Shown here: in pieces, positions 1 through 43,103 of the stretch
How positions within the stretch are numbered: the stretch's first letter is position 1
Layout of the letters: every line of letters starts with the position of its first letter
From: a virus
Reading direction: 5' to 3' (one strand)
IMG/VR virus record: IMGVR_UViG_3300032284_001121
Location: 1-43,103 of that record
DNA length: 43,103 bases
The notes under the pieces: model-generated
The model's database searches: none
What the model was told of the DNA's origin: nothing
Seen by the model: the letters and a program-made list of their open reading frames with translations, nothing else
Program-made: the position numbers and the translations under genes

Positions 1-21
1 CTCGGGCAGATCGTGCACCAC
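1..21. repeat. 21-bp terminal redundancy (copy 1), circular join
   Basis: Bases 1-21 are identical to bases 43083-43103. A reading frame enters the right end and continues in the same phase from the left end, so the two ends are one locus. An exact 21-base overlap is typical of an assembler k-mer overlap on a circular or circularly permuted molecule rather than a biological terminal repeat, which in podoviruses is usually over a hundred bases. The unit genome is then about 43,082 bp. Confidence 0.9.
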
Positions 22-1383
22 CGGCGCGCTGGAGGGGTCGAGCATCCCTTCAGACGAGGACATGTGAGCCAGGTATGCCTTGTGCGCAGATTCGTGGGCT
101 GCCTCTTTACCCTCCCACACCAGCAGGTCTTTCTTGTATCTTGGCAGATCTTCTGTTTCAATCGTCTTCAGCACCGACAGCATGGGTCTGGAGCCTGGAC
201 TCTTTTTGTCTGCCGGGTCGCCTATCGTCATGAGCCACAGCACCGGCGGCACTTGAAAGCCCGGCATCAACTCGAGCCGGATGCGTGCATCGACGACACC
301 ACACACCGCCGAGAGCCCTGCGAAGAGGGGCACAAGTGGGTCGCAGCCCACAGACTCGGACATCTGCATGGCACGGGTGGCAAGCACTGAGGGCCACAGG
401 GACAGGTCGATCTCAGGTGCTGGTGGTTTAAGCCCGGCCATCACGTCCACCGGCGGGATGGGGGCTGACTCAATCGATTTGAACAGGTCCGAGATGTCTG
501 GCATTGCTCTGCTCCAACCGTGCTGCTTGGCCAAGTGGAACAGTGTCCCCAACTTGACAGCGTTGACTTTGTCGTTCTTAAAACTGGACCACTGCGTGAC
601 GATCTCACGTTCGCCGAGGTACTTCAGGGCAGGCTTGGACCAGTCATGCCAGATCGACAGGGCCTGGTCGACCTCGTTGGTCTGCTCACCGGCCCACTTG
701 AGGGCCATGCCCACCTGCACCCACTCTTCCCGTGAGCAGTCGGGGTCGATGTGCTCCAGGGCTGATCGGATCTCTTCCCATGAGGCGTTGAGCGCGTCAC
801 CTGTTGAAAGGTTCCGGTCTTTTTCTTTCTCCAGAAAGCCCTGCCACAAGTCGAGCAGCATCTGAGGGATCGTGGGCAGCCGCTCCCAGTGGCCACGGCC
901 AGCCCAGCGGTAGGGTTGGCGGGTATCAGGGTGGATCGATGGGGGCAGCACGTCCTGCACCGTGAGGCCATTGGCCGTGGCGCAGCGCAGCTCGTACACC
1001 GTAACGCCGTCGATGATGATCTTCTTGGACGGCAGCGCCAAGCCGAAGGGCATCTTGTACAGCAGCTTGCCGTGACCCTGGCGGCCAGAGTCAATGATCA
1101 CCGCGTCGGGGGCGTCGTACAGAGCCTTGAGATCGATGCCTTGGGCGACCGTGATGTCCCAGTTGTCAATGTCAAAAGCCATCGTGCCGCTGTAGGCATG
1201 GGCCAGGCCGATACCGAAGCCCTGCGGCAGCTCGGTTTGCGACTTGATCGCTGACTCTTTCTTGTTCCAGCCCGGGGTGCGTGGGCCCTTGGTCCCCGAG
1301 GGGATGGGCACAAGACTCCAGCCATGCCGGATATAGGCATCGACAGATGCCGGGTGCTGTTGCACCGATGGGATTGCGCTCAT
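1..1383 (-). CDS. Prim-pol primase/helicase (PriCT-2, DUF3987), N-terminal part; continues at 43103
   Basis: This is the 5' part of a leftward gene that crosses the circular join; joined to 43103..42009 it encodes about 818 aa. Residues 1-190 look like an archaeo-eukaryotic primase (prim-pol) domain: motif I FDID (D71, D73), motif II SGRQGHGK (99-106), motif III YELR (E131), followed by the family hallmark VLPPSIHP. Residues 201-275 match PriCT-2, ending QWSSF. From about 310 a DUF3987 helicase-like domain begins; its P-loop reads GDPADKKSP (388-396), with lysine where the usual glycine precedes KS. The expected role is primer synthesis and origin or fork unwinding. The start is ATG at 1383 with a weak AGCGAGAG upstream. 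It diverges from the rightward replication operon at 1551. Domain calls are from motif recognition. Confidence 0.88.
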   Translation of the reverse strand, partial: MSAIPSVQQHPASVDAYIRHGWSLVPIPSGTKGPRTPGWNKKESAIKSQTELPQGFGIGLAHAYSGTMAFDIDNWDITVAQGIDLKALYDAPDAVIIDSGRQGHGKLLYKMPFGLALPSKKIIIDGVTVYELRCATANGLTVQDVLPPSIHPDTRQPYRWAGRGHWERLPTIPQMLLDLWQGFLEKEKDRNLSTGDALNASWEEIRSALEHIDPDCSREEWVQVGMALKWAGEQTNEVDQALSIWHDWSKPALKYLGEREIVTQWSSFKNDKVNAVKLGTLFHLAKQHGWSRAMPDISDLFKSIESAPIPPVDVMAGLKPPAPEIDLSLWPSVLATRAMQMSESVGCDPLVPLFAGLSAVCGVVDARIRLELMPGFQVPPVLWLMTIGDPADKKSPGSRPMLSVLKTIETEDLPRYKKDLLVWEGKEAAHESAHKAYLAHMSSSEGMLDPSSAPVVHDLPE

Positions 1384-1441
1384 ATAATAACTCTCGCTGG
1401 TAATGCAGTTGCTGGCTTGTTCACTGGTTAAATCCTCTTTA

Positions 1442-1471
1442 AGCCCCGTCTAATCCACGGGGCTTTTTCTT
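1442..1471 (+). terminator. Rho-independent terminator, rightward, in a divergent gap
   Basis: Stem AGCCCCGT (1442-1449), 7-nt loop, ACGGGGCT (1457-1464), then TTTTCTT. The T-tract is only on the + strand, so it ends rightward transcription. No rightward gene lies immediately upstream: the gene on its left is the leftward primase. It would block antisense transcription of the primase region or end a short unannotated RNA, while sitting in the 5' leader of the primase mRNA as a hairpin. Confidence 0.7.
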
Positions 1472-1496
1472 GCCTGAAAAATATTTTTTCAAATAT

Positions 1497-1526
1497 GTTG
1501 CACAGTGTATCAGAGTTGTGTAACAA
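1497..1526 (+). promoter_or_regulatory. Putative promoter with overlapping dyad for the replication operon
   Basis: TTGCAC (1498-1503) lies 17 nt from TAACAA (1521-1526), a weak sigma70-like pair. An imperfect inverted repeat GTTGCACA (1497-1504) / TGTGTAAC (1517-1524), 7 of 8 paired, covers both elements. That placement suits an operator, perhaps for the ribbon-helix-helix protein encoded by the next gene. The region is AT-rich just upstream (1478-1496). The promoter call is inference; the dyad is directly visible. Confidence 0.4.
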
Positions 1527-1550
1527 TGCAACCCATGCGAGGAATTATTC

Positions 1551-1742
1551 ATGGCTACCAAACCTAAATCAAAGTATCTGAACATCCGGGTCACTCCCGC
1601 TGTTCACAAGGTGTTCCACCGAAAGGCCGAGGAGTACGGAGGCGTCTCTGAGGTCTTGCGAGAACTAGTAAGTGCGTTCATTGAAGAACGAGTCAAAGTA
1701 ACCCCCAACCCTGAAAGAAAGACAATTTATCATGTCAATTGA
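1551..1742 (+). CDS. Small ribbon-helix-helix (Arc/CopG-like) DNA-binding protein
   Basis: A 63-aa basic protein. The pattern KYLNIRVTPAVHKVFHRKAEE followed by a short loop (YGG) and VSEVLRELVSAFIEERV has the beta-strand/helix/helix layout of Arc/MetJ/CopG regulators, with alternating residues in the strand (L-I-V, residues 10-14). Such proteins bind DNA as dimers and often repress their own operon; the dyad at 1497-1524 is a candidate site. GAGG at 1539-1542 is a good ribosome site 8 nt before the ATG. It is the first gene of the rightward replication operon and overlaps the next gene by 11 nt. The fold assignment is by pattern only. Confidence 0.7.
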   Translation: MATKPKSKYLNIRVTPAVHKVFHRKAEEYGGVSEVLRELVSAFIEERVKVTPNPERKTIYHVN

Positions 1743-2178
1743 AGCCAAAATCGAGGCGCTCACCGCCGCTATCGTCACCCTCACAGCCAAGCTGGAGTCG
1801 AGCAATGTAGCACTTGCTGCACCCGTTGCGCCAGCACCTGCCCCTGTGGTACAAGCTGCCCCGGTTACCGTCACTGTTGTGGACCCTGTACCCGCAGCAC
1901 CAGCCCCAGTGGTTACCGCACCCGGCGCCGTCACACTTGCAATGCCTGCACCACCCTCATTCATCGAGGTAGTTGCACCAGCCCCAGCACCGGCCGGCGC
2001 ACCGTTTACCGATGCCAAGGGACTCATGGACTACGTCCTGGCGTCCTACAAGTCCATGGGCCAGGAAAAGGGCGCCATGATCCAAGGCGTGCTGACCACC
2101 CTGGGCTACCAGAACATCAACGAGATCAAGCCTGAGCACTACTCGGCTTTGTACGCTGGTGTGGAAGCGCTGAAATGA
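1732..2178 (+). CDS. Hypothetical protein with Ala/Pro-rich linker
   Basis: 148 aa in three parts: an N-terminal amphipathic helix (about 1-28, coiled-coil-like), a long low-complexity linker rich in Ala, Pro and Val (about 29-95, repeated APAP/PAAPAP units), and a compact C-terminal segment (about 96-148: FTDAKGLMDYVLASY then GVLTTLGYQNINEIKPEH). The C-terminal part looks helical, and its position next to DUF2800 and DUF2815 suggests a role in replication or recombination. I cannot name the family. It shares 11 nt with the gene before and 4 nt (ATGA) with the gene after, so translation is probably coupled. Confidence 0.75.
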   Translation: MSIEAKIEALTAAIVTLTAKLESSNVALAAPVAPAPAPVVQAAPVTVTVVDPVPAAPAPVVTAPGAVTLAMPAPPSFIEVVAPAPAPAGAPFTDAKGLMDYVLASYKSMGQEKGAMIQGVLTTLGYQNINEIKPEHYSALYAGVEALK

Positions 2179-3473
2179 GCACTCATGCCATGTTGTCGCC
2201 ATCCAAGGCGGTGCGCTGGCTCTCCTGCCCCGGCTCGATCCGGGAGGAGGCCAAGTACCCCGAGGAGGAGAGTGGACCGGCCGCAGTAGACGGAACCCAC
2301 TCGCACTACCTGCTCGAGTGCTGCATTCTGGGTGGCCTCGAGGACCCCTATGTCGCTATAGGGAAAACGCTTAGGGACCATGAAGGTGAGTTTACCGTTG
2401 ACGACGTGCGCGCATCCCGTGTGCGCATGGCCATCGTCTACATCAAGCAGCGCGGCAAAGAGCTGGGTGATGACTGCGAAGTGATCCCCGAGTCGCGCGT
2501 GGACCCTGAGCACTTCTTGGGCCGTAACGACATGAGCGGCACGGCCGACGTGCAGCTTCACGCCCTGACAGCCCGGGTGCTGGAGGTGATTGACTACAAG
2601 GACGGCATGAACTATGTCGCCGTGGAGAACAACCCCCAGCTCGAGATGTATGGTCTGGGCGCCCTGGCTGCGTTCAAGCTGCCGGTCAACGGGGCATACC
2701 CGTTTGACACGGTGCGCTTGACCGTGATCCAGCCTAAGCTGGCTTTGAAGGGCATGAAGCCGATCAACTCGGTGGAGATGTCTGTCAAGGACCTGTTGGC
2801 CAAGATCCCCAAGTACGTGCTGGGCGCCGCTGCTACCGACATGCCCGATGCTGCGCTTGTGCCTGGTGAAGACCAGTGCAAGTACTGCCGCGCCAAGGGT
2901 AGCTGCACTGCGCTGGCCGGCAACGTCATGAACGCCATGGAGCTGTTTTCGCCGGTCGAGGTGCTGGACATCGCGCAGCAGGCTGCCGACAAGGACCCGG
3001 CCAAGATGGACGAGCGTCAGATCTGCCAGATCATGGAGGCTGCACCCCTGATGCGCCAGCTCCTTGAGGCCGTTGAGAAGGAAGCCATGAAGCGATTCAA
3101 GGCCGGCATCTCGATCCCAGGCTTGAAGCTGGTCCATGGTCGCGGTAGCCGCAACTGGTCCATGAGTGATGACGACATCGCCGAGAAGCTCATGAAGATG
3201 GGGATGCCCAAGGCCGAGGTTTACGAGGTCAAGCTGATCAGTCCTGCCAAGGCTGAGAAGGTTGTCTGGCGCACCAAGCGCAACGGTGTTGAGACCAACA
3301 AACAACTCTCGGAGCGTCAGATCAAAACGATGAACACCGAGTACATCACGAGGGTAGCAGGCAAGCTCACCGTCGTGCCCGAGTCAGATGAGCGCCCTGC
3401 GGTCATCATGAACGCTGCACCATTGTTTGGTGCGGTTGAAGAAGTCCCGGCTCTGCCGGATTGGTTAAAGTAA
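2175..3473 (+). CDS. DUF2800 family PD-(D/E)XK nuclease, probable Fe-S cluster
   Basis: 432 aa, matching the phage DUF2800 family of RecB/Cas4-like nucleases. Visible motifs: DGTHSHYLLE (39-48, motif I histidine), GTAD (D125), VIDYKDG (D140, K142) and QLEMY (155-159, the QxxxY helix). Four cysteines, C18 near the N-terminus plus C235-x2-C238-x5-C244, are spaced like the iron-sulfur-binding cysteines of Cas4 and AddB. The likely role is end processing during phage recombination or degradation of host DNA. It overlaps the upstream stop by ATGA and is followed by the DUF2815 protein, its usual neighbour in phages. The nuclease family is a confident call; the Fe-S cluster is inference. Confidence 0.88.
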   Translation: MSTHAMLSPSKAVRWLSCPGSIREEAKYPEEESGPAAVDGTHSHYLLECCILGGLEDPYVAIGKTLRDHEGEFTVDDVRASRVRMAIVYIKQRGKELGDDCEVIPESRVDPEHFLGRNDMSGTADVQLHALTARVLEVIDYKDGMNYVAVENNPQLEMYGLGALAAFKLPVNGAYPFDTVRLTVIQPKLALKGMKPINSVEMSVKDLLAKIPKYVLGAAATDMPDAALVPGEDQCKYCRAKGSCTALAGNVMNAMELFSPVEVLDIAQQAADKDPAKMDERQICQIMEAAPLMRQLLEAVEKEAMKRFKAGISIPGLKLVHGRGSRNWSMSDDDIAEKLMKMGMPKAEVYEVKLISPAKAEKVVWRTKRNGVETNKQLSERQIKTMNTEYITRVAGKLTVVPESDERPAVIMNAAPLFGAVEEVPALPDWLK

Positions 3474-3487
3474 ATTGGAGTTATCAA

Positions 3488-4117
3488 ATGTCAGAAATTA
3501 TCTTGTTATCGGATGTGCGCTTGTCTTTCCCTCACATCGCTGAGCCACAAAAGAACGTCAATGAGAAGACGGGCGAGACCCGTATCAGCTACAACTGCGA
3601 GTTCATCATGCCCAAAGACCACCCAGGTTTTGCGGCATTCATGAAGCGTTACGGCGACTTGGCTTTGCAAAAGTGGGCCGAGCACGCCACGACTGTGATG
3701 ACCATGATCTCGAAGGATCGCAAGACCCGCTGCTTCGGCGAAGGCGACGAGAAGGTCAACAAAAAGACTTTCAAGCCCTACGACGGCTATGCAGGCAATG
3801 TGTTCATCACTGCCGGCCGTGACCAGCCTCCTCAGATCATTGAGGCCAACGGCCAGCCGATCGATCCGAGCAACACCATGGCTTACCAGATGCTGACTCG
3901 CAAGATGTACGGCGGCTGTCGCGTCAACGCTGCGATCAAGCCCTGGGTGCAGGCGAACTCCTACGGTAACGGCATCCGCTGTGACCTGGTGGCTCTCCAG
4001 TTCCTGCGGGACGACACTGCCTTCGGTGAAGGCGCCGCTGATGCGTCGAGCATGTTTGGCTCTGTAGGCGCTGCGCCAGCAGCAATGCCGGGCCTGCCAT
4101 CGTTCTTGGGTCAGTAA
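3488..4117 (+). CDS. DUF2815 family, putative single-stranded DNA-binding protein
   Basis: 209 aa from ATG 3488, chosen because TGGAG (3476-3480) is 7 nt upstream and the protein then begins MSEIILLSDVRLSFP, the usual start of the family. DUF2815 proteins have a predicted OB-like fold resembling phage ssDNA-binding proteins. The C-terminus is flexible and Gly/Ala/Pro-rich (MFGSVGAAPAAMPGLPSFLGQ region, about 190-209) but lacks the acidic tip common in SSBs. It lies 14 nt after the DUF2800 nuclease and before the polymerase, fitting a role in coating single strands at the fork and in recombination. Confidence 0.82.
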   Translation: MSEIILLSDVRLSFPHIAEPQKNVNEKTGETRISYNCEFIMPKDHPGFAAFMKRYGDLALQKWAEHATTVMTMISKDRKTRCFGEGDEKVNKKTFKPYDGYAGNVFITAGRDQPPQIIEANGQPIDPSNTMAYQMLTRKMYGGCRVNAAIKPWVQANSYGNGIRCDLVALQFLRDDTAFGEGAADASSMFGSVGAAPAAMPGLPSFLGQ

Positions 4118-4227
4118 ACGAATCGGGGGCTGTTAAGCCAGCATTCGAGGACGTCAACGCGGGAAGTTTTCTGGCTTTCTATCTCGCCAAGTTGAAGACC
4201 AAATCGAGGCCCCCACCTAACGAGTAA
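4114..4227 (+). other. Protein-like open frame without a start codon between DUF2815 and polB
   Basis: In the -1 frame relative to the DUF2815 gene, an open stretch runs through its stop codon and fills the gap before the polymerase, ending at TAA 4225-4227. It translates as ...SGAVKPAFEDVNAGSFL then AFYLAKLKTKSRPPPNE, which looks like ordinary soluble protein. There is no ATG, GTG or TTG at a sensible place; GGGGG (4125-4129) lies just ahead of a GTT codon. It may be a decayed gene, a frameshift extension of the DUF2815 protein, or chance. Confidence 0.25.
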
Positions 4228-4232
4228 CAGTA

Positions 4233-6074
4233 ATGAGTAATGACTATGTATACGACATCGAGACTTATCCCAACGTGTTCACGCTGGCGGTGGAACACGC
4301 AATCGCACCTTTGCATTGGCTGTTCGAGATCAGCGACCTACGCAATGACAGTCGTGAGATCGTTGCGTTCCTCCAGTACCTTAAGGAAACCAACGCACGC
4401 ATGGTCGGCTTTAACAACCTGGGGTTCGATTATCCGGTGATTCACACCCTCATGCGCATGGGCAAGAGCGATGCGCGCACCCTGTACGACAAAGCGCAGG
4501 CTATCTTTAACTCGCAGGATGAAGACGGCAGCAAGTGGGCTCATCTGGTGAGCCCCAGTGATCGCTACGTCGCCCAGATCGACCTGTTCAAGATCCATCA
4601 CTTTGACAACAAGGCCCGGGCCACCAGCCTCAAGGCGCTCGAGTTCAACATGCGATCGGACAGCATCGAGGATCTGCCCTACAAGCCTGGCACGGTCCTG
4701 ACACCCGAGCAGATCGAGGTGCTCAAGAAGTACAACCACCACGATGTTGCGCAGACGAAGAAATTTATGCACGTCACGTCGGACATGATCAATTTTCGCG
4801 AAAAACTATGCACGTTGTACCCCGGGCGCGACTGGATCAACTACAACGACACCAAGATCGGCAAAGAGTTTTTCACCATGAAGCTCGAGGAGGCTGGTGT
4901 CTCTTGCTACGACTTCGGTCCCAGTGGCCGCACACCTCGGCAGACCAAGCGCCCCACCATCGCGCTCAAAGACGCCATCCTGCCATGGATCGCGTTTCAG
5001 TCACCCGAGTTCACCAGGGTGCTCAACTGGCTCAAGGATCAAGTCATCACGGAGACCAAGGGCGTCTTCACTGATTTGACTGCGAGAATCGACGGTTTTG
5101 AATTTGTATTTGGATTAGGCGGTATTCATGGGTCAGTTGAGAGTGAAGTCATTGAGTCGGACGATGTGTCCGTTATCGTGGACCTTGATGTCAGTTCATA
5201 TTATCCAAACCTGGCAATTGCGAATGGGTTCTACCCTGCCCACCTTGGCCAGACCTTTGTCACCATCTACAAGAGCCTGTACGAGCAGCGCAAGTCATAT
5301 CCCAAGAACAGCGCAGAAAACGCCATGCTGAAGCTGGCGCTCAACGGCGTCTACGGCGACTCGAACAACCAGTTCTCTGTCTTCTACGACCCGTTGTTCA
5401 CCATGAGCATCACGCTCAACGGCCAGTTGTTGCTGTGTGTGCTGGCCGAGGGGCTCATGCACATCGAGGGTCTGCGCATCATCCAGGTCAACACCGACGG
5501 CATGACCGTGCGTGTGCCGCGCGACAAGAAGGCGCTGGTCGATCTGGCCAGGCACGCATGGGAGGATCGCACCGGCCTGCAACTGGAAGAGGCGATCTAC
5601 AAGTCGATGATGATCCGCGACGTGAACAACTACATCGCGGTCAAGGAGGACGGCTCCGTTAAGCGCAAGGGCGCCTACGAGTACAAGATGGGCTGGCATC
5701 AAAACGCCGGTGCACTGGTGGTCGCCAAGGTGACTGAGAAGGTGCTGGTTGAGGATGCCCCGATCCGCGAGACCGTGGAGCAGTGGCCTGACATCATGGA
5801 CTTCATGCTGCGCACCAAGGTCCCGCGCTCAAGCTACCTCCAGTGGGGCGACAAGCAGGCCCAGAACATCTCGCGCTACTACATCGCCAAGGATGGCAAG
5901 CCCTTGCACAAGTGGATGCCGCCGCTGGCCAAGAAGCCCGGCGAGTGGCGCTGCATCGGCGTCGAGAGCGGCTGGAAGGTGCAGGTCTGCAACGACGTCA
6001 AGGACGCCACGCTGCCTGTGGACTACGACTACTACGTGAGGGAGGTGGAGAAACTCTGCCTCGGACTAGCATGA
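4233..6074 (+). CDS. Family B DNA polymerase with 3'-5' exonuclease domain
   Basis: 613 aa. The N-terminal proofreading domain has Exo I YDIETYP (D8, E10), Exo II FNNLGFD (D66) and Exo III YNHHDVAQT (D171). The polymerase domain has motif A DLDVSSYYP (D319), motif B KLALNGVYG (367-375) and motif C, which reads QVNTDGM (D422) instead of the usual YGDTDS. It is short for PolB and compact like other phage polymerases. It should be the replicative polymerase working with the prim-pol/DUF3987 protein and the DUF2815 protein. I see no protein-priming insertion that I can identify. The start is ATG 4233 with only a weak GAG upstream; the end overlaps the next gene by ATGA. Confidence 0.92.
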   Translation: MSNDYVYDIETYPNVFTLAVEHAIAPLHWLFEISDLRNDSREIVAFLQYLKETNARMVGFNNLGFDYPVIHTLMRMGKSDARTLYDKAQAIFNSQDEDGSKWAHLVSPSDRYVAQIDLFKIHHFDNKARATSLKALEFNMRSDSIEDLPYKPGTVLTPEQIEVLKKYNHHDVAQTKKFMHVTSDMINFREKLCTLYPGRDWINYNDTKIGKEFFTMKLEEAGVSCYDFGPSGRTPRQTKRPTIALKDAILPWIAFQSPEFTRVLNWLKDQVITETKGVFTDLTARIDGFEFVFGLGGIHGSVESEVIESDDVSVIVDLDVSSYYPNLAIANGFYPAHLGQTFVTIYKSLYEQRKSYPKNSAENAMLKLALNGVYGDSNNQFSVFYDPLFTMSITLNGQLLLCVLAEGLMHIEGLRIIQVNTDGMTVRVPRDKKALVDLARHAWEDRTGLQLEEAIYKSMMIRDVNNYIAVKEDGSVKRKGAYEYKMGWHQNAGALVVAKVTEKVLVEDAPIRETVEQWPDIMDFMLRTKVPRSSYLQWGDKQAQNISRYYIAKDGKPLHKWMPPLAKKPGEWRCIGVESGWKVQVCNDVKDATLPVDYDYYVREVEKLCLGLA

Positions 6075-6241
6075 CAGACAAACCCTACTTTGAGACATGG
6101 AGCCACGAAAACCTGGCCAGATTTGCCAAAGAGCAGTACGAGCAAAACATCGCACTGAACGAGGCACTTGAGCAACTGCGTCTTGACCTGAAGGACGCCA
6201 TCCAACTACTGAGAGAAGCAAATGCTGGAAAAACAAATTGA
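6071..6241 (+). CDS. Small hypothetical protein, helical
   Basis: 56 aa, MTDKPYFETW start, then a long charged helix (LARFAKEQYEQNIALNEALEQ) with heptad-like spacing, suggesting a coiled coil. It starts within the polymerase stop codon (ATGA overlap) and overlaps the VRR-NUC gene by 20 nt, so it is translated as part of the operon. The start at 6071 is preferred over a longer upstream reading because the longer one would be buried in the polymerase gene. No function recognised. Confidence 0.7.
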   Translation: MTDKPYFETWSHENLARFAKEQYEQNIALNEALEQLRLDLKDAIQLLREANAGKTN

Positions 6242-6521
6242 ACACACTGTGTGCGAATACGCACGCTCCCGTGACGTCCTGGCCTACAAGTTCACGTCAC
6301 CCAATCGCATGGCCGTGCCGGACCGCCTGTTCATCCTACCCTCGGGCAAGATGTTCTTCTGCGAGTTCAAGCGCACCGGCGCCAAGCCGACCGAGTCACA
6401 GGAGCGCGAGCACCTGAGACTGCGCCAGCACAAGGTGGATGTGTTTGTGGTTGACAACGTCGAAGCCGGCAAGATGATGATCAATCTGATGCTCGACATG
6501 ATGAACATGGCATCATGCTGA
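6222..6521 (+). CDS. VRR-NUC domain nuclease
   Basis: 99 aa, the length of stand-alone phage VRR-NUC proteins. Catalytic pattern of the PD-(D/E)XK fold: PDRLFILPSG (D34), then CEFKR (E48, K50), then ESQ (Q60), with an N-terminal glutamate (E3 or E7). Stand-alone VRR-NUC proteins act as structure-specific nucleases, in some cases on Holliday junctions. It sits directly before the SNF2-like helicase and overlaps it by 7 nt; this nuclease/helicase pairing is common in phage replication operons and suggests joint branch processing. Confidence 0.88.
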   Translation: MLEKQIEHTVCEYARSRDVLAYKFTSPNRMAVPDRLFILPSGKMFFCEFKRTGAKPTESQEREHLRLRQHKVDVFVVDNVEAGKMMINLMLDMMNMASC

Positions 6522-7921
6522 CACCTAACTTACTCCACGACTACCAGAAGAAAGCGGTCAATTTCCAGTGCTCTCAGCCCAACACAATGCTGTGGTTGGA
6601 CATGGGCCTGGGCAAGACCGTCATCACGCTGACCACCATCGCCCACCTCGTCAAGACTCAGTTCTTGAAGGGCGTCCTGATCGTCGCCCCGATCCGGGTC
6701 ATCCGACTGGTCTGGCGCCAGGAGGCTGCCAAGTGGGAACACACCAAGCACCTCCAGTTCAGCATGGTCATGGGGACCAAGGACCAGCGCACTCGTGCCC
6801 TCTTGCGCCCCGCTGACATCTACATGACGAACTACGAGAACCTGCGCTGGATGTCCGAGACGCTGCACACCTACTTCGTCAGCAAGGGCAAAGATCTGCC
6901 CTTCACCGGCATCGTGTGGGACGAGATCAGCAAGATGAAGAACAGCGCCACCGACCGCGTCAAGGCCACCAAGAAGATCTTGGACAAGTTTGTTTGGACC
7001 ACGGGGCTCACTGGCACACCGGCGTCCAACGGCTACAAGGACCTGCACGGCCAGTTTCTGGTGGTGGACAGGGGTCAGCGTCTGGGCACATCGAAGACAG
7101 CCTTCCGCACCCGGTTTTATCGCAAGGTGGGCCCGTACAAAGAGGTGGCGTATGAGGACACCGAGACAACGATCAAGGGTCTGATCGGTGACATCACGCT
7201 GGAGATGAGCGCGGCCGACTACAACCCGCTGCCCGATCTGATCGTGAACAATATCGAGATCGAGATGCCCGAGAACCTGCGCGCCAAGTACGACAAGATG
7301 GAAAAGGAATTCTTCCTGCGCATGGACAGCGGCACAGAGATCGAAATGTTCAACCAGGCGTCCCTCACCAACAAGTGCCTTCAGTTCAGCAACGGCGCCA
7401 TGTACCCGGTGGCCGGGATGCCACTGTGGGAAGCGATTCATGACTTAAAGCTCGAGGCGCTGGAGGACATCATCGATGAGGCCAACGGCTCACCTGTGCT
7501 GTGCTCCTATGCCTACCGCTCGGACGCTGAGCGCATCATGACCAAGTTCAAGTCGATCCGCCCGATCAACCTGACCGAGTGCAAGAGCGAGAAGGATCTG
7601 GTCAACGCCATGGCCCGGTGGAAGAGTGGCGACTGCCGCCTGATGATCGGCCACCCTGCATCCATGGGCCATGGGATCGACGGCTTGCAGGACGCTGGCC
7701 ACATCCTGGTGTGGTTCGGCCTCAATTGGAGCCTTGACCTGTATGAGCAGTTCAATGCCCGTGTCCGGCGTCAAGGCCAAGGGGCACCCGTTATGTGCCA
7801 CCGCATCCTGATGCGGGACACTCTGGATCAAGCGCAGGCACTGGCGCTTGACGACAAAGCTCAGACCCAGCAGGGTTTGCGCAATGCCATCAAACAGTAC
7901 CGTCAGTCAAAAGGAGTTTGA
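6515..7921 (+). CDS. SNF2-like superfamily 2 DNA helicase
   Basis: 468 aa. Walker A MGLGKT (30-35), motif Ia VAPIRV, Walker B WDEI (135-138, DE box), motif III TGTP (166-169), and the C-terminal RecA-like lobe ending QFNARVRRQGQ (motif VI with two arginines). These are the marks of the short phage SNF2/RapA-like helicases. It probably remodels protein-DNA complexes or drives branch migration, with the adjacent VRR-NUC nuclease. No accessory targeting domain is visible. It ends just before AAGGAG (7911-7916), the ribosome site of the next gene. Confidence 0.93.
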   Translation: MLTPNLLHDYQKKAVNFQCSQPNTMLWLDMGLGKTVITLTTIAHLVKTQFLKGVLIVAPIRVIRLVWRQEAAKWEHTKHLQFSMVMGTKDQRTRALLRPADIYMTNYENLRWMSETLHTYFVSKGKDLPFTGIVWDEISKMKNSATDRVKATKKILDKFVWTTGLTGTPASNGYKDLHGQFLVVDRGQRLGTSKTAFRTRFYRKVGPYKEVAYEDTETTIKGLIGDITLEMSAADYNPLPDLIVNNIEIEMPENLRAKYDKMEKEFFLRMDSGTEIEMFNQASLTNKCLQFSNGAMYPVAGMPLWEAIHDLKLEALEDIIDEANGSPVLCSYAYRSDAERIMTKFKSIRPINLTECKSEKDLVNAMARWKSGDCRLMIGHPASMGHGIDGLQDAGHILVWFGLNWSLDLYEQFNARVRRQGQGAPVMCHRILMRDTLDQAQALALDDKAQTQQGLRNAIKQYRQSKGV

Positions 7922-7922
7922 A

Positions 7923-8129
7923 ATGTTTTTTCAGTCAATCAATTATTTGAGGTCGTTCTTTGCCCCACCCAGCGCCGAGATGCTTGCGCTGCGTGAACTC
8001 GAGGAGGCCAAGCGCCGCCTGCTTGAAGCGTACTCATACCGTGAGGAGGCCGAGTGCAGGGTGCGCTGCTACAACGAGCGCATCGCTCGCTTGACCGACT
8101 ATTTGCACACATCAACGGAGACATTTTAA
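7923..8129 (+). CDS. Small hypothetical protein, coiled coil
   Basis: 68 aa starting at ATG 7923 with AAGGAG at 7911-7916. The N-terminus is hydrophobic and aromatic (MFFQSINYLRSFF), followed by a long charged helix (LALRELEEAKRRLLEAYSYR) with strong coiled-coil character. It could be a membrane-associated or oligomeric accessory factor. The stop overlaps the next start (TAATG). Function not recognised. Confidence 0.7.
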   Translation: MFFQSINYLRSFFAPPSAEMLALRELEEAKRRLLEAYSYREEAECRVRCYNERIARLTDYLHTSTETF

Positions 8130-8293
8130 TGAAGTGCCCTGTCTGCGGAACCTGGACGATCGTCAAAGAGACTCGCACCAGCACCGGTAACACCCGCCGT
8201 CGGCGTCTTGAGTGCGCCAACGCACACAGGTTCACCACAATCGAAACCGTAGTCATACCCAAGGAGAAGAAAGATGGGAAGGATCGGACGTAA
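8129..8293 (+). CDS. NrdR-like zinc-finger protein lacking the ATP cone
   Basis: 54 aa. The pattern MKCPVCG ... VKETR ... RRRRLECANAHRFTTIE closely follows the N-terminal zinc ribbon of the ribonucleotide reductase repressor NrdR (CPxC ... RRRRxCxxCxxRFTT). The second metal pair is C29-x3-H33 instead of C-x2-C, and the ATP-cone domain that makes NrdR respond to nucleotides is absent. It may bind NrdR boxes in the host genome or act as a decoy, but this is inference; no ribonucleotide reductase genes lie in the window. It overlaps the next gene by 20 nt. Confidence 0.72.
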   Translation: MKCPVCGTWTIVKETRTSTGNTRRRRLECANAHRFTTIETVVIPKEKKDGKDRT

Positions 8294-8429
8294 GGATTAC
8301 GACAAGGAGCCGCTGCCACCATCAGTGTGGCGTGAGTATTTGAAACCCGTGGCCTACTGGCTGCTGATGAGCGTGGCCGGTTTGATCTGGCTGGCGTTAA
8401 TCGCGTTTTCACTCAAGGAGTACACATGA
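8274..8429 (+). CDS. Small single-pass membrane protein
   Basis: 51 aa. A basic and acidic N-terminus (MGRIGRKDYDKEPLPPSVWR) is followed by one clear transmembrane segment (about 26-45: VAYWLLMSVAGLIWLALIAF) and a short polar tail. AAGGAG at 8261-8266 lies 7 nt before the ATG, which supports it despite the overlap with the zinc-finger gene in another frame. Charge distribution suggests N-in/C-out. Such proteins are frequent in phage accessory regions; function unknown. Confidence 0.7.
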   Translation: MGRIGRKDYDKEPLPPSVWREYLKPVAYWLLMSVAGLIWLALIAFSLKEYT

Positions 8430-8686
8430 AAAAGATCACCCGCATCGCTGTCAAAACCAAAGACAAGATCTACTCGGAGCCTGTGCCATCGAGTCACGCC
8501 AAAGTGCGCGAGAAACACGGACTCAAGGGCACACCGCGCGCTGAGCGTGGGTTCATTGACGAGAAGGGTAACTTTTTGTCGCGTGAGCAGGCGGCTGACG
8601 TGGCGCTCAAGGCCAAGCAAGTCGAGGGTGTTGCCGAGGTCAAGAAGACCGGCAAACTGCATTCACACAACGTCAAGAGGAAATAA
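8426..8686 (+). CDS. Conserved-looking small phage protein
   Basis: 86 aa, highly basic at both ends, with a central RGFIDEKGNFLSREQAADVA segment that resembles a beta-turn followed by a helix and recalls small proteins from many phage genomes, although I cannot assign a function. It has a good AAGGAG 6 nt before the ATG, and its start overlaps the stop of the membrane protein (ATGA). The stop overlaps the next start (TAATG). Probably soluble. Confidence 0.7.
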   Translation: MKKITRIAVKTKDKIYSEPVPSSHAKVREKHGLKGTPRAERGFIDEKGNFLSREQAADVALKAKQVEGVAEVKKTGKLHSHNVKRK

Positions 8687-8967
8687 TGGCCAGACCCAAA
8701 GGTGAAGAAAAAGTCCTGCTGCACGTCTCACTGCCCGTGGACGTCAAGCAAAAGCTGGACAACATCCTGTTCAGCCCCATCGAGGGGCGCGTGCCTGTTG
8801 GCGCGTATGCCAAGTTCATCGGAGAGCGAGTCGCTGAGTACACGACCTGGGACTCAATGCCGCTTGAGCAGTATGGATTTGAGAAGACCGATTACGTTTC
8901 AGGACCAGAGAACACGATCTTGAAACTCGCACACATGTTTAACAAAGCCCTGGAGAAAAACCCATGA
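8686..8967 (+). CDS. Hypothetical protein, possible ribbon-helix-helix fold
   Basis: 93 aa. The N-terminal half (EKVLLHVSLPVDVKQKLDNI then VPVGAYAKFIGERVAEY) has a beta-strand followed by two helices, compatible with a ribbon-helix-helix DNA-binding domain. The acidic and aromatic C-terminal half shows no known motif. It is embedded in the operon, with TAATG overlap upstream and a 4-nt overlap downstream. The regulator idea is tentative. Confidence 0.65.
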   Translation: MARPKGEEKVLLHVSLPVDVKQKLDNILFSPIEGRVPVGAYAKFIGERVAEYTTWDSMPLEQYGFEKTDYVSGPENTILKLAHMFNKALEKNP

Positions 8968-9173
8968 ACTTCGCATCTTGCCACCATTGTCGCTACCGCC
9001 ACGAGGATGAGTGCCGACGCTACCCGCCCCATGTGAGCGTTGTCATGATTCCCACGAAGACTGCGCTGTCAGGGATGCAACTTGAGCCTTCGCCGGTTGC
9101 TGCGTTCCCCAACATTGCAGACGATACATTCTGCGGTGAGTTTGCTGTCAAGCTGTCCCTCGGGACGACTTAA
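8964..9173 (+). CDS. Small cysteine-rich phage protein
   Basis: 69 aa. Cysteines are arranged C6-x2-C9 (CHHCRYRHEDECRRYPP, with a third cysteine and an RRYPP turn) and a fourth in DTFCGEF near the C-terminus, so a single metal site is plausible. Proteins with this CxxC...CRRxPP...CGEF layout occur widely in phages without a known role. It is the last gene of the rightward replication operon; its TAA (9171-9173) overlaps the stop of the convergent endopeptidase gene. Confidence 0.68.
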   Translation: MNFASCHHCRYRHEDECRRYPPHVSVVMIPTKTALSGMQLEPSPVAAFPNIADDTFCGEFAVKLSLGTT

Positions 9174-9601
9174 GAGAACAGCCGAGTGCCGGCCTTGTCG
9201 ATGATCAGGGCTTGGCGCCGGGGTTTGCCGTTTGGATCATTGGGCACGCTGATGTGGGTCCACGAGTTGAACTCACGAATGATCTGGTCAAACTGAAGGC
9301 TCGAGGCAATGATCGTGCGCACCACCTCGTCAGGGGTCATCCCTGGAATACGCAGGTCTGCTGCGCAGCCAACACGGTGCTGAGAGGTGTCTTTGGAACC
9401 AACCGCATCGTTGACCGCTTTAGATCGGAATGCGGAGTTGACCATGACGGGTTTTCCTCCAAGTACAGCCTTGACTTCTTCAAGAAAGTTGGCCAGGCGC
9501 TGAAGGTTTGCAGTTTCGGATTCATTGGGCGTGTTGTCGAACTCACGGTGGTCTGTGTGCGTGAGCTCCTCGAGGGAGAAGTGTTCAGAGAGCTGTGTCA
9601 T
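9170..9601 (-). CDS. M15-family peptidoglycan endopeptidase (endolysin)
   Basis: 143 aa from ATG 9601, which overlaps the holin stop (ATGA). Peptidase M15 motifs: NSAFRS (55-60), QHRVGCAADLRI with zinc ligands H75 and D82, and WTHISVP with the third ligand H116. These enzymes cut peptide cross-links in peptidoglycan. No signal peptide is visible, so release through the holin is expected. The holin just upstream confirms a lysis cassette. A longer reading starting at 9688 is rejected because it lies inside the holin gene. Confidence 0.88.
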   Translation of the reverse strand: MTQLSEHFSLEELTHTDHREFDNTPNESETANLQRLANFLEEVKAVLGGKPVMVNSAFRSKAVNDAVGSKDTSQHRVGCAADLRIPGMTPDEVVRTIIASSLQFDQIIREFNSWTHISVPNDPNGKPRRQALIIDKAGTRLFS

Positions 9602-10092
9602 TTTGTGGGCGTCGATTGGTGGAGGAGCTGGTCTTTGTTCTGGCTGCTGGCGCTGGAGCCAAAGTAGAAGGCAATGATGCCCGTCCAAGCTGTGCCAAGT
9701 GAGCCAAGCATGATGTCAATCTGAGGGGCGTGTTGAATCTGACCGTACATCAGGCCAAACAAAATGCCGAAAAATCCAACCGTGACGCTGATGGCCAAAA
9801 TGGCAGGCAAATAGCTTTTAGTTGCAACTTGCATATCCCGCGCAGACTTACGATCTTCTGTGGAAATTTTTGCAAAGTCCAAACCCATCTCTTGCGCCCG
9901 AGCCGCCATAGCAACTTCGGCTTGCTTGAGAGACATGATTTGTTCAGCAGATAACTTTCCGCTGTCGATTGTGGCTTGAACGTCTTTGGGGTCAATGCCG
10001 ATAGCTTTAGACACAGCGTCCACAGCAAGGCCAGCCAAAGGGCCGCCAAGGGCTGTAGCGATAGTAGGTGCAACTTGTTCAAGCCAATTCAT
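9598..10092 (-). CDS. Holin, GTA_holin_3TM-like
   Basis: 164 aa. An N-terminal LGGPLAGLAVDAVSKAIGI segment, a polar middle with SAEQIMSLKQAEV, then two strong transmembrane helices (about 93-117 and 124-148) and a tail GSSASSQNKDQLL. This arrangement matches the 3TM holin family (PF11351) found in gene transfer agents and phages of proteobacteria. It would permeabilise the inner membrane to release the M15 endopeptidase encoded by the overlapping downstream gene. Confidence 0.85.
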   Translation of the reverse strand: MNWLEQVAPTIATALGGPLAGLAVDAVSKAIGIDPKDVQATIDSGKLSAEQIMSLKQAEVAMAARAQEMGLDFAKISTEDRKSARDMQVATKSYLPAILAISVTVGFFGILFGLMYGQIQHAPQIDIMLGSLGTAWTGIIAFYFGSSASSQNKDQLLHQSTPTK

Positions 10093-10093
10093 A

Positions 10094-10585
10094 TCACAAC
10101 CTCATTTTGTAAACGATAAATTCAAACGTGCCCCAACAGATCAGGCCACTAACGATACAACCGGCCAAGCCGTAAAACAAAATCTCGACACTCTCAGCCA
10201 GCTTTTCGCGCCGGTGCTTGGCTGCTTCTTCAGCTTCACGTTCTTCCCTTTTGCGGGTAGCCACGATCAAATTGTATTCGGCTTGTATGGATTCCCAGAC
10301 ATCGCCTTGGCCCGAGTAAATCAGTTGCTCCTTGAGCTTTTTGCGTGCATCTCTCAGTTGCTTGGCGTTCATCACAGACTCAAGAGCTTGAGCCATCTCT
10401 GAATTGTTCGCCTTGGCTTTGTCTTGATTTGCACCACGCTCGACTCTGTCGTGCATCTCAAAGAACTTGATGAGGTCGCCACTGCACTCGTGCAGGTCTT
10501 TCCCCATCTGGATTGCTTCTTGGATCCCTGCAATCGTGCTCTTGGCGATGGCAAACGCGGCACTGATGCTGATGGGGTCCAGCAT
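10094..10585 (-). CDS. Lysis-module protein with C-terminal membrane helix
   Basis: 163 aa. An N-terminal hydrophobic/helical part (MLDPISISAAFAIAKS), a long charged helical region rich in Lys, Glu and Arg (about 45-130), and one transmembrane helix near the C-terminus (about 133-157: ILFYGLAGCIVSGLICW). It sits directly upstream of the holin gene. A spanin or holin-regulator role is possible from position, but the topology, with the helix at the C-terminus, is not that of a standard i-spanin, and I do not assign one. Confidence 0.65.
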   Translation of the reverse strand: MLDPISISAAFAIAKSTIAGIQEAIQMGKDLHECSGDLIKFFEMHDRVERGANQDKAKANNSEMAQALESVMNAKQLRDARKKLKEQLIYSGQGDVWESIQAEYNLIVATRKREEREAEEAAKHRREKLAESVEILFYGLAGCIVSGLICWGTFEFIVYKMRL

Positions 10586-10866
10586 TACATCACTGTCACT
10601 TTAGCATTTACAGGAACAGCCTCACTGAATGTGATCTGGGTGTCGTTGGTGCGCACGTAGCTGCTGTTCGGAATCTGGAACACGCCGTTGATGTACACCG
10701 AGCCAACAGCGGTTGAAGGGACATTGAACACCGTCTGGCCAGCAGTGGCCGTGATAGTCGTGGGTGTCGATACGCCGTTGACCGCTTGTGTCACTGCGTT
10801 CAGCCACGCAGCGGACACCGGGGGTCCGACGAGGTCGACATAGGTGACTGCGAGTGGGTTGCTCAT
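10585..10866 (-). CDS. Short tail-fibre/appendage protein
   Basis: 93 aa. ATG 10866 is chosen over an upstream GTG-frame reading because AAGGAA lies just upstream and the start overlaps the preceding stop (ATGA). The N-terminus, PPVSAAWLNAVTQAVNG, resembles the anchoring peptide of the spike at 13642-15168 (IPASWLNDVNNAVYNG). The rest (GQTVFNVP ... VYINGVFQIP ... DTQITFSEAV) looks like a beta-sandwich seen in phage fibre tips. It probably attaches to the tail with the spikes. Overlaps the next gene by TAATG. Confidence 0.65.
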   Translation of the reverse strand: MSNPLAVTYVDLVGPPVSAAWLNAVTQAVNGVSTPTTITATAGQTVFNVPSTAVGSVYINGVFQIPNSSYVRTNDTQITFSEAVPVNAKVTVM

Positions 10867-11243
10867 GGTGTGGTTCCTTGTGCCCAAGGCAAAGCAGGTT
10901 CAATTTGTTTTTGAGCCAGTTGACGTGCGATTTGTGCAGTAAGCTGTGCTTCAACTTCGTCTTTTAAATTTTTGGTGATTGTGGTCACGGTGTCATCAAG
11001 TTCTTTGACATCGATGACTTCAGGTTCAAAACACCAGTCAAGTACTTGCTGCTCAGTTAATTGTTCATAGGGAACAAACGAATCGCTAATTTTTAACTGA
11101 CGAATGCCAGCCGCAGAAGCAACCAAATTGCTCACATCAGCAGTAGCCAGAGCCATCCATTCAACCGTGGTGACAGCGTTAGGCTTGTCATTTTGTTGAA
11201 CAACGCGCAGTTTAGTAACTGACCATTTAATTGTTATCGCCAT
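10863..11243 (-). CDS. Conserved phage tail-module protein (DUF7936-like)
   Basis: 126 aa. The start MAITIKWSVTKLRVV, a central WMALATADVSNLVASAAG, and the LTEQQVLDWCFEPEV stretch match a protein commonly found among tail-fibre genes of podoviruses and other phages (DUF7936 as I recall it). The C-terminal half is helical and Gln/Lys-rich. It may be a fibre assembly factor or adaptor. It has little identity of its own beyond this; assignment to the tail module rests on neighbours on both sides. Confidence 0.6.
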   Translation of the reverse strand: MAITIKWSVTKLRVVQQNDKPNAVTTVEWMALATADVSNLVASAAGIRQLKISDSFVPYEQLTEQQVLDWCFEPEVIDVKELDDTVTTITKNLKDEVEAQLTAQIARQLAQKQIEPALPWAQGTTP

Positions 11244-11252
11244 GATAGTTCC

Positions 11253-12596
11253 TTATTTAATACGGATGATGTTGTACCGCATGGTTTCGGTGACACCCGT
11301 GTTGTTGACCAACTGGATATTGCTACCGCTTACCTGCAAGTAAAACTGGGCACTGGATGATGCAATATTAGTCACAACAGCCGAACCACCGTAGTCGTTC
11401 AATTGAACCACGGAAACAAGGTTGAAATGACTTGTGTTCGACATGGATGCGCTGATCAGGTACGCTTCTCCAGCCGCAATTGTTTGAATTGACAAAGCGC
11501 CAAGCCAACTGTCAGCCGCGCCCCCTGCAATCAGGCTGCTAAAAAGTGTTCCGTAATCGACCCCGCTTTGCCATCCAGCAGTTAAAGTGCCGGAAAATTT
11601 TGGGCCTGGGCTAAAAGACGCATCGGTAATCTGTTCCCCCGCCAAACAAATGTTGGTTGCACCAGCCGCAACCTTAATCAAAGAAGTTGGATAGCCACCA
11701 CTTTGAGCATGGCGGTTGGGGCCAAAAGTAACGCCGTTGCAAGTTGCATCAAGCGTGTAAATGTCCACACCTCGATAACCGCCCACGTTGTTGTTGGCAA
11801 CAAAACCTGAAATACAGTTGGTCAACTTTAAAAAGTTTGTTCCTGTGGCATCTAAACCGCATTCGCTGTAATTGTTCAGCACAGTAAAATCATTGGCATT
11901 TTCAAGCCAGATTGCGCCAGCATTGTCCGATTGAAGGACGTTGCCCATCACAATGGTGTTGCCTTTGTTTGAATAAACCGACCAAGTTCCAGTAGCACCG
12001 TTTTGGCAATGATTATTTTCAATGCGGCAAGCCGTTGAACCACTGTTTTGAATACCTGTTGCGGTGTACGCAGAAATATGGTTGTCGTGGATAGACACTT
12101 GGTCAGATTCGTAGTAAATCTGAATGCCTGTCCAGCACGAGTCAATGCGGTTATTGCGAACAGTAAAATTACATGCGCCGCCAGTGCCGATATGACTAAT
12201 GTCACCAATACGGATACCAGTCAGATTTGTTGCGCTGTTGCCATTGGTGATGTAAATTTTTTCAACGACAGACATCACTGCGTTTTGATCGACACCTGAC
12301 ACAAGATAGTTAATGACTGGCACACTGTTGCCACCCATCCACTTAAGTTGAGTTCCTAAGCCTTCACCAATAATGTTGGTAGATCGATTGGTTGAACCAG
12401 TGTAAGTGATAAGAATCGTTGCAGAAATCGAATAAATGCCTGCGGGGATGTACAGCGTTTTATTTTGCGCTGCTGTCACAGCTAACGCAAATGCGGCATC
12501 GTTTTGAGCCGCAGTGTTTGAAGCAGACACACCATAGTCCAACGCATTCACGGATGCGCCAGAAATCATGGAATAGGTTACTTTGGTCAAAGACAT
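11253..12596 (-). CDS. Tail spike, right-handed beta-helix
   Basis: 447 aa. After a short N-terminus (SGASVNALDYGVSAS) comes the pectate-lyase-like start NDAAFALAVTAA ... LYIPAGIYSI, then a regular series of beta-helix coils rich in Asn, Gly and Ile/Val (for example RIENNHCQNG, VLNNYSECG). This is the fold of receptor-binding spikes that bind or cut surface polysaccharide. The C-terminal ~90 residues are a separate beta domain likely needed for trimerisation. Catalytic residues cannot be picked with confidence. Confidence 0.8.
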   Translation of the reverse strand: MSLTKVTYSMISGASVNALDYGVSASNTAAQNDAAFALAVTAAQNKTLYIPAGIYSISATILITYTGSTNRSTNIIGEGLGTQLKWMGGNSVPVINYLVSGVDQNAVMSVVEKIYITNGNSATNLTGIRIGDISHIGTGGACNFTVRNNRIDSCWTGIQIYYESDQVSIHDNHISAYTATGIQNSGSTACRIENNHCQNGATGTWSVYSNKGNTIVMGNVLQSDNAGAIWLENANDFTVLNNYSECGLDATGTNFLKLTNCISGFVANNNVGGYRGVDIYTLDATCNGVTFGPNRHAQSGGYPTSLIKVAAGATNICLAGEQITDASFSPGPKFSGTLTAGWQSGVDYGTLFSSLIAGGAADSWLGALSIQTIAAGEAYLISASMSNTSHFNLVSVVQLNDYGGSAVVTNIASSSAQFYLQVSGSNIQLVNNTGVTETMRYNIIRIK

Positions 12597-12607
12597 GATT
12601 ATTCCTG

Positions 12608-13642
12608 TTATGAAACTGTTACTGTTCCGTTAGATGCGGAAAAGAAATAATATTGGATTGTGCCGCCAAAACTAGCGTTAGCGTTGGTAACGGTAAATGT
12701 AAAGTTGTTTGAATTTTTAGTGACTGCGGAAATAACAAACGTAACGCTGCTGGTGTACGAGTTTGTCGTTAAAACACTATAAGTAGAACCAACAACCATA
12801 GAACCGTTTACATCATAGTTAACGCCCCAAAACGCGCCGTTGTTGTCCAAATCGCCGCCAAATCCAATTCGCAATGCGTTTGGGGTTCCAGAGACAGCAA
12901 CCGTGATTGTTTTGGTTTGTAAAGCGTTAATTCGCAAAGTCCCACCGCCGACATATGCGCCGTTAACGGATAGCCCTGTAATCGCGCCAGTAGCTTTTAT
13001 GCCGCCCGAACCGCTAGGTGAACTTGTAGTGCCAACCAACAAATTTCCGCTGGTGTCAATGTTGGCCTGCGTAGTGCTACCGTTTGTGCCCAAACCGAGG
13101 TTAATTGCGCTGCCGGTGGTAATGCCTTGACCAGCAGTGCCTTGGACTAAATTGGAATGCGAAAAAGTGATGTTTGAATAAGTAACATTGAGGGTTAAAT
13201 ATCCACCATTCAATATTTGAAACGGAAGCCCAATGTCTTGCGTATCAAACTGAACTCCGCCGCCGTTGTTGTATATGTAGCCTCTTGCAGTTGTTCCAGC
13301 GGCATCAAAAAACTTCAGCATATATCCTGAAGAATTGATTGTCCCCAAAGTAAAAACGCCTGTGCTTGGGGTTGTGGAGCCTATCGCGCCAGGCGATGCA
13401 AAAGTAGCACCATTCAAACTGCTGGCGTTTAGGTTAGCTACGTTGGTTGTTGATGCAACAGTAAACGGCGCTGTGCCTGTGGCTTGTGTTGACTGAAACG
13501 TCAGACCACTAACAGCACGGCCTGCGGTCAAGTTAGCCACCGACACTTGTTTAGTCGTGCTGCTTTGAACAACAGGCAATGTTTCCGTACCCGCCAGCGG
13601 CGTGGTAGCGGAAGTTAGTGCTGATATTTTGCTGTTAGCCAT
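12608..13642 (-). CDS. Tail fibre-like structural protein
   Basis: 344 aa, rich in Ser, Thr, Gly and Asn. The N-terminus MANSKISALTSATTPLAGTE and VVQSSTTKQVSVANLTAG is a common opening of phage fibre proteins. Repeated short beta motifs follow (TGSAINLGLGTNGSTTQAN, GNLLVGTT). There is no chaperone-type C-terminal peptidase motif that I can see. It lies between two spike genes and overlaps the upstream one by TAATG, so the receptor-binding proteins are made from one transcript. Confidence 0.7.
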   Translation of the reverse strand: MANSKISALTSATTPLAGTETLPVVQSSTTKQVSVANLTAGRAVSGLTFQSTQATGTAPFTVASTTNVANLNASSLNGATFASPGAIGSTTPSTGVFTLGTINSSGYMLKFFDAAGTTARGYIYNNGGGVQFDTQDIGLPFQILNGGYLTLNVTYSNITFSHSNLVQGTAGQGITTGSAINLGLGTNGSTTQANIDTSGNLLVGTTSSPSGSGGIKATGAITGLSVNGAYVGGGTLRINALQTKTITVAVSGTPNALRIGFGGDLDNNGAFWGVNYDVNGSMVVGSTYSVLTTNSYTSSVTFVISAVTKNSNNFTFTVTNANASFGGTIQYYFFSASNGTVTVS

Positions 13643-15168
13643 TAATTAACACTACGGGCTTTTTCAAACCAATAAGCGCCTTTTTTAATTAATGTTAGCG
13701 TGTCATATTGAGTGCCTACAAAAGAAACACCGCCAGATAAAAACGCATTGGCGTTAGTAATAGTAGTATTTCCATTGTCAAAATACAATGTAATTTCTTG
13801 ACCGTCTACACCACCTAAAAAATTTGTAACATTTGTTGCGGAAGAATTTGACAATATAATGTTTTTAGCATTTGAAACATTTGGCGTGGCGCTATTATTT
13901 GTTGCAGTTACCCAAAAACCTTGTTGTTGACTAACGACAACGCCATAGTAAATACCAGCGTTACTACCAATCGAAGGGCCATTTAAACCAGAACTATAAA
14001 AATTATTACCGACAATATTTCCTGTTGGGTATGTTGTTGGTGATCCTGTTGAAGTAATAGTTATGCCAGAAGTATCCGATGGTGTAATTGTATTAATAAT
14101 ACAACTGTTGCCAATAAAAATATTGTTGCTACTATTAACACAATAAATATGTGTTGAACTAGCATCAACAATCATGTTGTTGCTAATTACGTTTTGATTT
14201 GGGTAAGAATTGATAGGCAATCCACCATTTAAATTTATGCCATATGTTCCAGCATAAAAAATAGAATTGTTCGATACAATGTTTCCAACAGTGTTTACAT
14301 CTAATCCAATTCCTGTCCCTGCACAACTTCTAATAACGTTTCCATCAATTACACAACCAGTCACAGGTTGGTAAGCTGCTGTGTTATACAAAGCAATTGC
14401 TTCAAGTCCGTTGCTTAAAGAATTGTTGTTGGTAACTGTGCAGTATTGAGAACCTTGAGGAGAACTGCCAGACAAATAAATATCATGTCTACCAACAGAT
14501 ATAAAAGAATTGCCTGAAATTAATGTACGAGAGCCAATGTTGTAAACGCCATATCCATTTCCGCTTGTTGAGCCTTTAATGTTTAAAAAAAGATTGTCTA
14601 TAATTTTGCAATCAACGGCGTTTTCATAGTTAATTTTTACTCCTTGATTAAAATCATGGAAATAACAATTTTGAACTAATGATTTTGTAGCTTGAATGTT
14701 AAGAGCAAATTTACCTTCAGTACCTATTGATTGACCTGCAAAACTAAGTCCGTCAAAAGTTAAATCAGTACATGTAGTATCAAAACTCCATGCGTCTATT
14801 ACGGAAGCAACTGCAATTACAGACGCAAATCTATCTCCAATAAAAGAAGAATTATTTATGTTGCTAAAAGTTTGACTTGATGTAATTTTGTATGTCCCAG
14901 ATGGAAAATACAAACTTTTTCCACTGGAAGCTAAAATAGCGGCTCTAACTGCCGCTGTGTCATCTGTCGTTCCATCGCCCGTAGCGCCAAAATCCATCAC
15001 ACTAACAGTCTGACGCAACTTAGCTTGCACCGTGGTTGCCACAGCGCCAGTGCCAGCGGGTTGGTAAGTGACGTTTGCAGCACTTGTGCCGTTGTACACA
15101 GCGTTATTCACATCATTCAGCCACGATGCTGGAATGATTGTGCCGCTTTGGAAATTGATTGAACTCAT
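13642..15168 (-). CDS. Tail spike, Pectate_lyase_3 type beta-helix, AT-rich body
   Basis: 508 aa from ATG 15168 (ATGA overlap with the gene upstream). The N-terminal anchor FQSGTIIPASWLNDVNN is followed by VMDFGATGDGTTDDTAAVRAA, the opening of the Pectate_lyase_3 beta-helix, then many Asn/Ile-rich coils (such as SNNSIFYAGTYGINLNGG). Base composition is striking: from about 14,980 down to 13,670 the gene is roughly one third G+C by eye, while its first ~180 bases match the GC-rich neighbours. That indicates replacement of the receptor-binding body by transfer with retention of the anchor. Probably a capsule- or LPS-recognising spike. Confidence 0.83.
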   Translation of the reverse strand: MSSINFQSGTIIPASWLNDVNNAVYNGTSAANVTYQPAGTGAVATTVQAKLRQTVSVMDFGATGDGTTDDTAAVRAAILASSGKSLYFPSGTYKITSSQTFSNINNSSFIGDRFASVIAVASVIDAWSFDTTCTDLTFDGLSFAGQSIGTEGKFALNIQATKSLVQNCYFHDFNQGVKINYENAVDCKIIDNLFLNIKGSTSGNGYGVYNIGSRTLISGNSFISVGRHDIYLSGSSPQGSQYCTVTNNNSLSNGLEAIALYNTAAYQPVTGCVIDGNVIRSCAGTGIGLDVNTVGNIVSNNSIFYAGTYGINLNGGLPINSYPNQNVISNNMIVDASSTHIYCVNSSNNIFIGNSCIINTITPSDTSGITITSTGSPTTYPTGNIVGNNFYSSGLNGPSIGSNAGIYYGVVVSQQQGFWVTATNNSATPNVSNAKNIILSNSSATNVTNFLGGVDGQEITLYFDNGNTTITNANAFLSGGVSFVGTQYDTLTLIKKGAYWFEKARSVN

Positions 15169-15584
15169 GGGTAGTATCCTACTGTTGCGCAGTCCGCAGA
15201 ACCGAAGTCTGCCGTAGACCAAGCGCCTTGTAAAGAGCAGAACGATGGGTAAGTACCCTGCGCTCCAGGAACATAGTAAAACGGCTTGTTGGGGATCATA
15301 CAGCCTGGTATCGCAAGGCCGGGCATGGCCGAAACACCCTGCATCGTGCACACCAGCACGAACGCATCGCTGTCAGGCTGAGTCCAGGATGGCGTTTGAA
15401 CGTCTTGCACACCTCGAACAAAATCTTGAGGCTGTCGCTCTTCCCAGTGCTCTGGGCAGACATAGTAGCCTTCCCAGTGGCGCATGAGCATACCGGCTTT
15501 GCGCTTGCGGCCACACTCGTAACAGACAGCGTTGTAACCACCTGATTCGTAGTAGTCGGCGCGGCCGCGTCCTGGGTTTGCCAT
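15165..15584 (-). CDS. Conserved zinc-ribbon phage protein in tail module
   Basis: 139 aa. The first 60 residues contain CYECGRKRKAGMLMRHWEG and YVCPEHWEERQPQDFVRG, i.e. C-x2-C ... C-x2-H, a zinc ribbon that recurs in small phage proteins near tail or lysis genes. The C-terminal half is a different, Cys- and Gly-rich stretch (CTMQGVSAMPGLAIPGCMIP ... FCSLQGAWSTADFGSADCAT) that may be a beta-structured module. Role unknown; it precedes the beta-helix spike and overlaps its start by 4 nt. Confidence 0.7.
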   Translation of the reverse strand: MANPGRGRADYYESGGYNAVCYECGRKRKAGMLMRHWEGYYVCPEHWEERQPQDFVRGVQDVQTPSWTQPDSDAFVLVCTMQGVSAMPGLAIPGCMIPNKPFYYVPGAQGTYPSFCSLQGAWSTADFGSADCATVGYYP

Positions 15585-15585
15585 C

Positions 15586-16890
15586 TCAGTACTTCCAGTC
15601 CGTCATGAGCCCAAACTCCTTGAGCATGGGGATCTGCTTCTTGCAGCGCTCACCCACGTCATCACGCACGTTGATGCTCTCAGGGATGTCGATGCACTTG
15701 ACCAGGTCATAAGCCTCCTCGCAGGCTTCGCTGACCGTCTCGCCCAGGCCACAGGCCACGGCGACATAGTCACCGGCTGTCACGAGGCATTCGATCTCTT
15801 TGACCTCGCCGTCCATCATGTGCGGGGCCTTGCCCACCATGACTTCGCACAGGTGCAGGTGCTCGTTGCCGTTCATGCCGTAGATCGGGTAGCCGCTATG
15901 ATCTTTGCCGGTGGTCTTGGACTTGGGATAGTCGCCGATCGGGATCACGATGCCTGTGCACACGTCGTTGGAGACTTTGAGGGTGTCCTTGCCCTCGAGC
16001 AAGTCGCACATCCACTGCACCGGTGAGCCTTGGTGCAGCGACATCTGGATATTGAACAGAGGCCAGCCTGGCCGGGTGGTCCACTCAAGTGGCCGGGGCT
16101 GCCCGTCTTCATCGATGATGAAGGCCAGGTCCACATAGCCAGTGTGGCCGATGTAGGCCAGGTAGTCCTCGAACTTGGACAGCGTGTCTTTGAACAGCTT
16201 GGACTTTTTGACGTACTTGAGCACAGTGCCCTGCTCACCGGTGTTGCAGCCGTAGTTGCTGCTCATGAGCTTCTTGTGCTCCCAGTTCTCGCAAATGTGC
16301 TGAGAGAAACCGTTGGGTCCCATCCAGCCGCCCACAGCGACCTCGATGCCGGGCACAAACTCTTGCAGGATGAAGTCGAGCTTGTTTTTGCCCTTGGCTT
16401 TCCAACGCTCCAGCATGAACACCATGTCGGCCGCAGAAGACGCGACGTAGGACAGCGCTTTGTCCGCGTCGCCGCTGGGCTTGGACACGTACCGCTTGGG
16501 GTTGGCCTTGACGAAGTCTATGGCTTCGTTGTAGGTGTGAAACTCTCTGGACGGCATCACGTTGAGCCCGGCGCGCTTCATCACGTCCATGCCGTAGTCG
16601 CGGTCCAGCTCGAGTTTGGCGCCCAGCATGTTCGTGCCGAAGATCGGATACCCGTCTTCGTTGTACTTCTCAAGCTCGCGCATCTCGTAGGCGTTGTCCG
16701 AGAGCACGGTGATGTCGGCCCACTTCATGTGTGGCTGCCAGAAGTTTACGCGCTCGATCAGGCCACGGGCGATCTTGGAGGGTTCGCCGTTGTGCTTGCG
16801 AATCCACTGCTTGACCTCGTGACCCTCCAAGAGGCAGCGCAGGCCGAAGTCAACCAGGGCGCCAGCGGGATCGATAAGTAAGATTTTCAT
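15586..16890 (-). CDS. ATP-grasp enzyme resembling phosphoribosylamine-glycine ligase (PurD)
   Basis: 434 aa, the length of bacterial PurD. The N-terminus MKILLIDPAGALVDFGLRCL takes the place of the usual GxGGREHA loop. The ATP-grasp core is visible (RYVSKPSGDADKA; FILQEFVPGIEVAVGGW; YVDLAFIIDEDGQPRPLEW), and the C-terminal domain is GARS-like (VTAGDYVAVACGLGETVSEACEEAY ... INVRDDVGER). PurD makes glycinamide ribonucleotide in purine synthesis; whether this copy uses the same substrates is uncertain given the divergent N-terminus. Its place inside the tail/ejection block, overlapping the upstream ejection-protein gene by ATGA, is unusual for a metabolic gene and leaves open a structural or modifying role. 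Confidence 0.75.
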   Translation of the reverse strand: MKILLIDPAGALVDFGLRCLLEGHEVKQWIRKHNGEPSKIARGLIERVNFWQPHMKWADITVLSDNAYEMRELEKYNEDGYPIFGTNMLGAKLELDRDYGMDVMKRAGLNVMPSREFHTYNEAIDFVKANPKRYVSKPSGDADKALSYVASSAADMVFMLERWKAKGKNKLDFILQEFVPGIEVAVGGWMGPNGFSQHICENWEHKKLMSSNYGCNTGEQGTVLKYVKKSKLFKDTLSKFEDYLAYIGHTGYVDLAFIIDEDGQPRPLEWTTRPGWPLFNIQMSLHQGSPVQWMCDLLEGKDTLKVSNDVCTGIVIPIGDYPKSKTTGKDHSGYPIYGMNGNEHLHLCEVMVGKAPHMMDGEVKEIECLVTAGDYVAVACGLGETVSEACEEAYDLVKCIDIPESINVRDDVGERCKKQIPMLKEFGLMTDWKY

Positions 16891-19166
16891 TCTGATACCG
16901 CCATACCGCCCAGAGCCCCTGCCACACGGCCAGAGATCAGGACGCCCAGTTGATTGATCTGTTTTCTCGTCGGTGTCTTGCCCATCAGTTGCACAGCCTT
17001 TGCGACGTCTGCATCCAGCTTGGCGATTTGACTGGCATCCATGAGTTTGCCGTACTCGAGCATTGGCTTGAGTTTATCCCAGTTGTTGCCCAGATTGGCA
17101 GGGGATGATCGCGACATGTACTGACGGATTGCGTCTGGCATGGCCTGGCGACCTGCGTCGTCCATGAGCGCGCCGATGGTCTGGATATTCTTCTTGCTGC
17201 CCGATGACAGCACCTTCTCCAGGGTCTCACCCTCGAACTTGCCAGCGTTGATCACAGTGGAGATGCGCTTCTCGTAGGCTGATGCCTGAGAGCGCACATT
17301 CTCGAGTGCCTTGGTCTTGGCCTCACCAATTGCTACATCCCGTGCGCGCAGCTTCTCGGGGGTCAGCTTAGCTTCGCCAGTTGCAACACCTTTGGCCGCG
17401 CCCTCGGCCTTGGCCGTAAAGTCTTTGAGGTTCGTGAGGAACTCTTGGCCGTGGGTCTCGATACCCGCTGCCTTCATCCACTCTTTGTTCTTGGGGTTGC
17501 TCAGCCACTGCTCCACCTTGGCAGGATTACCGCCGAGGTTGTACAGCTCGTTGTTCACGTGCTGTTTGGCCAAGCGCTGCACAGTGGCCATATCGCCACC
17601 AAGCGCGTTTTTCAAATCTTCCACGGACTGCGTGGACTTGAATAGGGTTTTCCCTACCCCTTGTGGGTCGGTGGTCAGCTTGCCGCGAATCTTGTTGCTG
17701 GTGTCGGTGATGCTGGAAATTTGGCTTTCGACAAACGACTCCAACTTCTTTGACCCTTCACGATACGATTGCTTGGCTGCGCTGCCAGCAGGCGCCCAGT
17801 TGTATAGACCCTCGGTGATCATCTGTTTCATGTCCAACGCCAACTGTTTGCCGATGGCGTCATACCCCTCAGCAGGACGACCTTTGGCAGCTTCGCCTAG
17901 TTTGCGCACGACGTTGTCGATACCCTTAATGTCCAGCGGCTGCTTGATGATTTGGGTCTCGGGGTATGGTTCAGTGACTTGGACCTTACGGACGCCTTGC
18001 AGATCATCAAGGACAGCACGGACAGCCTTCTCTTCGTCAGCGGTTAGCGCGCGCACACCTTTGCCCATTTCCTCGGTGGGAGTAAGCAGCCCTTCGAGCT
18101 TGCCTATGGTTGATTTGCCCTGCTCAGACAACTGCCATGGGCGGCCAGCAGCCTGCTCAGAGCGAGCAAAGTCAATGTAGTCTTTGAACAAGGTTTCGTA
18201 TTCAGTGGACCGTTCGGTCTTCAGTGCGTCAAGGCGCTGATTCAGGATAGTCTGAGCCTCGCCACCCAACTCGCTTGGGCTGACAGGTGTCAGATTCGAC
18301 ACCTCGGCAGCAGCCTGGTTGGTGGCCTGCTGCTCCGCAGCCTTGGCCTTGGAGAGTTCACCGCGCATCGCGGCAACACGGGCGCGCTGTTGCTCCAGGC
18401 CAGCTTGGTACTTGGCCTCAATGGCAGCCTTCTGAGCCTCGGCTTCAGTGCGTGCACCGGCTACCGCAGTACCGGCGCCACGTTTGGCAGCTTCACCAAC
18501 AACAGTTTCTGCTGCACGGCCTTGAGGTGTGCCGGCCAGAATAGCTTGACGTGCTGCGTCTGTCAGTGACTCAGTCGGCTTGGCCGACAGGGCTTGCAGA
18601 CCTGCGCGAATTCTGTACGGCAGCGCACTGAACAGTGCAGCGCCCACTCGTTCAGTTGCAGGGGTCACAGCCCTGGAGATGTTTTGAGTGACCGCTTGAC
18701 CGCCGGGCATAGGCGCCATGCCGGCCAGCATCTGAGTGCCTGGGCCAAACCCGATGTCCTTGGCCGCCTGGCTTGCCAGACCACCGAAGAAACCCAACGG
18801 TATAGCAGCAGCACCGCCGGCGACAGCGCCAGGCACACCGCCACCAAACATAGCGCCCAGACCAGCACCAACTGGAGCGGCCATCGCCGCGCTCTCTGTA
18901 CCCGCTGCCAAGTAAGCAGGGACACCGGAGAACTCAGCAGGACGAGTCCGTCCGAACTGTTGCTCGAGCTCTTGCTGCTTGGCCACATCTGCCGCACCTC
19001 GTGGACGAATGCCACGAGGAGGCACAAATGCAGCTTTGGTCAAGTCTTGAGGAGGGGCAGCGGGGGCAGCGGGGGCAGCCTTTTGCGATGCCATCCATTC
19101 TTCGGGCGACATGCCGGCAGCGGCCGCGTCTTTATTTTGCGATGCCAACCATTCTTCAGGACTCAT
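16887..19166 (-). CDS. Large internal virion (ejection) protein
   Basis: 759 aa. It begins with a duplicated peptide, SPEEWLASQ and SPEEWMASQ (residues 2-27, 18 aa apart), then a Pro/Ala linker, a glycine/alanine-rich hydrophobic stretch (about 95-145: GLGAMFGGGVPGAVAGG) that could insert in membrane, and a very long helical, Lys/Glu/Ala-rich body. This composition fits podovirus ejection proteins that leave the capsid with the DNA and cross the cell envelope. No lysozyme or transglycosylase motif is visible. The start overlaps the upstream gene by TAATG. Confidence 0.75.
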   Translation of the reverse strand: MSPEEWLASQNKDAAAAGMSPEEWMASQKAAPAAPAAPPQDLTKAAFVPPRGIRPRGAADVAKQQELEQQFGRTRPAEFSGVPAYLAAGTESAAMAAPVGAGLGAMFGGGVPGAVAGGAAAIPLGFFGGLASQAAKDIGFGPGTQMLAGMAPMPGGQAVTQNISRAVTPATERVGAALFSALPYRIRAGLQALSAKPTESLTDAARQAILAGTPQGRAAETVVGEAAKRGAGTAVAGARTEAEAQKAAIEAKYQAGLEQQRARVAAMRGELSKAKAAEQQATNQAAAEVSNLTPVSPSELGGEAQTILNQRLDALKTERSTEYETLFKDYIDFARSEQAAGRPWQLSEQGKSTIGKLEGLLTPTEEMGKGVRALTADEEKAVRAVLDDLQGVRKVQVTEPYPETQIIKQPLDIKGIDNVVRKLGEAAKGRPAEGYDAIGKQLALDMKQMITEGLYNWAPAGSAAKQSYREGSKKLESFVESQISSITDTSNKIRGKLTTDPQGVGKTLFKSTQSVEDLKNALGGDMATVQRLAKQHVNNELYNLGGNPAKVEQWLSNPKNKEWMKAAGIETHGQEFLTNLKDFTAKAEGAAKGVATGEAKLTPEKLRARDVAIGEAKTKALENVRSQASAYEKRISTVINAGKFEGETLEKVLSSGSKKNIQTIGALMDDAGRQAMPDAIRQYMSRSSPANLGNNWDKLKPMLEYGKLMDASQIAKLDADVAKAVQLMGKTPTRKQINQLGVLISGRVAGALGGMAVSE

Positions 19167-21010
19167 TATTTGACCCCCATTGCAGCTTTATAGGAGTTCC
19201 ATTGTGCGTCTGTCATACCGGCAGGACGAGTGTAGCTTTTGCCACCTACATCTACGCTCTCAGCAGCGCCACTCTTTTCCTGCATGTACTCTTTGATTGA
19301 CTTGCCCTTGTTTTTCGCGGCAACGATGTCTTCAGGCTCAAACGGAATGGACTTGTCGAGCTTCTCGAACACGTCGCGAATAAGCTCTTTTTGCTCATCT
19401 GGGATGGCAGGGTTGGCCATGACCACGTCGGTACGTTCACGAGCTTGGGCTTTAAGGTCGGCCAGCGTGAGCAGCTTGGTCGAGATGCTGTCGCTAGGCA
19501 GCCATCGCAGTTTGTCCTGGTAGGCGTTGATCTGAGTCTGGCCGGGCTTGTAGCCACCCGACTCAATAATCGCCAGTGCTTGGCCGACGTTGGACGCCGC
19601 GATGCCATACTGACGTTCTGCGTCGGCGGTTAGCTTGCCTGCGATGGTGTTGAGAGGGGCATCGAAGAAACCGGTGCTGGCTTTTTTGGAACCAAAAATA
19701 CCACCGGAGACCGTGATTGGCATCGATGCAATGATGTTCATTGAGCGACCTAGTTCTTTGGTTGCGCCAATAATCTGCTCACCGCGTGCACGCTCCATCG
19801 CAGCACCCTTAGTGGCTGGATGCTTGAGACCCTCGTTCCACTCAGTGAACGACGGAATCTTGGTTTCAGGTGTGCCTGCCAGTTTCATCTTGCTGACAGA
19901 TTCTTTGTAGTCGTCTTGCAATCGCTTATCGCGGTCAAGTGTCAACTGCTCGACCTTGCCGCGCATGTTAGATGCGTATGCTTGAGCGCGTTCTTGACCA
20001 ATCTGCGCTTGGACGCGCTGGTTTTCCAAAGCGACTTTTGAAGTCTTGGACCAATCATCAATGAAGGGTTTGGCCTGCTCGTACGGCATATTGACAAGCT
20101 GCTGCTGCATCGGATTCAAAGGTGCACCGCTGGTCAGCATCTGCATTTTGAATCGCTCAAACGACGGCTTGTCTTTGACAGCCAACGATACTGTTTGAAC
20201 AAGTTTTAATCCATTGTCGGCGTTTTTAATTTGCTCGCCCTGCATTTGAACTTGTTCTTTGTTGGCTGTGGCCAAGTGCTGCATTGCAGGCACAAGGTCT
20301 TTCATAGCAGCATCACCCTCAGCAATCATGCCTGCGTCGTACAAACCTCTTGCGTAATTGGCGCGCTGACCAAGCAGCGCATCCATCATTGCCATTGGGG
20401 TCTGGGCGGCCGGAGCAGCACTTGGAGATGTGTATGCTTGTGCTTGCTGATTGTGCAGTTGTTCTGCGTACTGGGTAGCTGCTTGAGGTGTATCAAACAC
20501 TCCCAAATTTTTGCCAGTCTTGCGATAGTTTGCAATCGCTTCTTTGTCAGACATGATGCGGCCATCGTCCGATACCGTAGGAATCAGGACTTCTTTGCCG
20601 TCAACCCCGATCGACATGGACCGAACAGTGCTGATAGAGCCGTCTTTATTCTTTACAACCGGTCTGGTTGAAAGATCAATGTTGCCGGGTTGTACGAGGC
20701 CGGGAATGGCTGCAACAGGTGCTGCCATGGTTGTCGGAGCAGCACCGCCGCCCATAGCGCCCATAACAGCACTTGGAGCAGCAGGAGCGCCGCCACGGGT
20801 CTGTTCCCAAACTTGTTGCGCTTTGGCTTGACGAGCTTGCGCTTGTTGAGCGGCCGCCATCTCTTGTTGCAATTGTTGCGTTTGCGCCTGACGATACCCT
20901 GCAAGTTGCTGAGCCTCGACAATTTGTTGACGGGTCAGTTGCTGGGTAAGTTCGCCTTGCTGTTGGCCTTGAATCGCGCCAAAGATGTCGGCGTATCCTG
21001 GATTAGCCAT
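19166..21010 (-). CDS. Internal virion protein with conserved phage module
   Basis: 614 aa. The N-terminal 70 residues are a Gln-rich helix ([20 protein letters not shown]). Residues about 110-195 form a module seen in many unrelated phage virion proteins: [20 protein letters not shown] ... [15 protein letters not shown] ... [20 protein letters not shown]. The remainder is mostly helical, ending in [19 protein letters not shown], similar in flavour to the SPEEW peptides that start the next protein. AAGGAT precedes ATG 21010. It is likely an ejected or capsid-core protein acting with its neighbours. Confidence 0.75.
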
Positions 21011-21019
21011 AGTTGATCC

Positions 21020-21967
21020 TTAGCCGAACAGGCTGTAAAGGTTGGGTGCTGCCCCAGCGCCACCGCCGCCACCGCCGAACAGGTTGTATGCGCCAGTGCC
21101 AGCGCCTACCAAGCCCATCATTGGAGAACCGACAGGCTGTGACCCGCCCTGAAGAGCAGCCAAGTTCGAGAGTTGTTGTTGATACTGCTGGCCGCCGTAG
21201 CCAGCTAGTGCGGCAGCCATCGAGCCAGATCCGCCAAAGCCTTCGGCACGGCCTTTACGCTGAACGGCGCGCAGACCAGCCTGATAACCAGGCAATGACT
21301 CGACTTGCGACGGGTTTGCCATAAGTTGCTGCATCTGTTGAGCGTAGTTCTGCTGCTGAGCCTGACGTTGCGATTGGGCTTGGTATTGCTGCAAGCCGCC
21401 TGCAAGTTGGAGGCCGCCAAGACTTTGTCTCAGCCATGACGGCATACCGCCGCCACCAGCGCCTGCCGCACCGCCGCCACCAGCACCTAGATTACCAAAT
21501 TGACGACGGAGCATTTCCTGAATGGAACTGCCACCACCAGCACCAAAGCCGCCAGTCAGTCCAGCACCTGCGCCTTCCATGCCTGCACCACCGAGGCCAG
21601 AACCAGCAGCGCTGCCGCCAAACAGATCGTAGCCGCCGCCATATCCGCCAGCAGTCAAACCCGCACCAAAGCCGTCCATGCCTGCGCCGCCTAGACCAGA
21701 GCCAGCAGTGCCAAAACTGATACCTCCGGCGCCGCCCATATCGGCCCCTGCGCCCAGAGCACCCATCGTGCCGCCGTAACCGCCCAGACCACCACCTAAA
21801 GCGCCCGAGAGAAAGTTGCCGCCCGTGGCCGCGCTACCCAAACCGCCGGCCAAAGCACCACCTGCCACACTGGCGGCAGTGCCTTCAAGGCCAAGCGCGG
21901 CGCCAAGAGGACCGCCGGCAAAAAACCCCAGTGCTGCTGGAAGCAGATTACCAAGACTAAAACCCAT
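21020..21967 (-). CDS. Glycine-rich internal virion protein
   Basis: 315 aa; the first ~175 residues are almost entirely Gly, Ala, Leu and Ser with approximate repeats (GSGLGGAGMDGFGAGLTAGG and GSGLGGAGMEGAGAGLTGG, about 108-142). The C-terminal half is Gln-rich and helical and carries LPGYQAGLRAVQRKGRAEG and GSGSMAAALAGYGG, a pattern repeatedly found in small podovirus ejection proteins. The glycine-rich part may form flexible or membrane-active segments. It is the first of three consecutive internal virion genes in this transcript. Confidence 0.72.
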   Translation of the reverse strand: MGFSLGNLLPAALGFFAGGPLGAALGLEGTAASVAGGALAGGLGSAATGGNFLSGALGGGLGGYGGTMGALGAGADMGGAGGISFGTAGSGLGGAGMDGFGAGLTAGGYGGGYDLFGGSAAGSGLGGAGMEGAGAGLTGGFGAGGGSSIQEMLRRQFGNLGAGGGGAAGAGGGGMPSWLRQSLGGLQLAGGLQQYQAQSQRQAQQQNYAQQMQQLMANPSQVESLPGYQAGLRAVQRKGRAEGFGGSGSMAAALAGYGGQQYQQQLSNLAALQGGSQPVGSPMMGLVGAGTGAYNLFGGGGGGAGAAPNLYSLFG

Positions 21968-21981
21968 AATATTCTCCTATC

Positions 21982-22022
21982 GTCGGCACTTTCCGACATT
22001 CTACCGAACCCATAGGATTCGG
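21982..22022 (-). other. Two short hairpins between tail fibre and ejection genes
   Basis: In the 61-nt gap, CCGAA (22004-22008)/TTCGG (22018-22022) and GTCGG (21982-21986)/CCGAC (21993-21997) can each form a stem. No T-tract follows on the leftward strand, so they are not good terminators. They could be mRNA processing or stabilising structures just ahead of the ribosome site AGGAG of the glycine-rich protein. Confidence 0.35.
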
Positions 22023-22028
22023 CAACCT

Positions 22029-24077
22029 TTACTCAAGCAGCAAAATGTTGTTTGGTACATATTGAGTCATGAGCCAATTTGTACCATCTGACACCAAAGT
22101 ACATTGGTCGCCAGCACTTGCCAACAAAATAGATGTTCCTGCCGAACCGCCCACAATTGGGACGACGTTGCTGGACGCAGAAACCACGGTCTGAGCCTGG
22201 TAGTTCTGGAAATGCAAAACTCGTCCCGAATAACTCGAGGCAGTCGGCAATGTCGCAGTACAAGTCGATCCTGACTTGTTGTTGATCAGCCAGAGGTCAG
22301 TAGCAGCAACTGTAAAGTCAGCCGTCTTGGTGACAGGTGCAGAAACCGCTTGTTTGTTGTTGAACGTGTTCCAGTCCGTGCTGCTCAGGTAACCGTTGGT
22401 GCTGGTTGTGGCCTGTGAGATGACCAGGTGGCTACCTGTTGTGCCCGAGCCAGACAACGGGGCATCAGCGGTAACGGCCGTTAGGTAGGACCCGGCAGGC
22501 TGTTTGTTGTTGAACGTGTTCCAGTCAGTCGAAGTAAGGTATCCGCTGACTGAAGTGGTTGCGGCAGCCATGCTGATGGCAGGCGTCGTGCCACCCGAAG
22601 ACACCACCGGTGCTGTACCAGTCACCGAGGTGACCGTTCCAGATCCTTTATTGTTAAACGTGTTCCAGTCAGTCGATGTCAGATAGCCGTTAGTTGACGT
22701 GGTGGCTTGGGTAATGCTTAATGTTCCGGCAGAATAAGCCAGAGGCGCACTGATCGTGGCAGCAGCAAGAGCCGTACCGTTACCATACAACACACCAGTA
22801 ATGCTAGTGGTCAACGTCAGCGAGGGGGTAGCGCCACCACTTGATGTGCCTGCAAACCCATTGCTTGATGCAACAGCAACTGATGTAACGTAAGTGCCAG
22901 CAGGCTGTTTACTGTTAAATGTAGACCAGTCAGTCGAGGTGAGGTATCCGTTTGCGCTGGCACTGGCAGCCGCCATGCTGATTGCGGGAGTTGCACCACC
23001 GGAGGAAACAACGGGCGCTGTACCAGTAACTGATGTGACCGTTCCTTGAGGGTTAGCCGCAGTCGTGATACTGGTAACACGTCCGTAGGTGTCAATTGTT
23101 ATGACTGGCACTAGCGTTGATGAGCCAGTTGTTCCAGGCGTGGCAACACCACTTGCAAGATCAATAGCTGGAGTTGTGCCTCCTGAAGACGTAATGCGTC
23201 CAGAAGTCCCAGTGACAGAGGTCACATATGTGCCTGCTGGTTGTTTGCCGTTGAACGTGTTCCAGTCAGTTGAAGTCAGATAACCGTTGACCGATGCACT
23301 GGCCGCCGCCATAGAAATGGCCGGTGTTGTGCCGCCGGATGAAACGACTGGAGCCGTTCCTGTCACTGATGTGACGTATGTGCCAGCAGGCTGCTTACCG
23401 TTAAACGTGGTCCAGTCGGCTGCGCTTAACGCGCCGCGATTGGTCGCTGAGGCTGTAGGCACGTTCAACGTGATGACTGGTGTTGTCGTGCCATTCGCGA
23501 CACTCGAACTGAGGTCTGTGCCGGTTGTACCCAATGTGAGCGCGGCCACCGAGGTGACTGTGCCAGAACCTTTACCGTTGAACGTGTTCCAGTCAGTCGA
23601 GGTCAAATAGCCGCTGACCGATGTGGTAGCTGCGGGCATGGAGATGTTGGGCGCCGTGCCGCCCGATGACGCAACCGGGGCTGTGGCAGTTACAGCAGTT
23701 ATTGTTCCACTTGCAGGTGTCGACCATGTGGGAGATCCTGTGCCGCCAGACGTCAGCACTTGACCTGACGATCCTACAGGTGAGAACGCAACAGTCGAGC
23801 CTGTACCGTAGGCAATGCTGCCAGCAGTCGGCGTGCCAATGTTGTTCAGGATCGCATAGGTGGTCTGGTTCAAGTGGTAATACTGATTTGCCGTACCACC
23901 TTGCAACCCACCCAGCGAGTTGTGTTGGATCGCGCTGCCGCCACCGTTGGCGTTGATAAACTGCGCAAGGTCAAGAAACCACTTCAGCCAGATCGGATTG
24001 AACTGGCCTTTGCGCGTTGCTTCGTCAACAACAACCGGGTCCGCATACGTCGGTGGCGGCTGGAACTGGGTTGTCAT
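22029..24077 (-). CDS. Tail fibre with seven GYLTSTDWNTFN repeats
   Basis: 682 aa. The N-terminus (NPIWLKWFLDLAQFINANGG, then HNSLGGLQGGTANQYYHLNQ) is a virion attachment type found in phage fibres. From about residue 155 the protein is built from a repeated unit of about 50-70 residues, each with GYLTSTDWNTFNxK followed by VTSVTGTAPVVSSGGTTPAI; I count seven copies of the core, the second degenerate (GALSAADWTTFNGK). A distinct C-terminal domain begins near KTADFTVAATDLWL and may be the receptor tip. Overlaps the nozzle gene by ATGA. Confidence 0.8.
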   Translation of the reverse strand: MTTQFQPPPTYADPVVVDEATRKGQFNPIWLKWFLDLAQFINANGGGSAIQHNSLGGLQGGTANQYYHLNQTTYAILNNIGTPTAGSIAYGTGSTVAFSPVGSSGQVLTSGGTGSPTWSTPASGTITAVTATAPVASSGGTAPNISMPAATTSVSGYLTSTDWNTFNGKGSGTVTSVAALTLGTTGTDLSSSVANGTTTPVITLNVPTASATNRGALSAADWTTFNGKQPAGTYVTSVTGTAPVVSSGGTTPAISMAAASASVNGYLTSTDWNTFNGKQPAGTYVTSVTGTSGRITSSGGTTPAIDLASGVATPGTTGSSTLVPVITIDTYGRVTSITTAANPQGTVTSVTGTAPVVSSGGATPAISMAAASASANGYLTSTDWSTFNSKQPAGTYVTSVAVASSNGFAGTSSGGATPSLTLTTSITGVLYGNGTALAAATISAPLAYSAGTLSITQATTSTNGYLTSTDWNTFNNKGSGTVTSVTGTAPVVSSGGTTPAISMAAATTSVSGYLTSTDWNTFNNKQPAGSYLTAVTADAPLSGSGTTGSHLVISQATTSTNGYLSSTDWNTFNNKQAVSAPVTKTADFTVAATDLWLINNKSGSTCTATLPTASSYSGRVLHFQNYQAQTVVSASSNVVPIVGGSAGTSILLASAGDQCTLVSDGTNWLMTQYVPNNILLLE

Positions 24078-25867
24078 AGTGTTCCAGGATCGATCGTCAG
24101 TTCAACTGCCTGAATGCGAAGTGGGGTGTTGGACTGATGGCGGAAATGATAAGCGCGTCGACGGAATGTGCCGCAGTCAGTAAGGCGGGGGCGAATCTTG
24201 CTCAGATCCACTTCGCGGAAGTTAGACCACGTCTGATAGTCGTCATCGCTCACACGAACCTGCAACACGCTGCCGTTGGTTTGGTCGGCAATGATGTCCA
24301 TCGACTTGACAAACTTGCGAACCCGCGCGCCGCCGTCGTAGTTGGGCGTGTACAAGTCCATCGTAATCGCAGCACCCTCATCGGTCGTGTTTGTGATCTC
24401 CAACTGGTACATCTTGCCGTTGGTGGCGTGCTGAAAGATTGCCTGGTTGTCACCGGTGTAGCTGGCGCTAACGTAGGGCAAATAGTTGCCGTTGGCGTCA
24501 GTCCACTGATACCACTGCTGGCTGGTCAAGTCGTAGACCAGCGACAAGTTGCTGGCGGCCAGGGTGACGCAGTAATAGCGATGGCCGGCCACCCGTGCAC
24601 ACCATGAGTACACGGTCGTGTAGTCAGCCTGTTGCAAGAGACGCTCGATTGATGGGGTGGAGATCTGCTGAGACTTCACGTTGTCCATCAGATAGACGGC
24701 CGTGCCGCCATCACGGGCCTGAGAGACCCAGAACATCGTGCCCTCCATCTGCGCCACGCTGTTGGCATGACGGCAGCCAACGCTTACCTTGGCGCCTTGG
24801 ACGGGTGACAACGGGCTTCCCGCAGCATTACCCGCGTCGTAGAACATTTCGATGCTGTACTTCTTCAATGCAAGCAGATACACGAGCTGCTTGGACAAAT
24901 ACACGCCTTTGTCGGCTTCGATCTGCGCCACGATGTTGCTGTCAAGTGGCCACGAATCTGGCTCGTTGGCATCCGAGGACCAGATTGTTGCCTCGGGGGT
25001 CATCACGTTGATGTACCCGTCAAGGTACGCAAGACCAGGCACACGTCTGAGCGGAAAACCGGTCTCAAAAGTCAATGACAGACCAGTCGTGGTTGCTGTG
25101 GCGTTGCCGTCAATGGTCACCTGGGTTGAGCTGTCAACCGTGAGAATCTTGGTCAGGGCTGGGATGCCCGTCGCTGTGACAAACATGCCTGCAAAAAGGC
25201 CGGTAGTGTTGGGCGAGATGCTTGTGATTACCGAAGAGCCGGTGGATATGTTGCCGGTCAACACAACAGACGCGGCTGCCGTGATTTGTTCGTTGTTGGT
25301 GATCGTGGCGTTGTGATCCAGGGTGATTTGAGTAGAGCTATCGATGGTCAGAATCTTTGTTGAAACAGGGACGCCTGTCCCGCTGACAACCATACCTACC
25401 GTCAAACCTGTCGTGTTTGGGGACACCGCTGTGACCACGGGTGACCCATTTGTCAAATTACCGGTGAAAATAATCTGAGCCAAAGACTTGACCTCGACAA
25501 TGCCGTAAGTCACGTCGTAGGTGTACATCTTGACACCGTTCTGGAACACCAACTGGGGGTTGCCACCCAAGGTCGATGTGAACGCATAAATTGCGCTGCC
25601 GTCTACCGTGCCGCTCACGGCCACGTTGTTCTTGTACAGCGTGGTTCCAAAGATTGTGAAAAGATCGTCGTTCCAGTTGTATGAGCCAAGGCCGGCAGCC
25701 GCTGTGCCGCTATTTGAGTACAGGGCATACCCTGGCCGCTTGTAAACCTCAACATCACGCTCGCTGACCCTTTCCACGTAGCCATTGACAATCTTCGCGT
25801 CCCGAGAAGTGGTCTCGTCGCGGTTAGAAGGTTTGACAGCAAGCGGTAGACGCTGTGGTTCAGGCAT
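24074..25867 (-). CDS. Tail nozzle / DNA stabilisation protein (P22 gp10-like)
   Basis: 597 aa. The opening LPLAVKPSNRDETTSRDAKI, NGYVERV and VYKRPGY, and the later CRHANSVAQMEGTMFWVSQA and EVDLSKIRPRLTDCGTFRRR, match the beta-propeller nozzle proteins that close the podovirus tail. Inserted near residues 130-275 are two tandem copies of a ~65-aa module: TGNLTNGSPVVTAVSPNTTG ... ILTIDSSTQITLD and TGNISTGSSVITSISPNTTG ... ILTVDSSTQVTID. These are probably surface decorations that vary between phages. It lies between the fibre and the adaptor as expected. Confidence 0.85.
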   Translation of the reverse strand: MPEPQRLPLAVKPSNRDETTSRDAKIVNGYVERVSERDVEVYKRPGYALYSNSGTAAAGLGSYNWNDDLFTIFGTTLYKNNVAVSGTVDGSAIYAFTSTLGGNPQLVFQNGVKMYTYDVTYGIVEVKSLAQIIFTGNLTNGSPVVTAVSPNTTGLTVGMVVSGTGVPVSTKILTIDSSTQITLDHNATITNNEQITAAASVVLTGNISTGSSVITSISPNTTGLFAGMFVTATGIPALTKILTVDSSTQVTIDGNATATTTGLSLTFETGFPLRRVPGLAYLDGYINVMTPEATIWSSDANEPDSWPLDSNIVAQIEADKGVYLSKQLVYLLALKKYSIEMFYDAGNAAGSPLSPVQGAKVSVGCRHANSVAQMEGTMFWVSQARDGGTAVYLMDNVKSQQISTPSIERLLQQADYTTVYSWCARVAGHRYYCVTLAASNLSLVYDLTSQQWYQWTDANGNYLPYVSASYTGDNQAIFQHATNGKMYQLEITNTTDEGAAITMDLYTPNYDGGARVRKFVKSMDIIADQTNGSVLQVRVSDDDYQTWSNFREVDLSKIRPRLTDCGTFRRRAYHFRHQSNTPLRIQAVELTIDPGTL

Positions 25868-26066
25868 GTGGACCCCGATCGAATCCGTGGGCGTTCATCC
25901 AAGCATACAGTGCAAGAAGAACAGCCCCACCAATCCATAGAACTTTTTTAACAACGCTCTTGCCGATGTCAGCGTAGATTGAATCAAGGAGTTGTTTCTT
26001 GATGATTTCAAGTTCTTGGTCGCTGAGGCGCTTTTGACCAATACCAGTTGTTTTTTCGTCGGACAT
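25860..26066 (-). CDS. Small membrane protein in tail module
   Basis: 68 aa: a charged N-terminal helix (SDQELEIIKKQLLDSIYADI) followed by one transmembrane segment (about 43-58: VLWIGGAVLLALYAWM) and a short tail. GAGG lies 7 nt before ATG 26066. It overlaps the nozzle gene by 8 nt. Genes like this appear in the same place in other podoviruses; an accessory lysis or virion role is possible but unproven. Confidence 0.65.
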   Translation of the reverse strand: MSDEKTTGIGQKRLSDQELEIIKKQLLDSIYADIGKSVVKKVLWIGGAVLLALYAWMNAHGFDRGPHA

Positions 26067-26078
26067 ACAGCATCCTCT

Positions 26079-26795
26079 TTAGCGAAATGACGAAGTCGCA
26101 TATAACGCCCTCTGGTCCGGTGTAAACGATGTTGGCGCATCTTCGACATCCCAGTCTTCAAGCGCCTGACGATAGGCCGTGGCCCGTTTTTCACAGCGGT
26201 CCATGATGGCCTGGGGCTGGCCTGTAGCCAACTCGTCCGCAAGACCCCAGCGCAAGCCCATTGACCACTCCAGCGGGAACGCTGTCGTGTCGGTGAGGCT
26301 CACCATCTGGGTGATCTGGTTTTGAACCAGCAAGTGCACTGTGCCAAGAGCAGCGTTTGCGTCTGGGATGTTCCAGAAGAACAAGTTCAGACTCAGTTGC
26401 TGCTTGTTGACAAAGTACGAGTTAATTTGGCCGATCTGGTTGACCTGGGACAGACGGAAATAGTCATCCCAAGACAACACGACCAACGGGCGCCGGATGC
26501 CGGTGTTGTCGAGGTAATACGCCTCGATGACACGCAATGGCTTGGCCATGTCGACGCTGCCGCCAGGACCAATCGTGTAGTTGCCTTGGCCAGCGACCAA
26601 AGGCACACCTAAATCCTGGTTGAGCCACAGCTTCAGCCCTTGGGTTTGCCACAGGTTTGCGATGTCGTTCAGACGCATCAAACCATCGGCATATTGCTCA
26701 CCGCTGGGCTCGTCGCCGTCTTGAATGAGACCGGCATCCTTGTACGCCATGCGGATGATCCGCTGCGCAGTGTAATAGGTTGACGGTCCAGCCAT
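26079..26795 (-). CDS. Tail adaptor protein (P22 gp4 / T7 gp11-like)
   Basis: 238 aa from ATG 26795 (one base after the upstream stop; a GTG at 26804 is the alternative). The pattern YYTAQRIIRMAYKDAGLIQ ... YADGLMRLNDIANLWQTQGL ... FPLEWSMGLRWGLADELATG is typical of helical ring proteins that join portal to nozzle in short-tailed phages. It is followed by the nozzle and fibre, the usual order. The homology is by pattern only. Confidence 0.78.
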   Translation of the reverse strand: MAGPSTYYTAQRIIRMAYKDAGLIQDGDEPSGEQYADGLMRLNDIANLWQTQGLKLWLNQDLGVPLVAGQGNYTIGPGGSVDMAKPLRVIEAYYLDNTGIRRPLVVLSWDDYFRLSQVNQIGQINSYFVNKQQLSLNLFFWNIPDANAALGTVHLLVQNQITQMVSLTDTTAFPLEWSMGLRWGLADELATGQPQAIMDRCEKRATAYRQALEDWDVEDAPTSFTPDQRALYATSSFR

Positions 26796-26796
26796 G

Positions 26797-27141
26797 TCAG
26801 ACACCCATCAGGCAGTTCGTCGCAGTAGTTGCGGCAGTTGTACGGCAGCGCACGTAGCGCCAAGCACTACCGCCAGTATTTTCAACAATCGCACCGGTTC
26901 CTGCACTGGCAAGAGTGATTGTGCTAGTGGCCGTTGTGCCAGTAATCGGGCACCAGTTGGTGTTGTCCAAAGAGCCTTCGATCACTGCGGTGGCCGCAGC
27001 AGCCGAGGTCAACTGGAACACGCAGATGATCGAATCTTTGTAAATGCTGTTGCCGGTGGCGGGTGCAGTAATGCTGGTGTTGCCACTGCTGTCCATTGGC
27101 ATGTTTCGGGGCGTCGATGCGCCAATCAGGGTGACTTCCAT
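26797..27141 (-). CDS. Small beta-rich virion-module protein
   Basis: 114 aa, rich in Thr, Ala and Ser: SITAPATGNSIYKDSIICVF, VIEGSLDNTNWCPITGTTAT, SAWRYVRCRTTAATT. The SLDNTNW motif and alternating hydrophobics suggest a jelly-roll or Ig-like sandwich, a layout common among small head-decoration or neck proteins. Position between capsid genes and the tail adaptor supports a virion part. No firm family. Confidence 0.6.
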   Translation of the reverse strand: MEVTLIGASTPRNMPMDSSGNTSITAPATGNSIYKDSIICVFQLTSAAAATAVIEGSLDNTNWCPITGTTATSTITLASAGTGAIVENTGGSAWRYVRCRTTAATTATNCLMGV

Positions 27142-27150
27142 GATGATTCC

Positions 27151-27498
27151 TTATTGCTTGGTCATATCGAACACGAGGTGGAACGCACCGGAGCCGGTAG
27201 CGCTGATCCAGAGTTTCTGGCCCAGGCTTGAAGCCTGGAGACTGTCAAATGGGTAATAGTTCAACAGTCCCCGGCCCTCCAGAGGAAGGAACAACCCATC
27301 CTCTGACCAACCAACACGGATTTTCAACCCGCCCTCAATCGAGTAAAGAATTTGGTCGAGTTTGATCTGCTTGCATTCGTGTTGAAGAGCGGATGGATCA
27401 ACGACCAAGGTTTGTTCGAGGTCGCCCTCGGCTTCACCATGGACGATCACGACCACGTTCTTCATTCCATCACGAGCAATCTTGATGTCCACGACCAA
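27151..27498 (-). CDS. Conserved virion-module protein
   Basis: 115 aa. The stretches KIRVGWSEDGLFLPLEGRGL, YYPFDSLQ and SGAFHLVFDMTKQ form a pattern I associate with a small protein found next to capsid and tail-adaptor genes in podovirus genomes. It appears to be a compact alpha/beta protein without membrane segments. Likely a minor structural or assembly protein; nothing more specific can be said. Confidence 0.6.
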   Translation of the reverse strand: MVVDIKIARDGMKNVVVIVHGEAEGDLEQTLVVDPSALQHECKQIKLDQILYSIEGGLKIRVGWSEDGLFLPLEGRGLLNYYPFDSLQASSLGQKLWISATGSGAFHLVFDMTKQ

Positions 27499-27506
27499 CT
27501 TTCCTA

Positions 27507-28220
27507 TTAACGAATTACTTCTTGAGCGACCAAAACGAAGTCAGTAGAAACTGTCTCAGTGGCAGCAGGAGTGATTTGCAAAATCGGGGTCAGCAATGCG
27601 TTGGTCAATGTTGTGCCAGTGCTGCCAATAGTTACGGCAGGGATACGGGCAATTAAGTTGTGAGATGCGTACACAAGCAAATCAGTGCCGTTGTAATTGA
27701 ACGCGACTTCAATAAAAGTACCAGCGGTGGCAGTGATAACCGAAGACACCAAAGTTGTAGCAGTGCTACCAACGGTGGATACCAGGCTAACGACACCAGT
27801 GGTAGCGACGTTAAACAGCAAGCTGTCAGTAGTAGTGCCACCAGACTTGATCACGCCGAAATAGCCAGTAATGCCAGCACCAATTCCACTGTACGCAATG
27901 CGTTGAACGTACCAGAATTGTTGGCCAGCAACAAATTGGAAAGCCGCAGCAGTACGGTATTCGCTAGTGGCAGTTGTAGCACCGCCGGGAGTAAGCAGAC
28001 CAATGCCACCTACACCGTTGGTGAGACCAAAAGTAGAACCAGATCCGGTAACTGTACGAGAAGCAGCGTTGCCTAAGTCAGTGTAATCGTTGACGTAACT
28101 GAAAAGATCAAAACCGGCATTTGCACTGGTGTGAAATGGGTCGGGCAGTGGGTAGTTACCCAAAGGCTGCGTGGTGGGGACGGTAGAAATACCGTAGGTG
28201 AGGTTGGTAGGATAGCCCAT
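27507..28220 (-). CDS. Probable capsid-associated or decoration protein
   Basis: 237 aa, no charged clusters, almost wholly Gly/Thr/Val/Ser/Ala with alternating strand pattern (for example SLLFNVATTGVVSLVSTVGS; TFIEVAFNYNGTDLLVYASH), resembling a jelly-roll or lectin-like sandwich. The N-terminal TTQPLGNYPLPDPFHTSANA is extended and might be an anchor. It is the first gene after the post-capsid terminator/promoter pair and has a strong AAGGAG before ATG 28220. Decoration role is inferred from composition and place. Confidence 0.55.
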   Translation of the reverse strand: MGYPTNLTYGISTVPTTQPLGNYPLPDPFHTSANAGFDLFSYVNDYTDLGNAASRTVTGSGSTFGLTNGVGGIGLLTPGGATTATSEYRTAAAFQFVAGQQFWYVQRIAYSGIGAGITGYFGVIKSGGTTTDSLLFNVATTGVVSLVSTVGSTATTLVSSVITATAGTFIEVAFNYNGTDLLVYASHNLIARIPAVTIGSTGTTLTNALLTPILQITPAATETVSTDFVLVAQEVIR

Positions 28221-28269
28221 GAGTAATCTCCTTTAGTCATGGCAAGTTGTGGCGAGAGTGCCTGATGTG

Positions 28270-28297
28270 ATTGTAGAGGGTTTCCGGCTTTGTGCAA
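28270..28297 (-). promoter_or_regulatory. Promoter candidate after the capsid terminator
   Basis: On the leftward strand TTGCAC (28297-28292) is separated by 16 nt from TACAAT (28275-28270). It lies directly behind the capsid-gene terminator and about 50 nt before the next start codon, so it could restart transcription of the tail genes. The -35 is weak, the -10 good. Confidence 0.45.
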
Positions 28298-28305
28298 GCA
28301 GAAAC

Positions 28306-28333
28306 AAAAAAGCCCGGCGAACCGGGCTTTTCT
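28306..28333 (-). terminator. Rho-independent terminator after the capsid gene
   Basis: AGCCCGG (28311-28317) pairs with CCGGGCT (28322-28328). On the leftward strand the loop is TTCG and the stem is followed by six T (28311-28306); on the rightward strand a shorter TTTTCT follows. It lies 25 nt after the major capsid stop and would reduce transcription of tail genes relative to capsid genes. Confidence 0.85.
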
Positions 28334-28353
28334 GAGTCGATCTGACCAGGGTA

Positions 28354-29271
28354 TTAAGGTCCGTTGGAACCGAAGATACCGCGTGGATCAGATGCGCCCA
28401 CGGAGAAGCGCATGTAGGTGGCGGCTTTGGCGTTTTTAGTGTCAAAGTCGTTGTCCTGATCGAACATGGGGCGGTCACGCCAGAACATCTGCATACCGTT
28501 CGGGCAGTTGGTTCGGATGAACCAAGCGTGCGGGGCGGTGAAGTAGTGGTTCAGCTTGATGCCTTTAGGGAACGCATTCACGGCCTTCAACACGTTGATG
28601 TTGTTGTTGGCAGTGTTCGATTGCAGCACCGATTTCAAAATGCGGTTGGCATTGTAGTATTCCTGGCGAGGAATGTGCAATGACTCAGGCATGATGTTGA
28701 TCAGCAAGCCACGATCGTTCTGAGTGCCCATGATCTGGATAGTCAAGTCTTCCAGAGCAGCTTCTGACAAGTCAGCAGCAGGACTCAAAGCGTTCGAGTA
28801 CGTACCACCGGTTGCGTTGACGTGCTGGGTCGAAACCAAAGCAGCGTTGTCGGCAGTCGTGTAGTAAGTGGTGCTAAACGCGTTGTTGTACAAGAAAGCA
28901 GCCACGTTTTCGATCGTTTGATTGATCGAGAAAGCGTTTGCCTTTGCACGACGCATAGACACTTCTTCGTACAGGTTGTCGCGGAGTTCTTCGTAAGTAA
29001 CGATGTAACCCAGCGAGTAAGCCACGTGGGTGTAAGTCGTCACAATACCTTGGATTTCCGAGTCGTACTGTGTGGGAGCGCCTTGGGCTTTTACTGGAGC
29101 CAAGCCGAAGCCGGTAACTTCCACATCTTGCTCATACGCCTTGTCGGAGTCGAGTTCGTTGTAGAGATCGCCGTATTCTTTAGCGTGCTCGTTGTAAATT
29201 TGACCCCAAATGGCATGTATGCCAGGCCAAAGTAGCTTCGGGTGGGAACCTGTGTTAATAACGCCAGCCAT
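28354..29271 (-). CDS. Major capsid protein
   Basis: 305 aa. The sequence (start HPKLLWPGIHAIWGQIYNEH; SLGYIVTYEELRDNLYEEVS; NIMPESLHIPRQEYYNANRI; WFIRTNCPNGMQMFWRDRPM) resembles HK97-fold capsid proteins of the type that lack an N-terminal protease-cleaved delta domain and use a separate scaffold. The separate scaffold gene at 30476-31306 and the decoration gene between them support this. It is followed by a strong terminator, fitting high expression of the capsid gene. Confidence 0.87.
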   Translation of the reverse strand: MAGVINTGSHPKLLWPGIHAIWGQIYNEHAKEYGDLYNELDSDKAYEQDVEVTGFGLAPVKAQGAPTQYDSEIQGIVTTYTHVAYSLGYIVTYEELRDNLYEEVSMRRAKANAFSINQTIENVAAFLYNNAFSTTYYTTADNAALVSTQHVNATGGTYSNALSPAADLSEAALEDLTIQIMGTQNDRGLLINIMPESLHIPRQEYYNANRILKSVLQSNTANNNINVLKAVNAFPKGIKLNHYFTAPHAWFIRTNCPNGMQMFWRDRPMFDQDNDFDTKNAKAATYMRFSVGASDPRGIFGSNGP

Positions 29272-29289
29272 GGTTCTCTCCTTTCTTTA

Positions 29290-29901
29290 TTAAACGCCTG
29301 CGGTACCGGTACCGGTGCCGTAGAAGTGGTTGTTGATCTTGACCAAGAACTTAGCGTACTGGCCGAAGGCGTTGTCGGAGGTGCGAACCAGACCCATCAG
29401 TTTGCACTGATAAGTTGCAGTCACGCCGTGGCTACCGTTGTCGATACCCCAACCGGAAATGAAACCGTTGCCGGTGCCAGATTTCAAGTTGATGTTTTCG
29501 CCAATGTTGGTGGCGGCCAACTGAGTGCTTGTACCGATGTCCTGAGCTTCAAAGATGATGTTTGGATCATCTGCGACCATGACATACCATGGGTTGGTAG
29601 CACCATCGCCACCAGCAGGGAAGTAAGTGATGTTCAGGTTGTTGGGGTTGGCGATCAGACTCTCATAACGTCCAACACCGACCACAGCACCAACGATGGG
29701 GTTAGCATCGCCAGCAGTTGCCAAAACAACACCAGGGACACCGTTTGTGTCAGCAGTGCCAGACAAATAGACTGGATCGCCGATGTACAAAGCAGTACCG
29801 TAGTTATATGCGACTGAATACAGTCGCGCTTGCCCGTTCCAAGGGGCGCCGTTGAGGTACTGTACGGGCGACAGACCAGACGGTTTATTAGCGTTAGCCA
29901 T
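29290..29901 (-). CDS. Head decoration-like protein
   Basis: 203 aa. MANANKPSGLSPVQYLNGAP followed by ARLYSVAYNYGTALYIGDPV is a familiar opening of capsid-associated proteins encoded beside the major capsid gene. The remaining sequence is Gly/Asn-rich beta structure (VVLATAGDANPIVGAVVGVG). It probably binds the capsid surface or stabilises it. The gene lies 18 nt upstream of the capsid gene and likely shares its high expression. Confidence 0.65.
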   Translation of the reverse strand: MANANKPSGLSPVQYLNGAPWNGQARLYSVAYNYGTALYIGDPVYLSGTADTNGVPGVVLATAGDANPIVGAVVGVGRYESLIANPNNLNITYFPAGGDGATNPWYVMVADDPNIIFEAQDIGTSTQLAATNIGENINLKSGTGNGFISGWGIDNGSHGVTATYQCKLMGLVRTSDNAFGQYAKFLVKINNHFYGTGTGTAGV

Positions 29902-29939
29902 TAGATTCTCCTAAACAGAGATGAACAGTCCCAGTTGAC

Positions 29940-30464
29940 TTAACGTCGCTTGGGGGTGAAGAGATTTGCCACGCTCTTCCGATTGGCGTCAGGGATATAC
30001 CGGTTTTCAGACCCGTTAGGGTTTCCACCAGTATCACCGCCACCACGGATCGTGGACGCAATTTGCTCATTTTTTGCCTCGAGGTCTCGCTGATCATCCT
30101 CCCAATACTCGATTGGAAGTTTCATCAGATAGAGCCTTTGCTCTTTGCCGTCTTCGCCAGTATCGCTGCCTGCAACGAGGCTGACTCGACTGCCCATGTC
30201 TGTGTTCCCGTTTGTCGAAGCGTCGTCGGCTAGGCCGGAGTTGACTACATCCACTTCGTCGGTGTCGACAAAAGTGTAGCCTGCTTTCATCGCTTGCGCA
30301 ATACGGGAGGGGCTCCCCATCATCCAGTGCAGGTGGAATCCAGGAATTTCAGGAACCGACAGCTTCAGTTGTGCCGTCGACATTGGCACGCGTTTGCGAT
30401 CGGTTGCAGATTTCTCAAAAGTGTTTGCCGGGTTTTGGGCCGACTCGTGATTACGGACTTTCAT
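29940..30464 (-). CDS. Hypothetical head-module protein
   Basis: 174 aa from ATG 30464, which has AAAGGGA about 7 nt upstream; ATG 30479, overlapping the scaffold stop by ATGA, is an alternative that adds five residues. The region PEIPGFHLHWMMGSPSRIAQ ... GYTFVDTDEVDVV followed by a polar, glycine-rich tail (STIRGGGDTGGNPNGSENRY) recurs between scaffold and capsid genes of podoviruses. The role is probably in head assembly. No catalytic motif is seen. Confidence 0.65.
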   Translation of the reverse strand: MKVRNHESAQNPANTFEKSATDRKRVPMSTAQLKLSVPEIPGFHLHWMMGSPSRIAQAMKAGYTFVDTDEVDVVNSGLADDASTNGNTDMGSRVSLVAGSDTGEDGKEQRLYLMKLPIEYWEDDQRDLEAKNEQIASTIRGGGDTGGNPNGSENRYIPDANRKSVANLFTPKRR

Positions 30465-30475
30465 GGTTGTCCCTT

Positions 30476-31306
30476 TCATTGGAAGTACAGATTGGTGTAG
30501 TAGCTGCGCCATGCAGCCATGTCCTTGAATGCCCGGCCTTCGCCGACCAGTTTCCTGCCCTGATTCTCGCAAGCGGCCTTGGCATCAGCAGGCAGATCCG
30601 CAAAGGATTTGCCACCGGCTGTGCCACCACCGCCGCCAGTGCCGGTTGGACGGGCGCCACCGACTTTGTCGGCAGCCGGCCGCGTGCGGCCTTCCATCTC
30701 GGCCATGACACGGTCAAAAAATGCCCGTTGCGTCAGGTTGTCATTCTCAGGATCAGCACGCAGGATCTGGGCAATGCCCATCGCCTTTTGTGTTTTACGC
30801 GTATCTGTACCAAACCAAGGGTTCTCATCCATCCAGGCTTGGAACTCAGGGTGAACCTGTTGCTGCTGCTGTTGAGTTGGTGCTGGCGCGGGTTTGTCGA
30901 TCTCGACCTGGCGAGTCTTCAGTTCCTGAAGCTCCTCTTGCAGGGCAATTTCGCGATCCACGTCGCCATCACGCTTGGCTTCCTTGAGCTCAGCCATGAC
31001 TTCAGCGCGAGCTTTGGCCACGGCAGCTTTGGTTGCGTCAGCGTGAACTTTTTGCAGTTCGGTGATGGACTCTTGGGAGGCGCTGAACAGACTTTTCATC
31101 TTGTTCAACTCTTCGGACTGCTGTTTGACCAGCGATTCAAGGCGCTCGTTGTTCTTGCGCAGAATTGGCATCACGGTGTGGCCACGTTCTACTAAAGTCT
31201 CGGCATCGACCCAACGATTTGGGTCGCCTTTGAAGTCTTCGGCTGGGACCCAGCCCAAAGTACGTGCTTCCTGTTCAATAGGATGCGCTGTTTGTTCGCC
31301 GTCCAT
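30476..31306 (-). CDS. Scaffolding protein
   Basis: 276 aa from ATG 31306, set by AGGAGG six nt upstream. It is highly charged and helical: GWVPAEDFKGDPNRWVDAET, then a long coiled coil (about 55-140), a Pro/Gln linker with QQQQQQ, a conserved PEFQAWMDENPWFG, and a basic/helical C-terminal end. That design (long helix, flexible linker, capsid-binding end) is typical of podovirus scaffolds that direct procapsid assembly and then exit. Located between co-chaperonin and capsid genes. Confidence 0.82.
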   Translation of the reverse strand: MDGEQTAHPIEQEARTLGWVPAEDFKGDPNRWVDAETLVERGHTVMPILRKNNERLESLVKQQSEELNKMKSLFSASQESITELQKVHADATKAAVAKARAEVMAELKEAKRDGDVDREIALQEELQELKTRQVEIDKPAPAPTQQQQQQVHPEFQAWMDENPWFGTDTRKTQKAMGIAQILRADPENDNLTQRAFFDRVMAEMEGRTRPAADKVGGARPTGTGGGGGTAGGKSFADLPADAKAACENQGRKLVGEGRAFKDMAAWRSYYTNLYFQ

Positions 31307-31307
31307 T

Positions 31308-31622
31308 TCAAGCCTCCTTAGTGATTGCGCAGAAGATGTCCCGGTCATTGACCAGGCGGTATCGCTTGCCGTCAGCAGGTCCAGTGGACATGTAGCCGGA
31401 CATTTTGGCGATCAACACTTTGTCACCTGGCTTTGCGCGCGCGGGTTCGTCGGGCCAGCAGGCAGGGCCTACCTCCACAACAATCGCACGTTGCTCGACC
31501 ATCAGGGTGCGGTCTTGGACAAAGTCGGGGATCTCGATCAACGAGTCTTTTTTCTCCGGCTCATAGTGCATGACCAGCACTGCGCGGCCCAAAGGGGCCA
31601 AACCACTATTGTTTTCCATCAT
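31308..31622 (-). CDS. GroES-like co-chaperonin
   Basis: 104 aa, close to the size of GroES (~97). Features of the Cpn10 barrel: PLGRAVLVMHYEPEKKDSLI (first strand and a mobile-loop-like segment ending IEIPD), AIVVEVGPACWPDEPARAKP (VxxVGxG-like), GDKVLIAKMSGYMS and RDIFCAI at the end. Phage versions such as T4 gp31 replace GroES so that host GroEL can fold the capsid protein. No GroEL is encoded here. The gene stands directly ahead of the scaffold and capsid genes, which supports this. The start is one of two adjacent ATGs (31622 or 31619). Confidence 0.78.
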   Translation of the reverse strand: MMENNSGLAPLGRAVLVMHYEPEKKDSLIEIPDFVQDRTLMVEQRAIVVEVGPACWPDEPARAKPGDKVLIAKMSGYMSTGPADGKRYRLVNDRDIFCAITKEA

Positions 31623-31857
31623 CTAACTCACTTTCAAGTTGCTCATACTCAAGTTCGAGAACTCTCTCGAACGCCTCACAGTTCCCGATTGCTTTCGCAT
31701 TCGAGATCGCTGTTCCAAACTGGGACTGGTCCGTAAAGGTTCCAGCGGCCCATTGACTCTTCAAACTTTCCTGCCAATTGCGCAGAATTTTTTGCAACGC
31801 CTCACTGCACGGGTGCTGCTTCCATTCCTGCCATTCCTGCTCGGTTGGTAGTTTCAT
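31606..31857 (-). CDS. Small hypothetical head-module protein
   Basis: 83 aa, mostly helical, with EQEWQEWKQHPCSEALQKIL near the start and a very acidic C-terminus (LELEYEQLESELDDGKQ). GGAG is 8 nt before ATG 31857. It overlaps the portal gene by 56 nt and the co-chaperonin gene by 17 nt in different frames. Proteins of this size with the WxxW...HP start appear between portal and chaperonin or scaffold genes in related podoviruses; role unknown. Confidence 0.68.
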   Translation of the reverse strand: MKLPTEQEWQEWKQHPCSEALQKILRNWQESLKSQWAAGTFTDQSQFGTAISNAKAIGNCEAFERVLELEYEQLESELDDGKQ

Positions 31858-33853
31858 TACTTGGCTCCATTGACTTCATCATTAACTCGATGCCGCCCCG
31901 TAAGGACTCATCGTGCGTTTTCAGAGCACCAATGGCGGCCTCAAAGGCTGCAATTTCGTGCCCTGTCTGGACGCCGCCTGCATCCGCGATCAGTTTGGCA
32001 GCCTGGGCTTCCAACTGAAGTATCTTTGCGGAGTTGAGACGACGTTGCTCCATCAGGTTGGCAGCAAACTTTTGCATATCGGCCTGCACGCCCATCTGCT
32101 TGGTCTGCGCTTTCATTTCTTCGATGACAACCTTCGGATTCTTTGGTGGCGGCAGCTTCTCGGGGCCTGGATACATGCTCTCCCAGGCATCGATGTGCAA
32201 TGCGCGCAAATAATTTCTCTCCACCTCGGGTATGTTGTAGCCCGGAGTGGACATGGCGGCCTGTTTGAGGGCCATGGCCTGCTGCATGCGCTGCTGCTCG
32301 GACGTGATACTGGGGTCGGCCACCGGCGAGATGCGGTTTGGGTCGCCCAAGTAGTCTTCGCGCAGCACTTTGGACTCGCCTTCGCCAAAACTGGTCACCA
32401 TAGGCAAGAAAGTGCGGTTGAGCATGTACAACTTCTTGAATTCTTCCTTCATCGAGCGCCACACACGCTTGTAAATCGCGTTGTAAATCTTCATGCCCTG
32501 CTCGATCATGGCATTGGTGGTCGTCGCGGGGGTGTTTTGACCCGGATTCTCGCCTGCCAAAGTGTCGGTAGAGCCCGAAATGCGCTGTGTGTAGTTGATG
32601 AGCAGACCCAAGAGCTGGAAAAGCACTTGTGAAGGCTCGCGCACGGGCAACGGGTAAATCGATTTCTTCAAATCGTCGCCCGTAGAGTCCACGCGCTTCC
32701 ATTCCAGGGGCGCAAACGTGTACTGACCGCCGCGAATCTTGGCGCCACGGCCCAAGAAGCCGCCGGCCGAGTTGCTCATCGTGCCAGCATCGATCAACTG
32801 GTTCAAAATCGAGTTCACAGACTCGTTCAGTGGGCCCAGCAGCACGCCAAAACCCAGGTCATACACGCCGCCATCAGGACTAGGTATAAACCCGTACTTG
32901 GTGAAGTACTCGGAAGGCTTGATTGTGATGATTTCGCCTTTCAGGTTCTTGACCACATCGTCCATCGAGTCGATGCGCGAGACCAAACGCAGCACAGTCT
33001 TTGAGTTCGCCTCGATCGTGCAAATGTAGGGCTCTTCGTAGCCGTCCTTGTCCAAGTCCAGCATCAAGTGCTGCTCGAGCATGGTGTACGGGGTGCTGCT
33101 GTCGCTCTGAGGAGGGTTCTCGCCGTTGCGTTGATCTTTGCGGTAAGTGCCCGTGTCGCTCACCGGCACGGCGTCCGCGTTGTACCAGTTCTCCTCGCGC
33201 ACGTCCCGGTACACGCCGGTCATGATGTTCTCGTGCAGCTCGTTGCGGTACATCGGGATGATGTGGGTCTTACGTGCACAATCTTCCACACTCTTGGCGT
33301 AGTAGTCGAGGACAAAGTCCTGCGCCAGCACCAGGTCGGAAACGTTGTAGCCTTTACGACCAGAGTGATAGGACTTCTTAAAGGCACAGCCCACGATCGG
33401 AATGTTGATGAGCAAGCGGTCGTGCTGCTCTTCCCATGACTGGTTCTCTTCCAAGAGCTGGTAGCTCATGTGCTGGCCAACGCGCAGCGCACGGGCCTTT
33501 TCTTTGCCCTCGGGATCGTCGCCGTTGACGCGGTACTTGACGATCTCGGGGCCGTTCAAGATGGTGGGGTATGCACGCGAGTGAAACTGCATCGTGGCAA
33601 TGGTGATCAGCGGGAACGCGACGTTCGAGCAGCCAGGCCAAGGGAAGTTCTTTTCCTTTTGCATCTGCATGGCCAAGTCCATGGCCGCCTGCGTGCGCTT
33701 TTCCCACTTCATGCGGGACTGCTTGTCACGGCTGTAGCCCTCCCAGACGTGGTTGCCCAGGGCTTTCAACTCATCGTCGTCAAAACGATCAGTCAGGTTA
33801 GGCGAGTCGATCGTCTTTTTGTCGATCTTAAGCGTGCTTGTGAATTCCATCAT
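31802..33853 (-). CDS. Portal protein
   Basis: 683 aa from ATG 33853 (AGGA about 8 nt upstream; a TTG at 33859 is a weaker alternative). Landmarks of the large podovirus portals: SRMKWEKRTQAAMDLAMQMQ, NFPWPGCSNVAFPLITIATM, GFIPSPDGGVYDLGFGVLLG and the SGSTDTLAGENPGQ region. It ends in a long helical C-terminus, as in portals with a barrel. It forms the dodecameric packaging vertex and binds TerL, whose gene overlaps just upstream. Confidence is high because of size, motifs and gene order. Confidence 0.92.
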   Translation of the reverse strand: MMEFTSTLKIDKKTIDSPNLTDRFDDDELKALGNHVWEGYSRDKQSRMKWEKRTQAAMDLAMQMQKEKNFPWPGCSNVAFPLITIATMQFHSRAYPTILNGPEIVKYRVNGDDPEGKEKARALRVGQHMSYQLLEENQSWEEQHDRLLINIPIVGCAFKKSYHSGRKGYNVSDLVLAQDFVLDYYAKSVEDCARKTHIIPMYRNELHENIMTGVYRDVREENWYNADAVPVSDTGTYRKDQRNGENPPQSDSSTPYTMLEQHLMLDLDKDGYEEPYICTIEANSKTVLRLVSRIDSMDDVVKNLKGEIITIKPSEYFTKYGFIPSPDGGVYDLGFGVLLGPLNESVNSILNQLIDAGTMSNSAGGFLGRGAKIRGGQYTFAPLEWKRVDSTGDDLKKSIYPLPVREPSQVLFQLLGLLINYTQRISGSTDTLAGENPGQNTPATTTNAMIEQGMKIYNAIYKRVWRSMKEEFKKLYMLNRTFLPMVTSFGEGESKVLREDYLGDPNRISPVADPSITSEQQRMQQAMALKQAAMSTPGYNIPEVERNYLRALHIDAWESMYPGPEKLPPPKNPKVVIEEMKAQTKQMGVQADMQKFAANLMEQRRLNSAKILQLEAQAAKLIADAGGVQTGHEIAAFEAAIGALKTHDESLRGGIELMMKSMEPSNETTNRAGMAGMEAAPVQ

Positions 33854-33855
33854 GA

Positions 33856-35325
33856 TCAATATCCTGTAACAGACGATCTACCGATTGTATTGCGTGGATC
33901 GCGCGAGCGCATCTCCCACTCGTCCTCCTCGATGAAGTCATCCTCCTCCATCTCGGCCATTGTTTCAAACCCCTTGACCAACAGAGCCGTGGAGTCGAAC
34001 TGGTCATCGGCCACCGCGTCGCTGAACCCGGTGAACCGCAAGAGCTCGTTCTCGTAGGCCGGATACCAGGACGCCTCTTTGTCGAACTTCATGCCGCCTG
34101 CGCGCATGTGTTTCTGCAACGGCCGGCCCCGCGTGGCCTTGTCGCGCGTGGGGTTGATCGCCTGGCAGTTGAGCCAGCGGTCGCGAATCTGCATCTCTTT
34201 GTACAGCGTGGGCGCCACGCTTTTCCAAATCACCCCGTCCTCGACGAAGAACACAGCAGGCTTGTGGCGCTGCTGGATCTCGAACATGACGTTCATCCAC
34301 TCCAAAGTGTCCCAGCGGCCGCAGCGCTCATCGATGATGTGGATGAAGTTCTCCACACACTTGCCGCCAATGGTGAAGGACGACTTGTTCGCCTTGTCCT
34401 TCTTACTCACGGCAAAGTCACAGCCCACGGCGATGATCTTCTCGGCGTCGCGGTCAGCGTCGTCCATCGGCAAAAAGTCATCCGAGCGCAGGTAAGCCTC
34501 GGAGTTGTCCATGGGGTCGTTCAGGTACTCTTGCGAGTAGCCGCCGGCGTCGCCCTGCTCGATGTAGTCTTGGCGGATCTCGCGCAGGCGCTCCTCGGGG
34601 AACTGCTCGGGCCACAGGATGTCGCTGAAGTCATCGAACCCGGCGTGCGCCTTGTACAGCTTACTCACCCAGGTCTTGGCCTTCATCAGCTTAGCGAGCA
34701 GCGAGTCCTCGTGCAGTATCGTGCCGTGCACCCGGACCGTGCCGCCACGGCGGCGCGTGGGCAGCACCGCGCGCAGGAACCAGCGCTGAAACTTGTCGCG
34801 GCTGTCCTTGTTCTCGATCTGCGCGTCGTCTTCAAGATCGTCGCACACGATCAGCCCTGGCCGTTTCCCGTTCCACTTGAGTCCGCGCATCTTCTGCCCG
34901 GAGCCCTTGGCGATCACGCGGCACTGGTGGCCGTCTTGAAACTCGACAATGATGTCGGTCTTCATGTCGACCAGGAACCCTTTGATCTTGAACTGGCTGA
35001 TCAGGTCCTCGTTCTCGCGCAGCTCCTTGGCGATGTCGGCCAAGTGGGCCATGGCCAGGTCCTCGGTGTTGGAGATCAGCACGATGAAGTCCTGCTCGCG
35101 AAACAGGGTGACGGCCAGCACGTAGTCGTGGGTGAGCGCGGTGCTCTTGGCGTGCGAGCGGGGAGCTGCAACAGCGGCAAGCTCAGCGCCTGAGCAGTAC
35201 ATCGCCCAGCACTCGCGGTGCAGGTCGGGCGTGGGCTGGGGGTTGTCGTACAGCGGCGAGAGGAACGTGCCAGCGAACGCCTCGATCAACTCGGACGTGA
35301 GCGTTACGCGCTGCACTTGTGACAT
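33856..35325 (-). CDS. terL: Terminase large subunit
   Basis: 489 aa. ATPase: Walker A-like APRSHAKST (54-62) and Walker B LIVCDDLED (158-166). Nuclease (RNase H fold): AVGCDFAVSKKD (D303), FFVEDG (E362, D363) and DDQFDST (D440/D441/D444). It pumps DNA into the capsid through the portal and cuts the concatemer. The gene starts within the previous stop (TGATG) and ends next to the portal gene. The strategy (pac, cos or repeats) cannot be read with certainty, but the circular assembly fits permuted or cohesive ends better than long fixed repeats. Confidence 0.94.
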   Translation of the reverse strand: MSQVQRVTLTSELIEAFAGTFLSPLYDNPQPTPDLHRECWAMYCSGAELAAVAAPRSHAKSTALTHDYVLAVTLFREQDFIVLISNTEDLAMAHLADIAKELRENEDLISQFKIKGFLVDMKTDIIVEFQDGHQCRVIAKGSGQKMRGLKWNGKRPGLIVCDDLEDDAQIENKDSRDKFQRWFLRAVLPTRRRGGTVRVHGTILHEDSLLAKLMKAKTWVSKLYKAHAGFDDFSDILWPEQFPEERLREIRQDYIEQGDAGGYSQEYLNDPMDNSEAYLRSDDFLPMDDADRDAEKIIAVGCDFAVSKKDKANKSSFTIGGKCVENFIHIIDERCGRWDTLEWMNVMFEIQQRHKPAVFFVEDGVIWKSVAPTLYKEMQIRDRWLNCQAINPTRDKATRGRPLQKHMRAGGMKFDKEASWYPAYENELLRFTGFSDAVADDQFDSTALLVKGFETMAEMEEDDFIEEDEWEMRSRDPRNTIGRSSVTGY

Positions 35326-35507
35326 CAGGCCGCCTTCTTGAGCATCGGAAACCCTTTGCCCTCGCTGGGCGCCGGCTCTCCCTTGAGCAACCAGTTGAGC
35401 GCGTCGCGCGCGCCCTGGGCGTACAGATTAGAGTGGTAGCCCTCGACCTGCGAGAGCTTGTCCATCTCGTCGTCGATGGTGCGCACGGGGATCTCGAGGC
35501 AGATCAC
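35325..35507 (-). CDS. Small hypothetical protein upstream of terL
   Basis: 60 aa. A helical N-terminal half (PVRTIDDEMDKLSQVEGYHS, NLYAQGARDALNWLLKGE) and a short basic tail. Coupled at both ends: 4-nt overlap with the gene upstream and TGATG with terL. Proteins of this kind before terL could be packaging accessory factors; no motif supports a specific task. Confidence 0.65.
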   Translation of the reverse strand: MICLEIPVRTIDDEMDKLSQVEGYHSNLYAQGARDALNWLLKGEPAPSEGKGFPMLKKAA

Positions 35508-35815
35508 AGTGGGTTACTCACGATGGGCACGTAAGTCTGGATCACAGGGTTGTTGCCCTGGGACGTCGTACCGGTGCAGGTCAAGAGGTATATCGTGCCC
35601 TCCACGCCGCCGGTGATCTTCTGGTACGCGGTGGGCGTGGTGGCCGTAGCGCTACCCGAGAGCACAGCGGACGGGTTGGCGTCGTTGCCGCTCCACACGG
35701 TGCAAGTGACAAAGGCCGAGGTCAGAGTCTCGTTCACCGCCATCTGCGAGAGGAAGTTGAACTGCTGGACCCGGGTCTCGCCGACGGTCTTGGGCGTGGA
35801 GATGACCATGCTCAT
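35504..35815 (-). CDS. Small beta-rich phage protein
   Basis: 103 aa. [60 protein letters not shown]: alternating strands with a TVWSGxDxxPSxxLSG turn that is common in small proteins coded near head genes. The pattern suggests an Ig-like or jelly-roll unit, possibly a virion decoration. The start and stop overlap the neighbours by 4 nt each, so it is translated with them. Confidence 0.62.
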
Positions 35816-35985
35816 CGTGATCTCCCCGCTGGCTTGCGAACAGGCTTAGCTGGAATCTTCGCGCCGCTCTTGCGAGCGGAACTCAGGGACGCAGCGACTG
35901 CTTGCTTTTGCGGATACCCATGCTTCATCATCTCGGAGATGTTCTTGGAGATGGTCTCTTTAGATTTCCCCTTCTTGAGCGGCAT
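35812..35985 (-). CDS. Small basic protein (DUF6496-like)
   Basis: 57 aa from ATG 35985, with GGGAG about 6 nt upstream. [20 protein letters not shown] then [20 protein letters not shown] is a short conserved motif in many phage genomes (DUF6496 as I recall it), ending in a Lys/Arg/Pro-rich tail. It has a strongly positive charge, so nucleic acid binding is possible. A longer reading beginning at 36126 is rejected because it crosses the neighbouring gene and lacks a ribosome site. Confidence 0.72.
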
Positions 35986-35986
35986 C

Positions 35987-36283
35987 TCAGGCTCCCAAGG
36001 CTGCATCGAACTCGTCGAGCGATGCAATGTTCGCAACCAGGAAATTCTCAAACGAAAGCTGCGACTGGTGTGGTGCAACGGCAGCCATGGACCTGATCCA
36101 CGCGAGCACTGTCTGGGCCGAGTCACTCAGAGGCTTGACCACGGGAGCAGGTTCAGCAGGAGCAGGTTCAGCTACTACCTCAACAACAGGAGCAGGCTCA
36201 GCAGCATCAACGGTAACGACAGGAGCGTCAACAGCAGCAGGAGCAGCATCGACGGGTGTATCAACAATCACTTCTTCAGTCAT
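35987..36283 (-). CDS. Acidic Ala/Pro/Val-rich small protein
   Basis: 98 aa from ATG 36283. The first ~55 residues are a low-complexity linker built from AP, VV and acidic residues ([20 protein letters not shown]); the C-terminal ~45 residues ([20 protein letters not shown]) are helical. The linker resembles the one in the protein at 1732-2178, but the globular ends differ. The gene shares a transcript with terS and terL; role unknown. Confidence 0.62.
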
Positions 36284-36285
36284 GA

Positions 36286-36462
36286 TCAAGCTCCAGCCAT
36301 ACGGGCACGTTGACGAACAGGCTCGGCTTCAGTGGGTTCAAACTGTTCCTTCATGGGATTGACACCCATCAAGTTGCGATCTTTGAACTGCATCGGCGCC
36401 TTGGGTGTGTGGGCGAACTTAGTCCCCACGGGAACCATTGATTTCTTTTGCGTGTGCTTCAT
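36286..36462 (-). CDS. Small basic hypothetical protein
   Basis: 58 aa, beginning MKHTQKKSMVPVGTKFAHTP and ending in PVRQRARMAGA. A clear AAGGAG lies 6 nt before ATG 36462. It overlaps the 3' end of terS by 44 nt in another frame and is followed by the next start after 2 nt. The overlap and strong ribosome site suggest a real gene. It is rich in Lys, Arg, Met and Pro and has no recognised family. Confidence 0.65.
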   Translation of the reverse strand: MKHTQKKSMVPVGTKFAHTPKAPMQFKDRNLMGVNPMKEQFEPTEAEPVRQRARMAGA

Positions 36463-37042
36463 AAACTTCTCCTTGAGAGGTTGTTCGTGGTCGTAGCGCC
36501 ACGAGTCGCTTGGCCAGATTATCTAGGTGATTGCTCTCGATGACAACTGTAGCCGCTTTTACCTGGCCCATGCCCATCGCTTTACTGGTCAACTCCAGCG
36601 CTCTCAGGGCCAAAGTGTCCGATACCTGATCCGCATTTTTACTCAGCTTCTCGTGAATCACATCGAGCGATCGATTGACGACTGCTTGCAGCCGCTCTTC
36701 CGTTGAAGCAATGATGATGGGATTGATGACCTCGTCACGCCTCTTCTCCAGGTGGCGCTTAAAGGCCACGCTGTTGATGATCATGTTGGTCCAGCTCGCG
36801 CTGACTCCGTACTGCTCACCGAGTTCAGCCATGGTGATGTCGGGTCTGGCAAGGACAGTGTCAGCCATCGCCCGATGGACGTTGGTGAGAACCTTGGGAC
36901 CCTTGGGAGGGACTGGCGCAATCTGCCTGAGCGGCATCTCGAGATCCAGGTCCGGTACGAGTGGTGTTGGCCGATTGGTGTTCGGCGTGGCCAAAAAGTC
37001 CGGTAGGTCCGTGGTCGACTGATTAACTTGGGTGTCTTCCAT
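36419..37042 (-). CDS. terS: Terminase small subunit-like protein
   Basis: 207 aa from ATG 37042. A Pro-rich N-terminus (TPNTNRPTPLVPDLDLEMPL) is followed by a helix-turn-helix (about 75-105: TMAELGEQYGVSASWTNMII) and a long helical region, the layout of small terminases that bind DNA and oligomerise. Its place at the head of the late block, before terL and portal, agrees. There is no ribosome site before the ATG, and the predicted transcription start falls at about the A of the ATG, so the first product of this transcript may be translated from a leaderless end. A longer start at 37117 would lie upstream of that promoter. Confidence 0.78.
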   Translation of the reverse strand: MEDTQVNQSTTDLPDFLATPNTNRPTPLVPDLDLEMPLRQIAPVPPKGPKVLTNVHRAMADTVLARPDITMAELGEQYGVSASWTNMIINSVAFKRHLEKRRDEVINPIIIASTEERLQAVVNRSLDVIHEKLSKNADQVSDTLALRALELTSKAMGMGQVKAATVVIESNHLDNLAKRLVALRPRTTSQGEVYEAHAKEINGSRGD

Positions 37043-37049
37043 GTGGCGC

Positions 37050-37078
37050 AGTATACGGTGTGTCAATGTGACTGGCAA
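37050..37078 (-). promoter_or_regulatory. Leftward late promoter
   Basis: On the leftward strand, TTGCCA (37078-37073) and TATACT (37055-37050) are separated by exactly 17 nt; each matches the sigma70 consensus at five of six positions. Transcription would begin about 6-8 nt past the -10, at roughly 37042-37044, i.e. at the terS ATG. A second TTGACA-like box within the spacer is too close to the -10 to serve with it. Confidence 0.7.
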
Positions 37079-37248
37079 GCAGTAAGGGAATTGGGGGGTA
37101 GGGGGTTCTGTGATCACGGTCTAAATTTTTCAAAAAAATGCGCGGATGCCATATGAATATTTTTGGATAGGAAAAATTTTCCCCCCGGCCCCGGGAAAAC
37201 CGGCCCCGGCGCGGCCAGGTCCCCGGTCAATCAGTCACACCGGCCACC

Positions 37249-37268
37249 GGGATCCCCTGGCCACACCG
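37249..37268. repeat. 20-bp dispersed repeat, copy 1
   Basis: GGGATCCCCTGGCCACACCG occurs here and again, identical, at 38581-38600, 1.3 kb away. The second copy includes the right part of a perfect 20-bp palindrome; the first sits inside the CCGG-rich island. Confidence 0.85.
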
Positions 37269-37327
37269 GACCCCGGCCAGGTCCCCAGGCTTTGGGATCA
37301 ATGTGGCACGGATCAACCCGGGCCCGT

Positions 37328-37345
37328 GTGGCCAGGTATCCCGGC
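37328..37345. repeat. 18-bp word shared with a coding sequence (copy 1)
   Basis: GTGGCCAGGTATCCCGGC is identical to 39771-39788, which lies within a coding sequence. The word therefore recurs independent of coding status, indicating a DNA-level element. Confidence 0.8.
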
Positions 37346-37480
37346 GCCGGTGTGACACGGTGCAGGCATGGGCCTGGGATCCGGTGTGGCCATGGATACC
37401 GGCGCCGGCATTGTATGGATACGGCATGGCCAGGCCATGGGGATCCGGCTGCAGGGAATCACACGTATCCCGGACCCCGG

Positions 37481-37512
37481 TCGACTTAACATAATATCGA
37501 CTTAACATAATA
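37481..37512. repeat. Perfect 16-bp tandem repeat, two copies
   Basis: TCGACTTAACATAATA is present twice without spacing (37481-37496 and 37497-37512). It is AT-rich and lies at the edge of the very GC-rich island, so it is a candidate DNA-unwinding element or binding site in an origin or operator region. Confidence 0.85.
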
Positions 37513-37574
37513 TGTTGCAGGCCTTGATCACGTAACCCGGTTGACTTGGCCACATTGCAGGCAATCAACCCGAA

Positions 37575-37720
37575 GTGACACAATGGCCACTACTGTGACA
37601 AATGGTTCTAAGGTGACAGAGCTCTACATAGGCGTTTTGACATCTTATTATTATTAGTGCATAATCACTTCTGTAATTTTCATTTACTTAGTCCCCAGTC
37701 ACCTAGGCCATTTGTCACAG
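37575..37720. promoter_or_regulatory. Operator cluster with 13-bp perfect inverted repeat
   Basis: CTGTGACAAATGG (37593-37605) and its exact reverse complement CCATTTGTCACAG (37708-37720) flank the rightward early promoter. Related copies are GTGACACAATGG (37575-37586), GTGACAGA (37613-37620) and, reversed, GTCACCT (37698-37704, matching AGGTGAC at 37611-37617). Three half-sites upstream and two downstream of a promoter, in opposite orientation, suggest repression by looping. The right arm extends to just before the HNH start. The protein that binds is unknown. Confidence 0.65.
37637..37665 (+). promoter_or_regulatory. Strong rightward early promoter
   Basis: TTGACA (37637-37642, six of six) and CATAAT (37660-37665, five of six) with a 17-nt spacer. 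The predicted start is near 37672, giving a leader of about 58 nt ahead of the HNH gene at 37730 and about 16 downstream genes. Nearly consensus, so likely used early by unmodified host polymerase, and controlled by the flanking repeats. Confidence 0.82.
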
Positions 37721-37729
37721 GATCACACC

Positions 37730-38293
37730 ATGAAATCACTCGATAGCGCCACTGCAGCCCGTGCAGCTCAATTTTTCCACTACGATCAAAGCGCCGGAAA
37801 ATTTTATTTAACGGCCAGGGATAACACCGGTCAACAATTCATCACAGGAACCGAAGCCGGGTTAGTCACCCCTGTGGGTGTTCGGCTTACATTTGAACGT
37901 CAATACATCGCAGCGCATCACTTGGCCTGGTTCCTGGTGCACGGTGCATGGCCGACTCATAAAGTCAGTCACTTGAATGGCGACAAAACCGATAACCGGC
38001 CGGCTAACCTGGCCAGCCCGTTAAGCCTGCAGGACCATGCTCAGGCCAGGACTACAGTCAAAGCCCGTAGCGCTGCAGTGGCCGTGAATTTTCTCGAGTC
38101 CATAGGGGTGACACAGGAACAATTGCAGGACCATGCTCTGCAGGTTATCCGCGATAACCAGGGTGAAGCCCGGTACATCGATGCACTGTTAGTGTATGGC
38201 CGTATAGATAAGGACACTCACCGGACCATGCTCGAGAATGTCAAAGCGAACAAGCGGAAACAGGTAACCCAGCGGGTTAGGGTAAACACCTAG
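37730..38293 (+). CDS. HNH endonuclease
   Basis: 187 aa from ATG 37730 (AGGA about 9 nt upstream); an in-frame TTG at 37712 is a poorer alternative. The motif AHHLAWFLVHGAWPTHKVSH then LNGDKTDNRPANL (about 62-97) is that of HNH_3-type homing-like endonucleases. The C-terminal half is helical without a clear AP2 or NUMOD domain. As the first gene of the early operon it may be a free-standing homing endonuclease, or a nuclease acting on host or competitor DNA. The end of the gene contains one copy of the palindrome TAACCCAGCGGGTTA (38265-38279), so it is also part of the control region of the next gene. Confidence 0.85.
   Translation: MKSLDSATAARAAQFFHYDQSAGKFYLTARDNTGQQFITGTEAGLVTPVGVRLTFERQYIAAHHLAWFLVHGAWPTHKVSHLNGDKTDNRPANLASPLSLQDHAQARTTVKARSAAVAVNFLESIGVTQEQLQDHALQVIRDNQGEARYIDALLVYGRIDKDTHRTMLENVKANKRKQVTQRVRVNT
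38265..38279. promoter_or_regulatory. Palindromic operator candidate, copy 1 (inside the HNH gene)
   Basis: TAACCC-AGC-GGGTTA is a 6-bp inverted repeat with a 3-nt centre, identical over all 15 bases to the copy at 38313-38327. Centres are 48 bp apart (about 4.5 helical turns). Its place inside the coding 3' end of the HNH gene is compatible with an auxiliary operator. Confidence 0.6.
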
Positions 38294-38303
38294 AAAATAA
38301 TTG

Positions 38304-38331
38304 TTGACGTGATAACCCAGCGGGTTACAAT
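38304..38331 (+). promoter_or_regulatory. Promoter with embedded palindromic operator
   Basis: TTGACG (38304-38309) and TACAAT (38326-38331), 16-nt spacer, each five of six to consensus. The palindrome TAACCCAGCGGGTTA (38313-38327) fills the spacer and touches the -10, a classic place for a repressor that blocks polymerase. It would drive the 38378 gene and those after it. Confidence 0.68.
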
Positions 38332-38377
38332 GCATGCACGGTCAACGATTCGACCGGTAACAGTAAGAGGTAACCCA

Positions 38378-38566
38378 ATGACTAAATCCGAAATTCGCGA
38401 AGTGCAAAAAATTAAACAGTATCACGCTGCAGGCCTGGGCATTGACTTTGTCGCACGTGCTCTCTCATCCCTGATTCGCTCTGCCCGTAATAACCGAAGC
38501 AAGATCGAATTGTCCCGGATCGCTGCAGATCTCGAGTGCCAGCGTCACCCTGAATTCATTTGCTAA
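38378..38566 (+). CDS. Small hypothetical protein
   Basis: 62 aa from ATG 38378, set by AAGAGG 7 nt upstream; an upstream in-frame GTG at 38309 would start inside the promoter. The sequence is helical (SEIREVQKIKQYHAAGLGID, FVARALSSLIRSARNNRSKI) and ends in a His/Cys pair (CQRHPEFIC). It is the first gene after the operator-controlled promoter. No family recognised; similar helical small proteins often act on host proteins. Confidence 0.72.
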   Translation: MTKSEIREVQKIKQYHAAGLGIDFVARALSSLIRSARNNRSKIELSRIAADLECQRHPEFIC

Positions 38567-38574
38567 GTCAACCC

Positions 38575-38594
38575 GGCCAGGGGATCCCCTGGCC
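38575..38594. repeat. Perfect 20-bp palindrome
   Basis: GGCCAGGGGATCCCCTGGCC reads the same on both strands without any mismatch. It lies in the gap between the 62-aa and 51-aa genes and has no T-tract, so it is not a typical terminator. Its right part overlaps the 20-bp dispersed repeat at 38581-38600. Could be a protein-binding site or a recombination hotspot. Confidence 0.85.
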
Positions 38595-38600
38595 ACACCG
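38581..38600. repeat. 20-bp dispersed repeat, copy 2
   Basis: Identical to 37249-37268 (GGGATCCCCTGGCCACACCG). Here it overlaps a perfect 20-bp palindrome. Confidence 0.85.
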
Positions 38601-38628
38601 TAACCCCGTAAAAGTAAGAGGTAAACCA

Positions 38629-38784
38629 ATGAAACACAATCAACACAAATTAACCTACATCGACCTCCACCCTGCACCGGTCGACCGGGATCCTCCGGCC
38701 TGGGCAATCTGGCTCGGTGCAGCGCTTACCCTGGCCGGGGTTTACCTGGTGATCATCCTCTCGAGCCTGTGGGGTGCAGCATGA
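38629..38784 (+). CDS. Small single-pass membrane protein
   Basis: 51 aa from ATG 38629, AAGAGG (38616-38621) 7 nt upstream. A polar, His/Asp-rich N-terminus (KHNQHKLTYIDLHPAPVDRD) leads into one hydrophobic helix (about 25-46: AIWLGAALTLAGVYLVIIL). It overlaps the next start by ATGA. Likely in the inner membrane with a short C-terminus; could modulate host envelope functions or superinfection, though that is speculation. Confidence 0.72.
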   Translation: MKHNQHKLTYIDLHPAPVDRDPPAWAIWLGAALTLAGVYLVIILSSLWGAA

Positions 38785-39545
38785 GCAAAACCAAAATCCT
38801 GGGATACATCGCGTATGAGGGTCCATCGATGATCGATGGATCCCCGATTGTGGTTATCGTCAACAAAATCGACGCGGCCAGCAAAAACGACAAAACCGGC
38901 GCCCTGGTGCAGTCGTTCATCATCCGGTCCGATATCGCCCCCATGGCTGCACTACAAACCGGCGCGGATGTATCGGTGTGCGGCCAGTGCATCCACCGGC
39001 CGATCCTGGCCAAGGATACCGGGAAACCTCCGTGCTATGTGCAGGTCGGAAAATCGGTGCAGTCGGTTTATTACGCGTACAAGCGCGGCAGATACGTTAA
39101 GGCCACACCGGCCACAATCGCGCGGGTTATCGCGGGTAAGCGCTTAAGAATCGGCACCTATGGGGATCCCTGGGCTGCACCGGTGGCCACCTGGCAGGAC
39201 CTGGTGCAGTTCGTCGCTGGGCATGCCGGGTATTCGCACCAGTGGCAGGATACCCGATTCGATCACCAGGCCTGGGCCCCGTTAGTTATGGCCAGCGCGG
39301 ATGATATCGACGAAGCTGCCCAGGCTAACCTATACGGCATGCGAGTATTCAGGGTATCGGTCGGGGTCGATCGTCAACCTGGGGAGGTTACCTGCCCGGC
39401 CAGCGCGGAGGGAGGTCGGAAAACCACATGCGCCGATTGCTTATTGTGTGGTGGCACGTCAAAAGTGGCCAGGGATATCGTGATCGCGGACCATGCGGCC
39501 GGCCATGCGCGCCGGGTCATTTCAATTCAACCGGTAAGGGGATAA
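38781..39545 (+). CDS. Conserved phage protein (DUF7227-like) with Cys clusters
   Basis: 254 aa from ATG 38781. KILGYIAYEGPSMIDGSPIV, VCGQCIHRPILA, CYVQVGKSVQSVYYAYKRGR and CPASAEGGRKTTCADCLLCG are hallmarks of a widespread phage protein I recognise as DUF7227-like. Metal-binding is suggested by CxxC (CGQC), the CP...TCADCLLC cluster and a conserved His. It has often been noted near replication genes but I know of no proven function. It overlaps the upstream stop by ATGA. Its DNA is full of CCGG/GGCC words like the noncoding island. Confidence 0.8.
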   Translation: MSKTKILGYIAYEGPSMIDGSPIVVIVNKIDAASKNDKTGALVQSFIIRSDIAPMAALQTGADVSVCGQCIHRPILAKDTGKPPCYVQVGKSVQSVYYAYKRGRYVKATPATIARVIAGKRLRIGTYGDPWAAPVATWQDLVQFVAGHAGYSHQWQDTRFDHQAWAPLVMASADDIDEAAQANLYGMRVFRVSVGVDRQPGEVTCPASAEGGRKTTCADCLLCGGTSKVARDIVIADHAAGHARRVISIQPVRG

Positions 39546-39548
39546 ACC

Positions 39549-39746
39549 ATGCGACAAACCAAAGCCCAGCGCCAGGCCCAGTGGCTCACTGAATTCACGG
39601 ATCAAGTAGTGAGCCGGGTACCGGCTCACAGTGGCCGGATCGAATGGCCTGCAGCCCTGCACTACTATTTCACCGGGTTGACCCCGGCGGAGGGTGCAGC
39701 GCGATACCTGGCCTATAAACCCAATGGTCCGGAGGTCACACAATGA
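39549..39746 (+). CDS. Small hypothetical protein
   Basis: 65 aa with AAGGGG about 6 nt before ATG 39549. Basic start (RQTKAQRQAQWLTEFTDQVV), then an aromatic stretch (RIEWPAALHYYFTGLTPAEG) and AARYLAYKP. Looks like a compact helical protein. Overlaps the next gene by ATGA. No family recognised. Confidence 0.68.
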   Translation: MRQTKAQRQAQWLTEFTDQVVSRVPAHSGRIEWPAALHYYFTGLTPAEGAARYLAYKPNGPEVTQ

Positions 39747-39970
39747 CAATCAAAACCATGGTGGCCAGGTATCCCGGCCGGTGCAGTCAATCAGGTGCAC
39801 GGATCAACCCCGGCGACACGATACTTTATGACACGGCCACGAAGCGGGCCAGGCTGCAGCCCGATTCGGATCGAATCACGTTTATCGGCGAGCACGGGCC
39901 CAGCACGTTCTATCGTAACCGGTCCGGCCGGTGCATCGATGCCCCATGCTGTGGCTGTTGCACCATTTGA
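39743..39970 (+). CDS. Small phage protein with Cys-rich tail
   Basis: 75 aa. The first half, MVARYPGRCSQSGARINPGD then TILYD, is a beta-hairpin motif (GxC...sGxxIxpGDxIxYD) recurrent in phage small proteins and reminiscent of a metal-binding knuckle. It ends CIDAPCCGCC, four or more cysteines that may bind metal. The 18-bp word shared with the noncoding island (39771-39788) encodes residues about 10-15 of this protein. Confidence 0.68.
   Translation: MTIKTMVARYPGRCSQSGARINPGDTILYDTATKRARLQPDSDRITFIGEHGPSTFYRNRSGRCIDAPCCGCCTI
39771..39788. repeat. 18-bp word shared with noncoding island (copy 2)
   Basis: GTGGCCAGGTATCCCGGC, identical to 37328-37345 in the noncoding island but here inside a coding sequence. 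A second shared word, GCACGGATCAACCC, lies just after it (about 39797) and in the island (about 37308). Confidence 0.8.
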
Positions 39971-40129
39971 GCCCCACGCGCGCCCACGCGCGCATTGTGT
40001 AACCCATGGGCGCCCGTACGCGCCCGACGCGTGCCCACGCGCGAGAGGATCCCCATGCACCCAGTTTTCCAGCAGGCCCTACGGCCATTTTCACCACCAC
40101 CACGCGCCCACGCGCATAAGGACTTAACC
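39971..40129 (+). other. ACGCGC-rich spacer
   Basis: 159-bp gap dominated by CCCACGCGC-type words; six ACGCGC within it by eye. An in-frame ATG at 40055 with AGAGG six nt upstream could extend the next gene upstream by 25 residues (HPVFQQALRPFSPPPRAHAH), but the extension is itself made of the repeated word. Otherwise I see no gene here. Confidence 0.6.
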
Positions 40130-40309
40130 ATGCCACTGACAACAGACGAACAAGAGCGCCACGCCTACGCGCGAGGCGATACGCGAGAGGCCGAGCTACT
40201 GGCCAGGATCGACGCCCTGCAGCGCGCCCTAGGCCAGGCCATCGCGGACCTGGACGAGGCGAACCGATCGATCGACGAACTCGAAGAGGTGCTCAATGCA
40301 ACACACTGA
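40130..40309 (+). CDS. Small coiled-coil protein
   Basis: 59 aa from ATG 40130 (AAGGA 7 nt upstream; ATG 40055 is a credible longer alternative giving 84 aa). A single long amphipathic helix: EAELLARIDALQRALGQAIA DLDEANRSIDELEEVL with heptad spacing, so probably a coiled-coil dimer. It overlaps the next gene by 14 nt. Function unknown. Confidence 0.66.
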   Translation: MPLTTDEQERHAYARGDTREAELLARIDALQRALGQAIADLDEANRSIDELEEVLNATH

Positions 40310-40502
40310 ATCCGAGTACATCAACGCCGGCGCCGCCTATGAGCGCGCCGCCACGCCTGACGCCGCACGCGCCCACGCGCAGGGCATCCGCACTATGCTG
40401 GAGGCCGAGCGGCCGGAGGATCAGACCTACGCGCGTCAGATGATCGAGCACGGCCGGGCCGAGGTCCGAGGGGCGCCCCTACGCGCGAGGGCTAAACAAT
40501 GA
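40296..40502 (+). CDS. Small helical hypothetical protein
   Basis: 68 aa, AGAGG about 7 nt before ATG 40296. Helical and Ala/Arg/Glu-rich (YINAGAAYERAATPDAARAH, then ERPEDQTYARQMIEHGRAEV). Several YAR, HAR and RAR tripeptides are direct translations of the ACGCGC word, so the repeat contributes to the protein sequence. It overlaps the next gene by ATGA. No known family. Confidence 0.62.
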   Translation: MQHTESEYINAGAAYERAATPDAARAHAQGIRTMLEAERPEDQTYARQMIEHGRAEVRGAPLRARAKQ

Positions 40503-40651
40503 GCCCGTACGCGCCTACGCGCCCCATGCTGCCCCGTATGCCTGCCCGGTTCGCCCGGTGGCTCACGCCTGGGGAGAATCCCTTCACGGCCGACGCTGAG
40601 CACCTGCACACGTTCGCCCAGCTTGTTCGACTCGCTGAGGTTGACCTATGA
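40499..40651 (+). CDS. Small hypothetical protein
   Basis: 50 aa from ATG 40499, with GAGGG about 7 nt upstream and ATGA overlaps at both ends. A basic Pro-rich start (SPYAPTRPMLPRMPARFARW) is followed by a helix with LTPGENPFTADAEHLHTFAQ. The overlaps and ribosome site argue for a real gene even though it is short. Confidence 0.6.
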   Translation: MSPYAPTRPMLPRMPARFARWLTPGENPFTADAEHLHTFAQLVRLAEVDL

Positions 40652-40983
40652 GCAAGCTGCCAGACTGGATGACCCCCACGCCTACGCGCGCCCCACGCGC
40701 GAGACCCCGGCCCACGCGGGTAACACCTGCGCCCACGCCTACGCGCGAGCTAGACCTGCCCAACATCTTTCAACTGCGTGTGATGACGATACGCAAGCGA
40801 CTGGACCTCAGCGCCGCCGCCATGGCCAGATACCTGGGCGTGCCGGTGTACACCTACAGGAAGTGGGAAGACGGTACGCGCGACCCCAGCGCGTCGGTGG
40901 TACGCCTGCTGGAGGTGCTGCGCCTGATCGACGACCACGCGCCCAAGCTACACAATCAACTGATTCAAGAGGCTAAAAAATGA
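40648..40983 (+). CDS. XRE-family (Cro/CI-type) HTH regulator
   Basis: 111 aa. The N-terminal 35 residues are a Pro/Thr/Arg-rich run (TPTPTRAPRARPRPTRVTPA) encoded by successive ACGCGC-type words and are probably disordered. The rest is a helix-turn-helix (about 45-95): LRVMTIRKRLDLSAAAMARY, LGVPVYTYRKWEDGTRDPSA, VVRLLEVLRLI, matching the XRE pattern with the recognition helix at PVYTYRKWEDG. It is the best candidate in the window for a protein binding TAACCCAGCGGGTTA or the GTGACAAATGG sites. Starts with an ATGA overlap. Confidence 0.8.
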   Translation: MSKLPDWMTPTPTRAPRARPRPTRVTPAPTPTRELDLPNIFQLRVMTIRKRLDLSAAAMARYLGVPVYTYRKWEDGTRDPSASVVRLLEVLRLIDDHAPKLHNQLIQEAKK

Positions 40984-41063
40984 ACGAGATACTTTTGCAA
41001 ATATTCGGCGGACTCATCGGGATCCTGCTCGGTGTGATTATTGTTCTTTGGAGAGACCGATGA
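40980..41063 (+). CDS. 27-aa membrane microprotein
   Basis: MNEILLQIFGGLIGILLGVI and IVLWRDR: one hydrophobic helix with a basic C-terminus. It starts within the regulator stop (ATGA), has AGAGG about 7 nt upstream and ends in ATGA with the next gene. The design suits a single-span inner membrane peptide. Confidence 0.6.
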   Translation: MNEILLQIFGGLIGILLGVIIVLWRDR

Positions 41064-41212
41064 TCGACTTTGACGATGACCCCGAGGCCGAGGACCTACG
41101 CGCGCAAGATCGCTTTGAGGCCAGACGCGCGCTCGCTTTGAGATATAACCCCGACTGCCGGGACCCCGACCACCCTGGATGTGAACACTGTGAAGGAGAA
41201 GATGATGAATGA
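41060..41212 (+). CDS. Small acidic protein with CxxC
   Basis: 50 aa, very acidic (MIDFDDDPEAEDLRAQDRFE) with a C-terminal NPDCRDPDHPGCEHCEGEDD segment: three cysteines and two histidines that may hold one zinc. ATGA overlap upstream; the tail overlaps the next gene by 8 nt. Acidic small proteins of phages often mimic DNA or bind host regulators, but this is only a possibility. Confidence 0.6.
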   Translation: MIDFDDDPEAEDLRAQDRFEARRALALRYNPDCRDPDHPGCEHCEGEDDE

Positions 41213-41405
41213 AAATGAAAGAATGATGGACCTTGCCTTGGCTGAGGCTGAAGCAGAGAATCGCCTGCTACGCGCGCGCAACGAGCGCCTGGAGAAGGTG
41301 GCCGACGCCGCACGCGCCATGATTAGCGCGCTCACGAGCATAGGCGACTATGAGCAGTGGGACAAGGCGCTCACGCGCCTGGAGAAGACACTGGAGGGCG
41401 CGTAA
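41205..41405 (+). CDS. Small coiled-coil protein
   Basis: 66 aa from ATG 41205, 6 nt after AAGGAG (41193-41198); ATG 41202 is too close to that site. A long helix (MNENERMMDLALAEAEAENR LLRARNERLEKVADAARAM) with heptads, then DYEQWDKALTRLEKTLEGA. Resembles small phage proteins of unknown role with a conserved AL..LE...GA end. Its stop overlaps the next start (TAATG). Confidence 0.68.
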   Translation: MNENERMMDLALAEAEAENRLLRARNERLEKVADAARAMISALTSIGDYEQWDKALTRLEKTLEGA

Positions 41406-41473
41406 TGAACAAGGACCAATGGCCAGAAAATGGGTGGCCGTTCCCGCCCTACCCACTGAGGAGTGAAGCATGA
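41405..41473 (+). CDS. Possible 22-aa peptide
   Basis: MNKDQWPENGWPFPPYPLRS EA. ATG 41405 overlaps the upstream stop (TAATG) and the stop overlaps the next start (ATGA), so it would fill the gap exactly, and it is unusually rich in Trp and Pro. No strong ribosome site precedes it; coupling is required. Supported only by its fit. Confidence 0.4.
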   Translation: MNKDQWPENGWPFPPYPLRSEA

Positions 41474-41685
41474 AACGTGAAATCATGGAGATGGCGCGGG
41501 AGGCTGGAATGAATGTAGTTGACGATAAATACAGCCTGCTCCCATTTCTTGAAGCCTTTGCCGCGTTGGTGCGTGAAGACGAGCGTGAGGCGTGTGCCAA
41601 GGTGTTTGAAGACCGAGATAACGGCATAGGTTTCTACGAACCTCACGAACCGGCTGAAATCATACGAGCAAGGGGACAAGCATGA
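41470..41685 (+). CDS. Small hypothetical protein
   Basis: 71 aa, GGAG a few nt before ATG 41470. MKREIMEMAREAGMNVVDDK, then FLEAFAALVREDEREACAKV, ending in IIRARGQA: the pattern ...LxxFAxLVRxDEReACAKV... is frequent in short phage proteins. Helical, soluble. Overlaps the neighbours by 4 nt on both sides. Function unknown. Confidence 0.7.
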   Translation: MKREIMEMAREAGMNVVDDKYSLLPFLEAFAALVREDEREACAKVFEDRDNGIGFYEPHEPAEIIRARGQA

Positions 41686-41756
41686 CAAGCTATTGCGTGT
41701 ACTGCAAACGCCCTGTTTTTACCATATTGACCAAATGTAGGAGTTGCGGAAAATGA
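41682..41756 (+). CDS. 24-aa zinc-knuckle microprotein
   Basis: MTSYCVYCKRPVFTILTKCR SCGK: two CxxC pairs (C5/C8 and C19/C22) separated by 10 residues, the minimal layout of a zinc ribbon. AAGGGG precedes ATG 41682, and both ends overlap neighbours by ATGA. The cysteine spacing is hard to explain by chance in such a short frame. Confidence 0.62.
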   Translation: MTSYCVYCKRPVFTILTKCRSCGK

Positions 41757-41983
41757 CTAAAGACGAAACATTACGCCTTGCATTGGAGGCGCTAAAAACA
41801 ATTGATGAGGCAATGCCATTCCCTGTGGCTAAGTTGGCTCAATCCGCCATCAAAGAAGCCTTGGCACAGCCAGAGCAAGAGCCAATCGGATACCTTTGTG
41901 AAAATGCAACAGGTCACCGATATTTCAGATGGAAAAAGCCACCTAGTGTGTATAACCCCATCGCGCTCTACGCGAAGCCGTAA
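41753..41983 (+). CDS. Small phage protein
   Basis: 76 aa from ATG 41753; GGAG about 9 nt upstream. MTKDETLRLALEALKTIDEA, then AIKEALAQPEQEPIGYLCEN, and PPSVYNPIALYAKP at the end. The QEPxGYL...PLYAxP pattern is common at the ends of short phage proteins whose role is unknown. It is the last gene of the early operon and is followed within a few bases by a terminator. Confidence 0.72.
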   Translation: MTKDETLRLALEALKTIDEAMPFPVAKLAQSAIKEALAQPEQEPIGYLCENATGHRYFRWKKPPSVYNPIALYAKP

Positions 41984-42009
41984 AAAAGGGACCCTGTGGT
42001 CCCTTTTTT
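41982..42009. terminator. Bidirectional terminator
   Basis: GGGACC (41988-41993), loop CTGT, GGTCCC (41998-42003), flanked by A6 on the left and T6 on the right, so it works both ways. It separates the early rightward operon from the convergent prim-pol/DUF3987 gene, whose stop overlaps it. Confidence 0.9.
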
Positions 42010-43103
42010 CATTCTGCCCCGGGTACGCGCTTACGCGCGTGAGGGGCGGCCTTGTAAATCTCGTCCAGTTGCCGCTGCTTGGCCTCCAGCACTGCCTTGC
42101 GATGACCCTTGAACAACTCCATCAACTGAGGATTGATCCCCCACTGCGCGATGTGCTGGTGCTCTTTCGTCCCGTCGTCCATACGCGCGACCCAGGTGCT
42201 TTGCTCCAGCAGCGTCATGGCATTGATGACCATCTGATCGGCCTGCCACGGGCTCACGTGCTCCACCTGACGCCTGGCTGAGCGCTTGATCTCGGACATG
42301 GTCAGCGTGGCCTTGTCGGCGTGCTGGATCACGTAGTCCGCGACCCACGCGTCAAACGAGTTAACGCCGCCCACCTCGCCCAGCGAATACCTGAACGCGG
42401 GGATCACGTACTCTTTGACAATACGGATCACGCGCTCCACAACATCGGGCTGCACCAGCAGATCAAACGGCCGCTCCATGAGGTGCATCACCAGGATCAG
42501 GCGCCCGGTCGTGCCCTCGAGCTTACCAAACGCGGTCATGAACGCCTCGGGGCTGCTCAGGGTGCGCTCATCTCGCTTGGCTGCCTCGTACCAGCGTTGG
42601 AACTCGCGAAACACAGCATGAGCCTCGGTCGAGAGTTTGTAGGTCTGCGCTGGCAGTGCGTACACCAGGCGCAGCATCTGCTCCCACTGTGCCTTGTTGG
42701 TCATGAACTCGGGGATCGGCTCACCCAGGCGCGTTTTGTCGCCGCGCAGGATCGCAGGGATGAACCGCTGGAGCAGGCCATCGGCCGTGAGCGAGCTTAG
42801 GTTGTCTTTGTACACCCGGGGCTGGATGTTGCCGTAGATGCTGATGGCCAGGTTCTCGCAGTGGATCGAGCCACTGCCCACCCGGTCCATGTCATAGGTC
42901 TCTGACTCGTAGGACACCACCCAGGTTGATCGGTCCTCGCCGCTGGTCTTGTCGGTGAGCTTCTTGACCCAGGAGTTCATCTCATCGAGGTAACACAGCA
43001 GGCCCCGTGGCCGCTCGGAAGCATGGCGCACGAGCTTCTGTGATGTGATGTCCGAGACCGTGATCTTCAGGGGCGCAGGCTTCTCGGGCAGATCGTGCAC
43101 CAC
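42009..43103 (-). CDS. Prim-pol/DUF3987 primase-helicase, C-terminal part; 5' end at 1383..1
   Basis: The rest of the primase-helicase that enters from the left end of the window across the join (364 aa here, residues 455-818 of about 818). It contains the DUF3987 Walker B-like motif LLCYLDEMNSW (D494, E495 of the whole protein), followed by SIHCENLAISIYGNIQPRV, RFIPAILRGDKT (a possible arginine region) and a C-terminal winged-helix-like region (about 725-775: NSFDAWVADYVIQHADKATL). The last residues are basic (HARKRVPGAE). The apparent GTG start at the window edge is an artefact of the cut. Confidence 0.88.
   Translation of the reverse strand: MVHDLPEKPAPLKITVSDITSQKLVRHASERPRGLLCYLDEMNSWVKKLTDKTSGEDRSTWVVSYESETYDMDRVGSGSIHCENLAISIYGNIQPRVYKDNLSSLTADGLLQRFIPAILRGDKTRLGEPIPEFMTNKAQWEQMLRLVYALPAQTYKLSTEAHAVFREFQRWYEAAKRDERTLSSPEAFMTAFGKLEGTTGRLILVMHLMERPFDLLVQPDVVERVIRIVKEYVIPAFRYSLGEVGGVNSFDAWVADYVIQHADKATLTMSEIKRSARRQVEHVSPWQADQMVINAMTLLEQSTWVARMDDGTKEHQHIAQWGINPQLMELFKGHRKAVLEAKQRQLDEIYKAAPHARKRVPGAE
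43083..43103. repeat. 21-bp terminal redundancy (copy 2)
   Basis: Identical to bases 1-21; the sequence is circular and one copy should be removed. Confidence 0.9.

Follow-up and report, generated by a model that had tools for sequence, protein, structure and literature searches.

An early module of a phage genome, marked by a phrog_2554 gene, and its counterparts in related phages enrich and preferentially keep contiguous palindromes of 4-8 bp of many kinds, which are purged elsewhere in these genomes. The window (the entire 43,103-nucleotide stretch that was analysed, IMG/VR record IMGVR_UViG_3300032284_001121) holds two early regions, A and B, with distinct DNA vocabularies. That there are two such vocabularies, confined to the early region and separated by a sharp switch, was the original prediction, and the counts bear it out, with the switch falling where the final gene of region A ends in its stop codon, at 39,970. 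The replacement of region A in a sibling phage, the family-wide occurrence of palindrome islands and the directionality of the region B word had escaped the first reading of the sequence. The relevant features are the following.

36422..37042, minus strand: putative terminase small subunit, assigned from its place next to the terminase genes; left anchor of the early region
37043..37729: divergent non-coding gap in which the region A vocabulary starts
37150..39970, plus strand: region A, palindrome-rich exchangeable early module (palindrome observed/expected ratio, codon null, sibling replacement)
37481..37512, plus strand: two tandem copies of TCGACTTAACATAATA
37730..38293, plus strand: HNH endonuclease gene (PF13392 HNH_3, E 2.5e-11; phrog_99, E 3.4e-16)
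38265..38279: TAACCCAGCGGGTTA dyad, candidate operator (relatives carry repeated dyads of this class)
38313..38327: second TAACCCAGCGGGTTA dyad, 5' of the next gene
38378..38566, plus strand: small conserved protein with a homologue in locus L019 (6-bp palindromes 8 vs. 3.3, z 3.1)
38575..38594: 20-bp perfect palindrome GGCCAGGGGATCCCCTGGCC
38629..38784, plus strand: small protein that by inspection has a hydrophobic segment; L019 and the sibling block each carry a homologue
38781..39545, plus strand: phrog_2554/DUF7227-like gene, module marker (phrog_2554, E 2e-62)
39549..39746, plus strand: small protein (6-bp palindromes 4 vs. 3.9, not enriched)
39743..39970, plus strand: small cysteine-containing protein (VARYPGRCSQSG...), last gene of region A; homologue adjoins phrog_2554 in locus L130
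39971..41405, plus strand: region B, resident module whose gap and genes both carry the directional word CCYACGCGC (word counts, sibling comparison)
40648..40983, plus strand: HTH regulator, MqsA-antitoxin-like, with an N-terminal tail built of region B words (PF01381, E 1.2e-6)
42012..43103, minus strand: helicase-like gene (PF13148 DUF3987; phrog_2373 DNA helicase); right anchor

The left-anchor protein is 77-80% identical in L010-type phages and gave no strong match to any family in family searches; the modelled fold of the phrog_2554 protein (pLDDT 70) matched no PDB entry at E<=0.001. The HTH protein scores just under the cut-off for PF15731 (E 1.9e-6; 28.5 bits, cut-off 30), and a similar gene is present in most relatives covering that region.

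In region A, CCGG occurs 57 times (20.4/kb, against 4.2/kb in 1-37 kb) and GGCC reaches 19.0/kb (6.2/kb in 1-37 kb); GGATCC is found 7 times vs. once in 37 kb, TGGCCAG 10 vs. 16 times in 37 kb, and CTGCAG 9 times vs. none in 1-37 kb. These words, all but the last singled out by the original prediction, are enriched but do not form a fixed set: the vocabulary that saturates region A (37.15-39.97 kb) consists of many palindromes (TGGCCA, CTGCAG, GGATCC, ACCGGT, CTCGAG, AGCGCT, ATCGAT) and words overlapping them, and the excess is common to many palindromes with no single dominant word. The proposed codon-preserving comparison (500 synonymous shuffles, with a late-codon null run as well) sustains the claim of enrichment, since in the genes of region A there are 14 copies of CTGGCC against 3.1 in the codon null, 8 of CTGCAG against 1.7, and 70 palindromes of 6 bp against 39.6 (0/500 shuffles; z 5.9). 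The late genes show the opposite bias, with 291 such palindromes vs. 386 in synonymous shuffles (z -4.9), and the predicted departure from the usual phage trend is thereby confirmed. Overall, the observed/expected ratio for 6-bp palindromes is 1.99-2.12 in region A and 0.74 in the core, and in sliding windows strong enrichment of 4- and 6-bp palindromes appears only at 37-41 kb, with no comparable density in the late block, as had been anticipated. The excess is present in both coding and non-coding DNA: the gap part of region A (37150-37729) holds 26 palindromes of 6 bp against 11.1 expected, and the tetramer vocabularies of gap and genes correlate (r 0.56 in region A, 0.59 in L010, about 0.1 for gap vs. 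core).

That region A is an exchangeable early module beside the packaging genes is well supported. A sibling phage, 93-97% identical nearby, has an unrelated block over 37337-40296 and is homologous outside it, sharing the gap at 93% identity only up to 37,337; the genes of the sibling block have no palindrome excess (27 vs. 37.3). A DNA search of the region against phage records gave no match.

Region B differs from region A in kind: A has a general excess of contiguous even-length palindromes, and B is non-palindromic, with one asymmetric word, CCYACGCGC, pointing with transcription. ACGCGC occurs 25 times in region B (17.4/kb, vs. 0.54/kb in the late region and 0 in A), including 20 copies in genes against 6.0 in the codon null (0/500 shuffles), and CTACGCGCG occurs 7 times in B and 0 times elsewhere in the comparison counts. 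CCYACGCGC saturates region B (39.97-41.4 kb) at a density absent from the late block; its 13 copies there (as CC[CT]ACGCGC) are all on the plus strand and none on the minus strand, strictly co-oriented with transcription, 9 of them in the gene part and the remainder in the gap, and L010 carries the same word (+15/-0). The palindromic saturation originally proposed for both regions therefore holds for A and fails for B, in which the observed/expected ratio of 6-bp palindromes is 1.02 once CGCGCG/GCGCGC are removed. The sibling is 95-97% identical over 40296-40456 and 40571-41471, and region B is a resident module of the clade; the abrupt switch at 39.97 kb would then be a module edge. The B words most likely serve as a site that a protein or RNA reads in one direction, and they would have multiplied as copies of the word were inserted. 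They resemble the stoperators of cluster A mycobacteriophages, which are likewise iterated, asymmetric and oriented with transcription (PMC9283540); stoperators, however, are 13 bp long, have a known repressor that acts as a monomer and lie in promoters and short intergenic gaps, whereas the B words fill genes.

The phrog_2554 gene is present in at least 80 other viral contigs; 80 viral loci (69-87% amino acid identity) were kept and 66 non-redundant loci analysed. The suggested search for islands in related phages was successful: the island exceeds its own flank in 54/54 testable loci, with values above 1 in 49 islands and in 0 flanks. Across the 66 loci, the observed/expected ratio of 6-bp palindromes is 0.45-0.55 beyond 2 kb and 1.2-1.36 over the marker gene and its neighbours, a shift from avoided (~0.5) to enriched (~1.3) that spans ~3 kb. 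The sign reversal of palindrome bias across genomes with the phrog_2554 module is thus well supported. It is specific to palindromes with spacer 0 (flank 0.51, island 1.27; other spacers ~0.9-1.17), with mirror words at 0.94 in flanks and 0.91 in islands and tandem words at 1.20 and 0.99. Of the 64 palindromes, 84% are commoner in islands. Against synonymous shuffles, the marker gene has a mean z of 4.1 (4 bp) and 2.5 (6 bp), compared with 0.2 and -1.1 for other genes (z 3.8 for the marker gene of the window), and 249 other island ORFs give a ratio of 1.29 (z 13.4). Without dinucleotide-repeat palindromes the islands stand at 1.15, so part of the pooled excess comes from such repeats; simple repeats as the explanation of the islands were rejected, and a high value at 18-20 kb of MW202796 was discarded as an (AT)n run. 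Among Autographiviridae/cluster A isolates with the gene, the gene end gives 0.98, 0.93, 0.79 and 0.55, most other windows ~0.2-0.7; S2B and jiawei show only a slight rise, and the isolate CRP-403 has a raised end. Gordonia phage Anon has the gene and no island, and T7 has no island at its leading end, so a leading-end rule for all T7-like phages was rejected.

Between related phages, palindromes are retained preferentially in islands (+0.032, 95% 0.012-0.053; +0.040 when count-matched) and lost preferentially in flanks (-0.037, -0.069 to -0.014); for pairs 90-99% identical, retention does not differ significantly. Strict compensatory evolution left a weak signal: compensatory change is slightly above control at 4-bp palindromes (+0.043, 95% 0.002-0.085) and not above control at 6-bp ones. 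Hence single sites are not strongly kept, which fits better with selection on density or mutational drive than with fixed sites.

Type II restriction is established in general as the force that purges palindromic sites from phage genomes, and would be so here. The explanation that we prefer, if tentatively, is that each vocabulary belongs to an early-gene module with an inheritance of its own, that phrog_2554-marked modules are palindrome-rich wherever they are found in this phage group, that purging by restriction fails to reach the early module, and that some pressure on the DNA itself favours palindromes there, in the gap as well as in the genes. The likeliest pressure would be a need for numerous short sites of twofold symmetry on which dimeric proteins, such as a regulator or a modification enzyme, act, to which local word copying may have been added, giving each lineage its own vocabulary. 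The repeat spreading originally envisaged finds some support, in repeated 9-mers at 115/kb in islands vs. 44/kb in flanks (38/38 loci) and in an 18-bp segment of the last gene of region A that is identical to the gap. Counting against the preferred explanation are the weak compensation, the over-dispersion of non-palindromic words in islands as well (1.97 vs. 1.28), the island-less Gordonia phage and T7, and the fact that we know of no protein that reads so many palindromes. It is possible, although we consider it somewhat doubtful, that many phages draw a positive benefit from restriction-type palindromes in an early module that is conserved and exchangeable, the sign of selection flipping within a few hundred bases of one genome; if so, proteins reading short palindromes would be put to use by early phage DNA instead of being evaded.

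It is rather unlikely that every word is a site bound by a phage regulator (operator, or silencer- or stoperator-like site) and palindromic by chance. ACCC-N3-GGGT dyads, of which relatives have up to 11 in the early region but no more than 1 downstream, the iteron-like arrays of 9 bp that other lineages carry and the stoperator-like orientation of the B word (PMC9283540) speak for it, as does the conserved MqsA-like HTH gene beside the array: the MqsA operator, AACCT-N3-AGGTT (PMC4894380), is twofold with a 3-bp spacer like the putative phage sites, which differ in reading AACCC-N3-GGGTT. The coding excess, however, spans most of the 64 palindromes rather than one site, region A has only two dyads of this class, both near genes, and the HTH recognition helix is much alike in phages with and without dyads, with no pattern of covariation between dyad and helix. 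The suggestion of protein-binding sites is likely to apply, judging from the dyads and arrays, to part of the non-coding gap of relatives, and is conjectural for the coding part.

Unlikely, too, is a HIP-like drive, in which methylation-dependent or very-short-patch repair of the host makes near-palindromes palindromic and restriction purges all but the early module. A model of this type has been published (PMC4390886) and would account for the excess in gap and genes in all frames, the lineage-specific words and the apparent retention; it leaves the sparing of only 3 kb unexplained, and the window has no match to the C5-, N6/N4-, D12- or Dam-type methyltransferase families (PF00145, PF01555, PF02086, PF05869). 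The proposed comparison with the host was made with Rhodoferax, a possible host, for which contigs from one MAG have no palindrome excess (0.98) and a different spectrum (Spearman 0.33); host-like DNA was rejected on the same grounds. Relaxed selection alone, with palindromes merely unpurged in a young, foreign or differently exposed module, appears quite improbable: the module is swapped and avoidance is weaker in those polA-family early regions that lack the marker gene (~0.8 vs. 0.3-0.45), but islands exceed 1, their synonymous shuffles and the 0.98 of host-like DNA, and palindromes are retained more than matched words. This enrichment above neutral nulls already disfavours it. There is little to commend palindromes as recombination substrates, cut or annealed to drive module exchange so that site-rich modules spread; the module is exchangeable and the phage encodes an exonuclease and a gp2.5-like annealing protein, but 83 homology breakpoints in islands are not palindrome-enriched (0.470 vs. 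0.468 expected), and the idea was rejected. RNA structure or a codon or composition artefact, for which no supporting evidence emerged, can hardly be the cause, as regions A and core fold alike (z -0.6 and -0.5) and the synonymous and late-codon nulls, which reject codon usage and GC, are exceeded.

In textbooks, restriction pressure is recognised by the avoidance of palindromes, usually scored per genome or gene class. The reversal of this avoidance in 54/54 loci indicates that restriction pressure, or its target, is non-uniform along the phage genome, and cautions that a score taken over an entire genome blends signals of opposite sign. Two avoidance studies (PMC6286503, PMC10359461) give values for entire genomes or for classes of genes and do not resolve them by position on a phage genome, and no earlier report of such an island pattern was found in the literature searched. 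As in other phages and plasmids, type II sites are avoided here in flanks and core (observed/expected 0.3-0.75; for 6-bp palindromes 0.5 and 0.74), and region A and the islands reverse the sign. The suggested likeness to HIP1 (GCGATCGC) of cyanobacteria is apt as a resemblance, palindromic words greatly exceeding expectation both inside genes and between them; HIP1, however, is one word, genome-wide in the host and tied to orphan methyltransferases (PMC4390886), whereas region A is a 3-kb phage module with many words and no methyltransferase family found. Subcluster B3 mycobacteriophages likewise have an excess of restriction-type palindromes (GATC/GGATCC, ~4x expectation or more; PMC4841201), but theirs is genome-wide and of one word family, whereas here it is limited to an early module of genomes that otherwise avoid palindromes; these modules offer a small-phage test bed for why some genomes, such as those with HIP1 and the B3 mycobacteriophages, gain iterated palindromes.

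The window is a complete phage map, because a contig of a close relative (L004) that aligns to 41983-43103 continues straight into position 1, with a 21-base overlap, and so crosses the window ends. The genes include those for a terminase, a portal protein, a T7-like ssDNA-annealing protein, an exonuclease and PolA, and the early region is transcribed rightward between two border genes:

36422-37042, minus strand, gene beside the terminase (left border)
42012-43103, minus strand, helicase-like gene (right border)

Within the tail-spike-like gene (13642-15351), GC content falls to 35% at 14001-15000, which suggests recent replacement of the host-recognition part.

The early region had been predicted to be filled with short words, with no comparable density in the late block (1-37 kb), and the counts bear this out. 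In region A (37.15-39.97 kb), CCGG occurs at 20.4 per kb versus 4.2 per kb in the late block, CTGCAG nine times versus none in 37 kb, and GGATCC seven times versus once in 37 kb; against a first-order shuffle, palindrome enrichment is limited to 37-41 kb. In codon-preserving comparisons (500 synonymous shuffles, each protein and its codon usage kept), the words of A and of the adjacent region B (39.97-41.4 kb) exceed the null and the late genes fall below it: the A genes contain 70 six-base palindromes versus 39.6 expected, a value reached in 0 of 500 shuffles, whereas the late genes are depleted (291 versus 386). The palindrome bias is reversed within the genome, and codon use as the cause is excluded or disfavored by these shuffles. 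Resampling with late-gene codon usage gave the same outcome, the words occupy more than one reading frame, and five of six A genes taken singly exceed their own shuffle for 6-bp palindromes. For 3-base arms, the observed/expected ratio (O/E) in A is 2.07 at spacer 0, 1.46 at spacer 2 and about 1 at most other spacers (0.75 at spacer 0 in the core); the excess in A is one of contiguous even-length palindromes. A 20-bp perfect palindrome lies between two A genes. The non-coding gap and the last A gene have one identical 18-mer in common; two segments of this gene recur in the gap in swapped order (18/18 and 17/18 bases):

37328-37345 (gap) and 39761-39778 (last A gene)
37306-37323 (gap) and 39797-39814 (last A gene)

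The predicted abrupt switch of vocabulary falls at 39,970, the stop codon of the last A gene, and A and B differ in kind. ACGCGC reaches 17.4 per kb in B versus 0.54 per kb in the late block, with none in A, and the B genes carry 20 copies versus 6.0 expected (500 synonymous shuffles). The saturation of B is real, but its words are not palindromic in nature, since no excess (1.02) remains in B once CGCGCG/GCGCGC runs are removed. The word is directional: 13 copies of CC[CT]ACGCGC, in gap and genes, lie on the transcribed strand and 0 on the other. Some of the B words make up the N-terminal tail, of low complexity, of an HTH protein (40648-40983, plus strand), which suggests that word copies were inserted.

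The A module is exchangeable. Identity to a sibling phage from the same metagenome (L083, L004/L087) is about 93% next to the module and 95-97% in B. At the equivalent of 37337-40296, this sibling carries unrelated DNA with different small genes. These genes lack palindrome enrichment (27 versus 37.3 expected), so that the enrichment goes with the module and not with map position. At 1480-1570, L004 has a low-complexity repeat, GCTGCTTATGCTGCTTC; it lies in a small gene that the window lacks and encodes alanine-rich sequence. The A genes have matches in other phages, among them the phrog_2554 gene (38781-39545, plus strand; 69-87% identity, 80 kept IMG/VR loci), which in L130 adjoins a homologue of the last A gene.

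Related phages, examined as the original prediction had proposed, contain the same island. In 66 non-redundant loci aligned at the phrog_2554 gene, 6-bp palindrome O/E is about 0.45-0.55 beyond 2 kb on the upstream side and 3 kb on the downstream side of its start, and 1.2-1.36 between -0.4 and +1.6 kb, declining thereafter. The island exceeds its own flank in all 54 testable loci, with O/E above 1 in 49 islands and 0 flanks. The rise is shared by 84% of the 64 six-base palindromes, AT-rich ones included; mirror and tandem words show no sign flip between island and flank. On average, the phrog_2554 gene lies above its own synonymous shuffle with z 4.1 for 4 bp and 2.5 for 6 bp; the corresponding means for 400 other ORFs in these loci are 0.2 and -1.1, and 249 further island ORFs give 1851 versus 1433 (z 13.4). 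Within the window's PolA family, early regions without the phrog_2554 gene show weakened avoidance (about 0.8 versus 0.3-0.45), and those of L010, L114 and L095 are palindrome-enriched. In the early region of L060 (2680-2980), an in-frame repeat encodes GAYLDGAYLAGANLDG..., a pentapeptide-repeat-like protein.

Palindromes are also preferentially retained in islands. Between related phages that share 70-90% identity, and compared with GC-matched non-palindromic 6-mers (bootstrap over loci), palindromic 6-mers remain unchanged at 0.527 versus 0.495 in islands (difference 0.032, 0.012-0.053) and at 0.305 versus 0.342 in flanks (-0.037, -0.069 to -0.014). With local copy number also matched, the island effect stays (0.040, 0.022-0.059) and the flank effect is weaker (-0.022, -0.057 to 0.002); at 90-99% identity the signs agree, short of significance. 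At 4-bp palindromes, compensatory double changes are favored only slightly. This pattern fits density selection or a biased process better than fixed-site selection.

Repeated words of every kind abound in islands (repeated 9-mers at 115 versus 44 per kb in flanks, island higher in 38 of 38 loci). The relatives' non-coding gap holds lineage-specific arrays, either of ACCC-N3-GGGT dyads (an early region has as many as 11, with at most one downstream; two in the window) or of iteron-like words of 9 bp, for example TGTCCACA, TTTGGGTCAT and GTAAGTCAT, the latter varying in sequence by lineage in L142 and L156:

L044 102-700, L019 1658-2250, L111 66-450 and L120 4796-5381 (the last two in window orientation), and others: dyad arrays, early gap
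L142, about 3850-4350, both orientations: iteron-like array (TTTGGGTCAT)
L156, about 4300-4750, both orientations: iteron-like array (TGTGGACAAT)
L010 1390-1420 and 1640-1665, L019 2270-2300 and 2520-2550: leader GTAACCCGTAACCGTAAGGA

This repeated leader lies immediately 5' of start codons in several relatives and resembles the start-associated sequences that some mycobacteriophages have. A conserved MqsA-related HTH gene ends the early block; the MqsA target is AACCT-N3-AGGTT (PMC4894380), and the ACCC-N3-GGGT dyads are candidate operators of the HTH protein.

Under the mechanism that we propose, restriction purging would not reach the early module, a DNA-level pressure with a putative reader would favor short twofold sites there, and local word copying would give every lineage its own dialect. 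Host-like composition is excluded or disfavored by the O/E of 0.98 in contigs of a Rhodoferax MAG, a possible host whose bin also takes in two contigs of these phages (L202 and L203, both carrying phrog_2554); this hints at hosts among the Comamonadaceae. Also excluded or disfavored are RNA structure (RNA-structure test), recombination breakpoints at palindromes (breakpoint analysis), simple repeats and, by a search of the window for four common families, a phage methyltransferase.

The studies of restriction avoidance cited here (PMC6286503, PMC10359461) work at the level of the whole genome or the gene class, and no report of a palindrome-bias reversal inside one genome was found in the open-access literature searched. 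A genome-wide excess of palindromes is known from cyanobacteria as HIP1 (PMC4390886). In B3 mycobacteriophages, too, the excess is genome-wide (PMC4841201), whereas in the window phage the bias reverses within the genome.

Follow-up and report, generated by a model that had tools for sequence, protein, structure and literature searches.

What is the function of a perfect inverted repeat placed between the structural and packaging genes of a phage and its early genes? The window in which it was found, 43,103 nucleotides comprising positions 1 to 43,103 of IMG/VR record IMGVR_UViG_3300032284_001121, is a circular phage genome that had been cut inside a gene, with a 21-bp end overlap joining the two halves of this reverse-strand gene. 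The joined halves, 1-1383 for the N-terminal part and 42009-43103 for the C-terminal part, make up an 819-codon gene for a DUF3987 replicase (primase-helicase), whose C-terminal domain was modelled as a winged helix and is our candidate for the protein that binds the repeat. No cultured phage was close to the window by DNA similarity.

The control region and its inverted repeat

Structural and packaging genes extend leftward from the 613-bp control region (37118-37730) and early genes rightward. The first gene on the right, on the forward strand, encodes an HNH endonuclease (PF13392, 37730-38293) and lies between the repeat and a conserved early promoter, past which the first small conserved early gene is found (38378-38566, forward strand). 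The HNH gene is absent from the control region of the near relatives L004 and L007, and its product, used as bait, recovered one locus only, which was unrelated. An Rfam search returned nothing credible.

The first-pass annotation had reported a perfect 13-bp inverted repeat bracketing a consensus-like promoter, with further GTGACA half-sites, and these elements were all recovered. The left arm CTGTGACAAATGG (37593-37605, forward strand) and its exact reverse complement (37708-37720, reverse strand) are separated by 102 bp, and no third copy exists in the whole genome. Only two perfect inverted repeats of at least 13 bp with a gap of up to 200 bp occur in the window, both inside the control region, where the Markov-1 expectation is 0.004 (0.2 for the whole window); the repeat is real and above chance. 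GTGACA is found at 37575-37580 (upstream of the left arm), 37595 and 37613 on the forward strand and at 37713 on the reverse strand, that is, three forward sites on the left and one reverse site on the right, or four in a stretch of some 145 bp where about 0.1 would be expected, whereas the window as a whole shows no enrichment (25 seen vs. 31.6 expected). The dyad is further extended by an inner pair that the first-pass annotation did not include, AGGTGAC (37611-37617, forward) and GTCACCT (37700-37706, reverse). Between the arms, the core (37606-37707) is 64% AT and a candidate unwinding element. It also contains the promoter-like sequence TTGACA-17-CATAAT (37637-37665, forward strand), which scores 11/12 and may serve the HNH gene, whose likely Shine-Dalgarno sequence is overlapped by the right arm, the arm ending 9 bp before the ATG at 37730.

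Other features were observed in the surroundings. The second perfect 13-bp inverted repeat, TGGCCACACCGGA (37258-37270 and 37380-37392, gap 109), lies in the GC-rich part of the control region, and a perfect tandem 16-bp repeat, TCGACTTAACATAATA, occupies 37481-37512. The 91% identity of relative L004 to the window breaks off at 37333, past which L004 differs and has other early genes, a sharp mosaic junction located within the GC-rich repeats. Locus L065 carries arrays of TGTGGCCA. Beside terS, the stretch 37103-37206 is 77% conserved in L007, shows a C-run after an A/T-rich stretch and may be a packaging site.

Conservation of the element among relatives

Loci of relatives were drawn from IMG/VR with terminase, early-gene and DUF3987 baits. 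Comparison with 17 relatives, whose DUF3987 replicases go down to about 60% identity, showed that paired sites of the TG[TC]GACA type are kept, mostly with an outer span of 111-127 bp. Relatives therefore retain both the arms and their spacing, the point on which the first-pass annotation had staked its own proposal. The near relatives L006, L007, and L008 have perfect 24-bp arms, those of L004 are 23 bp long and 78% complementary, and loci with a DUF3987 protein at 60-64% identity still present a cluster of two to seven TG[TC]GACA sites. In most loci a forward and a reverse site face each other at 103-111 bp, measured between their starts (the window has 119). The arms match only partly in L004 and several other relatives; the best arm identity ranges from 6 to 12 of 12 positions, values of at least 9 being reached at 2.6% of random positions. 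An exact search of viral contigs for the arm pair gave no match, because the letters outside TG[TC]GACA vary.

An alignment of 16 elements showed TGnGACA on the left, mostly TGTCACA on the right and an AT-leaning core (49-60% AT in the relatives). The profile built from it recovers the element from the majority of DUF3987 loci whose flank is long enough, with nhmmer E-values from 1e-31 to 3e-6 in other clade members and of 8e-14 for the whole conserved element of the window (37589-37728, forward strand), itself part of the alignment. It also picks up loci L117 and L119, where both arms are GGCGACAAAT, and no clear element was found in about six DUF3987 loci with enough flank. Several short, non-palindromic, conserved sites beside an AT-rich stretch, as in iteron-type origins, are thus present.

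The early promoter and its candidate operators

In the first-pass annotation, the repeat was taken for a looping operator of an early switch: a phage regulator, be it the XRE protein, the RHH protein or another, would bind both arms and repress or switch the promoter between them. The genuine, conserved pair of inverted sites in that proposal stood, as did the extra half-sites around an 11/12 promoter, and the XRE and RHH genes do co-occur with the element. However, the bracketed promoter did not: a sigma-70-like site of at least 9/12 was found in the core of none of the 15 relatives tested, being present only in this window, and the conserved early promoter is instead TTGACG-16-TACAAT at 38304-38331 (forward strand), with palindromes of its own.

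In relatives, the early promoter lies shortly past the right arm. In the best-matched subgroup (L100, L111, L112, L114, and L115), the promoter is TTGTTGACA, with a CCC-N3-GGG palindrome on either side (52-67 bp from one to the other) and, in most members, an upstream element CCTAnAAAATA. The counterpart in the window, at 38265-38331, has its palindromes 48 bp apart and is separated from the repeat by the HNH gene. It consists of two operator candidates with the sequence TAACCCAGCGGGTTA (38265-38279, and 38313-38327 overlapping the -10), the conserved promoter-upstream element TAGGGTAAACACCTAGAAAATAATTGTTGAC (38278-38308, forward strand), and the promoter. Judged from these comparisons, the early-gene switch is to be placed about 550 bases past the inverted repeat, apparently displaced by the HNH gene, and its annotation is corrected here, with the ACCC-N3-GGGT palindromes at the conserved promoter as putative operators.

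The upstream element TAGGGTAAACACCTAGAAAATAATTGTTGAC has a wider distribution. Its 19-base core was matched exactly at least 120 times in viral contigs of up to 96 kb, in at least 105 distinct contexts and often upstream of promoter-like sequence. None of 84,980 bacterial and archaeal genomes matched its 22-base form exactly, and a relaxed form gave five matches. No paper on this element was found in the open-access literature.

Each of the two proteins put forward as binders of the arms fits another site better. The XRE/MqsA-like helix-turn-helix protein (40648-40983, forward strand) matches the MqsA_antitoxin family weakly, at 28.5 of 30 bits, just below the curated cut-off. As described in PMC4894380, MqsA binds AACCT-N3-AGGTT, to which TAACCC-N3-GGGTTA is close; it is therefore likely that the XRE protein is the natural reader of the CCC-N3-GGG-type palindromes, among them the ACCC-N3-GGGT copies of the window. 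The latter motif is nearly absent from loci with a D5-type replicase and reaches up to 10 copies in DUF3987 loci. The HicB-like RHH protein (1551-1742, forward strand) is encoded divergently from DUF3987, and its promoter (1497-1527) has a conserved site of its own, with a consensus of about TGTATCAGAnnTGTGnTACA; TG[TC]GACA or its complement is absent from this promoter in 15 of 17 relatives. In locus L093, the C-terminal part of DUF3987 is 100% identical to that of the window and the RHH protein 56%, a contrast that points to recombination between the two divergent genes.

Operators of XRE proteins are usually palindromic, whereas the arms are not. Furthermore, phages with a D5-type replicase keep a similar architecture, and no relative of XRE or RHH was found in their fetched flanks. 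A looping operator is consequently a weak and unlikely reading of the element.

Facing sites and hairpin strength

Less probable still is that the structure rather than the letters is recognised, either as a stem-loop origin of the pRN1 type or as an RNA hairpin hiding the start of the HNH gene. Plasmid pRN1 needs a 100-bp stem-loop, and its ORF904 resembles the present case in joining an AEP primase, a helicase and a C-terminal winged helix and in having a dyad of about 100 bp as origin (PMC4234260). Single-strand folding is indeed strong in L007 (z about -8 to -9), in L099 and in the window, but in about half of the relatives it is no better than in shuffles (z near 0), with the TG[TC]GACA letters kept. 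Since the strength of the hairpin varies from relative to relative, the family is better described by two binding sites that face each other than by a stem-loop. The pRN1 system, which has an SF3 helicase, shows the opposite pattern: there structure is conserved and letters vary, whereas here the letters of the sites are conserved and the pairing is not. The RNA hairpin over the HNH start was rejected, the transcript from the inner promoter folding no better than shuffles.

The element accompanies the replicase

Among loci with a DUF3987 replicase that carry the element, 5 have a terminase large subunit (TerL) of the window type and 17 one of the D5 type; all 56 loci with a DUF5906 (D5-type) replicase lack the element, even though the TerL of D5 phages is 68% identical to that of most DUF3987 phages. 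As the loci had been selected through either DUF3987 or the early gene, these linkage counts do not come from random sampling. The element goes with the replicase and not with the packaging genes, as the sites of an iteron-type origin would.

This distribution argues against a cos or pac site bound by the small terminase. Such sites lie beside terS in many phages, and here terS starts about 550 bp to the left of the element. Nevertheless, the element occurs with two different terminase sets, one of which D5 phages share without having the element, and the terS-proximal stretch 37103-37206, kept in L007, is a better candidate; a packaging function was rejected as very improbable. As for recombination between the arms flipping the 102-bp segment, the perfect repeats around a promoter resemble known invertons, but neither a tyrosine nor a serine recombinase (the two families searched) was found in the genome, and in relatives the arms are imperfect and the core lacks a promoter, so that an invertible promoter was rejected as the least credible explanation.

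Iterons and replicase covariation in DUF5906 phages

The same intergenic place is occupied in D5 phages by tandem 9-bp iterons around an AT-rich core, those on one flank being direct and those on the other inverted. Their letters differ by phage and form about 10 classes, with examples such as TGTGGACAA, TGTGGGCAA, TTTGGGTCA, TGTAAGTCA, TGTTGGCTA, TGTGTGCCA, and TGTAGTCAA, plus others. These classes were assigned by eye and set from the DNA before the protein columns were examined. Covariation was then scored by setting pairs of close phages (at least 78% identity) whose motifs differ against pairs of distant phages that share a motif, close phages not being independent of each other. Out of about 790 replicase columns, the top two, R747 and K726, fall in the C-terminal region and differ in 77% of the former pairs vs. 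0-2% of the latter; D731 was also listed among the covarying columns.

In the AlphaFold model of the D5 C-terminal domain (mean pLDDT 78), the equivalents of K726 and D731 are located in the loop between the two strands of the wing. An individual case is L088: its whole replicase shows about 91% identity to those of L059 and L075, and yet this phage has another iteron and a changed wing, with TGTTGGC replacing TGTGGACAA and ASRAYG replacing KSRRYD or KSRRHD. Combined with the model, the data support a covariation of D5 iteron letters with the wing of a predicted C-terminal winged helix in the replicase. A structure search with this domain gave no match at E <0.001. The small terminase TerS was also compared as a partner of the D5 iterons, and it was dropped after the module test. 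In addition, dense short repeats such as CGACCGAC were observed beside the 9-bp iterons in the upstream regions of L011 and L017.

A probable replicase-bound origin

A P4-like origin bound by the replicase is the most likely identity of the element, in a form that we did not find described in the open-access literature; with a probability of about 0.62, it is the replication origin to which the DUF3987 primase-helicase would bind, opening the strands and initiating there. In this reading, the AT-rich core would be bracketed by at least two non-palindromic TG[TC]GACAAnTGG sites that point in opposite directions and span about 111-127 bp. The C-terminal winged-helix domain of the primase-helicase would bind these sites, and two opposed replicase complexes would then unwind the core, with priming of replication at that place. 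Just downstream of the origin, the early promoter with its operators would form a unit of its own.

The choice of DUF3987 as binder is suggested by linkage, by elimination and by analogy with D5 phages. Since DUF3987 is nearly always found together with the XRE and RHH genes, this assignment depends on elimination and the D5 analogy and not on a covariation of its own. The model of its C-terminal domain (mean pLDDT 71) shows helix-strand-helix-helix-strand-wing-strand, the same order as in the D5 domain, and gave weak matches of MarR/PadR/RTP type among known structures (best E about 0.02, none under 0.001). Kazlauskas and colleagues have proposed a possible role in origin recognition for the winged helix of primases with a fused DUF3987 or VirE domain (PMC5862659); this proposal, the winged-helix model and the D5 parallel together support an origin bound by the replicase. 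GC skew along the genome showed no clear turn and no origin signal.

Several known systems resemble this arrangement in part. The alpha protein of phage P4 is likewise a primase-helicase, and its winged helix is described as binding short repeats of the origin, followed by unwinding and priming (PMC4234260), although it has a bacterial Toprim primase in place of a DUF3987 replicase with an opposed pair of sites around a core. The PrimPol-PV1 and PrimQH proteins with DUF3987 or VirE share the domain kind for which origin recognition was predicted, but no origin sequence is given in the sections of that source cited here (PMC5862659), whereas the present data offer candidate sites and, in the DUF5906 sister group, covariation. 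SaPI Rep and SCCmec Cch2 are replicative helicases that also bind short repeats, SaPI Rep through its C-terminal domain (PMC7581432); in both, the origin directly follows the helicase gene, in contrast to an element about 4.3 kb away beside the early operon. Finally, the DNA-binding domain of the PLE initiator RepA_N and its origin covary and swap (PMC8263062), with another initiator domain and in a satellite setting.

More generally, DUF5906 and DUF3987 primase-helicases might choose their origin via the C-terminal winged helix, so that a few changes in the wing re-target 9-bp iterons and related phages carry mutually private origins, of which the repeat in the window would be the DUF3987 form; we advance this extension tentatively, at slightly less than even odds. 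In conclusion, origin recognition by the DUF3987 and DUF5906 replicases of uncultured phages has so far only been guessed. If the proposed reading is right, the elements would provide candidate origins for a large group of these phages, and the natural pairs of wing and iteron would be a basis for working out the recognition code.

Follow-up and report, generated by a model that had tools for sequence, protein, structure and literature searches.

In the phage genome investigated here (IMG/VR record IMGVR_UViG_3300032284_001121, of which the whole stretch of 43,103 nucleotides is called the window below), a series of small early genes is crossed by an array of 23 copies of ACGCGC on the + strand (39971-41405; CCYACGCGC[G/C], from counts and logo). 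The excess of this word acts on the DNA and not on the protein. Since the same shoulder of the early region is rich in CG-runs in relatives, and the runs that the window has there are all preceded by A, the array is a lineage-specific spelling, almost wholly (Y)ACGCG, of a family-wide CG-run density.

Results

Number, context and spacing of the copies

An earlier note had counted by hand about 23 copies on the + strand between 39971 and 41360. A scripted count gave 22, against two of the complement GCGCGT; a 23rd + strand copy lies at 41373, and 39971-41405 as a whole holds 23 against 3. Local excess and strand bias were both borne out by the count of the two words over the whole window that had been recommended: the remaining 41.7 kb contain 13 copies on the + and 15 on the - strand, with no enrichment anywhere outside the array, and from this rest only 0.43 and 0.50 copies are expected in the region, which places the array about 50 times above background. 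Markov models of the region itself predict 2.6 ± 1.5 copies at order 1 (maximum 7 in 500) and 6.3 ± 2.4 at order 2 (maximum 14).

The two main contexts named beforehand, CCCACGCGC (six copies) and CTACGCGC (eight), indeed account for most of the array, and the motif built from the copies has the full consensus CCYACGCGCS, with C at -3 in 19/23, C at -2 in 16/23 and a pyrimidine at -1 in 22/23; about half of the copies read TACGCGC. They start at 39976, 39986, 40018, 40037, 40102, 40110, 40167, 40367, 40375, 40429, 40481, 40509, 40517, 40684, 40695, 40741, 40876, 40937, 41098, 41125, 41270, 41312 and 41373. The left edge is sharp, at most six bases past the stop of gene A, and the right end lies at gene H. 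Spacing is irregular (8 to 200 bp), with close pairs 8, 8, 8, 10 and 11 bp apart, in mostly coding DNA of 57-71% GC. The block CCACGCCTACGCGCG recurs at three places and the 10-mer YACGCGCGAG at five, of which one lies outside called genes; all three frames are represented. TRF reported for the array only repeats of about two copies with units of 8-10 bp, and the RNA structure of 39971-40770 is unremarkable (z -1.1). An assembly artefact is ruled out, because a 97% identical sister contig from another sample holds all 11 shared copies. The window is circular as assembled, with a 21-bp direct terminal repeat (1-21 = 43083-43103), and the sister contig runs across its end-to-start junction. When IMG/VR was scanned for triple ACGCGC, the strongest cases checked among the matches listed were mostly tandem repeats (7-, 15-, 21-, 24- and 33-mers); another of the matches listed, L286, has dispersed copies but is unrelated.

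Genes crossed by the array

All of genes A to H are very small early genes that read rightward and for the most part overlap; beyond them lies a leftward primase gene. Gene A (39743-39970, +; 75 aa), widespread in relatives and with a Cys-rich C-terminus, is free of the motif. The gap between genes A and B (39971-40129, +) holds six copies, including a 10-bp and an 8-bp pair, and may in part be an in-frame N-terminal extension of gene B, from an ATG at 40056. In gene B itself (40130-40309, +; 59 aa) HAYAR (CACGCCTACGCGCGA) stands in place of AAYAA or AAYMA of the orthologs, without an indel. Gene C (40296-40502, +; 68 aa) ends in a private, repeat-made tail, GAPLRARAKQ, and gene D (40499-40651, +; 50 aa), for which no ortholog was found save in the sister, starts with MSPYAPTRP, encoded by two copies 8 bp apart. 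Gene E (40648-40983, +; 111 aa) is an XRE/HTH_3 regulator (Pfam HTH_3, 1.2e-6) in which three copies make up an N-terminal extension (residues 9-33, PTPTRAPRARPRPTRVTPAPTPTR), whereas its orthologs begin near the HTH without such an extension. Genes G and H (41060-41405, +) contain five copies together, three of them in H.

Thus 17 of the 23 copies lie inside genes, in all three reading frames (encoding YAR, TRE, LRA, ARA, HAP etc.), and six outside called genes. This agrees with the earlier description of a repeat that crosses a gap, the one after 39970, as well as several genes and adds peptides to them, including the start of the XRE regulator, where it forms most of the N-terminal extension.

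Excess with the encoded proteins held fixed

Synonymous codons were shuffled among genes B to H in 3000 rounds, with proteins and codon counts fixed. Against 17 observed coding copies, the permuted sequences had 4.4 ± 1.8, with a maximum of 11; the reverse word occurs three times against 1.0. Because of this difference the excess sits in the DNA, a peptide-level cause of the array is rejected, and the view that more than GC-richness is involved, in one orientation, was upheld. As to strand bias taken as an oriented signal, the bias is real (22:2), but much of it is a coding effect, since the permutation predicts about 4:1 (4.4:1.0) from coding alone.

Relatives and sister contig

Gene B was found in 22 relatives and gene H in 20, while a conserved DUF gene to the left of gene A and gene A itself each occur in at least 80 contigs. 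The homologous 1.4 kb of 42 GC-rich relatives contains 2.3 ± 1.5 forward copies, at most six. Orthologous cores of the window carry one copy in B, three in C, two in E and three in H (sum 9), those of relatives on average 1.1, 1.0, 0.6 and 1.0 (sum about 3.7), with one reverse copy overall. The rest of the array, about 14 copies in about 0.7 kb, stands in DNA without orthologs; this surplus DNA is private to the lineage and consists of the A-B gap, the C tail, the D start and the new N-terminal extension of E. In the relatives' cores 49:1 copies were observed against 26.6:3.7 from synonymous permutation, the relatives not being independent of one another. Gene order is B-C-E-H-primase in L313 and C-E-H-primase in L314, both without the array, and none like it is present in phage DSL-LC05.

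Sister contig L001, which is 97% identical, has the same copies as the window and carries between E and F an additional gene of 76 aa (L001 410-640) with two more ACGCGC on the same strand; no relative of this gene was found elsewhere in IMG/VR. Copy number at shared sites is unchanged, and the 10-bp sites show 1/100 mismatches against 27/737 outside, a hint of constraint which is not significant (p=0.24). Of the three copies in gene H, one or two are kept by the orthologs in L312-L314. Among IMG/VR matches, repeated occurrences of the extended 15-mer are confined to the window and the sister.

In the 700 bp after gene A, CG-runs are enriched in relatives in every flanking context (CGCGC 7.8x, GCGCGC 13x, CGCGCG 11x, CCGCGC 7.3x, ACGCGC 6.5x), with a strand split of 69:17 for ACGCGC:GCGCGT. 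This shoulder holds 26 CG-runs of five or more in the window, against a mean of 13.7 and a maximum of 25 in relatives. The preceding base differs: A precedes 26/26 of these runs, compared with 259/915 in relatives and 26/90 elsewhere in the window; the shoulder of the window lacks CCGCG and has TCGCG once. Before ACGCGC itself mostly G is found in relatives (34/75), C or T in the window array.

A palindrome-rich early region

The array is adjoined on its left by an early patch (37000-40100, without strand) with 34-38 six-base palindromes per kb, where 15-18 are expected. Over 37.0-41.0 kb such palindromes reach about twice expectation, and they are depleted over most of the rest of the window (CTGCAG 0 against 14.5 expected, AGGCCT 0 against 8.8, GCATGC 1 against 7.7). 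The excess concerns perfect palindromes; inverted repeats with 3-8 base loops are mostly not in excess. Between 37.0 and 39.97 kb the words are CCGG, GGCC, TGCA, TCGA and GATC, and to the right of 39.97 kb mainly CGCG and GCGC, i.e., the array itself.

Relative to expectation, palindromes are more frequent inside than outside in 37/37 GC-rich relatives (median 2.06 vs 0.58), with GCGCGC 13x, CGCGCG 9.6x, CGGCCG 8x and TGGCCA 7x inside, and likewise in 35/35 AT-rich relatives (0.70 vs 0.37), where this amounts to relief of depletion. In the conserved DUF gene they exceed synonymous permutations in 66/71 phages, with pooled z of 35, 21 and 19 for 4-, 6- and 8-mers in GC-rich phages. Among isolated phages with the DUF gene, relief at the early end is weaker, if present at all: it is seen in Caulobacter S2B and less clearly in Adzzy, and DSL-LC05 has some in its early block. 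The idea of a decoy for exactly the avoided sites is unsupported, because outside avoidance and inside enrichment are not negatively related; the 64 hexamers correlate positively, with a rho of 0.40 for the window and 0.63 for relatives. A literature search found no comparable early palindrome patch, which is no proof of novelty, and the patch may be a more important observation than the array.

The DUF gene (phrog_2554) lies at 38784-39545. Homologs of it stand close to the early end of the genome in Caulobacter phage S2B and in mycobacteriophages, and are also present in a Rhodoferax MAG contig. For its protein, PDB sequence and fold searches gave no match.

Discussion

Origin of the array

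With about an even chance of being correct, the array would be a lineage-private dispersed short repeat that direct copying and substitution have propagated within a permissive or promoting patch. A seed close to GCCYACGCGCGAG may have arisen in the early operon of the window phage and its sister and been multiplied in one orientation by short direct duplications; within genes, further copies would stem from substitutions that brought the sequence closer to the word. Spread would have taken place mainly in weakly constrained DNA, namely the A-B gap, the C tail, the D start and the new disordered N-terminus of E. The site is the right shoulder of an early region in which CG-runs and other short palindromes abound throughout the phage family. 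This reading is favoured because of the excess over synonymous permutations, the 10-mer at five places, the tandem pairs, the repeat families, the surplus in ortholog-free DNA, the private 15-mer and the CG-run shoulder of the relatives; lineage-private copies of one orientation in weakly constrained DNA are also what characterizes short direct repeats dispersed by non-functional spread. Copying alone does not account for the copies inside conserved cores, which arose by substitution without indels, as in gene B, and the orientation we infer to be a by-product of direct copying and coding rather than the mark of a directional reader. Against a spread repeat also stand the constancy of copy number between window and sister, the non-significant hint of constraint at the 10-bp sites, the two copies in the sister's extra gene, and the strict 5' context (Y)A, which looks like recognition specificity. 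It is possible, if doubtful, that the early region is positively selected at the DNA level for dense CG-run and palindromic words, with the rest of the genome purged of palindromes, because a host or phage factor reads them early in infection, and that the right half was recoded here to a strict oriented YACGCGC site.

The chief rival of the spread repeat, somewhat unlikely in our judgement, is an oriented array of candidate binding sites (operator- or stoperator-like), with the XRE protein E as the simplest choice for the regulator that would bind them and damp transcription of the early operon in one direction. An asymmetric word in fixed context along the direction of transcription, a surplus at the DNA level that extends over three frames and conserved cores, and the position of the HTH gene E in the middle of the array are consistent with it, and stoperators are a precedent for asymmetric, direction-dependent phage sites (PMC9283540). 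However, the orthologs of E in L099 and L100 have nearly the same recognition helix without an array, DSL-LC05 has a 'repressor protein C' and no such array, and the sites are packed in 1.4 kb, largely intragenic, with none in the intergenic DNA near 37.1-37.7 kb that heads the operon. That Ala/Arg/Thr-rich small proteins using CGC, GCG and ACG codons produced the word as a by-product is improbable: coding alone predicts a strand bias of 4:1 to 7:1, and the relatives' cores carry the word almost exclusively on the coding strand, but the number is four times the expectation with proteins and codon usage fixed, six copies lie outside called genes and the nearby DUF gene is biased the opposite way (26:55). 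As a full explanation it is refuted by the synonymous permutation.

Recent acquisition of a foreign segment that has a word usage of its own would agree with genes D, F and G, for which no relatives beyond the sister were found among the fetched loci, but is quite improbable, as B, C, E, H and the primase gene are syntenic in L313 and conserved genes have gained the word as well. The Chi-type or loading site of the earlier note, or a packaging signal read in one direction, would account for repeats on the same strand; CACGCGC is the complement of the lactococcal Chi, GCGCGTG. Nevertheless, this proposal found no support and must be called most improbable: the array is confined to 1.4 kb, relatives have none comparable, the extended repeat is private to phage and sister, half of the copies read TACGCGC, the Rhodoferax MAG contig, and not a lactic acid bacterium, is the nearest cellular relative, and GC skew gives no clear origin at the array.

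Comparison with known systems

In cluster A mycobacteriophages, stoperators are 13-mers to which a two-domain repressor binds and which are scattered over the genome, in promoters and in the short gaps between genes (PMC9283540). The array resembles them in its more than 20 short asymmetric sites oriented with transcription (23 vs 3 along the rightward genes) in a phage that encodes an HTH regulator, but it consists of 9-10-mers packed in a single 1.4-kb stretch, mostly intragenic. The start-associated sequences of cluster K mycobacteriophages (11-19 copies, 3-7 bp before start codons; PMC3203893) are likewise short, asymmetric, nearly of one orientation and situated among small non-structural genes; about three ACGCGC copies, in contrast, stand just before a start and most lie inside ORFs. 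The nearest compositional parallels are the clusters of GC-rich repetitive k-mers in UPIE and other cluster L1 phages, which mark off one part of the genome by local groups of repeated words, and the genome-wide over-representation of one word, GATC/GGATCC, in subcluster B3 mycobacteriophages, a palindromic excess in phages that normally avoid such words (PMC4841201). The parts of that account considered here describe for L1 neither a family-wide early region rich in CG-runs and palindromes nor tests with fixed proteins, and the present excess, unlike that of B3, is limited to an early patch and comprises many palindromes. Genome-wide strand bias common to relatives, as in Chi, recombination or loading sites, regular direct repeats in AT-rich non-coding DNA, as in iteron origins, and the head-to-tail order of minisatellites are all absent from the array. 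We class it as a variant of dispersed short phage repeats.

A DNA word thus overrides synonymous choice in early genes of a phage and even builds a protein extension. The array also leads to a family-wide early patch, in which restriction-type palindromes avoided elsewhere in the same genomes are in excess; if the patch is selected, it raises a testable question left open by avoidance studies, namely why a phage keeps sites that are otherwise removed.

Other repeated words of the early region

Further dispersed words of the patch are GGCCAGG (10 + / 6 -) and GGTGCA (12 + / 3 -) at 37200-39950, the run of the latter ending near the start of the ACGCGC array. In L004 (1931-2030), L010 (1651-1780) and L063 (1617-1740), CGGTCGG and AGCCAGC clusters close to the DUF gene or upstream of it turned out to be plain microsatellites. 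The near-palindrome AACCCAGCGGGTT occurs twice between early genes (38266-38278 and 38314-38326), and six copies of the related CCCAGCGGG are present in relative L095 (1761-2331); together they likely represent a conserved operator. In L166 (5388-5620) and many AT-rich relatives a TTTTGCGAAGTGAGYRCWYAC-like word is found in three to four copies at a spacing of 28-29 bp, with one 168 bp away, forming an operator- or iteron-like array.
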